Source of the DNA: Crossaster papposus
Lineage: Eukaryota > Echinodermata > Asteroidea > Velatida > Solasteridae
Assembly (NCBI GenBank): GCA_037893245.1
Contig: JBAIAA010000898.1
Location: 124,001-188,000 of the forward strand
Length of the DNA stretch: 64,000 nucleotides
Direction of reading: 5' to 3'
Of the stretch, positions 1 through 64,000 are shown in pieces. Within the stretch, counting starts at the first letter, position 1. The number at the start of each line of letters is the position of its first letter. The translations under genes and the position numbers were made by a program. The notes under the pieces were generated by a model that was given only the letters and a program-made list of their open reading frames with translations, was not told where the DNA came from and did not search any database.

Positions 1-94
1 GGAATATAATACCTTGGATTCTATCAAGCTTAGCTAACAGATCAAGCCGATAGGATTGGGTTGGGTGGCTTGTGTGTAAAGCCTTTGCCTCCAA

Positions 95-218
95 GTAAGG
101 TTCATAATGTACATATTGAAAGTTTCGTTCACTGTTTGTGTAGATTTGCTAAACTATACATTTTTGGAAACGTTAGGAAATACTCAACATAAAAACCAAT
201 GTTTACATTTGTTTTTAG
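95..218 (+). other. intron-like segment in each satellite unit (speculative)
   Basis: A donor-like CCAA|GTAAGG (GT at 95-96) is followed 124 bp later by an acceptor-like tract ACATTTGTTTTTAG|G (AG at 217-218). Both lie on the same strand as the TATAAATA motif of the preceding unit, and in the order expected of a transcript. I found no strong branch point (CTCAACA is the nearest candidate). This is an observation about motif order and not a gene call. Confidence 0.2.
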
Positions 219-250
219 GTTCTTTTGAAAAAATGGTTCTTTAATGTGAC

Positions 251-279
251 GTGACACATGAAAAGTCATTGGGTGTCAC
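251..279 (+). other. hairpin-forming inverted repeat in the satellite core
   Basis: GTGACACATGA (251-261) is complementary to TCAT (266-269) plus GTGTCAC (273-279). This gives an 11-bp stem with an AAAG loop and a 3-nt TGG bulge on the 3' side. A direct repeat, GTGAC-GTGACAC, overlaps its left arm. I saw it in essentially every unit; the unit starting at 4849 changes the base just after it. No function can be assigned. Confidence 0.7.
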
Positions 280-358
280 TTGCATCCTTCGCAATTCAGC
301 ACACCAGCTGCGAGTAAGGATGATTAGCCTCCCCAATTATTATTATTATATGAATACC

Positions 359-674
359 GTGGATTCTATCCAGCTTAGCTATTAGGTCAGGCCGGTAGGA
401 TTGGGTCGATGGGGTTATGAAAACCATGGATTCTATCAAGCTTAGCTATTAGGTCAGGCCGATAGGATTGGGTCGATTGGGATTTTCCATGGATTCTATC
501 CAGCTTAGCTATTAGGTCAGGCCGGTAGGATTGGGTCGATGGGAATATAAATACCTTGGATTCTATCCAACTTAGCTAAGGTCAGGCCGATAGGACTGGG
601 TCGATGGGAATATAATACCTTGGATTCTATCAAGCTTAGCTAACAGATCAAGCCGATAGGATTGGGTTGGGTGG
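359..674 (+). repeat. five nested 63-67 bp sub-repeats within each unit
   Basis: Five related segments start at 359, 426, 489, 556 and 620 (spacings 67, 63, 67 and 64). Each begins with TGGATTCTATC, passes through CTTAGCTA, and ends with CCGATAGGATTGGG or the variant CCGGTAGGATTGGG, followed in most by TCGAT. The second and fourth share CCGGTAGG; the third and fifth have CCGATAGG. The fifth lacks a few bases (GCTAAGGTC instead of GCTATTAGGTC) and has GGACTGGG. The copy at 620 (equivalent to 14 in unit 1) is the most diverged, with ACAGATCAA and GGGTTGGGTGG. Spacers are TTATGAAAACC, ATTTTCC, AATATAAATACC and AATATAATACC. This suggests that the 606-bp unit grew from a roughly 65-bp ancestor attached to unrelated sequence. 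Confidence 0.93.
546..553 (+). promoter_or_regulatory. TATAAATA motif in each satellite unit
   Basis: The spacer between the fourth and fifth sub-repeats contains TATAAATA, a full match to the TATA-box consensus. The next spacer has TATAATA. The motif is present in nearly all units and is broken by a 2-bp deletion (GGAATAAATACC) in units starting at 8970, 10180, 43517 and 44727. A chance match in AT-rich spacer is quite possible; nothing in the sequence proves promoter activity. Confidence 0.3.
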
Positions 675-2230
675 CTTGTGTGTAAAGCCTTTGCCTCCAA
701 GTAAGGTTCATAATGTACATATTGAAAGTTTCGTTCACTGTTTGTGTAGATTTGCAAAACTATACATTTTTGGAAACGTTAGGAAATACTCAACATAAAA
801 ACCAATGTTTACATTTGTTTTTAGGTTCTTTTGAAAAAATGGTTCTTTAATGTGACGTGACACATGAAAAGTCATTGGGTGTCACTTGCATCCTTCGCAA
901 TTCAGCACACCAGCTGCGAGTAAGGATGATTAGCCTCCCCAATTATTATTATTATATGAATACCGTGGATTCTATCCAGCTTAGCTATTAGGTCAGGCCG
1001 GTAGGATTGGGTCGATGGGGTTATGAAAACCATGGATTCTATCAAGCTTAGCTATTAGGTCAGGCCGATAGGATTGGGTCGATTGGGATTTTCCATGGAT
1101 TCTATCCAGCTTAGCTATTAGGTCAGGCCGGTAGGATTGGGTCGATGGGAATATAAATACCTTGGATTCTATCCAACTTAGCTAAGGTCAGGCCGATAGG
1201 ACTGGGTCGATGGGAATATAATACCTTGGATTCTATCAAGCTTAGCTAACAGATCAAGCCGATAGGATTGGGTTGGGTGGCTTGTGTGTAAAGCCTTTGC
1301 CTCCAAGTAAGGTTCATAATGTACATATTGAAAGTTTCGTTCACTGTTTGTGTAGATTTGCTAAACTATACATTTTTGGAAACGTTAGGAAATACTCAAC
1401 ATAAAAACCAATGTTTACATTTGTTTTTAGGTTCTTTTGAAAAAATGGTTCTTTAATGTGACGTGACACATGAAAAGTCATTGGGTGTCACTTGCATCCT
1501 TCGCAATTCAGCACACCAGCTGCGAGTAAGGATGATTAGCCTCCCCAATTATTATTATTATATGAATACCGTGGATTCTATCCAGCTTAGCTATTAGGTC
1601 AGGCCGGTAGGATTGGGTCGATGGGGTTATGAAAACCATGGATTCTATCAAGCTTAGCTATTAGGTCAGGCCGATAGGATTGGGTCGATTGGGATTTTCC
1701 ATGGATTCTATCCAGCTTAGCTATTAGGTCAGGCCGGTAGGATTGGGTCGATGGGAATATAAATACCTTGGATTCTATCCAACTTAGCTAAGGTCAGGCC
1801 GATAGGACTGGGTCGATGGGAATATAATACCTTGGATTCTATCAAGCTTAGCTAACAGATCAAGCCGATAGGATTGGGTTGGGTGGCTTGTGTGTAAAGC
1901 CTTTGCCTCCAAGTAAGGTTCATAATGTACATATTGAAAGTTTCGTTCACTGTTTGTGTAGATTTGCTAAACTATACATTTTTGGAAACGTTAGGAAATA
2001 CTCAACATAAAAACCAATGTTTACATTTGTTTTTAGGTTCTTTTGAAAAAATGGTTCTTTAATGTGACGTGACACATGAAAAGTCATTGGGTGTCACTTG
2101 CATCCTTCGCAATTCAGCACACCAGCTGCGAGTAAGGATGATTAGCCTCCCCAATTATTATTATTATATGAATACCGTGGATTCTATCCAGCTTAGCTAT
2201 TAGGTCAGGCCGGTAGGATTGGGTCGATGG

Positions 2231-2260
2231 GAATATAAATACCTTGGATTCTATCCAACT
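2231..2260 (+). repeat. sub-repeat conversion in unit 4
   Basis: Here the usual third-sub-repeat spacer and start (TTATGAAAACCATGG and CAAGCTT) are replaced by the fifth-sub-repeat version (AATATAAATACCTTGG and CCAACTT). The sequence then returns to the normal third sub-repeat (GCTATTAGGTC, GATTGGG). Unit length stays 606. This looks like short-tract gene conversion, or a double exchange, between sub-repeats. Confidence 0.85.
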
Positions 2261-5200
2261 TAGCTATTAGGTCAGGCCGATAGGATTGGGTCGATTGGGA
2301 TTTTCCATGGATTCTATCCAGCTTAGCTATTAGGTCAGGCCGGTAGGATTGGGTCGATGGGAATATAAATACCTTGGATTCTATCCAACTTAGCTAAGGT
2401 CAGGCCGATAGGACTGGGTCGATGGGAATATAATACCTTGGATTCTATCAAGCTTAGCTAACAGATCAAGCCGATAGGATTGGGTTGGGTGGCTTGTGTG
2501 TAAAGCCTTTGCCTCCAAGTAAGGTTCATAATGTACATATTGAAAGTTTCGTTCACTGTTTGTGTAGATTTGCTAAACTATACATTTTTGGAAACGTTAG
2601 GAAATACTCAACATAAAAACCAATGTTTACATTTGTTTTTAGGTTCTTTTGAAAAAATGGTTCTTTAATGTGACGTGACACATGAAAAGTCATTGGGTGT
2701 CACTTGCATCCTTCGCAATTCAGCACACCAGCTGCGAGTAAGGATGATTAGCCTCCCCAATTATTATTATTATATGAATACCGTGGATTCTATCCAGCTT
2801 AGCTATTAGGTCAGGCCGGTAGGATTGGGTCGATGGGGTTATGAAAACCATGGATTCTATCAAGCTTAGCTATTAGGTCAGGCCGATAGGATTGGGTCGA
2901 TTGGGATTTTCCATGGATTCTATCCAGCTTAGATATTAGGTCAGGCCGGTAGGATTGGGTCGATGGGAATATAAATACCTTGGATTCTATCCAACTTAGC
3001 TAAGGTCAGGCCGATAGGACTGGGTCGATGGGAATATAATACCTTGGATTCTATCAAGCTTAGCTAACAGATCAAGCCGATAGGATTGGGTTGGGTGGCT
3101 TGTGTGTAAAGCCTTTGCCTCCAAGTAAGGTTCATAATGTACATATTGAAAGTTTCGTTCACTGTTTGTGTAGATTTGCTAAACTATACATTTTTGGAAA
3201 CGTTAGGAAATACTCAACATAAAAACCAATGTTTACATTTGTTTTTAGGTTCTTTTGAAAAAATGGTTCTTTAATGTGACGTGACACATGAAAAGTCATT
3301 GGGTGTCACTTGCATCCTTCGCAATTCAGCACACCAGCTGCGAGTAAGGATGATTAGCCTCCCCAATTATTATTATTATATGAATACCGTGGATTCTATC
3401 CAGCTTAGCTATTAGGTCAGGCCGGTAGGATTGGGTCGATGGGGTTATGAAAACCATGGATTCTATCAAGCTTAGCTATTAGGTCAGGCCGATAGGATTG
3501 GGTCGATTGGGATTTTCCATGGATTCTATCCAGCTTAGCTATTAGGTCAGGCCGGTAGGATTGGGTCGATGGGAATATAAATACCTTGGATTCTATCCAA
3601 CTTAGCTAAGGTCAGGCCGATAGGACTGGGTCGATGGGAATATAATACCTTGGATTCTATCAAGCTTAGCTAACAGATCAAGCCGATAGGATTGGGTTGG
3701 GTGGCTTGTGTGTAAAGCCTTTGCCTCCAAGTAAGGTTCATAATGTACATATTGAAAGTTTCGTTCACTGTTTGTGTAGATTTGCTAAACTATACATTTT
3801 TGGAAACGTTAGGAAATACTCAACATAAAAACCAATGTTTACATTTGTTTTTAGGTTCTTTTGAAAAAATGGTTCTTTAATGTGACGTGACACATGAAAA
3901 GTCATTGGGTGTCACTTGCATCCTTCGCAATTCAGCACACCAGCTGCGAGTAAGGATGATTAGCCTCCCCAATTATTATTATTATATGAATACCGTGGAT
4001 TCTATCCAGCTTAGCTATTAGGTCAGGCCGGTAGGATTGGGTCGATGGGGTTATGAAAACCATGGATTCTATCAAGCTTAGCTATTAGGTCAGGCCGATA
4101 GGATTGGGTCGATTGGGATTTTCCATGGATTCTATCCAGCTTAGCTATTAGGTCAGGCCGGTAGGATTGGGTCGATGGGAATATAAATACCTTGGATTCT
4201 ATCCAACTTAGCTAAGGTCAGGCCGATAGGACTGGGTCGATGGGAATATAATACCTTGGATTCTATCAAGCTTAGCTAACAGATCAAGCCGATAGGATTG
4301 GGTTGGGTGGCTTGTGTGTAAAGCCTTTGCCTCCAAGTAAGGTTCATAATGTACATATTGAAAGTTTCGTTCACTGTTTGTGTAGATTTGCTAAACTATA
4401 CATTTTTGGAAACGTTAGGAAATACTCAACATAAAAACCAATGTTTACATTTGTTTTTAGGTTCTTTTGAAAAAATGGTTCTTTAATGTGACGTGACACA
4501 TGAAAAGTCATTGGGTGTCACTTGCATCCTTCGCAATTCAGCACACCAGCTGCGAGTAAGGATGATTAGCCTCCCCAATTATTATTATTATATGAATACC
4601 GTGGATTCTATCCAGCTTAGCTATTAGGTCAGGCCGGTAGGATTGGGTCGATGGGGTTATGAAAACCATGGATTCTATCAAGCTTAGCTATTAGGTCAGG
4701 CCGATAGGATTGGGTCGATTGGGATTTTCCATGGATTCTATCCAGCTTAGCTATTAGGTCAGGCCGGTAGGATTGGGTCGATGGGAATATAAATACCTTG
4801 GATTCTATCCAACTTAGCTAAGGTCAGGCCGATAGGACTGGGTCGATGGGAATATAATACCTTGGATTCTATCAAGCTTAGCTAACAGATCAAGCCGATA
4901 GGATTGGGTTGGGTGGCTTGTGTGTAAAGCCTTTGCCTCCAAGTAAGGTTCATAATGTACATATTGAAAGTTTCGTTCACTGTTTGTGTAGATTTGCTAA
5001 ACTATACATTTTTGGAAACGTTAGGAAATACTCAACATAAAAACCAATGTTTACATTTGTTTTTAGGTTCTTTTGAAAAAATGGTTCTTTAATGTGACGT
5101 GACACATGAAAAGTCATTGGGTGTCACTGGCATCCTTCGCAATTCAGCACACCAGCTGCGAGTAAGGATGATTAGCCTCCCCAATTATTATTATTATATG

Positions 5201-5454
5201 AATACCGTGGATTCTATCCAGCTTAGCTATTAGGTCAGGCCGGTAGGATTGGGTCGATGGGGTTATGAAAACCATGGATTCTATCAAGCTTAGCTATTAG
5301 GTCAGGCCGATAGGATTGGGTCGATTGGGATTTTCCATGGATTGTATCCAGCTTAGCTATTAGGTCAGGCCGGTAGGATTGGGTCGATGGGAATATAAAT
5401 ACCTTGGATTCTATCCAACTTAGCTAAGGTCAGGCCGATAGGACTGGGTCGATG

Positions 5455-5930
5455 GGAATATAATACCTTGGATTCTATCAAGCTTAGCTAACAGATCAAG
5501 CCGATAGGATTGGGTTGGGTGGCTTGTGTGTAAAGCCTTTGCCTCCAAGTAAGGTTCATAATGTACATATTGAAAGTTTCGTTCACTGTTTGTGTAGATT
5601 TGCTAAACTATACATTTTTGGAAACGTTAGGAAATACTCAACATAAAAACCAATGTTTACATTTGTTTTTAGGTTCTTTTGAAAAAATGGTTCTTTAATG
5701 TGACGTGACACATGAAAAGTCATTGGGTGTCACTTGCATCCTTCGCAATTCAGCACACCAGCTGCGAGTAAGGATGATTAGCCTCCCCAATTATTATTAT
5801 TATATGAATACCGTGGATTCTATCCAGCTTAGCTATTAGGTCAGGCCGGTAGGATTGGGTCGATGGGAATATAAATACCTTGGATTCTATCCAACTTAGC
5901 TAAGGTCAGGCCGATAGGACTGGGTCGATG
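5455..5930 (+). repeat. short satellite unit lacking two sub-repeats (476 bp)
   Basis: The unit is exactly 130 bp shorter than consensus. The sequence from about 5813 starts as the second sub-repeat and leaves through the spacer that normally follows the fourth, so the third sub-repeat and one neighbour are gone. 130 equals 67 plus 63, the two sub-repeat spacings. Recombination between the second and fourth sub-repeats, which share CCGGTAGG, explains it. Confidence 0.93.
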
Positions 5931-7142
5931 GGAATATAATACCTTGGATTCTATCAAGCTTAGCTAACAGATCAAGCCGATAGGATTGGGTTGGGTGGCT
6001 TGTGTGTAAAGCCTTTGCCTCCAAGTAAGGTTCATAATGTACATATTGAAAGTTTCGTTCACTGTTTGTGTAGATTTGCTAAACTATACATTTTTGGAAA
6101 CGTTAGGAAATACTCAACATAAAAACCAATGTTTACATTTGTTTTTAGGTTCTTTTGAAAAAATGGTTCTTTAATGTGACGTGACACATGAAAAGTCATT
6201 GGGTGTCACTTGCATCCTTCGCAATTCAGCACACCAGCTGCGAGTAAGGATGATTAGCCTCCCCAATTATTATTATTATATGAATACCGTGGATTCTATC
6301 CAGCTTAGCTATTAGGTCAGGCCGGTAGGATTGGGTCGATGGGGTTATGAAAACCATGGATTCTATCAAGCTTAGCTATTAGGTCAGGCCGATAGGATTG
6401 GGTCGATTGGGATTTTCCATGGATTCTATCCAGCTTAGCTATTAGGTCAGGCCGGTAGGATTGGGTCGATGGGAATATAAATACCTTGGATTCTATCCAA
6501 CTTAGCTAAGGTCAGGCCGATAGGACTGGGTCGATGGGAATATAATACCTTGGATTCTATCAAGCTTAGCTAACAGATCAAGCCGATAGGATTGGGTTGG
6601 GTGGCTTGTGTGTAAAGCCTTTGCCTCCAAGTAAGGTTCATAATGTACATATTGAAAGTTTCGTTCACTGTTTGTGTAGATTTGCTAAACTATACATTTT
6701 TGGAAACGTTAGGAAATACTCAACATAAAAACCAATGTTTACATTTGTTTTTAGGTTCTTTTGAAAAAATGGTTCTTTAATGTGACGTGACACATGAAAA
6801 GTCATTGGGTGTCACTTGCATCCTTCGCAATTCAGCACACCAGCTGCGAGTAAGGATGATTAGCCTCCCCAATTATTATTATTATATGAATACCGTGGAT
6901 TCTATCCAGCTTAGCTATTAGGTCAGGCCGGTAGGATTGGGTCGATGGGGTTATGAAAACCATGGATTCTATCAAGCTTAGCTATTAGGTCAGGCCGATA
7001 GGATTGGGTCGATTGGGATTTTCCATGGATTCTATCCAGCTTAGCTATTAGGTCAGGCCGGTAGGATTGGGTCGATGGGAATATAAATACCTTGGATTCT
7101 ATCCAACTTAGCTAAGGTCAGGCCGATAGGACTGGGTCGATG

Positions 7143-7757
7143 GGAATATAATACCTTGGATTCTATCAAGCTTAGCTAACAGATCAAGCCGATAGGATTG
7201 GGTTGGGTGGCTTGTGTGTAAAGCCTTTGCCTCCAAGTAAGGTTCATAATGTACATATTGAAAGTTTCGTTCACTGTTTGTGTAGATTTGCTATAAACTA
7301 TACATTTTTGGAAACGTTAGGAAATACTCAACATAAAAACCAATGTTTACATTTGTTTTTAGGTTCTTTTGAAAAAATGGTTCTTTAATGTGACGTGACA
7401 CATGAAAAGTCATTGGGTGTCACTTGCATCCTTCGCAATTCAGCACACCAGCTGCGAGTAAGGATGATTAGCCTCCCCAATTATTATTATTATATGAATA
7501 CCGTGGATTCTATCCAGCTTAGCTATAAAGTATTAGGTCAGGCCGGTAGGATTGGGTCGATGGGGTTATGAAAACCATGGATTCTATCAAGCTTAGCTAT
7601 TAGGTCAGGCCGATAGGATTGGGTCGATTGGGATCTTCCATGGATTCTATCCAGCTTAGCTATTAGGTCAGGCCGGTAGGATTGGGTCGATGGGACTATA
7701 AATACCTTGGATTCTATCCAACTTAGCTAAGGTCAGGCCGATAGGACTGGGTCGATG
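7143..7757 (+). repeat. variant satellite unit with 2-bp and 7-bp insertions (615 bp)
   Basis: It carries an extra TA near 7293 (GCTATAAACTATAC) and an AAAGTAT insertion at 7527-7533 within GCTATTAGG. It also has two substitutions, GGGATCTTCC near 7634 and GGGACTATAAATACC near 7695. The 7-bp insertion recurs in the unit starting at 27146. It is the most changed unit in the array. Confidence 0.9.
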
Positions 7758-8969
7758 GGAATATAATACCTTGGATTCTATCAAGCTTAGCTAACAGATC
7801 AAGCCGATAGGATTGGGTTGGGTGGCTTGTGTGTAAAGCCTTTGCCTCCAAGTAAGGTTCATAATGTACATATTGAAAGTTTCGTTCACTGTTTGTGTAG
7901 ATTTACTAAACTATACATTTTGGGAAACGTTAGGAAATACTCAACATAAAAACCAATGTTTACATTTGTTTTTAGGTTCTTTTGAAAAAATGGTTCTTTA
8001 ATGTGACGTGACACATGAAAAGTCATTGGGTGTCACTTGCATCCTTCGCAATTCAGCACACCAGCTGCGAGTAAGGATGATTAGCCTCCCCAATTATTAT
8101 TATTATATGAATACCGTGGATTCTATCCAGCTTAGCTATTAGGTCAGGCCGGTAGGATTGGGTCGATGGGGTTATGAAAACCATGGATTCTATCAAGCTT
8201 AGCTATTAGGTCAGGCCGATAGGATTGGGTCGATTGGGATTTTCCATGGATTCTATCCAGCTTAGCTATTAGGTCAGGCCGGTAGGATTGGGTCGATGGG
8301 AATATAAATACCTTGGATTCTATCCAACTTAGCTAAGGTCAGGCCGATAGGACTGGGTCGATGGGAATATAATACCTTGGATTCTATCAAGCTTAGCTAA
8401 CAGATCAAGCCGATAGGATTGGGTTGGGTGGCTTGTGTGTAAAGCCTTTGCCTCCAAGTAAGGTTCATAATGTACATATTGAAAGTTTCGTTCACTGTTT
8501 GTGTAGATTTGCTAAACTATACATTTTTGGAAACGTTAGGAAATACTCAACATAAAAACCAATGTTTACATTTGTTTTTAGGTTCTTTTGAAAAAATGGT
8601 TCTTTAATGTGACGTGACACATGAAAAGTCATTGGGTGTCACTTGCATCCTTCGCAATTCAGCACACCAGCTGCGAGTAAGGATGATTAGCCTCCCCAAT
8701 TATTATTATTATATGAATACCGTGGATTCTATCCAGCTTAGCTATTAGGTCAGGCCGGTAGGATTGGGTCGATGGGGTTATGAAAACCATGGATTCTATC
8801 AAGCTTAGCTATTAGGTCAGGCCGATAGGATTGGGTCGATTGGGATTTTCCATGGATTCTATCCAGCTTAGCTATTAGGTCAGGCCGGTAGGATTGGGTC
8901 GATGGGAATATAAATACCTTGGATTCTATCCAACTTAGCTAAGGTCAGGCCGATAGGACTGGGTCGATG

Positions 8970-9573
8970 GGAATATAATACCTTGGATTCTATCAAGCTT
9001 AGCTAACAGATCAAGCCGATAGGATTGGGTTGGGTGGCTTGTGTGTAAAGCCTTTGCCTCCAAGTAAGGTTCATAATGTACATATTGAAAGTTTCGTTCA
9101 CTGTTTGTGTAGATTTGCTAAACTATACATTTTTGGAAACGTTAGGAAATACTCAACATAAAAACCAATGTTTACATTTGTTTTTAGGTTCTTTTGAAAA
9201 AATGGTTCTTTAATGTGACGTGACACATGAAAAGTCATTGGGTGTCACTTGCATCCTTCGCAATTCAGCACACCAGCTGCGAGTAAGGATGATTAGCCTC
9301 CCCAATTATTATTATTATATGAATACCGTGGATTCTATCCAGCTTAGCTATTAGGTCAGGCCGGTAGGATTGGGTCGATGGGGTTATGAAAACCATGGAT
9401 TCTATCAAGCTTAGCTATTAGGTCAGGCCGATAGGATTGGGTCGATTTGGATTTTCCATGGATTCTATCCAGCTTAGCTATTAGGTCAGGCCGGTAGGAT
9501 TGGGTCGATGGGAATAAATACCTTGGATTCTATCCAACTTAGCTAAGGTCAGGCCGATAGGACTGGGTCGATG
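8970..9573 (+). repeat. variant satellite unit, 2-bp deletion (604 bp)
   Basis: It has GTCGATTTGG instead of GTCGATTGGG near 9443, and GGGAATAAATACC instead of GGGAATATAAATACC near 9511. The second change removes the TATAAATA motif. The same pair of changes occurs in the unit at 43517. Confidence 0.9.
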
Positions 9574-10179
9574 GGAATATAATACCTTGGATTCTATCAA
9601 GCTTAGCTAACAGATCAAGCCGATAGGATTGGGTTGGGTGGCTTGTGTGTAAAGCCTTTGCCTCCAAGTAAGGTTCATAATGTACATATTGAAAGTTTCG
9701 TTCACTGTTTGTGTAGATTTGCTAAACTATACATTTTTGGAAACGTTAGGAAATACTCAACATAAAAACCAATGTTTACATTTGTTTTTAGGTTCTTTTG
9801 AAAAAATGGTTCTTTAATGTGACGTGACACATGAAAAGTCATTGGGTGTCACTTGCATCCTTCGCAATTCAGCACACCAGCTGCGAGTAAGGATGATTAG
9901 CCTCCCCAATTATTATTATTATATGAATACCGTGGATTCTATCCAGCTTAGCTATTAGGTCAGGCCGGTAGGATTGGGTCGATGGGGTTATGAAAACCAT
10001 GGATTCTATCAAGCTTAGCTATTAGGTCAGGCCGATAGGATTGGGTCGATTGGGATTTTCCATGGATTCTATCCAGCTTAGCTATTAGGTCAGGCCGGTA
10101 GGATTGGGTCGATGGGAATATAAATACCTTGGATTCTATCCAACTTAGCTAAGGTCAGGCCGATAGGACTGGGTCGATG

Positions 10180-10783
10180 GGAATATAATACCTTGGATTA
10201 TATCAAGCTTAGCTAACAGATCAAGCCGATAGGATTGGGTTGGGTGGCTTGTGTGTAAAGCCTTTGCCTCCAAGTAAGGATCATAATGTACATATTGAAA
10301 GTTTCGTTCACTGTTTGTGTAGATTTGCTAAACTATACATTTTTGGAAACGTTAGGAAATACTCAACATAAAAACCAATGTTTACATTTGTTTTTAGGTT
10401 CTTTTGAAAAAATGGTTCTTTAATGTGACGTGACACATGAAAAGTCATTGGGTGTCACTTGCATCCTTCGCAATTCAGCACACCAGCTGCGAGTAAGGAT
10501 GATTAGCCTCCCCAATTATTATTATTATATGAATACCGTGGATTCTATCCAGCTTAGCTATTAGGTCAGGCCGGTAGGATTGGGTCGATGGGGTTATGAA
10601 AACCATGGATTCTATCAAGCTTAGCTATTAGGTCAGGCCGATAGGATTGGGTCGATTGGGATTTTCCATGGATTCTATCCAGCTTAGCTATTAGGTCAGG
10701 CCGGTAGGATTGGGTCGATGGGAATAAATACCTTGGATTCTATCCAACTTAGCTAAGGTCAGGCCGATAGGACTGGGTCGATG
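10180..10783 (+). repeat. variant satellite unit, 2-bp deletion plus two substitutions
   Basis: It carries GGATTATATC near 10196, AAGGATCATAA near 10277 and the GGGAATAAATACC deletion near 10720. The same trio is found in the unit at 44727. Confidence 0.9.
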
Positions 10784-11995
10784 GGAATATAATACCTTGG
10801 ATTCTATCAAGCTTAGCTAACAGATCAAGCCGATAGGATTGGGTTGGGTGGCTTGTGTGTAAAGCCTTTGCCTCCAAGTAAGGTTCATAATGTACATATT
10901 GAAAGTTTCGTTCACTGTTTGTGTAGATTTGCTAAACTATACATTTTTGGAAACGTTAGGAAATACTCAACATAAAAACCAATGTTTACATTTGTTTTTA
11001 GGTTCTTTTGAAAAAATGGTTCTTTAATGTGACGTGACACATGAAAAGTCATTGGGTGTCACTTGCATCCTTCGCAATTCAGCACACCAGCTGCGAGTAA
11101 GGATGATTAGCCTCCCCAATTATTATTATTATATGAATACCGTGGATTCTATCCAGCTTAGCTATTAGGTCAGGCCGGTAGGATTGGGTTGATGGGGTTA
11201 TGAAAACCATGGATTCTATCAAGCTTAGCTATTAGGTCAGGCCGATAGGATTGGGTCGATTGGGATTTTCCATGGATTCTATCCAGCTTAGCTATTAGGT
11301 CAGGCCGGTAGGATTGGGTCGATGGGAATATAAATACCTTGGATTCTATCCAACTTAGCTAAGGTCAGGCCGATAGGACTGGGTCGATGGGAATATAATA
11401 CCTTGGATTCTATCAAGCTTAGCTAACAGATCAAGCCGATAGGATTGGGTTGGGTGGCTTGTGTGTAAAGCCTTTGCCTCCAAGTAAGGTTCATAATGTA
11501 CATATTGAAAGTTTCGTTCACTGTTTGTGTAGATTTGCTAAACTATACATTTTTAGAAACGTTAGGAAATACTCAACATAAAAACCAATGTTTACATTTG
11601 TTTTTAGGTTCTTTTGAAAAAATGGTTCTTTAATGTGACGTGACACATGAAAAGTCATTGGGTGTCACTTGCATCCTTCGCAATTCAGCACACCAGCTGC
11701 GAGTAAGGATGATTAGCCTCCCCAATTATTATTATTATATGAATACCGTGGATTCTATCCAGCTTAGCTATTAGGTCAGGCCGGTAGGATTGGGTCGATG
11801 GGGTTATGAAAACCTTGGATTCTATCAAGCTTAGCTATTAGGTCAGGCCGATAGGATTGGGTCGATTGGGATTTTCCATGGATTCTATCCAGCTTAGCTA
11901 TTAGGTCAGGCCGGTAGGATTGGGTCGATGGGAATATAAATACCTTGGATTCTATCCAACTTAGCTAAGGTCAGGCCGATAGGACTGGGTCGATG

Positions 11996-13204
11996 GGAAT
12001 ATAATACCTTGGATTCTATCAAGCTTAGCTAACAGATCAAGCCGATAGGATTGGGTTGGGTGGCTTGTGTGTAAAGCCTTTGCCTCCAAGTAAGGTTCAT
12101 AATGTACATATTGAAAGTTTCGTTCACTGTTTGTGTAGATTTGCTAAACTATACATTTTTGGAAACGTTAGGAAATACTCAACATAAAAACCAATGTTTA
12201 CATTTGTTTTTAGGTTCTTTTGAAAAAATGGTTCTTTAATGTGACGTGACACATGAAAAGTCATTGGGTGTCACTTGCATCCTTCGCAATTCAGCACACC
12301 AGCTGCGAGTAAGGATGATTAGCCTCCCCAATTATTATTATTATATGAATACCGTGGATTCTATCCAGCTTAGCTATTAGGTCAGGCCGGTAGGATTGGG
12401 TCGATGGGGTTATGAAAACCATGGATTTCATCAAGCTTAGCTATTAGGTCAGGCCGACAGGATTGGGTCGATTGGGATTTTCCATGGATTCTATCCAGCT
12501 TAGCTATTAGGTCAGGCCGGTAGGATTGGGTCGATGGGAATATAAATACCTTGGATTCTATCCAACTTAGCTAAGGTCAGGCCGATAGGACTGGGTCGAT
12601 GGGAATATAATACCTTGGATTCTATCAAGCTTAGCTAACAGATCAAGCCGATAGGATTGGGTTGGGTGGCTTGTGTGTAAAGCCTTTGCCTCCAAGTAAG
12701 GTTCATAATGTACATATTGAAAGTTTCGTTCACGGTTTGTGTAGATTTGCTAAACTATACATTTTTGGAAACGTTAGGAAATACTCAACATAAAAACCAA
12801 TGTTTACATTTGTTTTTAGGTTCTTTTGAAAAAATGGTTCTTTAATGTGACGTGACACATGAAAAGTCATTGGGTGTCACTTGCATCCTTCGCAATTCAG
12901 CACACCAGCTAGTAAGGATGATTAGCCTCCCCAATTATTATTATTATATGAATACCGTGGATTCTATCCAGCTTAGCTATTAGGTCAGGCCGGTAGGATT
13001 GGGTCGATGGGGTTATGAAAACCATGGATTCTATCAAGCTTAGCTATTAGGTCAGGCCGATAGGATTGGGTCGATTGGGATTTTCCATGGATTCTATCCA
13101 GCTTAGCTATTAGGTCAGGCCGGTAGGATTGGGTCGATGGGAATATAAATACCTTGGATTCTATCCAACTTAGCTAAGGTCAGGCCGATAGGACTGGGTC
13201 GATG
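11996..13204 (+). repeat. two-unit variant pair (copy 1)
   Basis: The first unit has GGATTTCATC and GCCGACAGG near 12423-12460. The second has CACGGTTTGTG near 12735 and a 3-bp loss in CAGCTAGTAAGG near 12910 (normal CAGCTGCGAGTAAGG). The pair recurs at 21692 and at 46543. Confidence 0.9.
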
Positions 13205-16200
13205 GGAATATAATACCTTGGATTCTATCAAGCTTAGCTAACAGATCAAGCCGATAGGATTGGGTTGGGTGGCTTGTGTGTAAAGCCTTTGCCTCCAAGT
13301 AAGGTTCATAATGTACATATTGAAAGTTTCGTTCACTGTTTGTGTAGATTTGCTAAACTATACATTTTTGGAAACGTTAGGAAATACTCAACATAAAAAC
13401 CAATGTTTACATTTGTTTTTAGGTTCTTTTGAAAAAATGGTTCTTTAATGTGACGTGACACATGAAAAGTCATTGGGTGTCACTTGCATCCTTCGCAATT
13501 CAGCACACCAGCTGCGAGTAAGGATGATTAGCCTCCCCAATTATTATTATTATATGAATACCGTGGATTCTATCCAGCTTAGCTATTAGGTCAGGCCGGT
13601 AGGATTGGGTCGATGGGGTTATGAAAACCATGGATTCTATCAAGCTTAGCTATTAGGTCAGGCCGATAGGATTGGGTCGATTGGGATTTTCCATGGATTC
13701 TATCCAGCTTAGCTATTAGGTCAGGCCGGTAGGATTGGGTCGATGGGAATATAAATACCTTGGATTCTATCCAACTTAGCTAAGGTCAGGCCGATAGGAC
13801 TGGGTCGATGGGAATATAATACCTTGGATTCTATCAAGCTTAGCTAACAGATCAAGCCGATAGGATTGGGTTGGGTGGCTTGTGTGTAAAGCCTTTGCCT
13901 CCAAGTAAGGTTCATAATGTACATATTGAAAGTTTCGTTCACTGTTTGTGTAGATTTGCTAAACTATACATTTTTGGAAACGTTAGGAAATACTCAACAT
14001 AAAAACCAATGTTTACATTTGTTTTTAGGTTCTTTTGAAAAAATGGTTCTTTAATGTGACGTGACACATGAAAAGTCATTGGGTGTCACTTGCATCCTTC
14101 GCAATTCAGCACACCAGCTGCGAGTAAGGATGATTAGCCTCCCCAATTATTATTATTATATGAATACCGTGGATTCTATCCAGCTTAGCTATTAGGTCAG
14201 GCCGGTAGGATTGGGTCGATGGGGTTATGAAAACCATGGATTCTATCAAGCTTAGCTATTAGGTCAGGCCGATAGGATTGGGTCGATTGGGATTTTCCAT
14301 GGATTCTATCCAGCTTAGCTATTAGGTCAGGCCGGTAGGATTGGGTCGATGGGAATATAAATACCTTGGATTCTATCCAACTTAGCTAAGGTCAGGCCGA
14401 TAGGACTGGGTCGATGGGAATATAATACCTTGGATTCTATCAAGCTTAGCTAACAGATCAAGCCGATAGGATTGGGTTGGGTGGCTTGTGTGTAAAGCCT
14501 TTGCCTCCAAGTAAGGTTCATAATGTACATATTGAAAGTTTCGTTCACTGTTTGTGTAGATTTGCTAAACTATACATTTTTGGAAACGTTAGGAAATACT
14601 CAACATAAAAACCAATGTTTACATTTGTTTTTAGGTTCTTTTGAAAAAATGGTTCTTTAATGTGACGTGACACATGAAAAGTCATTGGGTGTCACTTGCA
14701 TCCTTCGCAATTCAGCACACCAGCTGCGAGTAAGGATGATTAGCCTCCCCAATTATTATTATTATATGAATACCGTGGATTCTATCCAGCTTAGCTATTA
14801 GGTCAGGCCGGTAGGATTGGGTCGATGGGGTTATGAAAACCATGGATTCTATCAAGCTTAGCTATTAGGTCAGGCCGATAGGATTGGGTCGATTGGGATT
14901 TTCCATGGATTCTATCCAGCTTAGCTATTAGGTCAGGCCGGTAGGATTGGGTCGATGGGAATATAAATACCTTGGATTCTATCCAACTTAGCTAAGGTCA
15001 GGCCGATAGGACTGGGTCGATGGGAATATAATACCTTGGATTCTATCAAGCTTAGCTAACAGATCAAGCCGATAGGATTGGGTTGGGTGGCTTGTGTGTA
15101 AAGCCTTTGCCTCCAAGTAAGGTTCATAATGTACATATTGAAAGTTTCGTTCACTGTTTGTGTAGATTTGCTAAACTATACATTTTTGGAAACGTTAGGA
15201 AATACTCAACATAAAAACCAATGTTTACATTTGTTTTTAGGTTCTTTTGAAAAAATGGTTCTTTAATGTGACGTGACACATGAAAAGTCATTGGGTGTCA
15301 CTTGCATCCTTCGCAATTCAGCACACCAGCTGCGAGTAAGGATGATTAGCCTCCCCAATTATTATTATTATATGAATACCGTGGATTCTATCCAGCTTAG
15401 CTATTAGGTCAGGCCGGTAGGATTGGGTCGATGGGGTTATGAAAACCATGGATTCTATCAAGCTTAGCTATTAGGTCAGGCCGATAGGATTGGGTCGATT
15501 GGGATTTTCCATGGATTCTATCCAGCTTAGCTATTAGGTCAGGCCGGTAGGATTGGGTCGATGGGAATATAAATACCTTGGATTCTATCCAACTTAGCTA
15601 AGGTCAGGCCGATAGGACTGGGTCGATGGGAATATAATACCTTGGATTCTATCAAGCTTAGCTAACAGATCAAGCCGATAGGTTGGGTTGGGTGGCTTGT
15701 GTGTAAAGCCTTTGCCTCCAAGTAAGGTTCATAATGTACATATTGAAAGTTTCGTTCACTGTTTGTGTAGATTTGCTAAACTATACATTTTTGGAAACGT
15801 TAGGAAATACTCAACATAAAAACCAATGTTTACATTTGTTTTTAGGTTCTTTTGAAAAAATGGTTCTTTAATGTGACGTGACACATGAAAAGTCATTGGG
15901 TGTCACTTGCATCCTTCGCAATTCAGCACACCAGCTGCGAGTAAGGATGATTAGCCTCCCCAATTATTATTATTATATGAATACCGTGGATTCTATCCAG
16001 CTTAGCTATTAGGTCAGGCCGGTAGGATTGGGTCGATGGGGTTATGAAAACCATGGATTCTATCAAGCTTAGCTATTAGGTCAGGCCGATAGGATTGGGT
16101 CGATTGGGATTTTCCATGGATTCTATCCAGCTTAGCTATTAGGTCAGGCCGGTAGGATTGGGTCGATGGGAATATAAATACCTTGGATTCTATCCAACTT

Positions 16201-18657
16201 AGCTAAGGTCAGGCCGATAGGACTGGGTCGATGGGAATATAATACCTTGGATTCTATCAAGCTTAGCTAACAGATCAAGCCGATAGGATTGGGTTGGGTG
16301 GCTTGTGTGTAAAGCCTTTGCCTCCAAGTAAGGTTCATAATGTACATATTGAAAGTTTCGTTCACTGTTTGTGTAGATTTGCTAAACTATACATTTTTGG
16401 AAACGTTAGGAAATACTCAACATAAAAACCAATGTTTACATTTGTTTTTAGGTTCTTTTGAAAAAATGGTTCTTTAATGTGACGTGACACATGAAAAGTC
16501 ATTGGGTGTCACTTGCATCCTTCGCAATTCAGCACACCAGCTGCGAGTAAGGATGATTAGCCTCCCCAATTATTATTATTATATGAATACCGTGGATTCT
16601 ATCCAGCTTAGCTATTAGGTCAGGCCGGTAGGATTGGGTCGATGGGGTTATGAAAACCATGGATTCTATCAAGCTTAGCTATTAGGTCAGGCCGATAGGA
16701 TTGGGTCGATTGGGATTTTCCATGGATTCTATCCAGCTTAGCTATTAGGTCAGGCCGGTAGGATTGGGTCGATGGGAATATAAATACCTTGGATTCTATC
16801 CAACTTAGCTAAGGTCAGGCCGATAGGACTGGGTCGATGGGAATATAATACCTTGGATTCTATCAAGCTTAGCTAACAGATCAAGCCGATAGGATTGGGT
16901 TGGGTGGCTTGTGTGTAAAGCCTTTGCCTCCAAGTAAGGTTCATAATGTACATATTGAAAGTTTCGTTCACTGTTTGTGTAGATTTGCTAAACTATACAT
17001 TTTTGGAAACGTTAGGAAATACTCAACATAAAAACCAATGTTTACATTTGTTTTTAGGTTCTTTTGAAAAAATGGTTCTTTAATGTGACGTGACACATGA
17101 AAAGTCATTGGGTGTCACTTGCATCCTTCGCAATTCAGCACACCAGCTGCGAGTAAGGATGATTAGCCTCCCCAATTATTATTATTATATGAATACCGTG
17201 GATTCTATCCAGCTTAGCTATTAGGTCAGGCCGGTAGGATTGGGTCGATGGGGTTATGAAAACCATGGATTCTATCAAGCTTAGCTATTAGGTCAGGCCG
17301 ATAGGATTGGGTCGATTGGGATTTTCCATGGATTCTATCCAGCTTAGCTATTAGGTCAGGCCGGTAGGATTGGGTCGATGGGAATATAAATACCTTGGAT
17401 TCTATCCAACTTAGCTAAGGTCAGGCCGATAGGACTGGGTCGATGGGAATATAATACCTTGGATTCTATCAAGCTTAGCTAACAGATCAAGCCGATAGGA
17501 TTGGGTTGGGTGGCTTGTGTGTAAAGCCTTTGCCTCCAAGTAAGGTTCATAATGTACATATTGAAAGTTTCGTTCACTGTTTGTGTAGATTTGCTAAACT
17601 ATACATTTTTGGAAACGTTAGGAAATACTCAACATAAAAACCAATGTTTACATTTGTTTTTAGGTTCTTTTGAAAAAATGGTTCTTTAATGTGACGTGAC
17701 ACATGAAAAGTCATTGGGTGTCACTTGCATCCTTCGCAATTCAGCACACCAGCTGCGAGTAAGGATGATTAGCCTCCCCAATTATTATTATTATATGAAT
17801 ACCGTGGATTCTATCCAGCTTAGCTATTAGGTCAGGCCGGTAGGATTGGGTCGATGGGGTTATGAAAACCATGGATTCTATCAAGCTTAGCTATTAGGTC
17901 AGGCCGATAGGATTGGGTCGATTGGGATTTTCCATGGATTCTATCCAGCTTAGCTATTAGGTCAGGCCGGTAGGATTGGGTCGATGGGAATATAAATACC
18001 TTGGATTCTATCCAACTTAGCTAAGGTCAGGCCGATAGGACTGGGTCGATGGGAATATAATACCTTGGATTCTATCAAGCTTAGCTAACAGATCAAGCCG
18101 ATAGGATTGGGTTGGGTGGCTTGTGTGTAAAGCCTTTGCCTCCAAGTAAGGTTCATAATGTACATATTGAAAGTTTCGTTCACTGTTTGTGTAGATTTGC
18201 TAAACTATACATTTTGGGAAACGTTAGGAAATACTCAACATAAAAACCAATGTTTACATTTGTTTTTAGGTTCTTTTGAAAAAATGGTTCTTTAATGTGA
18301 CGTGACACATGAAAAGTCATTGGGTGTCACTTGCATCCTTCGCAATTCAGCACACCAGCTGCGAGTAAGGATGATTAGCCTCCCCAATTATTATTATTAT
18401 ATGAATACCGTGGATTCTATCCAGCTTAGCTATTAGGTCAGGCCGGTAGGATTGGGTCGATGGGGTTATGAAAACCATGGATTCTATCAAGCTTAGCTAT
18501 TAGGTCAGGCCGATAGGATTGGGTCGATTGGGATTTTCCATGGATTCTATCCAGCTTAGCTATTAGGTCAGGCCGGTAGGATTGGGTCGATGGGAATATA
18601 AATACCTTGGATTCTATCCAACTTAGCTAAGGTCAGGCCGATAGGACTGGGTCGATG

Positions 18658-19267
18658 GGAATATAATACCTTGGATTCTATCAAGCTTAGCTAACAGATC
18701 AAGCCGATAGGATTGGGTTGGGTGGCTTGTGTGTAAAGCCTTTGCCTCCAAGTAAGGTTCATAATGTACATATTGAAAGTTTCGTTCACTGTTTGTGTAG
18801 ATTTGCTAAACTATACATTTTTGGAAACGTTAGGAAATACTCAACATAAAAACCAATGTTTACATTTGTTTTTAGGTTCTTTTGAAAAAATGGTTCCTTA
18901 ATGTGACGTGACACATGAAAAGTCATTGGGTGTCACTTGCATCCTTCGCAATTCAGCACACCAGCTGCGAGTAAGGATGATTAGCCTCCCCAATTATTAT
19001 TATTATATGAATACCGTGGATTCTATCCAGCTTAGCTATTAGGTCAGGCCGGTAGGATTGGGTCGATGGGGTTATGAAAACCATGGATTCTATCAAACTT
19101 AGCTACCTATTAGGTCAGGCCGATAGGATTGGGTCGATTGGGATTTTCCATGGATTCTATCCAGCTTAGCTATTAGGTCAGGCCGGTAGGATTGGGTCGA
19201 TGGGAATATAAATACCTTGGATTCTATCCAACTTAGCTAAGGTCAGGCCGATAGGACTGGGTCGATG
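18658..19267 (+). repeat. variant satellite unit with 4-bp insertion (copy 1, 610 bp)
   Basis: It has GGTTCCTTAATG (T to C) near 18895 and CAAACTTAGCTACCTATTAGG, a CCTA insertion at about 19106-19109 plus a G to A change that removes the AAGCTT site. Its left neighbour carries the CATTTTGGG marker. The same two-unit arrangement appears at 35029/35635 and 53205/53811. Confidence 0.9.
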
Positions 19268-21691
19268 GGAATATAATACCTTGGATTCTATCAAGCTTAG
19301 CTAACAGATCAAGCCGATAGGATTGGGTTGGGTGGCTTGTGTGTAAAGCCTTTGCCTCCAAGTAAGGTTCATAATGTACATATTGAAAGTTTCGTTCACT
19401 GTTTGTGTAGATTTGCTAAACTATACATTTTTGGAAACGTTAGGAAATACTCAACATAAAAACCAATGTTTACATTTGTTTTTAGGTTCTTTTGAAAAAA
19501 TGGTTCTTTAATGTGACGTGACACATGAAAAGTCATTGGGTGTCACTTGCATCCTTCGCAATTCAGCACACCAGCTGCGAGTAAGGATGATTAGCCTCCC
19601 CAATTATTATTATTATATGAATACCGTGGATTCTATCCAGCTTAGCTATTAGGTCAGGCCGGTAGGATTGGGTCGATGGGGTTATGAAAACCATGGATTC
19701 TATCAAGCTTAGCTATTAGGTCAGGCCGATAGGATTGGGTCGATTGGGATTTTCCATGGATTCTATCCAGCTTAGCTATTAGGTCAGGCCGGTAGGATTG
19801 GGTCGATGGGAATATAAATACCTTGGATTCTATCCAACTTAGCTAAGGTCAGGCCGATAGGACTGGGTCGATGGGAATATAATACCTTGGATTCTATCAA
19901 GCTTAGCTAACAGATCAAGCCGATAGGATTGGGTTGGGTGGCTTGTGTGTAAAGCCTTTGCCTCCAAGTAAGGTTCATAATGTACATATTGAAAGTTTCG
20001 TTCACTGTTTGTGTAGATTTGCTAAACTATACATTTTGGGAAACGTTAGGAAATACTCAACATAAAAACCAATGTTTACATTTGTTTTTAGGTTCTTTTG
20101 AAAAAATGGTTCTTTAATGTGACGTGACACATGAAAAGTCATTGGGTGTCACTTGCATCCTTCGCAATTCAGCACACCAGCTGCGAGTAAGGATGATTAG
20201 CCTCCCCAATTATTATTATTATATGAATACCGTGGATTCTATCCAGCTTAGCTATTAGGTCAGGCCGGTAGGATTGGGTCGATGGGGTTATGAAAACCAT
20301 GGATTCTATCAAGCTTAGCTATTAGGTCAGGCCGATAGGATTGGGTCGATTGGGATTTTCCATGGATTCTATCCAGCTTAGCTATTAGGTCAGGCCGGTA
20401 GGATTGGGTCGATGGGAATATAAATACCTTGGATTCTATCCAACTTAGCTAAGGTCAGGCCGATAGGACTGGGTCGATGGGAATATAATACCTTGGATTC
20501 TATCAAGCTTAGCTAACAGATCAAGCCGATAGGATTGGGTTGGGTGGCTTGTGTGTAAAGCCTTTGCCTCCAAGTAAGGTTCATAATGTACATATTGAAA
20601 GTTTCGTTCACTGTTTGTGTAGATTTGCTAAACTATACATTTTTGGAAACGTTAGGAAATACTCAACATAAAAACCAATGTTTACATTTGTTTTTAGGTT
20701 CTTTTGAAAAAATGGTTCTTTAATGTGACGTGACACATGAAAAGTCATTGGGTGTCACTTGCATCCTTCGCAATTCAGCACACCAGCTGCGAGTAAGGAT
20801 GATTAGCCTCCCCAATTATTATTATTATATGAATACCGTGGATTCTATCCAGCTTAGCTATTAGGTCAGGCCGGTAGGATTGGGTCGATGGGGTTATGAA
20901 AACCATGGATTCTATCAAGCTTAGCTATTAGGTCAGGCCGATAGGATTGGGTCGATTGGGATTTTCCATGGATTCTATCCAGCTTAGCTATTAGGTCAGG
21001 CCGGTAGGATTGGGTCGATGGGAATATAAATACCTTGGATTCTATCCAACTTAGCTAAGGTCAGGCCGATAGGACTGGGTCGATGGGAATATAATACCTT
21101 GGATTCTATCAAGCTTAGCTAACAGATCAAGCCGATAGGATTGGGTTGGGTGGCTTGTGTGTAAAGCCTTTGCCTCCAAGTAAGGTTCATAATGTACATA
21201 TTGAAAGTTTCGTTCACTGTTTGTGTAGATTTGCTAAACTATACATTTTTGGAAACGTTAGGAAATACTCAACATAAAAACCAATGTTTACATTTGTTTT
21301 TAGGTTCTTTTGAAAAAATGGTTCTTTAATGTGACGTGACACATGAAAAGTCATTGGGTGTCACTTGCATCCTTCGCAATTCAGCACACCAGCTGCGAGT
21401 AAGGATGATTAGCCTCCCCAATTATTATTATTATATGAATACCGTGGATTCTATCCAGCTTAGCTATTAGGTCAGGCCGGTAGGATTGGGTCGATGGGGT
21501 TATGAAAACCATGGATTCTATCAAGCTTAGCTATTAGGTCAGGCCGATAGGATTGGGTCGATTGGGATTTTCCATGGATTCTATCCAGCTTAGCTATTAG
21601 GTCAGGCCGGTAGGATTGGGTCGATGGGAATATAAATACCTTGGATTCTATCCAACTTAGCTAAGGTCAGGCCGATAGGACTGGGTCGATG

Positions 21692-22903
21692 GGAATATAA
21701 TACCTTGGATTCTATCAAGCTTAGCTAACAGATCAAGCCGATAGGATTGGGTTGGGTGGCTTGTGTGTAAAGCCTTTGCCTCCAAGTAAGGTTCATAATG
21801 TACATATTGAAAGTTTCGTTCACTGTTTGTGTAGATTTGCTAAACTATACATTTTTGGAAACGTTAGGAAATACTCAACATAAAAACCAATGTTTACATT
21901 TGTTTTTAGGTTCTTTTGAAAAAATGGTTCTTTAATGTGACGTGACACATGAAAAGTCATTGGGTGTCACTTGCATCCTTCGCAATTCAGCACACCAGCT
22001 GCGAGTAAGGATGATTAGCCTCCCCAATTATTATTATTATTATATGAATACCGTGGATTCTATCCAGCTTAGCTATTAGGTCAGGCCGGTAGGATTGGGT
22101 CGATGGGGTTATGAAAACCATGGATTTCATCAAGCTTAGCTATTAGGTCAGGCCGACAGGATTGGGTCGATTGGGATTTTCCATGGATTCTATCCAGCTT
22201 AGCTATTAGGTCAGGCCGGTAGGATTGGGTCGATGGGAATATAAATACCTTGGATTCTATCCAACTTAGCTAAGGTCAGGCCGATAGGACTGGGTCGATG
22301 GGAATATAATACCTTGGATTCTATCAAGCTTAGCTAACAGATCAAGCCGATAGGATTGGGTTGGGTGGCTTGTGTGTAAAGCCTTTGCCTCCAAGTAAGG
22401 TTCATAATGTACATATTGAAAGTTTCGTTCACGGTTTGTGTAGATTTGCTAAACTATACATTTTTGGAAACGTTAGGAAATACTCAACATAAAAACCAAT
22501 GTTTACATTTGTTTTTAGGTTCTTTTGAAAAAATGGTTCTTTAATGTGACGTGACACATGAAAAGTCATTGGGTGTCACTTGCATCCTTCGCAATTCAGC
22601 ACACCAGCTAGTAAGGATGATTAGCCTCCCCAATTATTATTATTATATGAATACCGTGGATTCTATCCAGCTTAGCTATTAGGTCAGGCCGGTAGGATTG
22701 GGTCGATGGGGTTATGAAAACCATGGATTCTATCAAGCTTAGCTATTAGGTCAGGCCGATAGGATTGGGTCGATTGGGATTTTCCATGGATTCTATCCAG
22801 CTTAGCTATTAGGTCAGGCCGGTAGGATTGGGTCGATGGGAATATAAATACCTTGGATTCTATCCAACTTAGCTAAGGTCAGGCCGATAGGACTGGGTCG
22901 ATG
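21692..22903 (+). repeat. two-unit variant pair (copy 2) with extra ATT
   Basis: It has the same GGATTTCATC/GCCGACAGG and CACGGTTTGTG/CAGCTAGTAAGG markers as the pair at 11996. In addition it has one extra ATT in the trinucleotide run near 22029-22043, giving 609 plus 603 bp. The ATT expansion occurred after this copy separated from the others. Confidence 0.9.
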
Positions 22904-25900
22904 GGAATATAATACCTTGGATTCTATCAAGCTTAGCTAACAGATCAAGCCGATAGGATTGGGTTGGGTGGCTTGTGTGTAAAGCCTTTGCCTCCAAGTA
23001 AGGTTCATAATGTACATATTGAAAGTTTCGTTCACTGTTTGTGTAGATTTGCTAAACTATACATTTTTGGAAACGTTAGGAAATACTCAACATAAAAACC
23101 AATGTTTACATTTGTTTTTAGGTTCTTTTGAAAAAATGGTTCTTTAATGTGACGTGACACATGAAAAGTCATTGGGTGTCACTTGCATCCTTCGCAATTC
23201 AGCACACCAGCTGCGAGTAAGGATGATTAGCCTCCCCAATTATTATTATTATATGAATACCGTGGATTCTATCCAGCTTAGCTATTAGGTCAGGCCGGTA
23301 GGATTGGGTCGATGGGGTTATGAAAACCATGGATTCTATCAAGCTTAGCTATTAGGTCAGGCCGATAGGATTGGGTCGATTGGGATTTTCCATGGATTCT
23401 ATCCAGCTTAGCTATTAGGTCAGGCCGGTAGGATTGGGTCGATGGGAATATAAATACCTTGGATTCTATCCAACTTAGCTAAGGTCAGGCCGATAGGACT
23501 GGGTCGATGGGAATATAATACCTTGGATTCTATCAAGCTTAGCTAACAGATCAAGCCGATAGGATTGGGTTGGGTGGCTTGTGTGTAAAGCCTTTGCCTC
23601 CAAGTAAGGTTCATAATGTACATATTGAAAGTTTCGTTCACTGTTTGTGTAGATTTGCTAAACTATACATTTTTGGAAACGTTAGGAAATACTCAACATA
23701 AAAACCAATGTTTACATTTGTTTTTAGGTTCTTTTGAAAAAATGGTTCTTTAATGTGACGTGACACATGAAAAGTCATTGGGTGTCACTTGCATCCTTCG
23801 CAATTCAGCACACCAGCTGCGAGTAAGGATGATTAGCCTCCCCAATTATTATTATTATATGAATACCGTGGATTCTATCCAGCTTAGCTATTAGGTCAGG
23901 CCGGTAGGATTGGGTCGATGGGGTTATGAAAACCATGGATTCTATCAAGCTTAGCTATTAGGTCAGGCCGATAGGATTGGGTCGATTGGGATTTTCCATG
24001 GATTCTATCCAGCTTAGCTATTAGGTCAGGCCGGTAGGATTGGGTCGATGGGAATATAAATACCTTGGATTCTATCCAACTTAGCTAAGGTCAGGCCGAT
24101 AGGACTGGGTCGATGGGAATATAATACCTTGGATTCTATCAAGCTTAGCTAACAGATCAAGCCGATAGGATTGGGTTGGGTGGCTTGTGTGTAAAGCCTT
24201 TGCCTCCAAGTAAGGTTCATAATGTACATATTGAAAGTTTCGTTCACTGTTTGTGTAGATTTGCTAAACTATACATTTTTGGAAACGTTAGGAAATACTC
24301 AACATAAAAACCAATGTTTACATTTGTTTTTAGGTTCTTTTGAAAAAATGGTTCTTTAATGTGACGTGACACATGAAAAGTCATTGGGTGTCACTTGCAT
24401 CCTTCGCAATTCAGCACACCAGCTGCGAGTAAGGATGATTAGCCTCCCCAATTATTATTATTATATGAATACCGTGGATTCTATCCAGCTTAGCTATTAG
24501 GTCAGGCCGGTAGGATTGGGTCGATGGGGTTATGAAAACCATGGATTCTATCAAGCTTAGCTATTAGGTCAGGCCGATAGGATTGGGTCGATTGGGATTT
24601 TCCATGGATTCTATCCAGCTTAGCTATTAGGTCAGGCCGGTAGGATTGGGTCGATGGGAATATAAATACCTTGGATTCTATCCAACTTAGCTAAGGTCAG
24701 GCCGATAGGACTGGGTCGATGGGAATATAATACCTTGGATTCTATCAAGCTTAGCTAACAGATCAAGCCGATAGGATTGGGTTGGGTGGCTTGTGTGTAA
24801 AGCCTTTGCCTCCAAGTAAGGTTCATAATGTACATATTGAAAGTTTCGTTCACTGTTTGTGTAGATTTGCTAAACTATACATTTTTGGAAACGTTAGGAA
24901 ATACTCAACATAAAAACCAATGTTTACATTTGTTTTTAGGTTCTTTTGAAAAAATGGTTCTTTAATGTGACGTGACACATGAAAAGTCATTGGGTGTCAC
25001 TTGCATCCTTCGCAATTCAGCACACCAGCTGCGAGTAAGGATGATTAGCCTCCCCAATTATTATTATTATATGAATACCGTGGATTCTATCCAGCTTAGC
25101 TATTAGGTCAGGCCGGTAGGATTGGGTCGATGGGGTTATGAAAACCATGGATTCTATTAAGCTTAGCTATTAGGTCAGGCCGATAGGATTGGGTCGATTG
25201 GGATTTTCCATGGATTCTATCCAGCTTAGCTATTAGGTCAGGCCGGTAGGATTGGGTCGATGGGAATATAAATACCTTGGATTCTATCCAACTTAGCTAA
25301 GGTCAGGCCGATAGGACTGGGTCGATGGGAATATAATACCTTGGATTCTATCAAGCTTAGCTAACAGATCAAGCCGATAGGATTGGGTTGGGTGGCTTGT
25401 GTGTAAAGCCTTTGCCTCCAAGTAAGGTTCATAATGTACATATTGAAAGTTTCGTTCACTGTTTGTGTAGATTTGCTAAACTATACATTTTTGGAAACGT
25501 TAGGAAATACTCAACATAAAAACCAATGTTTACATTTGTTTTTAGGTTCTTTTGAAAAAATGGTTCTTTAATGTGACGTGACACATGAAAAGTCATTGGG
25601 TGTCACTTGCATCCTTCGCAATTCAGCACACCAGCTGCGAGTAAGGATGATTAGCCTCCCCAATTATTATTATTATATGAATACCGTGGATTCTATCCAG
25701 CTTAGCTATTAGGTCAGGCCGGTAGGATTGGGTCGATGGGGTTATGAAAACCATGGATTCTATCAAGCTTAGCTATTAGGTCAGGCCGATAGGATTGGGT
25801 CGATTGGGATTTTCCATGGATTCTATCCAGCTTAGCTATTAGGTCAGGCCGGTAGGATTGGGTCGATGGGAATATAAATACCTTGGATTCTATCCAACTT

Positions 25901-27145
25901 AGCTAAGGTCAGGCCGATAGGACTGGGTCGATGGGAATATAATACCTTGGATTCTATCAAGCTTAGCTAACAGATCAAGCCGATAGGATTGGGTTGGGTG
26001 GCTTGTGTGTAAAGCCTTTGCCTCCAAGTAAGGTTCATAATGTACATATTGAAAGTTTCGTTCACTGTTTGTGTAGATTTGCTAAACTATACATTTTTGG
26101 AAACGTTAGGAAATACTCAACATAAAAACCAATGTTTACATTTGTTTTTAGGTTCTTTTGAAAAAATGGTTCTTTAATGTGACGTGACACATGAAAAGTC
26201 ATTGGGTGTCACTTGCATCCTTCGCAATTCAGCACACCAGCTGCGAGTAAGGATGATTAGCCTCCCCAATTATTATTATTATATGAATACCGTGGATTCT
26301 ATCCAGCTTAGCTATTAGGTCAGGCCGGTAGGATTGGGTCGATGGGGTTATGAAAACCATGGATTCTATCAAGCTTAGCTATTAGGTCAGGCCGATAGGA
26401 TTGGGTCGATTGGGATTTTCCATGGATTCTATCCAGCTTAGCTATTAGGTCAGGCCGGTAGGATTGGGTCGATGGGAATATAAATACCTTGGATTCTATC
26501 CAACTTAGCTAAGGTCAGGCCGATAGGACTGGGTCGATGGGAATATAATACCTTGGATTCTATCAAGCTTAGCTAACAGATCAAGCCGATAGGATTGGGT
26601 TGGGTGGCTTGTGTGTAAAGCCTTTGCCTCCAAGTAAGGTTCATAATGTACATATTGAAAGTTTCGTTCACTGTTTGTGTAGATTTGCTAAACTATACAT
26701 TTTTGGAAACGTTAGGAAATACTCAACATAAAAACCAATGTTTACATTTGTTTTTAGGTTCTTTTGAAAAAATGGTTCTTTAATGTGACGTGACACATGA
26801 AAAGTCATTGGGTGTCACTTGCATCCTTCGCAATTCAGCACACCAGCTGCGAGTAAGGATGATTAGCCTCCCCAATTATTATTATTATATGAATACCGTG
26901 GATTCTATCCAGCTTAGCTATTAGGTCAGGCCGGTAGGATTGGGTCGATGGGGTTATGAAAACCATGGATTCTATCAAGCTTAGCTATTAGGTCAGGCCG
27001 ATAGGATTGGGTCGATTGGGATTTTCCATGGATTCTATCCAGCTTAGCTATTAGGTCAGGCCGGTAGGATTGGGTCGATGGGAATATAAATACCTTGGAT
27101 TCTATCCAACTTAGCTAAGGTCAGGCCGATAGGACTGGGTCGATG

Positions 27146-27758
27146 GGAATATAATACCTTGGATTCTATCAAGCTTAGCTAACAGATCAAGCCGATAGGA
27201 TTGGGTTGGGTGGCTTGTGTGTAAAGCCTTTGCCTCCAAGTAAGGTTCATAATGTACATATTGAAAGTTTCGTTCACTGTTTGTGTAGATTTGCTAAACT
27301 ATACATTTTGGGAAACGTTAGGAAATACTCAACATAAAAACCAATGTTTACATTTGTTTTTAGGTTCTTTTGAAAAAATGGTTCTTTAATGTGACGTGAC
27401 ACATGAAAAGTCATTGGGTGTCACTTGCATCCTTCGCAATTCAGCACACCAGCTGCGAGTAAGGATGATTAGCCTCCCCAATTATTATTATTATATGAAT
27501 ACCGTGGATTCTATCCAGCTTAGCTATAAAGTATTAGGTCAGGCCGGTAGGATTGGGTCGATGGGGTTATGAAAACCATGGATTCTATCAAGCTTAGCTA
27601 TTAGGTCAGGCCGATAGGATTGGGTCGATTGGGATTTTCCATGGATTCTATCCAGCTTAGCTATTAGGTCAGGCCGGTAGGATTGGGTCGATGGGAATAT
27701 AAATACCTTGGATTCTATCCAACTTAGCTAAGGTCAGGCCGATAGGACTGGGTCGATG
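27146..27758 (+). repeat. variant satellite unit with 7-bp insertion (613 bp)
   Basis: It shares the AAAGTAT insertion (27528-27534) with the unit at 7143, but not that unit's 2-bp insertion or its substitutions. It also carries the CATTTTGGG variant at about 27306-27312. The mix of markers implies exchange between units or stepwise gain. Confidence 0.88.
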
Positions 27759-30700
27759 GGAATATAATACCTTGGATTCTATCAAGCTTAGCTAACAGAT
27801 CAAGCCGATAGGATTGGGTTGGGTGGCTTGTGTGTAAAGCCTTTGCCTCCAAGTAAGGTTCATAATGTACATATTGAAAGTTTCGTTCACTGTTTGTGTA
27901 GATTTGCTAAACTATACATTTTTGGAAACGTTAGGAAATACTCAACATAAAAACCAATGTTTACATTTGTTTTTAGGTTCTTTTGAAAAAATGGTTCTTT
28001 AATGTGACGTGACACATGAAAAGTCATTGGGTGTCACTTGCATCCTTCGCAATTCAGCACACCAGCTGCGAGTAAGGATGATTAGCCTCCCCAATTATTA
28101 TTATTATATGAATACCGTGGATTCTATCCAGCTTAGCTATTAGGTCAGGCCGGTAGGATTGGGTCGATGGGGTTATGAAAACCATGGATTCTATCAAGCT
28201 TAGCTATTAGGTCAGGCCGATAGGATTGGGTCGATTGGGATTTTCCATGGATTCTATCCAGCTTAGCTATTAGGTCAGGCCGGTAGGATTGGGTCGATGG
28301 GAATATAAATACCTTGGATTCTATCCAACTTAGCTAAGGTCAGGCCGATAGGACTGGGTCGATGGGAATATAATACCTTGGATTCTATCAAGCTTAGCTA
28401 ACAGATCAAGCCGATAGGATTGGGTTGGGTGGCTTGTGTGTAAAGCCTTTGCCTCCAAGTAAGGTTCATAATGTACATATTGAAAGTTTCGTTCACTGTT
28501 TGTGTAGATTTGCTAAACTATACATTTTTGGAAACGTTAGGAAATACTCAACATAAAAACCAATGTTTACATTTGTTTTTAGGTTCTTTTGAAAAAATGG
28601 TTCTTTAATGTGACGTGACACATGAAAAGTCATTGGGTGTCACTTGCATCCTTCGCAATTCAGCACACCAGCTGCGAGTAAGGATGATTAGCCTCCCCAA
28701 TTATTATTATTATATGAATACCGTGGATTCTATCCAGCTTAGCTATTAGGTCAGGCCGGTAGGATTGGGTCGATGGGGTTATGAAAACCATGGATTCTAT
28801 CAAGCTTAGCTATTAGGTCAGGCCGATAGGATTGGGTCGATTGGGATTTTCCATGGATTCTATCCAGCTTAGCTATTAGGTCAGGCCGGTAGGATTGGGT
28901 CGATGGGAATATAAATACCTTGGATTCTATCCAACTTAGCTAAGGTCAGGCCGATAGGACTGGGTCGATGGGAATATAATACCTTGGATTCTATCAAGCT
29001 TAGCTAACAGATCAAGCCGATAGGTTGGGTTGGGTGGCTTGTGTGTAAAGCCTTTGCCTCCAAGTAAGGTTCATAATGTACATATTGAAAGTTTCGTTCA
29101 CTGTTTGTGTAGATTTGCTAAACTATACATTTTTGGAAACGTTAGGAAATACTCAACATAAAAACCAATGTTTACATTTGTTTTTAGGTTCTTTTGAAAA
29201 AATGGTTCTTTAATGTGACGTGACACATGAAAAGTCATTGGGTGTCACTTGCATCCTTCGCAATTCAGCACACCAGCTGCGAGTAAGGATGATTAGCCTC
29301 CCCAATTATTATTATTATATGAATACCGTGGATTCTATCCAGCTTAGCTATTAGGTCAGGCCGGTAGGATTGGGTCGATGGGGTTATGAAAACCATGGAT
29401 TCTATCAAGCTTAGCTATTAGGTCAGGCCGATAGGATTGGGTCGATTGGGATTTTCCATGGATTCTATCCAGCTTAGCTATTAGGTCAGGCCGGTAGGAT
29501 TGGGTCGATGGGAATATAAATACCTTGGATTCTATCCAACTTAGCTAAGGTCAGGCCGATAGGACTGGGTCGATGGGAATATAATACCTTGGATTCTATC
29601 AAGCTTAGCTAACAGATCAAGCCGATAGGATTGGGTTGGGTGGCTTGTGTGTAAAGCCTTTGCCTCCAAGTAAGGTTCATAATGTACATATTGAAAGTTT
29701 CGTTCACTGTTTGTGTAGATTTGCTAAACTATACATTTTGGGAAACGTTAGGAAATACTCAACATAAAAACCAATGTTTACATTTGTTTTTAGGTTCTTT
29801 TGAAAAAATGGTTCTTTAATGTGACGTGACACATGAAAAGTCATTGGGTGTCACTTGCATCCTTCGCAATTCAGCACACCAGCTGCGAGTAAGGATGATT
29901 AGCCTCCCCAATTATTATTATTATATGAATACCGTGGATTCTATCCAGCTTAGCTATTAGGTCAGGCCGGTAGGATTGGGTCGATGGGGTTATGAAAACC
30001 ATGGATTCTATCAAGCTTAGCTATTAGGTCAGGCCGATAGGATTGGGTCGATTGGGATTTTCCATGGATTCTATCCAGCTTAGCTATTAGGTCAGGCCGG
30101 TAGGATTGGGTCGATGGGAATATAAATACCTTGGATTCTATCCAACTTAGCTAAGGTCAGGCCGATAGGACTGGGTCGATGGGAATATAATACCTTGGAT
30201 TCTATCAAGCTTAGCTAACAGATCAAGCCGATAGGATTGGGTTGGGTGGCTTGTGTGTAAAGCCTTTGCCTCCAAGTAAGGTTCATAATGTACATATTGA
30301 AAGTTTCGTTCACTGTTTGTGTAGATTTGCTAAACTATACATTTTGGGAAACGTTAGGAAATACTCAACATAAAAACCAATGTTTACATTTGTTTTTAGG
30401 TTCTTTTGAAAAAATGGTTCTTTAATGTGACGTGACACATGAAAAGTCATTGGGTGTCACTTGCATCCTTCGCAATTCAGCACACCAGCTGCGAGTAAGG
30501 ATGATTAGCCTCCCCAATTATTATTATTATATGAATACCGTGGATTCTATCCAGCTTAGCTATTAGGTCAGGCCGGTAGGATTGGGTCGATGGGGTTATG
30601 AAAACCATGGATTCTATCAAGCTTAGCTATTAGGTCAGGCCGATAGGATTGGGTCGATTGGGATTTTCCATGGATTCTATCCAGCTTAGCTATTAGGTCA

Positions 30701-33700
30701 GGCCGGTAGGATTGGGTCGATGGGAATATAAATACCTTGGATTCTATCCAACTTAGCTAAGGTCAGGCCGATAGGACTGGGTCGATGGGAATATAATACC
30801 TTGGATTCTATCAAGCTTAGCTAACAGATCAAGCCGATAGAATTGGGTTGGGTGGCTTGTGTGTAAAGCCTTTGCCTCCAAGTAAGGTTCATAATGTACA
30901 TATTGAAAGTTTCGTTCACTGTTTGTGTAGATTTGCTAAACTATACATTTTTGGAAACGTTAGGAAATACTCAACATAAAAACCAATGTTTACATTTGTT
31001 TTTAGGTTCTTTTGAAAAAATGGTTCTTTAATGTGACGTGACACATGAAAAGTCATTGGGTGTCACTTGCATCCTTCGCAATTCAGCACACCAGCTGCGA
31101 GTAAGGATGATTAGCCTCCCCAATTATTATTATTATATGAATACCGTGGATTCTATCCAGCTTAGCTATTAGGTCAGGCCGGTAGGATTGGGTCGATGGG
31201 GTTATGAAAACCATGGATTCTATCAAGCTTAGCTATTAGGTCAGGCCGATAGGATTGGGTCGATTGGGATTTTCCATGGATTCTATCCAGCTTAGCTATT
31301 AGGTCAGGCCGGTAGGATTGGGTCGATGGGAATATAAATACCTTGGATTCTATCCAACTTAGCTAAGGTCAGGCCGATAGGACTGGGTCGATGGGAATAT
31401 AATACCTTGGATTCTATCAAGCTTAGCTAACAGATCAAGCCGATAGGATTGGGTTGGGTGGCTTGTGTGTAAAGCCTTTGCCTCCAAGTAAGGTTCATAA
31501 TGTACATATTGAAAGTTTCGTTCACTGTTTGTGTAGATTTGCTAAACTATACATTTTTGGAAACGTTAGGAAATACTCAACATAAAAACCAATGTTTACA
31601 TTTGTTTTTAGGTTCTTTTGAAAAAATGGTTCTTTAATGTGACGTGACACATGAAAAGTCATTGGGTGTCACTTGCATCCTTCGCAATTCAGCACACCAG
31701 CTGCGAGTAAGGATGATTAGCCTCCCCAATTATTATTATTATATGAATACCGTGGATTCTATCCAGCTTAGCTATTAGGTCAGGCCGGTAGGATTGGGTC
31801 GATGGGGTTATGAAAACCATGGATTCTATCAAGCTTAGCTATTAGGTCAGGCCGATAGGATTGGGTCGATTGGGATTTTCCATGGATTCTATCCAGCTTA
31901 GCTATTAGGTCAGGCCGGTAGGATTGGGTCGATGGGAATATAAATACCTTGGATTCTATCCAACTTAGCTAAGGTCAGGCCGATAGGACTGGGTCGATGG
32001 GAATATAATACCTTGGATTCTATCAAGCTTAGCTAACAGATCAAGCCGATAGGTTGGGTTGGGTGGCTTGTGTGTAAAGCCTTTGCCTCCAAGTAAGGTT
32101 CATAATGTACATATTGAAAGTTTCGTTCACTGTTTGTGTAGATTTGCTAAACTATACATTTTTGGAAACGTTAGGAAATACTCAACATAAAAACCAATGT
32201 TTACATTTGTTTTTAGGTTCTTTTGAAAAAATGGTTCTTTAATGTGACGTGACACATGAAAAGTCATTGGGTGTCACTTGCATCCTTCGCAATTCAGCAC
32301 ACCAGCTGCGAGTAAGGATGATTAGCCTCCCCAATTATTATTATTATATGAATACCGTGGATTCTATCCAGCTTAGCTATTAGGTCAGGCCGGTAGGATT
32401 GGGTCGATGGGGTTATGAAAACCATGGATTCTATCAAGCTTAGCTATTAGGTCAGGCCGATAGGATTGGGTCGATTGGGATTTTCCATGGATTCTATCCA
32501 GCTTAGCTATTAGGTCAGGCCGGTAGGATTGGGTCGATGGGAATATAAATACCTTGGATTCTATCCAACTTAGCTAAGGTCAGGCCGATAGGACTGGGTC
32601 GATGGGAATATAATACCTTGGATTCTATCAAGCTTAGCTAACAGATCAAGCCGATAGGATTGGGTTGGGTGGCTTGTGTGTAAAGCCTTTGCCTCCAAGT
32701 AAGGTTCATAATGTACATATTGAAAGTTTCGTTCACTGTTTGTGTAGATTTGCTAAACTATACATTTTTGGAAACGTTAGGAAATACTCAACATAAAAAC
32801 CAATGTTTACATTTGTTTTTAGGTTCTTTTGAAAAAATGGTTCTTTAATGTGACGTGACACATGAAAAGTCATTGGGTGTCACTTGCATCCTTCGCAATT
32901 CAGCACACCAGCTGCGAGTAAGGATGATTAGCCTCCCCAATTATTATTATTATATGAATACCGTGGATTCTATCCAGCTTAGCTATTAGGTCAGGCCGGT
33001 AGGATTGGGTCGATGGGGTTATGAAAACCATGGATTCTATCAAGCTTAGCTATTAGGTCAGGCCGATAGGATTGGGTCGATTGGGATTTTCCATGGATTC
33101 TATCCAGCTTAGCTATTAGGTCAGGCCGGTAGGATTGGGTCGATGGGAATATAAATACCTTGGATTCTATCCAACTTAGCTAAGGTCAGGCCGATAGGAC
33201 TGGGTCGATGGGAATATAATACCTTGGATTCTATCAAGCTTAGCTAACAGATCAAGCCGATAGGATTGGGTTGGGTGGCTTGTGTGTAAAGCCTTTGCCT
33301 CCAAGTAAGGTTCATAATGTACATATTGAAAGTTTCGTTCACTGTTTGTGTAGATTTGCTAAACTATACATTTTTGGAAACGTTAGGAAATACTCAACAT
33401 AAAAACCAATGTTTACATTTGTTTTTAGGTTCTTTTGAAAAAATGGTTCTTTAATGTGACGTGACACATGAAAAGTCATTGGGTGTCACTTGCATCCTTC
33501 GCAATTCAGCACACCAGCTGCGAGTAAGGATGATTAGCCTCCCCAATTATTATTATTATATGAATACCGTGGATTCTATCCAGCTTAGCTATTAGGTCAG
33601 GCCGGTAGGATTGGGTCGATGGGGTTATGAAAACCATGGATTCTATCAAGCTTAGCTATTAGGTCAGGCCGATAGGATTGGGTCGATTGGGATTTTCCAT

Positions 33701-35634
33701 GGATTCTATCCAGCTTAGCTATTAGGTCAGGCCGGTAGGATTGGGTCGATGGGAATATAAATACCTTGGATTCTATCCAACTTAGCTAAGGTCAGGCCGA
33801 TAGGACTGGGTCGATGGGAATATAATACCTTGGATTCTATCAAGCTTAGCTAACAGATCAAGCCGATAGGATTGGGTTGGGTGGCTTGTGTGTAAAGCCT
33901 TTGCCTCCAAGTAAGGTTCATAATGTACATATTGAAAGTTTCGTTCACTGTTTGTGTAGATTTGCTAAACTATACATTTTTGGAAACGTTAGGAAATACT
34001 CAACATAAAAACCAATGTTTACATTTGTTTTTAGGTTCTTTTGAAAAAATGGTTCTTTAATGTGACGTGACACATGAAAAGTCATTGGGTGTCACTTGCA
34101 TCCTTCGCAATTCAGCACACCAGCTGCGAGTAAGGATGATTAGCCTCCCCAATTATTATTATTATATGAATACCGTGGATTCTATCCAGCTTAGCTATTA
34201 GGTCAGGCCGGTAGGATTGGGTCGATGGGGTTATGAAAACCATGGATTCTATCAAGCTTAGCTATTAGGTCAGGCCGATAGGATTGGGTCGATTGGGATT
34301 TTCCATGGATTCTATCCAGCTTAGCTATTAGGTCAGGCCGGTAGGATTGGGTCGATGGGAATATAAATACCTTGGATTCTATCCAACTTAGCTAAGGTCA
34401 GGCCGATAGGACTGGGTCGATGGGAATATAATACCTTGGATTCTATCAAGCTTAGCTAACAGATCAAGCCGATAGGATTGGGTTGGGTGGCTTGTGTGTA
34501 AAGCCTTTGCCTCCAAGTAAGGTTCATAATGTACATATTGAAAGTTTCGTTCACTGTTTGTGTAGATTTGCTAAACTATACATTTTTGGAAACGTTAGGA
34601 AATACTCAACATAAAAACCAATGTTTACATTTGTTTTTAGGTTCTTTTGAAAAAATGGTTCTTTAATGTGACGTGACACATGAAAAGTCATTGGGTGTCA
34701 CTTGCATCCTTCGCAATTCAGCACACCAGCTGCGAGTAAGGATGATTAGCCTCCCCAATTATTATTATTATATGAATACCGTGGATTCTATCCAGCTTAG
34801 CTATTAGGTCAGGCCGGTAGGATTGGGTCGATGGGGTTATGAAAACCATGGATTCTATCAAGCTTAGCTATTAGGTCAGGCCGATAGGATTGGGTCGATT
34901 GGGATTTTCCATGGATTCTATCCAGCTTAGCTATTAGGTCAGGCCGGTAGGATTGGGTCGATGGGAATATAAATACCTTGGATTCTATCCAACTTAGCTA
35001 AGGTCAGGCCGATAGGACTGGGTCGATGGGAATATAATACCTTGGATTCTATCAAGCTTAGCTAACAGATCAAGCCGATAGGATTGGGTTGGGTGGCTTG
35101 TGTGTAAAGCCTTTGCCTCCAAGTAAGGTTCATAATGTACATATTGAAAGTTTCGTTCACTGTTTGTGTAGATTTGCTAAACTATACATTTTGGGAAACG
35201 TTAGGAAATACTCAACATAAAAACCAATGTTTACATTTGTTTTTAGGTTCTTTTGAAAAAATGGTTCTTTAATGTGACGTGACACATGAAAAGTCATTGG
35301 GTGTCACTTGCATCCTTCGCAATTCAGCACACCAGCTGCGAGTAAGGATGATTAGCCTCCCCAATTATTATTATTATATGAATACCGTGGATTCTATCCA
35401 GCTTAGCTATTAGGTCAGGCCGGTAGGATTGGGTCGATGGGGTTATGAAAACCATGGATTCTATCAAGCTTAGCTATTAGGTCAGGCCGATAGGATTGGG
35501 TCGATTGGGATTTTCCATGGATTCTATCCAGCTTAGCTATTAGGTCAGGCCGGTAGGATTGGGTCGATGGGAATATAAATACCTTGGATTCTATCCAACT
35601 TAGCTAAGGTCAGGCCGATAGGACTGGGTCGATG

Positions 35635-36244
35635 GGAATATAATACCTTGGATTCTATCAAGCTTAGCTAACAGATCAAGCCGATAGGATTGGGTTGGGT
35701 GGCTTGTGTGTAAAGCCTTTGCCTCCAAGTAAGGTTCATAATGTACATATTGAAAGTTTCGTTCACTGTTTGTGTAGATTTGCTAAACTATACATTTTTG
35801 GAAACGTTAGGAAATACTCAACATAAAAACCAATGTTTACATTTGTTTTTAGGTTCTTTTGAAAAAATGGTTCCTTAATGTGACGTGACACATGAAAAGT
35901 CATTGGGTGTCACTTGCATCCTTCGCAATTCAGCACACCAGCTGCGAGTAAGGATGATTAGCCTCCCCAATTATTATTATTATATGAATACCGTGGATTC
36001 TATCCAGCTTAGCTATTAGGTCAGGCCGGTAGGATTGGGTCGATGGGGTTATGAAAACCATGGATTCTATCAAACTTAGCTACCTATTAGGTCAGGCCGA
36101 TAGGATTGGGTCGATTGGGATTTTCCATGGATTCTATCCAGCTTAGCTATTAGGTCAGGCCGGTAGGATTGGGTCGATGGGAATATAAATACCTTGGATT
36201 CTATCCAACTTAGCTAAGGTCAGGCCGATAGGACTGGGTCGATG
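35635..36244 (+). repeat. variant satellite unit with 4-bp insertion (copy 2, 610 bp)
   Basis: It has the same GGTTCCTTAATG and CCTA insertion (about 36083-36086) as the unit at 18658. It is followed by three consecutive units (36245, 36851, 37457) that all carry CATTTTGGG. Confidence 0.9.
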
Positions 36245-39200
36245 GGAATATAATACCTTGGATTCTATCAAGCTTAGCTAACAGATCAAGCCGATAGGAT
36301 TGGGTTGGGTGGCTTGTGTGTAAAGCCTTTGCCTCCAAGTAAGGTTCATAATGTACATATTGAAAGTTTCGTTCACTGTTTGTGTAGATTTGCTAAACTA
36401 TACATTTTGGGAAACGTTAGGAAATACTCAACATAAAAACCAATGTTTACATTTGTTTTTAGGTTCTTTTGAAAAAATGGTTCTTTAATGTGACGTGACA
36501 CATGAAAAGTCATTGGGTGTCACTTGCATCCTTCGCAATTCAGCACACCAGCTGCGAGTAAGGATGATTAGCCTCCCCAATTATTATTATTATATGAATA
36601 CCGTGGATTCTATCCAGCTTAGCTATTAGGTCAGGCCGGTAGGATTGGGTCGATGGGGTTATGAAAACCATGGATTCTATCAAGCTTAGCTATTAGGTCA
36701 GGCCGATAGGATTGGGTCGATTGGGATTTTCCATGGATTCTATCCAGCTTAGCTATTAGGTCAGGCCGGTAGGATTGGGTCGATGGGAATATAAATACCT
36801 TGGATTCTATCCAACTTAGCTAAGGTCAGGCCGATAGGACTGGGTCGATGGGAATATAATACCTTGGATTCTATCAAGCTTAGCTAACAGATCAAGCCGA
36901 TAGGATTGGGTTGGGTGGCTTGTGTGTAAAGCCTTTGCCTCCAAGTAAGGTTCATAATGTACATATTGAAAGTTTCGTTCACTGTTTGTGTAGATTTGCT
37001 AAACTATACATTTTGGGAAACGTTAGGAAATACTCAACATAAAAACCAATGTTTACATTTGTTTTTAGGTTCTTTTGAAAAAATGGTTCTTTAATGTGAC
37101 GTGACACATGAAAAGTCATTGGGTGTCACTTGCATCCTTCGCAATTCAGCACACCAGCTGCGAGTAAGGATGATTAGCCTCCCCAATTATTATTATTATA
37201 TGAATACCGTGGATTCTATCCAGCTTAGCTATTAGGTCAGGCCGGTAGGATTGGGTCGATGGGGTTATGAAAACCATGGATTCTATCAAGCTTAGCTATT
37301 AGGTCAGGCCGATAGGATTGGGTCGATTGGGATTTTCCATGGATTCTATCCAGCTTAGCTATTAGGTCAGGCCGGTAGGATTGGGTCGATGGGAATATAA
37401 ATACCTTGGATTCTATCCAACTTAGCTAAGGTCAGGCCGATAGGACTGGGTCGATGGGAATATAATACCTTGGATTCTATCAAGCTTAGCTAACAGATCA
37501 AGCCGATAGGATTGGGTTGGGTGGCTTGTGTGTAAAGCCTTTGCCTCCAAGTAAGGTTCATAATGTACATATTGAAAGTTTCGTTCACTGTTTGTGTAGA
37601 TTTGCTAAACTATACATTTTGGGAAACGTTAGGAAATACTCAACATAAAAACCAATGTTTACATTTGTTTTTAGGTTCTTTTGAAAAAATGGTTCTTTAA
37701 TGTGACGTGACACATGAAAAGTCATTGGGTGTCACTTGCATCCTTCGCAATTCAGCACACCAGCTGCGAGTAAGGATGATTAGCCTCCCCAATTATTATT
37801 ATTATATGAATACCGTGGATTCTATCCAGCTTAGCTATTAGGTCAGGCCGGTAGGATTGGGTCGATGGGGTTATGAAAACCATGGATTCTATCAAGCTTA
37901 GCTATTAGGTCAGGCCGATAGGATTGGGTCGATTGGGATTTTCCATGGATTCTATCCAGCTTAGCTATTAGGTCAGGCCGGTAGGATTGGGTCGATGGGA
38001 ATATAAATACCTTGGATTCTATCCAACTTAGCTAAGGTCAGGCCGATAGGACTGGGTCGATGGGAATATAATACCTTGGATTCTATCAAGCTTAGCTAAC
38101 AGATCAAGCCGATAGGATTGGGTTGGGTGGCTTGTGTGTAAAGCCTTTGCCTCCAAGTAAGGTTCATAATGTACATATTGAAAGTTTCGTTCACTGTTTG
38201 TGTAGATTTGCTAAACTATACATTTTTGGAAACGTTAGGAAATACTCAACATAAAAACCAATGTTTACATTTGTTTTTAGGTTCTTTTGAAAAAATGGTT
38301 CTTTAATGTGACGTGACACATGAAAAGTCATTGGGTGTCACTTGCATCCTTCGCAATTCAGCACACCAGCTGCGAGTAAGGATGATTAGCCTCCCCAATT
38401 ATTATTATTATATGAATACCGTGGATTCTATCCAGCTTAGCTATTAGGTCAGGCCGGTAGGATTGGGTCGATGGGGTTATGAAAACCATGGATTCTATCA
38501 AGCTTAGCTATTAGGTCAGGCCGATAGGATTGGGTCGATTGGGATTTTCCATGGATTCTATCCAGCTTAGCTATTAGGTCAGGCCGGTAGGATTGGGTCG
38601 ATGGGAATATAAATACCTTGGATTCTATCCAACTTAGCTAAGGTCAGGCCGATAGGACTGGGTCGATGGGAATATAATACCTTGGATTCTATCAAGCTTA
38701 GCTAACAGATCAAGCCGATAGGATTGGGTTGGGTGGCTTGTGTGTAAAGCCTTTGCCTCCAAGTAAGGTTCATAATGTACATATTGAAAGTTTCGTTCAC
38801 TGTTTGTGTAGATTTGCTAAACTATACATTTTTGGAAACGTTAGGAAATACTCAACATAAAAACCAATGTTTACATTTGTTTTTAGGTTCTTTTGAAAAA
38901 ATGGTTCTTTAATGTGACGTGACACATGAAAAGTCATTGGGTGTCACTTGCATCCTTCGCAATTCAGCACACCAGCTGCGAGTAAGGATGATTAGCCTCC
39001 CCAATTATTATTATTATATGAATACCGTGGATTCTATCCAGCTTAGCTATTAGGTCAGGCCGGTAGGATTGGGTCGATGGGGTTATGAAAACCATGGATT
39101 CTATCAAGCTTAGCTATTAGGTCAGGCCGATAGGATTGGGTCGATTGGGATTTTCCATGGATTCTATCCAGCTTAGCTATTAGGTCAGGCCGGTAGGATT

Positions 39201-40950
39201 GGGTCGATGGGAATATAAATACCTTGGATTCTATCCAACTTAGCTAAGGTCAGGCCGATAGGACTGGGTCGATGGGAATATAATACCTTGGATTCTATCA
39301 AGCTTAGCTAACAGATCAAGCCGATAGGATTGGGTTGGGTGGCTTGTGTGTAAAGCCTTTGCCTCCAAGTAAGGTTCATAATGTACATATTGAAAGTTTC
39401 GTTCACTGTTTGTGTAGATTTGCTAAACTATACATTTTTGGAAACGTTAGGAAATACTCAACATAAAAACCAATGTTTACATTTGTTTTTAGGTTCTTTT
39501 GAAAAAATGGTTCTTTAATGTGACGTGACACATGAAAAGTCATTGGGTGTCACTTGCATCCTTCGCAATTCAGCACACCAGCTGCGAGTAAGGATGATTA
39601 GCCTCCCCAATTATTATTATTATATGAATACCGTGGATTCTATCCAGCTTAGCTATTAGGTCAGGCCGGTAGGATTGGGTCGATGGGGTTATGAAAACCA
39701 TGGATTCTATCAAGCTTAGCTATTAGGTCAGGCCGATAGGATTGGGTCGATTGGGATTTTCCATGGATTCTATCCAGCTTAGCTATTAGGTCAGGCCGGT
39801 AGGATTGGGTCGATGGGAATATAAATACCTTGGATTCTATCCAACTTAGCTAAGGTCAGGCCGATAGGACTGGGTCGATGGGAATATAATACCTTGGATT
39901 CTATCAAGCTTAGCTAACAGATCAAGCCGATAGGATTGGGTTGGGTGGCTTGTGTGTAAAGCCTTTGCCTCCAAGTAAGGTTCATAATGTACATATTGAA
40001 AGTTTCGTTCACTGTTTGTGTAGATTTGCTAAACTATACATTTTTGGAAACGTTAGGAAATACTCAACATAAAAACCAATGTTTACATTTGTTTTTAGGT
40101 TCTTTTGAAAAAATGGTTCTTTAATGTGACGTGACACATGAAAAGTCATTGGGTGTCACTTGCATCCTTCGCAATTCAGCACACCAGCTGCGAGTAAGGA
40201 TGATTAGCCTCCCCAATTATTATTATTATATGAATACCGTGGATTCTATCCAGCTTAGCTATTAGGTCAGGCCGGTAGGAATGGGTCGATGGGGTTATGA
40301 AAACCATGGATTCTATCAAGCTTAGCTATTAGGTCATGCCGATAGGATTGGGTCGATTGGGATTTTCCATGGATTCTATCCAGCTTAGCTATTAGGTCAG
40401 GCCGGTAGGATTGGGTCGATGGGAATATAAATACCTTGGATTCTATCCAACTTAGCTAAGGTCAGGCCGATAGGACTGGGTCGATGGGAATATAATACCT
40501 TGGATTCTATCAAGCTTAGCTAACAGATCAAGCCGATAGGATTGGGTTGGGTGGCTTGTGTGTAAAGCCTTTGCCTCCAAGTAAGGTTCATAATGTACAT
40601 ATTGAAAGTTTCGTTCACTGTTTGTGTAGATTTGCTAAACTATACATTTTTGGAAACGTTAGGAAATACTCAACATAAAAACCAATGTTTACATTTGTTT
40701 TTAGGTTCTTTTGAAAAAATGGTTCTTTAATGTGACGTGACACATGAAAAGTCATTGGGTGTCACTTGCATCCTTCGCAATTCAGCACACCAGCTGCGAG
40801 TAAGGATGATTAGCCTCCCCAATTATTATTATTATATGAATACCGTGGATTCTATCCAGCTTAGCTATTAGGTCAGGCCGGTAGGATTGGGTCGATGGGG
40901 TTATGAAAACCATGGATTCTATCAAGCTTAGCTATTAGGTCAGGCCGATA

Positions 40951-40982
40951 GAATCCATGGAAAATCCCAATCGACCCAATCC
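40951..40982 (-). repeat. 32-bp micro-inversion inside satellite unit 68
   Basis: The normal run from GGATTGGGTCGATTGGG through TTTTCCATGGATTC is replaced by its exact reverse complement (GAATCCATGGAAAATCCC then AATCGACCCAATCC), so unit length is unchanged at 606. In the consensus the segment is flanked by GATA on the left and TATC on the right, which are complementary to each other, so breakpoints can slide by a few bases. No other unit shows it. Confidence 0.95.
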
Positions 40983-43516
40983 TATCCAGCTTAGCTATTA
41001 GGTCAGGCCGGTAGGATTGGGTCGATGGGAATATAAATACCTTGGATTCTATCCAACTTAGCTAAGGTCAGGCCGATAGGACTGGGTCGATGGGAATATA
41101 ATACCTTGGATTCTATCAAGCTTAGCTAACAGATCAAGCCGATAGGATTGGGTTGGGTGGCTTGTGTGTAAAGCCTTTGCCTCCAAGTAAGGTTCATAAT
41201 GTACATATTGAAAGTTTCGTTCACTGTTTGTGTAGATTTGCTAAACTATACATTTTTGGAAACGTTAGGAAATACTCAACATAAAAACCAATGTTTACAT
41301 TTGTTTTTAGGTTCTTTTGAAAAAATGGTTCTTTAATGTGACGTGACACATGAAAAGTCATTGGGTGTCACTTGCATCCTTCGCAATTCAGCACACCAGC
41401 TGCGAGTAAGGATGATTAGCCTCCCCAATTATTATTATTATATGAATACCGTGGATTCTATCCAGCTTAGCTATTAGGTCAGGCCGGTAGGATTGGGTCG
41501 ATGGGGTTATGAAAACCATGGATTCTATCAAGCTTAGCTATTAGGTCAGGCCGATAGGATTGGGTCGATTGGGATTTTCCATGGATTCTATCCAGCTTAG
41601 CTATTAGGTCAGGCCGGTAGGATTGGGTCGATGGGAATATAAATACCTTGGATTCTATCCAACTTAGCTAAGGTCAGGCCGATAGGACTGGGTCGATGGG
41701 AATATAATACCTTGGATTCTATCAAGCTTAGCTAACAGATCAAGCCGATAGGATTGGGTTGGGTGGCTTGTGTGTAAAGCCTTTGCCTCCAAGTAAGGTT
41801 CATAATGTACATATTGAAAGTTTCGTTCACTGTTTGTGTAGATTTGCTAAACTATACATTTTTGGAAACGTTAGGAAATACTCAACATAAAAACCAATGT
41901 TTACATTTGTTTTTAGGTTCTTTTGAAAAAATGGTTCTTTAATGTGACGTGACACATGAAAAGTCATTGGGTGTCACTTGCATCCTTCGCAATTCAGCAC
42001 ACCAGCTGCGAGTAAGGATGATTAGCCTCCCCAATTATTATTATTATATGAATACCGTGGATTCTATCCAGCTTAGCTATTAGGTCAGGCCGGTAGGAAT
42101 GGGTCGATGGGGTTATGAAAACCATGGATTCTATCAAGCTTAGCTATTAGGTCAGGCCGATAGGATTGGGTCGATTGGGATTTTCCATGGATTCTATCCA
42201 GCTTAGCTATTAGGTCAGGCCGGTAGGATTGGGTCGATGGGAATATAAATACCTTGGATTCTATCCAACTTAGCTAAGGTCAGGCCGATAGGACTGGGTC
42301 GATGGGAATATAATACCTTGGATTCTATCAAGCTTAGCTAACAGATCAAGCCGATAGGATTGGGTTGGGTGGCTTGTGTGTAAAGCCTTTGCCTCCAAGT
42401 AAGGTTCATAATGTACATATTGAAAGTTTCGTTCACTGTTTGTGTAGATTTACTAAACTATACATTTTGGGAAACGTTAGGAAATACTCAACATAAAAAC
42501 CAATGTTTACATTTGTTTTTAGGTTCTTTTGAAAAAATGGTTCTTTAATGTGACGTGACACATGAAAAGTCATTGGGTGTCACTTGCATCCTTCGCAATT
42601 CAGCACACCAGCTGCGAGTAAGGATGATTAGCCTCCCCAATTATTATTATTATATGAATACCGTGGATTCTATCCAGCTTAGCTATTAGGTCAGGCCGGT
42701 AGGATTGGGTCGATGGGGTTATGAAAACCATGGATTCTATCAAGCTTAGCTATTAGGTCAGGCCGATAGGATTGGGTCGATTGGGATTTTCCATGGATTC
42801 TATCCAGCTTAGCTATTAGGTCAGGCCGGTAGGATTGGGTCGATGGGAATATAAATACCTTGGATTCTATCCAACTTAGCTAAGGTCAGGCCGATAGGAC
42901 TGGGTCGATGGGAATATAATACCTTGGATTCTATCAAGCTTAGCTAACAGATCAAGCCGATAGGATTGGGTTGGGTGGCTTGTGTGTAAAGCCTTTGCCT
43001 CCAAGTAAGGTTCATAATGTACATATTGAAAGTTTCGTTCACTGTTTGTGTAGATTTGCTAAACTATACATTTTTGGAAACGTTAGGAAATACTCAACAT
43101 AAAAACCAATGTTTACATTTGTTTTTAGGTTCTTTTGAAAAAATGGTTCTTTAATGTGACGTGACACATGAAAAGTCATTGGGTGTCACTTGCATCCTTC
43201 GCAATTCAGCACACCAGCTGCGAGTAAGGATGATTAGCCTCCCCAATTATTATTATTATATGAATACCGTGGATTCTATCCAGCTTAGCTATTAGGTCAG
43301 GCCGGTAGGATTGGGTCGATGGGGTTATGAAAACCATGGATTCTATCAAGCTTAGCTATTAGGTCAGGCCGATAGGATTGGGTCGATTGGGATTTTCCAT
43401 GGATTCTATCCAGCTTAGCTATTAGGTCAGGCCGGTAGGATTGGGTCGATGGGAATATAAATACCTTGGATTCTATCCAACTTAGCTAAGGTCAGGCCGA
43501 TAGGACTGGGTCGATG

Positions 43517-45330
43517 GGAATATAATACCTTGGATTCTATCAAGCTTAGCTAACAGATCAAGCCGATAGGATTGGGTTGGGTGGCTTGTGTGTAAAGCCT
43601 TTGCCTCCAAGTAAGGTTCATAATGTACATATTGAAAGTTTCGTTCACTGTTTGTGTAGATTTGCTAAACTATACATTTTTGGAAACGTTAGGAAATACT
43701 CAACATAAAAACCAATGTTTACATTTGTTTTTAGGTTCTTTTGAAAAAATGGTTCTTTAATGTGACGTGACACATGAAAAGTCATTGGGTGTCACTTGCA
43801 TCCTTCGCAATTCAGCACACCAGCTGCGAGTAAGGATGATTAGCCTCCCCAATTATTATTATTATATGAATACCGTGGATTCTATCCAGCTTAGCTATTA
43901 GGTCAGGCCGGTAGGATTGGGTCGATGGGGTTATGAAAACCATGGATTCTATCAAGCTTAGCTATTAGGTCAGGCCGATAGGATTGGGTCGATTTGGATT
44001 TTCCATGGATTCTATCCAGCTTAGCTATTAGGTCAGGCCGGTAGGATTGGGTCGATGGGAATAAATACCTTGGATTCTATCCAACTTAGCTAAGGTCAGG
44101 CCGATAGGACTGGGTCGATGGGAATATAATACCTTGGATTCTATCAAGCTTAGCTAACAGATCAAGCCGATAGGATTGGGTTGGGTGGCTTGTGTGTAAA
44201 GCCTTTGCCTCCAAGTAAGGTTCATAATGTACATATTGAAAGTTTCGTTCACTGTTTGTGTAGATTTGCTAAACTATACATTTTTGGAAACGTTAGGAAA
44301 TACTCAACATAAAAACCAATGTTTACATTTGTTTTTAGGTTCTTTTGAAAAAATGGTTCTTTAATGTGACGTGACACATGAAAAGTCATTGGGTGTCACT
44401 TGCATCCTTCGCAATTCAGCACACCAGCTGCGAGTAAGGATGATTAGCCTCCCCAATTATTATTATTATATGAATACCGTGGATTCTATCCAGCTTAGCT
44501 ATTAGGTCAGGCCGGTAGGATTGGGTCGATGGGGTTATGAAAACCATGGATTCTATCAAGCTTAGCTATTAGGTCAGGCCGATAGGATTGGGTCGATTGG
44601 GATTTTCCATGGATTCTATCCAGCTTAGCTATTAGGTCAGGCCGGTAGGATTGGGTCGATGGGAATATAAATACCTTGGATTCTATCCAACTTAGCTAAG
44701 GTCAGGCCGATAGGACTGGGTCGATGGGAATATAATACCTTGGATTATATCAAGCTTAGCTAACAGATCAAGCCGATAGGATTGGGTTGGGTGGCTTGTG
44801 TGTAAAGCCTTTGCCTCCAAGTAAGGATCATAATGTACATATTGAAAGTTTCGTTCACTGTTTGTGTAGATTTGCTAAACTATACATTTTTGGAAACGTT
44901 AGGAAATACTCAACATAAAAACCAATGTTTACATTTGTTTTTAGGTTCTTTTGAAAAAATGGTTCTTTAATGTGACGTGACACATGAAAAGTCATTGGGT
45001 GTCACTTGCATCCTTCGCAATTCAGCACACCAGCTGCGAGTAAGGATGATTAGCCTCCCCAATTATTATTATTATATGAATACCGTGGATTCTATCCAGC
45101 TTAGCTATTAGGTCAGGCCGGTAGGATTGGGTCGATGGGGTTATGAAAACCATGGATTCTATCAAGCTTAGCTATTAGGTCAGGCCGATAGGATTGGGTC
45201 GATTGGGATTTTCCATGGATTCTATCCAGCTTAGCTATTAGGTCAGGCCGGTAGGATTGGGTCGATGGGAATAAATACCTTGGATTCTATCCAACTTAGC
45301 TAAGGTCAGGCCGATAGGACTGGGTCGATG
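43517..45330 (+). repeat. three-unit stretch duplicating 8970-10783
   Basis: Units at 43517 and 44727 are both 604 bp and carry the same private changes as units at 8970 and 10180: GTCGATTTGG, GGATTATATC, AAGGATCATAA and both 2-bp deletions. The unit between them is consensus in both places. The offset is exactly 34547 bp. Confidence 0.9.
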
Positions 45331-46542
45331 GGAATATAATACCTTGGATTCTATCAAGCTTAGCTAACAGATCAAGCCGATAGGATTGGGTTGGGTGGCT
45401 TGTGTGTAAAGCCTTTGCCTCCAAGTAAGGTTCATAATGTACATATTGAAAGTTTCGTTCACTGTTTGTGTAGATTTGCTAAACTATACATTTTTGGAAA
45501 CGTTAGGAAATACTCAACATAAAAACCAATGTTTACATTTGTTTTTAGGTTCTTTTGAAAAAATGGTTCTTTAATGTGACGTGACACATGAAAAGTCATT
45601 GGGTGTCACTTGCATCCTTCGCAATTCAGCACACCAGCTGCGAGTAAGGATGATTAGCCTCCCCAATTATTATTATTATATGAATACCGTGGATTCTATC
45701 CAGCTTAGCTATTAGGTCAGGCCGGTAGGATTGGGTTGATGGGGTTATGAAAACCATGGATTCTATCAAGCTTAGCTATTAGGTCAGGCCGATAGGATTG
45801 GGTCGATTGGGATTTTCCATGGATTCTATCCAGCTTAGCTATTAGGTCAGGCCGGTAGGATTGGGTCGATGGGAATATAAATACCTTGGATTCTATCCAA
45901 CTTAGCTAAGGTCAGGCCGATAGGACTGGGTCGATGGGAATATAATACCTTGGATTCTATCAAGCTTAGCTAACAGATCAAGCCGATAGGATTGGGTTGG
46001 GTGGCTTGTGTGTAAAGCCTTTGCCTCCAAGTAAGGTTCATAATGTACATATTGAAAGTTTCGTTCACTGTTTGTGTAGATTTGCTAAACTATACATTTT
46101 TAGAAACGTTAGGAAATACTCAACATAAAAACCAATGTTTACATTTGTTTTTAGGTTCTTTTGAAAAAATGGTTCTTTAATGTGACGTGACACATGAAAA
46201 GTCATTGGGTGTCACTTGCATCCTTCGCAATTCAGCACACCAGCTGCGAGTAAGGATGATTAGCCTCCCCAATTATTATTATTATATGAATACCGTGGAT
46301 TCTATCCAGCTTAGCTATTAGGTCAGGCCGGTAGGATTGGGTCGATGGGGTTATGAAAACCTTGGATTCTATCAAGCTTAGCTATTAGGTCAGGCCGATA
46401 GGATTGGGTCGATTGGGATTTTCCATGGATTCTATCCAGCTTAGCTATTAGGTCAGGCCGGTAGGATTGGGTCGATGGGAATATAAATACCTTGGATTCT
46501 ATCCAACTTAGCTAAGGTCAGGCCGATAGGACTGGGTCGATG

Positions 46543-47751
46543 GGAATATAATACCTTGGATTCTATCAAGCTTAGCTAACAGATCAAGCCGATAGGATTG
46601 GGTTGGGTGGCTTGTGTGTAAAGCCTTTGCCTCCAAGTAAGGTTCATAATGTACATATTGAAAGTTTCGTTCACTGTTTGTGTAGATTTGCTAAACTATA
46701 CATTTTTGGAAACGTTAGGAAATACTCAACATAAAAACCAATGTTTACATTTGTTTTTAGGTTCTTTTGAAAAAATGGTTCTTTAATGTGACGTGACACA
46801 TGAAAAGTCATTGGGTGTCACTTGCATCCTTCGCAATTCAGCACACCAGCTGCGAGTAAGGATGATTAGCCTCCCCAATTATTATTATTATATGAATACC
46901 GTGGATTCTATCCAGCTTAGCTATTAGGTCAGGCCGGTAGGATTGGGTCGATGGGGTTATGAAAACCATGGATTTCATCAAGCTTAGCTATTAGGTCAGG
47001 CCGACAGGATTGGGTCGATTGGGATTTTCCATGGATTCTATCCAGCTTAGCTATTAGGTCAGGCCGGTAGGATTGGGTCGATGGGAATATAAATACCTTG
47101 GATTCTATCCAACTTAGCTAAGGTCAGGCCGATAGGACTGGGTCGATGGGAATATAATACCTTGGATTCTATCAAGCTTAGCTAACAGATCAAGCCGATA
47201 GGATTGGGTTGGGTGGCTTGTGTGTAAAGCCTTTGCCTCCAAGTAAGGTTCATAATGTACATATTGAAAGTTTCGTTCACGGTTTGTGTAGATTTGCTAA
47301 ACTATACATTTTTGGAAACGTTAGGAAATACTCAACATAAAAACCAATGTTTACATTTGTTTTTAGGTTCTTTTGAAAAAATGGTTCTTTAATGTGACGT
47401 GACACATGAAAAGTCATTGGGTGTCACTTGCATCCTTCGCAATTCAGCACACCAGCTAGTAAGGATGATTAGCCTCCCCAATTATTATTATTATATGAAT
47501 ACCGTGGATTCTATCCAGCTTAGCTATTAGGTCAGGCCGGTAGGATTGGGTCGATGGGGTTATGAAAACCATGGATTCTATCAAGCTTAGCTATTAGGTC
47601 AGGCCGATAGGATTGGGTCGATTGGGATTTTCCATGGATTCTATCCAGCTTAGCTATTAGGTCAGGCCGGTAGGATTGGGTCGATGGGAATATAAATACC
47701 TTGGATTCTATCCAACTTAGCTAAGGTCAGGCCGATAGGACTGGGTCGATG
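46543..47751 (+). repeat. two-unit variant pair (copy 3)
   Basis: It shows the same four marker changes as the pairs at 11996 and 21692, without the ATT expansion. It sits inside the long block duplicated from units 14-27. Confidence 0.9.
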
Positions 47752-50700
47752 GGAATATAATACCTTGGATTCTATCAAGCTTAGCTAACAGATCAAGCCG
47801 ATAGGATTGGGTTGGGTGGCTTGTGTGTAAAGCCTTTGCCTCCAAGTAAGGTTCATAATGTACATATTGAAAGTTTCGTTCACTGTTTGTGTAGATTTGC
47901 TAAACTATACATTTTTGGAAACGTTAGGAAATACTCAACATAAAAACCAATGTTTACATTTGTTTTTAGGTTCTTTTGAAAAAATGGTTCTTTAATGTGA
48001 CGTGACACATGAAAAGTCATTGGGTGTCACTTGCATCCTTCGCAATTCAGCACACCAGCTGCGAGTAAGGATGATTAGCCTCCCCAATTATTATTATTAT
48101 ATGAATACCGTGGATTCTATCCAGCTTAGCTATTAGGTCAGGCCGGTAGGATTGGGTCGATGGGGTTATGAAAACCATGGATTCTATCAAGCTTAGCTAT
48201 TAGGTCAGGCCGATAGGATTGGGTCGATTGGGATTTTCCATGGATTCTATCCAGCTTAGCTATTAGGTCAGGCCGGTAGGATTGGGTCGATGGGAATATA
48301 AATACCTTGGATTCTATCCAACTTAGCTAAGGTCAGGCCGATAGGACTGGGTCGATGGGAATATAATACCTTGGATTCTATCAAGCTTAGCTAACAGATC
48401 AAGCCGATAGGATTGGGTTGGGTGGCTTGTGTGTAAAGCCTTTGCCTCCAAGTAAGGTTCATAATGTACATATTGAAAGTTTCGTTCACTGTTTGTGTAG
48501 ATTTGCTAAACTATACATTTTTGGAAACGTTAGGAAATACTCAACATAAAAACCAATGTTTACATTTGTTTTTAGGTTCTTTTGAAAAAATGGTTCTTTA
48601 ATGTGACGTGACACATGAAAAGTCATTGGGTGTCACTTGCATCCTTCGCAATTCAGCACACCAGCTGCGAGTAAGGATGATTAGCCTCCCCAATTATTAT
48701 TATTATATGAATACCGTGGATTCTATCCAGCTTAGCTATTAGGTCAGGCCGGTAGGATTGGGTCGATGGGGTTATGAAAACCATGGATTCTATCAAGCTT
48801 AGCTATTAGGTCAGGCCGATAGGATTGGGTCGATTGGGATTTTCCATGGATTCTATCCAGCTTAGCTATTAGGTCAGGCCGGTAGGATTGGGTCGATGGG
48901 AATATAAATACCTTGGATTCTATCCAACTTAGCTAAGGTCAGGCCGATAGGACTGGGTCGATGGGAATATAATACCTTGGATTCTATCAAGCTTAGCTAA
49001 CAGATCAAGCCGATAGGATTGGGTTGGGTGGCTTGTGTGTAAAGCCTTTGCCTCCAAGTAAGGTTCATAATGTACATATTGAAAGTTTCGTTCACTGTTT
49101 GTGTAGATTTGCTAAACTATACATTTTTGGAAACGTTAGGAAATACTCAACATAAAAACCAATGTTTACATTTGTTTTTAGGTTCTTTTGAAAAAATGGT
49201 TCTTTAATGTGACGTGACACATGAAAAGTCATTGGGTGTCACTTGCATCCTTCGCAATTCAGCACACCAGCTGCGAGTAAGGATGATTAGCCTCCCCAAT
49301 TATTATTATTATATGAATACCGTGGATTCTATCCAGCTTAGCTATTAGGTCAGGCCGGTAGGATTGGGTCGATGGGGTTATGAAAACCATGGATTCTATC
49401 AAGCTTAGCTATTAGGTCAGGCCGATAGGATTGGGTCGATTGGGATTTTCCATGGATTCTATCCAGCTTAGCTATTAGGTCAGGCCGGTAGGATTGGGTC
49501 GATGGGAATATAAATACCTTGGATTCTATCCAACTTAGCTAAGGTCAGGCCGATAGGACTGGGTCGATGGGAATATAATACCTTGGATTCTATCAAGCTT
49601 AGCTAACAGATCAAGCCGATAGGATTGGGTTGGGTGGCTTGTGTGTAAAGCCTTTGCCTCCAAGTAAGGTTCATAATGTACATATTGAAAGTTTCGTTCA
49701 CTGTTTGTGTAGATTTGCTAAACTATACATTTTTGGAAACGTTAGGAAATACTCAACATAAAAACCAATGTTTACATTTGTTTTTAGGTTCTTTTGAAAA
49801 AATGGTTCTTTAATGTGACGTGACACATGAAAAGTCATTGGGTGTCACTTGCATCCTTCGCAATTCAGCACACCAGCTGCGAGTAAGGATGATTAGCCTC
49901 CCCAATTATTATTATTATATGAATACCGTGGATTCTATCCAGCTTAGCTATTAGGTCAGGCCGGTAGGATTGGGTCGATGGGGTTATGAAAACCATGGAT
50001 TCTATCAAGCTTAGCTATTAGGTCAGGCCGATAGGATTGGGTCGATTGGGATTTTCCATGGATTCTATCCAGCTTAGCTATTAGGTCAGGCCGGTAGGAT
50101 TGGGTCGATGGGAATATAAATACCTTGGATTCTATCCAACTTAGCTAAGGTCAGGCCGATAGGACTGGGTCGATGGGAATATAATACCTTGGATTCTATC
50201 AAGCTTAGCTAACAGATCAAGCCGATAGGTTGGGTTGGGTGGCTTGTGTGTAAAGCCTTTGCCTCCAAGTAAGGTTCATAATGTACATATTGAAAGTTTC
50301 GTTCACTGTTTGTGTAGATTTGCTAAACTATACATTTTTGGAAACGTTAGGAAATACTCAACATAAAAACCAATGTTTACATTTGTTTTTAGGTTCTTTT
50401 GAAAAAATGGTTCTTTAATGTGACGTGACACATGAAAAGTCATTGGGTGTCACTTGCATCCTTCGCAATTCAGCACACCAGCTGCGAGTAAGGATGATTA
50501 GCCTCCCCAATTATTATTATTATATGAATACCGTGGATTCTATCCAGCTTAGCTATTAGGTCAGGCCGGTAGGATTGGGTCGATGGGGTTATGAAAACCA
50601 TGGATTCTATCAAGCTTAGCTATTAGGTCAGGCCGATAGGATTGGGTCGATTGGGATTTTCCATGGATTCTATCCAGCTTAGCTATTAGGTCAGGCCGGT

Positions 50701-53700
50701 AGGATTGGGTCGATGGGAATATAAATACCTTGGATTCTATCCAACTTAGCTAAGGTCAGGCCGATAGGACTGGGTCGATGGGAATATAATACCTTGGATT
50801 CTATCAAGCTTAGCTAACAGATCAAGCCGATAGGATTGGGTTGGGTGGCTTGTGTGTAAAGCCTTTGCCTCCAAGTAAGGTTCATAATGTACATATTGAA
50901 AGTTTCGTTCACTGTTTGTGTAGATTTGCTAAACTATACATTTTTGGAAACGTTAGGAAATACTCAACATAAAAACCAATGTTTACATTTGTTTTTAGGT
51001 TCTTTTGAAAAAATGGTTCTTTAATGTGACGTGACACATGAAAAGTCATTGGGTGTCACTTGCATCCTTCGCAATTCAGCACACCAGCTGCGAGTAAGGA
51101 TGATTAGCCTCCCCAATTATTATTATTATATGAATACCGTGGATTCTATCCAGCTTAGCTATTAGGTCAGGCCGGTAGGATTGGGTCGATGGGGTTATGA
51201 AAACCATGGATTCTATCAAGCTTAGCTATTAGGTCAGGCCGATAGGATTGGGTCGATTGGGATTTTCCATGGATTCTATCCAGCTTAGCTATTAGGTCAG
51301 GCCGGTAGGATTGGGTCGATGGGAATATAAATACCTTGGATTCTATCCAACTTAGCTAAGGTCAGGCCGATAGGACTGGGTCGATGGGAATATAATACCT
51401 TGGATTCTATCAAGCTTAGCTAACAGATCAAGCCGATAGGATTGGGTTGGGTGGCTTGTGTGTAAAGCCTTTGCCTCCAAGTAAGGTTCATAATGTACAT
51501 ATTGAAAGTTTCGTTCACTGTTTGTGTAGATTTGCTAAACTATACATTTTTGGAAACGTTAGGAAATACTCAACATAAAAACCAATGTTTACATTTGTTT
51601 TTAGGTTCTTTTGAAAAAATGGTTCTTTAATGTGACGTGACACATGAAAAGTCATTGGGTGTCACTTGCATCCTTCGCAATTCAGCACACCAGCTGCGAG
51701 TAAGGATGATTAGCCTCCCCAATTATTATTATTATATGAATACCGTGGATTCTATCCAGCTTAGCTATTAGGTCAGGCCGGTAGGATTGGGTCGATGGGG
51801 TTATGAAAACCATGGATTCTATCAAGCTTAGCTATTAGGTCAGGCCGATAGGATTGGGTCGATTGGGATTTTCCATGGATTCTATCCAGCTTAGCTATTA
51901 GGTCAGGCCGGTAGGATTGGGTCGATGGGAATATAAATACCTTGGATTCTATCCAACTTAGCTAAGGTCAGGCCGATAGGACTGGGTCGATGGGAATATA
52001 ATACCTTGGATTCTATCAAGCTTAGCTAACAGATCAAGCCGATAGGATTGGGTTGGGTGGCTTGTGTGTAAAGCCTTTGCCTCCAAGTAAGGTTCATAAT
52101 GTACATATTGAAAGTTTCGTTCACTGTTTGTGTAGATTTGCTAAACTATACATTTTTGGAAACGTTAGGAAATACTCAACATAAAAACCAATGTTTACAT
52201 TTGTTTTTAGGTTCTTTTGAAAAAATGGTTCTTTAATGTGACGTGACACATGAAAAGTCATTGGGTGTCACTTGCATCCTTCGCAATTCAGCACACCAGC
52301 TGCGAGTAAGGATGATTAGCCTCCCCAATTATTATTATTATATGAATACCGTGGATTCTATCCAGCTTAGCTATTAGGTCAGGCCGGTAGGATTGGGTCG
52401 ATGGGGTTATGAAAACCATGGATTCTATCAAGCTTAGCTATTAGGTCAGGCCGATAGGATTGGGTCGATTGGGATTTTCCATGGATTCTATCCAGCTTAG
52501 CTATTAGGTCAGGCCGGTAGGATTGGGTCGATGGGAATATAAATACCTTGGATTCTATCCAACTTAGCTAAGGTCAGGCCGATAGGACTGGGTCGATGGG
52601 AATATAATACCTTGGATTCTATCAAGCTTAGCTAACAGATCAAGCCGATAGGATTGGGTTGGGTGGCTTGTGTGTAAAGCCTTTGCCTCCAAGTAAGGTT
52701 CATAATGTACATATTGAAAGTTTCGTTCACTGTTTGTGTAGATTTGCTAAACTATACATTTTTGGAAACGTTAGGAAATACTCAACATAAAAACCAATGT
52801 TTACATTTGTTTTTAGGTTCTTTTGAAAAAATGGTTCTTTAATGTGACGTGACACATGAAAAGTCATTGGGTGTCACTTGCATCCTTCGCAATTCAGCAC
52901 ACCAGCTGCGAGTAAGGATGATTAGCCTCCCCAATTATTATTATTATATGAATACCGTGGATTCTATCCAGCTTAGCTATTAGGTCAGGCCGGTAGGATT
53001 GGGTCGATGGGGTTATGAAAACCATGGATTCTATCAAGCTTAGCTATTAGGTCAGGCCGATAGGATTGGGTCGATTGGGATTTTCCATGGATTCTATCCA
53101 GCTTAGCTATTAGGTCAGGCCGGTAGGATTGGGTCGATGGGAATATAAATACCTTGGATTCTATCCAACTTAGCTAAGGTCAGGCCGATAGGACTGGGTC
53201 GATGGGAATATAATACCTTGGATTCTATCAAGCTTAGCTAACAGATCAAGCCGATAGGATTGGGTTGGGTGGCTTGTGTGTAAAGCCTTTGCCTCCAAGT
53301 AAGGTTCATAATGTACATATTGAAAGTTTCGTTCACTGTTTGTGTAGATTTGCTAAACTATACATTTTGGGAAACGTTAGGAAATACTCAACATAAAAAC
53401 CAATGTTTACATTTGTTTTTAGGTTCTTTTGAAAAAATGGTTCTTTAATGTGACGTGACACATGAAAAGTCATTGGGTGTCACTTGCATCCTTCGCAATT
53501 CAGCACACCAGCTGCGAGTAAGGATGATTAGCCTCCCCAATTATTATTATTATATGAATACCGTGGATTCTATCCAGCTTAGCTATTAGGTCAGGCCGGT
53601 AGGATTGGGTCGATGGGGTTATGAAAACCATGGATTCTATCAAGCTTAGCTATTAGGTCAGGCCGATAGGATTGGGTCGATTGGGATTTTCCATGGATTC

Positions 53701-53810
53701 TATCCAGCTTAGCTATTAGGTCAGGCCGGTAGGATTGGGTCGATGGGAATATAAATACCTTGGATTCTATCCAACTTAGCTAAGGTCAGGCCGATAGGAC
53801 TGGGTCGATG

Positions 53811-54420
53811 GGAATATAATACCTTGGATTCTATCAAGCTTAGCTAACAGATCAAGCCGATAGGATTGGGTTGGGTGGCTTGTGTGTAAAGCCTTTGCCT
53901 CCAAGTAAGGTTCATAATGTACATATTGAAAGTTTCGTTCACTGTTTGTGTAGATTTGCTAAACTATACATTTTTGGAAACGTTAGGAAATACTCAACAT
54001 AAAAACCAATGTTTACATTTGTTTTTAGGTTCTTTTGAAAAAATGGTTCCTTAATGTGACGTGACACATGAAAAGTCATTGGGTGTCACTTGCATCCTTC
54101 GCAATTCAGCACACCAGCTGCGAGTAAGGATGATTAGCCTCCCCAATTATTATTATTATATGAATACCGTGGATTCTATCCAGCTTAGCTATTAGGTCAG
54201 GCCGGTAGGATTGGGTCGATGGGGTTATGAAAACCATGGATTCTATCAAACTTAGCTACCTATTAGGTCAGGCCGATAGGATTGGGTCGATTGGGATTTT
54301 CCATGGATTCTATCCAGCTTAGCTATTAGGTCAGGCCGGTAGGATTGGGTCGATGGGAATATAAATACCTTGGATTCTATCCAACTTAGCTAAGGTCAGG
54401 CCGATAGGACTGGGTCGATG
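53811..54420 (+). repeat. variant satellite unit with 4-bp insertion (copy 3, 610 bp)
   Basis: It has the same GGTTCCTTAATG and CCTA insertion (about 54259-54262). It is preceded by a CATTTTGGG unit (53205). The unit after next (55027) also carries CATTTTGGG, matching the pattern around 18658. Confidence 0.9.
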
Positions 54421-57400
54421 GGAATATAATACCTTGGATTCTATCAAGCTTAGCTAACAGATCAAGCCGATAGGATTGGGTTGGGTGGCTTGTGTGTAAA
54501 GCCTTTGCCTCCAAGTAAGGTTCATAATGTACATATTGAAAGTTTCGTTCACTGTTTGTGTAGATTTGCTAAACTATACATTTTTGGAAACGTTAGGAAA
54601 TACTCAACATAAAAACCAATGTTTACATTTGTTTTTAGGTTCTTTTGAAAAAATGGTTCTTTAATGTGACGTGACACATGAAAAGTCATTGGGTGTCACT
54701 TGCATCCTTCGCAATTCAGCACACCAGCTGCGAGTAAGGATGATTAGCCTCCCCAATTATTATTATTATATGAATACCGTGGATTCTATCCAGCTTAGCT
54801 ATTAGGTCAGGCCGGTAGGATTGGGTCGATGGGGTTATGAAAACCATGGATTCTATCAAGCTTAGCTATTAGGTCAGGCCGATAGGATTGGGTCGATTGG
54901 GATTTTCCATGGATTCTATCCAGCTTAGCTATTAGGTCAGGCCGGTAGGATTGGGTCGATGGGAATATAAATACCTTGGATTCTATCCAACTTAGCTAAG
55001 GTCAGGCCGATAGGACTGGGTCGATGGGAATATAATACCTTGGATTCTATCAAGCTTAGCTAACAGATCAAGCCGATAGGATTGGGTTGGGTGGCTTGTG
55101 TGTAAAGCCTTTGCCTCCAAGTAAGGTTCATAATGTACATATTGAAAGTTTCGTTCACTGTTTGTGTAGATTTGCTAAACTATACATTTTGGGAAACGTT
55201 AGGAAATACTCAACATAAAAACCAATGTTTACATTTGTTTTTAGGTTCTTTTGAAAAAATGGTTCTTTAATGTGACGTGACACATGAAAAGTCATTGGGT
55301 GTCACTTGCATCCTTCGCAATTCAGCACACCAGCTGCGAGTAAGGATGATTAGCCTCCCCAATTATTATTATTATATGAATACCGTGGATTCTATCCAGC
55401 TTAGCTATTAGGTCAGGCCGGTAGGATTGGGTCGATGGGGTTATGAAAACCATGGATTCTATCAAGCTTAGCTATTAGGTCAGGCCGATAGGATTGGGTC
55501 GATTGGGATTTTCCATGGATTCTATCCAGCTTAGCTATTAGGTCAGGCCGGTAGGATTGGGTCGATGGGAATATAAATACCTTGGATTCTATCCAACTTA
55601 GCTAAGGTCAGGCCGATAGGACTGGGTCGATGGGAATATAATACCTTGGATTCTATCAAGCTTAGCTAACAGATCAAGCCGATAGGATTGGGTTGGGTGG
55701 CTTGTGTGTAAAGCCTTTGCCTCCAAGTAAGGTTCATAATGTACATATTGAAAGTTTCGTTCACTGTTTGTGTAGATTTGCTAAACTATACATTTTTGGA
55801 AACGTTAGGAAATACTCAACATAAAAACCAATGTTTACATTTGTTTTTAGGTTCTTTTGAAAAAATGGTTCTTTAATGTGACGTGACACATGAAAAGTCA
55901 TTGGGTGTCACTTGCATCCTTCGCAATTCAGCACACCAGCTGCGAGTAAGGATGATTAGCCTCCCCAATTATTATTATTATATGAATACCGTGGATTCTA
56001 TCCAGCTTAGCTATTAGGTCAGGCCGGTAGGATTGGGTCGATGGGGTTATGAAAACCATGGATTCTATCAAGCTTAGCTATTAGGTCAGGCCGATAGGAT
56101 TGGGTCGATTGGGATTTTCCATGGATTCTATCCAGCTTAGCTATTAGGTCAGGCCGGTAGGATTGGGTCGATGGGAATATAAATACCTTGGATTCTATCC
56201 AACTTAGCTAAGGTCAGGCCGATAGGACTGGGTCGATGGGAATATAATACCTTGGATTCTATCAAGCTTAGCTAACAGATCAAGCCGATAGGATTGGGTT
56301 GGGTGGCTTGTGTGTAAAGCCTTTGCCTCCAAGTAAGGTTCATAATGTACATATTGAAAGTTTCGTTCACTGTTTGTGTAGATTTGCTAAACTATACATT
56401 TTTGGAAACGTTAGGAAATACTCAACATAAAAACCAATGTTTACATTTGTTTTTAGGTTCTTTTGAAAAAATGGTTCTTTAATGTGACGTGACACATGAA
56501 AAGTCATTGGGTGTCACTTGCATCCTTCGCAATTCAGCACACCAGCTGCGAGTAAGGATGATTAGCCTCCCCAATTATTATTATTATATGAATACCGTGG
56601 ATTCTATCCAGCTTAGCTATTAGGTCAGGCCGGTAGGATTGGGTCGATGGGGTTATGAAAACCATGGATTCTATCAAGCTTAGCTATTAGGTCAGGCCGA
56701 TAGGATTGGGTCGATTGGGATTTTCCATGGATTCTATCCAGCTTAGCTATTAGGTCAGGCCGGTAGGATTGGGTCGATGGGAATATAAATACCTTGGATT
56801 CTATCCAACTTAGCTAAGGTCAGGCCGATAGGACTGGGTCGATGGGAATATAATACCTTGGATTCTATCAAGCTTAGCTAACAGATCAAGCCGATAGGAT
56901 TGGGTTGGGTGGCTTGTGTGTAAAGCCTTTGCCTCCAAGTAAGGTTCATAATGTACATATTGAAAGTTTCGTTCACTGTTTGTGTAGATTTGCTAAACTA
57001 TACATTTTTGGAAACGTTAGGAAATACTCAACATAAAAACCAATGTTTACATTTGTTTTTAGGTTCTTTTGAAAAAATGGTTCTTTAATGTGACGTGACA
57101 CATGAAAAGTCATTGGGTGTCACTTGCATCCTTCGCAATTCAGCACACCAGCTGCGAGTAAGGATGATTAGCCTCCCCAATTATTATTATTATATGAATA
57201 CCGTGGATTCTATCCAGCTTAGCTATTAGGTCAGGCCGGTAGGATTGGGTCGATGGGGTTATGAAAACCATGGATTCTATCAAGCTTAGCTATTAGGTCA
57301 GGCCGATAGGATTGGGTCGATTGGGATTTTCCATGGATTCTATCCAGCTTAGCTATTAGGTCAGGCCGGTAGGATTGGGTCGATGGGAATATAAATACCT

Positions 57401-60400
57401 TGGATTCTATCCAACTTAGCTAAGGTCAGGCCGATAGGACTGGGTCGATGGGAATATAATACCTTGGATTCTATCAAGCTTAGCTAACAGATCAAGCCGA
57501 TAGGATTGGGTTGGGTGGCTTGTGTGTAAAGCCTTTGCCTCCAAGTAAGGTTCATAATGTACATATTGAAAGTTTCGTTCACTGTTTGTGTAGATTTGCT
57601 AAACTATACATTTTTGGAAACGTTAGGAAATACTCAACATAAAAACCAATGTTTACATTTGTTTTTAGGTTCTTTTGAAAAAATGGTTCTTTAATGTGAC
57701 GTGACACATGAAAAGTCATTGGGTGTCACTTGCATCCTTCGCAATTCAGCACACCAGCTGCGAGTAAGGATGATTAGCCTCCCCAATTATTATTATTATA
57801 TGAATACCGTGGATTCTATCCAGCTTAGCTATTAGGTCAGGCCGGTAGGATTGGGTCGATGGGGTTATGAAAACCATGGATTCTATCAAGCTTAGCTATT
57901 AGGTCAGGCCGATAGGATTGGGTCGATTGGGATTTTCCATGGATTCTATCCAGCTTAGCTATTAGGTCAGGCCGGTAGGATTGGGTCGATGGGAATATAA
58001 ATACCTTGGATTCTATCCAACTTAGCTAAGGTCAGGCCGATAGGACTGGGTCGATGGGAATATAATACCTTGGATTCTATCAAGCTTAGCTAACAGATCA
58101 AGCCGATAGGATTGGGTTGGGTGGCTTGTGTGTAAAGCCTTTGCCTCCAAGTAAGGTTCATAATGTACATATTGAAAGTTTCGTTCACTGTTTGTGTAGA
58201 TTTGCTAAACTATACATTTTTGGAAACGTTAGGAAATACTCAACATAAAAACCAATGTTTACATTTGTTTTTAGGTTCTTTTGAAAAAATGGTTCTTTAA
58301 TGTGACGTGACACATGAAAAGTCATTGGGTGTCACTTGCATCCTTCGCAATTCAGCACACCAGCTGCGAGTAAGGATGATTAGCCTCCCCAATTATTATT
58401 ATTATATGAATACCGTGGATTCTATCCAGCTTAGCTATTAGGTCAGGCCGGTAGGATTGGGTCGATGGGGTTATGAAAACCATGGATTCTATCAAGCTTA
58501 GCTATTAGGTCAGGCCGATAGGATTGGGTCGATTGGGATTTTCCATGTATTCTATCCAGCTTAGCTATTAGGTCAGGCCGGTAGGATTGGGTCGATGGGA
58601 ATATAAATACCTTGGATTCTATCCAACTTAGCTAAGGTCAGGCCGATAGGACTGGGTCGATGGGAATATAATACCTTGGATTCTATCAAGCTTAGCTAAC
58701 AGATCAAGCCGATAGGATTGGGTTGGGTGGCTTGTGTGTAAAGCCTTTGCCTCCAAGTAAGGTTCATAATGTACATATTGAAAGTTTCGTTCACTGTTTG
58801 TGTAGATTTGCTAAACTATACATTTTTGGAAACGTTAGGAAATACTCAACATAAAAACCAATGTTTACATTTGTTTTTAGGTTCTTTTGAAAAAATGGTT
58901 CTTTAATGTGACGTGACACATGAAAAGTCATTGGGTGTCACTTGCATCCTTCGCAATTCAGCACACCAGCTGCGAGTAAGGATGATTAGCCTCCCCAATT
59001 ATTATTATTATATGAATACCGTGGATTCTATCCAGCTTAGCTATTAGGTCAGGCCGGTAGGATTGGGTCGATGGGGTTATGAAAACCATGGATTCTATCA
59101 AGCTTAGCTATTAGGTCAGGCCGATAGGATTGGGTCGATTGGGATTTTCCATGGATTCTATCCAGCTCAGCTATTAGGTCAGGCCGGTAGGATTGGGTCG
59201 ATGGGAATATAAATACCTTGGATTCTATCCAACTTAGCTAAGGTCAGGCCGATAGGACTGGGTCGATGGGAATATAATACCTTGGATTCTATCAAGCTTA
59301 GCTAACAGATCAAGCCGATAGGATTGGGTTGGGTGGCTTGTGTGTAAAGCCTTTGCCTCCAAGTAAGGTTCATAATGTACATATTGAAAGTTTCGTTCAC
59401 TGTTTGTGTAGATTTGCTAAACTATACATTTTTGGAAACGTTAGGAAATACTCAACATAAAAACCAATGTTTACATTTGTTTTTAGGTTCTTTTGAAAAA
59501 ATGGTTCTTTAATGTGACGTGACACATGAAAAGTCATTGGGTGTCACTTGCATCCTTCGCAATTCAGCACACCAGCTGCGAGTAAGGATGATTAGCCTCC
59601 CCAATTATTATTATTATATGAATACCGTGGATTCTATCCAGCTTAGCTATTAGGTCAGGCCGGTAGGATTGGGTCGATGGGGTTATGAAAACCATGGATT
59701 CTATCAAGCTTAGCTATTAGGTCAGGCCGATAGGATTGGGTCGATTGGGATTTTCCATGGATTCTATCCAGCTTAGCTATTAGGTCAGGCCGGTAGGATT
59801 GGGTCGATGGGAATATAAATACCTTGGATTCTATCCAACTTAGCTAAGGTCAGGCCGATAGGACTGGGTCGATGGGAATATAATACCTTGGATTCTATCA
59901 AGCTTAGCTAACAGATCAAGCCGATAGGATTGGGTTGGGTGGCTTGTGTGTAAAGCCTTTGCCTCCAAGTAAGGTTCATAATGTACATATTGAAAGTTTC
60001 GTTCACTGTTTGTGTAGATTTGCTAAACTATACATTTTTGGAAACGTTAGGAAATACTCAACATAAAAACCAATGTTTACATTTGTTTTTAGGTTCTTTT
60101 GAAAAAATGGTTCTTTAATGTGACGTGACACATGAAAAGTCATTGGGTGTCACTTGCATCCTTCGCAATTCAGCACACCAGCTGCGAGTAAGGATGATTA
60201 GCCTCCCCAATTATTATTATTATATGAATACCGTGGATTCTATCCAGCTTAGCTATTAGGTCAGGCCGGTAGGATTGGGTCGATGGGGTTATGAAAACCA
60301 TGGATTCTATCAAGCTTAGCTATTAGGTCAGGCCGATAGGATTGGGTCGATTGGGATTTTCCATGGATTCTATCCAGCTTAGCTATTAGGTCAGGCCGGT

Positions 60401-62298
60401 AGGATTGGGTCGATGGGAATATAAATACCTTGGATTCTATCCAACTTAGCTAAGGTCAGGCCGATAGGACTGGGTCGATGGGAATATAATACCTTGGATT
60501 CTATCAAGCTTAGCTAACAGATCAAGCCGATAGGATTGGGTTGGGTGGCTTGTGTGTAAAGCCTTTGCCTCCAAGTAAGGTTCATAATGTACATATTGAA
60601 AGTTTCGTTCACTGTTTGTGTAGATTTGCTAAACTATACATTTTTGGAAACGTTAGGAAATACTCAACATAAAAACCAATGTTTACATTTGTTTTTAGGT
60701 TCTTTTGAAAAAATGGTTCTTTAATGTGACGTGACACATGAAAAGTCATTGGGTGTCACTTGCATCCTTCGCAATTCAGCACACCAGCTGCGAGTAAGGA
60801 TGATTAGCCTCCCCAATTATTATTATTATATGAATACCGTGGATTCTATCCAGCTTAGCTATTAGGTCAGGCCGGTAGGATTGGGTCGATGGGGTTATGA
60901 AAACCATGGATTCTATCAAGCTTAGCTATTAGGTCAGGCCGATAGGATTGGGTCGATTGGGATTTTCCATGGATTCTATCCAGCTTAGCTATTAGGTCAG
61001 GCCGGTAGGATTGGGTCGATGGGAATATAAATACCTTGGATTCTATCCAACTTAGCTAAGGTCAGGCCGATAGGACTGGGTCGATGGGAATATAATACCT
61101 TGGATTCTATCAAGCTTAGCTAACAGATCAAGCCGATAGGATTGGGTTGGGTGGCTTGTGTGTAAAGCCTTTGCCTCCAAGTAAGGTTCATAATGTATAT
61201 ATTGAAAGTTTCGTTCACTGTTTGTGTAGATTTGCTAAACTATACATTTTTGGAAACGTTAGGAAATACTCAACATAAAAACCAATGTTTACATTTGTTT
61301 TTAGGTTTTTTTGAAAAAATGGTTCTTTAATGTGACGTGACACATGAAAAGTCATTGGGTGTCACTTGCATCCTTCGCAATTCAGCACACCAGCTGCGAG
61401 TAAGGATGATTAGCCTCCCCAATTATTATTATTATATGAATACCGTGGATTCTATCCAGCTTAGCTATTAGGTCAGGCCGGTAGGATTGGGTCGATGGGG
61501 TTATGAAAACCATGGATTCTATCAAGCTTAGCTATTAGGTCAGGCCGATAGGATTGGGTCGATTGGGATTTTCCATGGATTCTATCCAGCTTAGCTATTA
61601 GGTCAGGCCGGTAGGATTGGGTCGATGGGAATATAAATACCTTGGATTCTATCCAACTTAGCTAAGGTCAGGCCGATAGGACTGGGTCGATGGGAATATA
61701 ATACCTTGGATTCTATCAAGCTTAGCTAACAGATCAAGCCGATAGGATTGGGTTGGGTGGCTTGTGTGTAAAGCCTTTGCCTCCAAGTAAGGTTCATAAT
61801 GTACATATTGAAAGTTTCGTTCACTGTTTGTGTAGATTTGCTAAACTATACATTTTTGGAAACGTTAGGAAATACTCAACATAAAAACCAATGTTTACAT
61901 TTGTTTTTAGGTTCTTTTGAAAAAATGGTTCTTTAATGTGACGTGACACATGAAAAGTCATTGGGTGTCACTTGCATCCTTCGCAATTCAGCACACCAGC
62001 TGCGAGTAAGGATGATTAGCCTCCCCAATTATTATTATTATATGAATACCGTGGATTCTATCCAGCTTAGCTATTAGGTCAGGCCGGTAGGATTGGGTCG
62101 ATGGGGTTATGAAAACCATGGATTCTATCAAGCTTAGCTATTAGGTCAGGCCGATAGGATTGGGTCGATTGGGATTTTCCATGGATTCTATCCAGCTCAG
62201 CTATTAGGTCAGGCCGGTAGGATTGGGTCGATGGGAATATAAATACCTTGGATTCTATCCAACTTAGCTAAGGTCAGGCCGATAGGACTGGGTCGATG

Positions 62299-62805
62299 GG
62301 AATATAATACCTTGGATTCTATCAAGCTTAGCTAACAGATCAAGCCGATAGGATTGGGTTGGGTGGCTTGTGTGTAAAGCCTTTGCCTCCAAGTAAGGTT
62401 CATAATGTACATATTGAAAGTTTCGTTCACTGTTTGTGTAGATTTGCTAAACTATACATTTTTGGAAACGTTAGGAAATACTCAACATAAAAACCAATGT
62501 TTACATTTGTTTTTAGGTTCTTTTGAAAAAATGGTTCTTTAATGTGACGTGACACATGAAAAGTCATTGGGTGTCACTTGCATCCTTCGCAATTCAGCAC
62601 ACCAGCTGCGAGTAAGGATGATTAGCCTCCCCAATTATTATTATTATATGAATACCGTGGATTCTATCCAGCTTAGCTATTAGGTCAGGCCGGTAGGATT
62701 GGGTCGATGGGGTTATGAAAACCATGGATTCTATCAAGCTTAGCTATTAGGTCAGGCCGATAGGATTGGGTCGATTGGGATTTTCCATGGATTCTATCCA
62801 GCTTA
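62299..62805 (+). repeat. terminal truncated satellite unit
   Basis: The final copy follows the consensus with no obvious change until GGATTCTATCCAGCTTA in the fourth sub-repeat. It then breaks off into unrelated sequence (AGCCCCAGTCCC). There is no run of degenerate copies at the edge. Confidence 0.92.
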
Positions 62806-62822
62806 AGCCCCAGTCCCATCGG

Positions 62823-62881
62823 CCAAGGATACTCAAGGATACTCCCGGACATGATCCGGGAGTATCCTTGAGTATCCTTGG
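62823..62881. repeat. perfect 27-bp inverted repeat with 5-nt spacer
   Basis: Arm 62823-62849 (starting CCAAGGATACTCAAGG and ending CTCCCGGA) is the exact reverse complement of arm 62855-62881 (starting TCCGGGAG and ending TATCCTTGG). The spacer is CATGA. Each arm contains the same GGATACTC words as the short repeats to the right, so the structure looks like two short-repeat blocks joined head to head. It lies 17 bp from the satellite edge. Two overlapping ORFs of about 66 codons on opposite strands here are by-products of the palindrome. Confidence 0.95.
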
Positions 62882-63330
62882 TCATTTTTGGCTATCCGGG
62901 GGGTCATTTTCTCCCGGACACCGCCGGATAAAAGTCGAGAAAAACAGCCGGATAGAAGGGCCCGGATAGTCAAGGATAATCCCGGATACAACACGGATAC
63001 TCCAGGATACTACACGAATACTACACGGATAGTCCCGGATATGACACGGATACCCAAGGATAGGCAATTTCATGTTACAAGCATGTTACCCGGATAGTCC
63101 AGGATACGACACGGACACCGCCGGATACAACACGGACACCGCCGGATACACCACGGATACACCACGGACAGCGCCGGATACCCCCGGACAGCCAAGGATA
63201 CTCCCGGATAGTCCCGGATAGTTCCGGACACTCACGGACATACTCCCGGACATGACACGGATACCTCAAGGATACTCCCGGATATGTTCACGGACACTCC
63301 CGGACATCGCCGGATACTCCCGGATAGAGG
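62882..63330 (+). repeat. irregular CCGGATA/CCGGACA minisatellite
   Basis: From about 62917 there are roughly 35 copies of GGATA or GGACA, usually preceded by CC, CA or AA (CCGGATA, CACGGACA, AAGGATA). They are spaced mostly 10-12 bp apart, for example GGATAGTCCC GGATAGTTCC GGACACTCAC. A non-repetitive island near 63062-63089 contains two copies of CATGTTAC. Words in CCGGAT context fit the general ETS-factor core GGA(A/T), but that is a weak match. ORFs of 60-70 codons on both strands are repeat artefacts with low-complexity products. The block ends about 10 bp before the TATA box. Confidence 0.88.
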
Positions 63331-63339
63331 AAAAAGCAG

Positions 63340-63347
63340 TATAAAAG
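63340..63347 (+). promoter_or_regulatory. TATA box of the downstream gene
   Basis: TATAAAAG lies just after the minisatellite and matches the TATA consensus. It is 33 bp upstream of the A in a good initiator, the spacing normally seen for a TATA-dependent RNA polymerase II promoter. The ORF opens 121 bp downstream. Confidence 0.8.
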
Positions 63348-63370
63348 GAACGGGGTTTTGGGGTTTTTCA

Positions 63371-63377
63371 TCACTTC
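63371..63377 (+). promoter_or_regulatory. initiator and predicted transcription start
   Basis: TCACTTC matches the Inr consensus YYANWYY at every position, with the predicted start at A63373. This is inferred from motif and spacing alone. Confidence 0.6.
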
Positions 63378-63460
63378 CAACTGGACTTCCGAGGAGAGAA
63401 CATCAACTTGTTCAGCCACTTCTTCAACTTCTTCAACTTCTTCAGCAACTTTGAACTGCC
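63373..63460 (+). other. 5' leader with ACTTCTTCA triplet repeat
   Basis: The predicted 88-nt untranslated leader contains no ATG. Three tandem copies of ACTTCTTCA lie at 63418-63444, with related CAACTTGTTCA just upstream. An in-frame TGA at 63452-63454 closes the reading frame just before the start codon. Confidence 0.6.
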
Positions 63461-63982
63461 ATGCCTCCTAAGAAGAAGGAGCCCCTTGCCAAGAAGGCCA
63501 AGATGATTCTGGAAAAGAAAAGAAAAACTAGATCCAGGTCTAGTTCTGAAGCCAGCTCCAGATCCAGATCCAGAAGTCCTCCTGCACGTTCGCCCACTCC
63601 TCCTCCTCCTCCTCCTGAAGCTGACGTCCCGAAGAAGAGGGACAAAAAGAAGTCCGTGATACTGACCAATGACCAGGAGGCCATGCTGGCCGACTGGTTG
63701 AGGGACAATGCGATGTTATATTCCAAGGGCTTGACGGAGTACAAGAACAGGGCAAAGAAAGTCGTCATGTGGCGAGAAAAAGCACAAGAGGTCAACCTGG
63801 AGTCTGGGGAGATGTTGAAGGTGTGGTACAATAGTGTGAGGACGAAGGTGGGGAAGCTCCTCAAAGTACAAAAAAGCGGAGATGCTGCAAGAACCCTGAC
63901 TGACCGGGACAACTATCTCCTGAGGGACTTCGGATTCCTGATTGACCATGTCACTCGAGTGAAGGGAAAGCCTGCCTGCAGT
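63461..63982 (+). CDS. MADF-like (Myb/SANT-like) protein, first exon, 3' partial
   Basis: The frame opens at ATG 63461 and has no stop up to the window end (180 codons); 174 codons precede a likely splice donor. The ATG is the first in the predicted mRNA, has G at -3, and follows an in-frame TGA by two codons. Residues 1-22 are lysine-rich (MPPKKKEPLAKK, KKRK) and look like nuclear localisation signals. Residues 24-39 are SR dipeptides, 47-52 are six prolines, and 58-64 are again basic (KKRDKKK). Residues 68-166 resemble a MADF domain: LTNDQEAMLADWL, LY at 86-87, EYK at 93-95, W104, WY at 122-123, RTKVGKL at 127-133, and a terminal DFGFLIDHV. MADF domains bind DNA in transcription factors and also occur in proteins paired with Harbinger-type transposases; which applies here cannot be told from one exon. 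The family call is from pattern memory, not a search. Confidence 0.75.
63599..63616 (+). repeat. (CCT)6 microsatellite encoding polyproline
   Basis: Six uninterrupted CCT codons encode Pro47-Pro52 in the linker between the SR-rich segment and the MADF-like domain. Length is likely to vary between individuals because the codons are identical. Confidence 0.9.
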
Positions 63983-63988
63983 GTAAGT
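63983..63988 (+). other. likely 5' splice site (GTAAGT)
   Basis: TGCAGT|GTAAGT gives a perfect intronic donor half, GTAAGT, right after codon 174 (phase 0). It falls just past the end of the MADF-like domain. The reading frame also stays open through 64000, so read-through without splicing cannot be excluded. Confidence 0.6.
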
Positions 63989-64000
63989 AGAACAATACAG

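Follow-up and report, generated by a model that had tools for sequence, protein, structure and literature searches.

Satellite arrays are thought to be kept uniform by repeated copying, and the copying of satellite units in blocks is already well documented. Dispersed multi-monomer copies similar to those described below are found in Arabidopsis centromeres. Models in which unequal exchange and break-induced replication copy blocks of satellite units are set out in parts of PMC8997354, and the layered expansion of higher-order repeats in human and ape arrays is treated in sections of PMC11062924. For the Drosophila histone array, a landmark-based comparison that considers long-tract conversion or duplication plus deletions is found in part of PMC12400953, and passages of PMC8604942 deal with inversions of spacers between short inverted repeats arising from template switching. 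The event proposed here, in a window of 64,000 nucleotides from the sea star Crossaster papposus (contig JBAIAA010000898.1, positions 124,001 to 188,000), is another instance of block copying.

The satellite array occupies positions 1–62805 of the window, and the coordinates of all features are given on the forward strand. A 19-base anchor occurs 104 times in the window with a spacing of mostly 606 bases, delimiting 104 head-to-tail units of modal length 606 bp; all 104 anchors are in the forward orientation and 0 exact inverted ones were found. When the units were cut at the anchor, 50 of the 104 were identical and 29 distinct sequences were obtained. One of these, type n (four units), is a plain unit that the cutting shortened by one base, because 1 bp is missing before the anchor in the unit that follows (type o); with n counted as plain, the array holds 54/104 plain units and 28 types. 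The last unit is truncated to 507 bp, and the mean pairwise difference between units is 2.4 events (103 units, all pairs). Five related sub-repeats are present per unit, starting at unit positions 16, 361, 428, 491 and 558; four of them measure 63–67 bp, and the fifth continues into an extended repeat-free stretch. As a long head-to-tail array of near-identical non-coding units, the locus was classed as satellite DNA. A coding array was rejected: every one of the six frames is interrupted by 7–18 stop codons per unit, and the longest open stretch is 62 codons. The literature search returned no described satellite with a 606 bp monomer and no match to four short unit strings, and one 34-base pattern of the satellite had no exact match in viral or genome contigs of collections that hold no eukaryote genomes. 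The CENP-B box consensus had 0 exact matches on either strand of the window, an absence that leaves a centromeric array possible.

In a notation in which a dot stands for the commonest unit, a letter for each other type and a space for the break between groups, the array reads.a.bc...de..f g.h.ijklm...no...pq.p.. rm...s...t.noppuno....pqppp...vw.x g.h.ijklm...no....pq.p.. ..yz...AzB., where blocks A and B form groups two and four. The same rare variants follow one another in the same order in both blocks. The sequence-only reading had listed eight pairs of markers offset by 34547 bp, and all of them were found in the units that it named; the match that it had described at an offset of 35153 from 18052 to 19874 was likewise recovered in units 18052 (p), 18658 (q, with a 4-bp insertion) and 19874 (p). 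Positions 7697–18215 equal 42244–52762 exactly over 10,519 bp at the first offset, and 15683–22040 equal 50836–57193 exactly over 6,358 bp at the second. Since these two alignments overlap, the sole difference between the blocks is one 606-bp unit, and no substitution was found when all differences between A and B were listed. The missing unit of A can be placed anywhere within 15683–18215. Defined by identity, block A extends at most over 7697–22040 (14,344 bp), beginning at the end of unit 12, stopping inside unit 36 and including the whole units 13–35; block B extends at most over 42244–57193 (14,950 bp), beginning at the end of unit 69 and stopping inside unit 94, with the whole units 70–93 and thus the additional 606-bp unit. 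The minimum extent, from the first to the last shared variant (bases checked), is 7905–20038 in A, or 12.1 kb, and 42452–55191 in B. The copied segment, for which 8–12 kb had been suggested, therefore measures 12.1–14.3 kb between the shared-variant and identity limits. Outside the blocks the flanks differ: type f (unit 12) precedes A and type x (unit 69) precedes B, and on the right A is followed by r and m (units 36–37) and B by plain units and then y and z.

Eight rare unit types share the 57-unit offset between A and B, and this agreement was compared with shuffles of the unit order, a statistic that ignores the order and spacing of the other unit types, which add to the match. When type p was left out, at most five types fell at one offset in 100,000 shuffles, so that 0/100,000 reached eight, and another seed gave at most six, once. 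When p (ten copies) was included, eight were reached in 2/100,000 shuffles and in 5/100,000 in the other run. Such collinearity of rare variants, beyond chance, would mark A and B as an intra-array block duplication. Within matched units of A and B, 0 event differences were counted, compared with about 56 predicted for 23 random pairs. Single-copy unit types were also absent from the 49 units in or beside A and B and present in 15 of the 54 elsewhere (Fisher test, p = 2.5e-5, with a B range, units 70–95, two units longer than block B); this value was not counted as evidence, since blocks defined by identity could hardly hold singletons.

Between A and B lies a third, diverged copy, block C (21692–38062, units 36–62), which carries r, m, o twice and p-q. 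Here, r corresponds to l plus an ATT insertion, with m directly next to it; o is found in units 48 and 53, and p-q in units 58–59. Block C looks older than the other two because it has singletons of its own (r, s, t and u) and lacks g–k. Its presence explains why the markers, which had been taken as private to the two blocks, are so only in part: some are, but m (three units), o (four) and q (three) occur outside the two places as well. An exact match between C and B covers 30842–36408 at an offset of 18176 (5,567 bp). The run n-o-p-p-u-n-o at 28365–32604 (units 47–53), in which the 1-bp-loss unit recurs five units apart within block C, is read as a smaller local duplication inside C. Four plain units separate o and p in both B and C, and three in A. 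The four-unit spacing common to B and C points to A as the block that most likely lost one unit after the copying, rather than a gain in B; independent gain or loss of plain units is a conceivable alternative. The one-unit change after the duplication, previously left as a gain or a loss, is thus real, and its direction can be refined to a likely loss from A.

Three related multi-unit segments in the order A, C, B would also be expected if they were units of a higher-order repeat array. This seems very improbable, since no constant period was found in the window: the l/r/l series is spaced by 16 and then 41 units, and the q series by 28 and then 30. Moreover, C has diverged, and A does not adjoin B.

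A stretch of 10.5 kb is within the reach of long accurate reads. The possibility that the second copy is an assembly artefact, either a false duplication or joined haplotypes, has in its favour that it predicts zero substitutions, as seen over 14.3 kb. It is nevertheless unlikely: A and B have different flanks to the left and to the right, unlike alleles, one unit differs between A and B, the longest exact match of 10.5 kb lies within the span of such reads, and the diverged copy C suggests that block copying happened earlier too. The different flanks, the one-unit difference and the older copy are not what a plain false duplication or joined haplotypes should give. The sequence-only reading had called the marker series direct evidence of copying within the array; the copying of a multi-unit block is indeed the best reading, but its directness hinges on a correct assembly.

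Taken together, the sequence makes it probable that a run of units of 12.1–14.3 kb was copied elsewhere in the same array, in the genome itself, by out-of-register homologous recombination, and that A has since lost one unit. The uniform head-to-tail units and the offsets near multiples of 606 fit what homologous recombination predicts. About 20 satellite units would have been copied as one block to a second site about 34.5 kb away, recently, as the absence of substitutions between A and B would indicate, and the loss of a single unit from A would have come later. A may have given rise to B, or B to A.

The tandem duplicate produced by a single unequal crossover has the same length as the offset. 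The two blocks do not have this geometry, as the copy measures at most 14.3 kb and the offset is 34.5 kb. Because the copy falls short of the offset and B is not followed by the same sequence as A, either a crossover with a later deletion or one bounded copy tract is called for, and the two routes would stand about even. In the first, a sister-chromatid exchange displaced by 57 units would have duplicated units 13–69 in tandem, and a deletion would then have taken out the greater part of this second copy, on the right-hand side of B. The standard model is unequal exchange (Smith 1976, as summarised in PMC8997354), and this route may well apply, with a likelihood a little short of even. It requires two events, however, and to the right of B the expected r and m are replaced by plain units and then y and z, with no C-type variant left. 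The second route, a one-step long-tract gene conversion or break-induced replication of 20–24 units, from A into the place of B or the reverse, deserves equal, slightly less than even, credence. A bounded tract directly gives a copy shorter than its offset, and both long-tract conversion above 15 kb and a break-induced replication route to satellite duplication are discussed in parts of PMC12400953 and PMC8997354. On the other side, no junction signature is visible; such a signature would be hidden because both ends lie in sequence that is identical among units.

Gain and loss of tandem blocks was also simulated on arrays of about 104 units, and the runs were scored for strings of units that recur and include eight or more rare types. 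Such strings appeared in 0/2,400 runs with steps of at most 1, 2 or 5 units, in 9/800 with steps of up to 10, in 109/800 with up to 25 and in 268/800 with up to 60. Non-adjacent repeats, whose appearance with large steps favours the route by unequal exchange, were obtained in 0/2,400 runs with steps of five units or fewer, 2/800 (up to 10), 27/800 (25) and 120/800 (60). Scoring at nine rare types, with n counted, agreed with these values: 0/1,800 for steps of at most five units, 1/600 (10), 59/600 (25) and 214/600 (60), and a cruder size control gave 0/540 for steps of at most five. Gains and losses of five units or fewer would thus be insufficient, in this model, to generate the A/B repeat, and steps on the scale of blocks would be capable of it. 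Five settings gave a modal share of 0.46–0.56, close to the observed 0.52 (54/104), and non-adjacent cases were found in 0/200 runs in four of them and in 7/200 in one, a rarity that speaks against the proposed copying. No simulated setting fitted the modal share and the 28 types together, and the array as a whole is therefore not reproduced by simple exchange. As a guess, its half-identical and singleton-rich make-up might need a further process, such as a recent expansion or a conversion that favours the commonest unit.

Smaller rearrangements were also found in the array. Unit 3 (1819–2424) contains a conversion-like patch in which seven changes within 27 bp equal the sub-repeat sequence 130 bp downstream; the tract measures 27–89 bp and the length of the unit is unchanged. 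Unit 9 (5455–5930) has lost exactly 130 bp, or two sub-repeats, from the common unit, and the start of the deletion is free over unit positions 360–414. As homology-linked changes in the same array as the block copy, this patch and this deletion would support copying by homologous recombination. In unit 67, an exact inversion of 30–40 bp (40947–40986) lies between the inverted pentamers GATAG and CTATC, and the rest equals the common unit. A conversion patch, as the 24 changes in the alignment of this unit might have been read, was rejected once the exact inversion had been shown. The inversion has the look of a template switch. A broader reading, in which the same replication-repair process left footprints at every scale, from the inversion, the patch and the 130-bp deletion through the loss of a single unit to the block, the 12–14 kb tract was copied 34.5 kb away in one step by break-induced replication or long-tract conversion with no crossing-over, and blocks, more than single units, are the main currency of homogenisation, is speculative and rather doubtful.

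Additionally, the same 7-bp insertion, TATAAAG, was observed in units 12 (7143–7757) and 45 (27146–27758), which are otherwise different. The common unit lacks this motif on either strand, and the two carriers do not follow the order of blocks A and C. A T to G change at aligned column 168 is shared by 13 units, namely the ten p, both g and t (e.g. 7758, 18052, 27146 and 53205); its occurrence on different backgrounds suggests recurrent mutation or short conversion.

The array stops abruptly in the middle of a unit near 62805, and other DNA lies beyond. A 59-bp palindrome with 27-bp arms and a 5-bp centre is found at 62823–62881, and the flank (62806–64000) contains short tandem repeats rich in GGATAC. 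The product of an open frame from 63461 weakly resembles MADF DNA-binding domains (21.6 bits, with a Pfam cut-off of 22). The 1.2 kb visible may be the end of a transposon or a neighbouring gene. The region 61693–64000 had no blastn match among phages or plasmids in collections that hold no eukaryote genomes, and an Rfam scan of 61000–64000 (about three units and the flank) gave three matches with E values no higher than 1; each of them lies in the flank and scores far below its gathering score.

The size and geometry of a single copying step are seldom so clear as in this array. The step from one block to the other is bounded (12.1–14.3 kb), placed (34.5 kb away) and ordered among other events, C being the older copy and the likely loss of one unit the later change, and the copying route is therefore testable. 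As in the centromeric satellites covered by parts of PMC8997354 and PMC11062924, distinguishable monomers appear to have been copied together and are near-identical beside older, diverged layers. By contrast, the present array contains an exact pair of copies that do not adjoin, plus one old copy, with no constant period, and it may or may not be centromeric. The inversion in unit 67 resembles the template-switch inversions reported in portions of PMC8604942 and PMC8755829, with a spacer inverted between short inverted repeats and base-exact, but it is a single case and lies inside a satellite unit. Finally, the Drosophila histone array, to judge from part of PMC12400953, also has about 100 units in which rare unit types serve as landmarks, and multi-step or long-tract events are discussed for it; its units are coding, measure about 5 kb and were compared between strains, whereas the unit described here is non-coding, measures 606 bp and was followed within one sequence.
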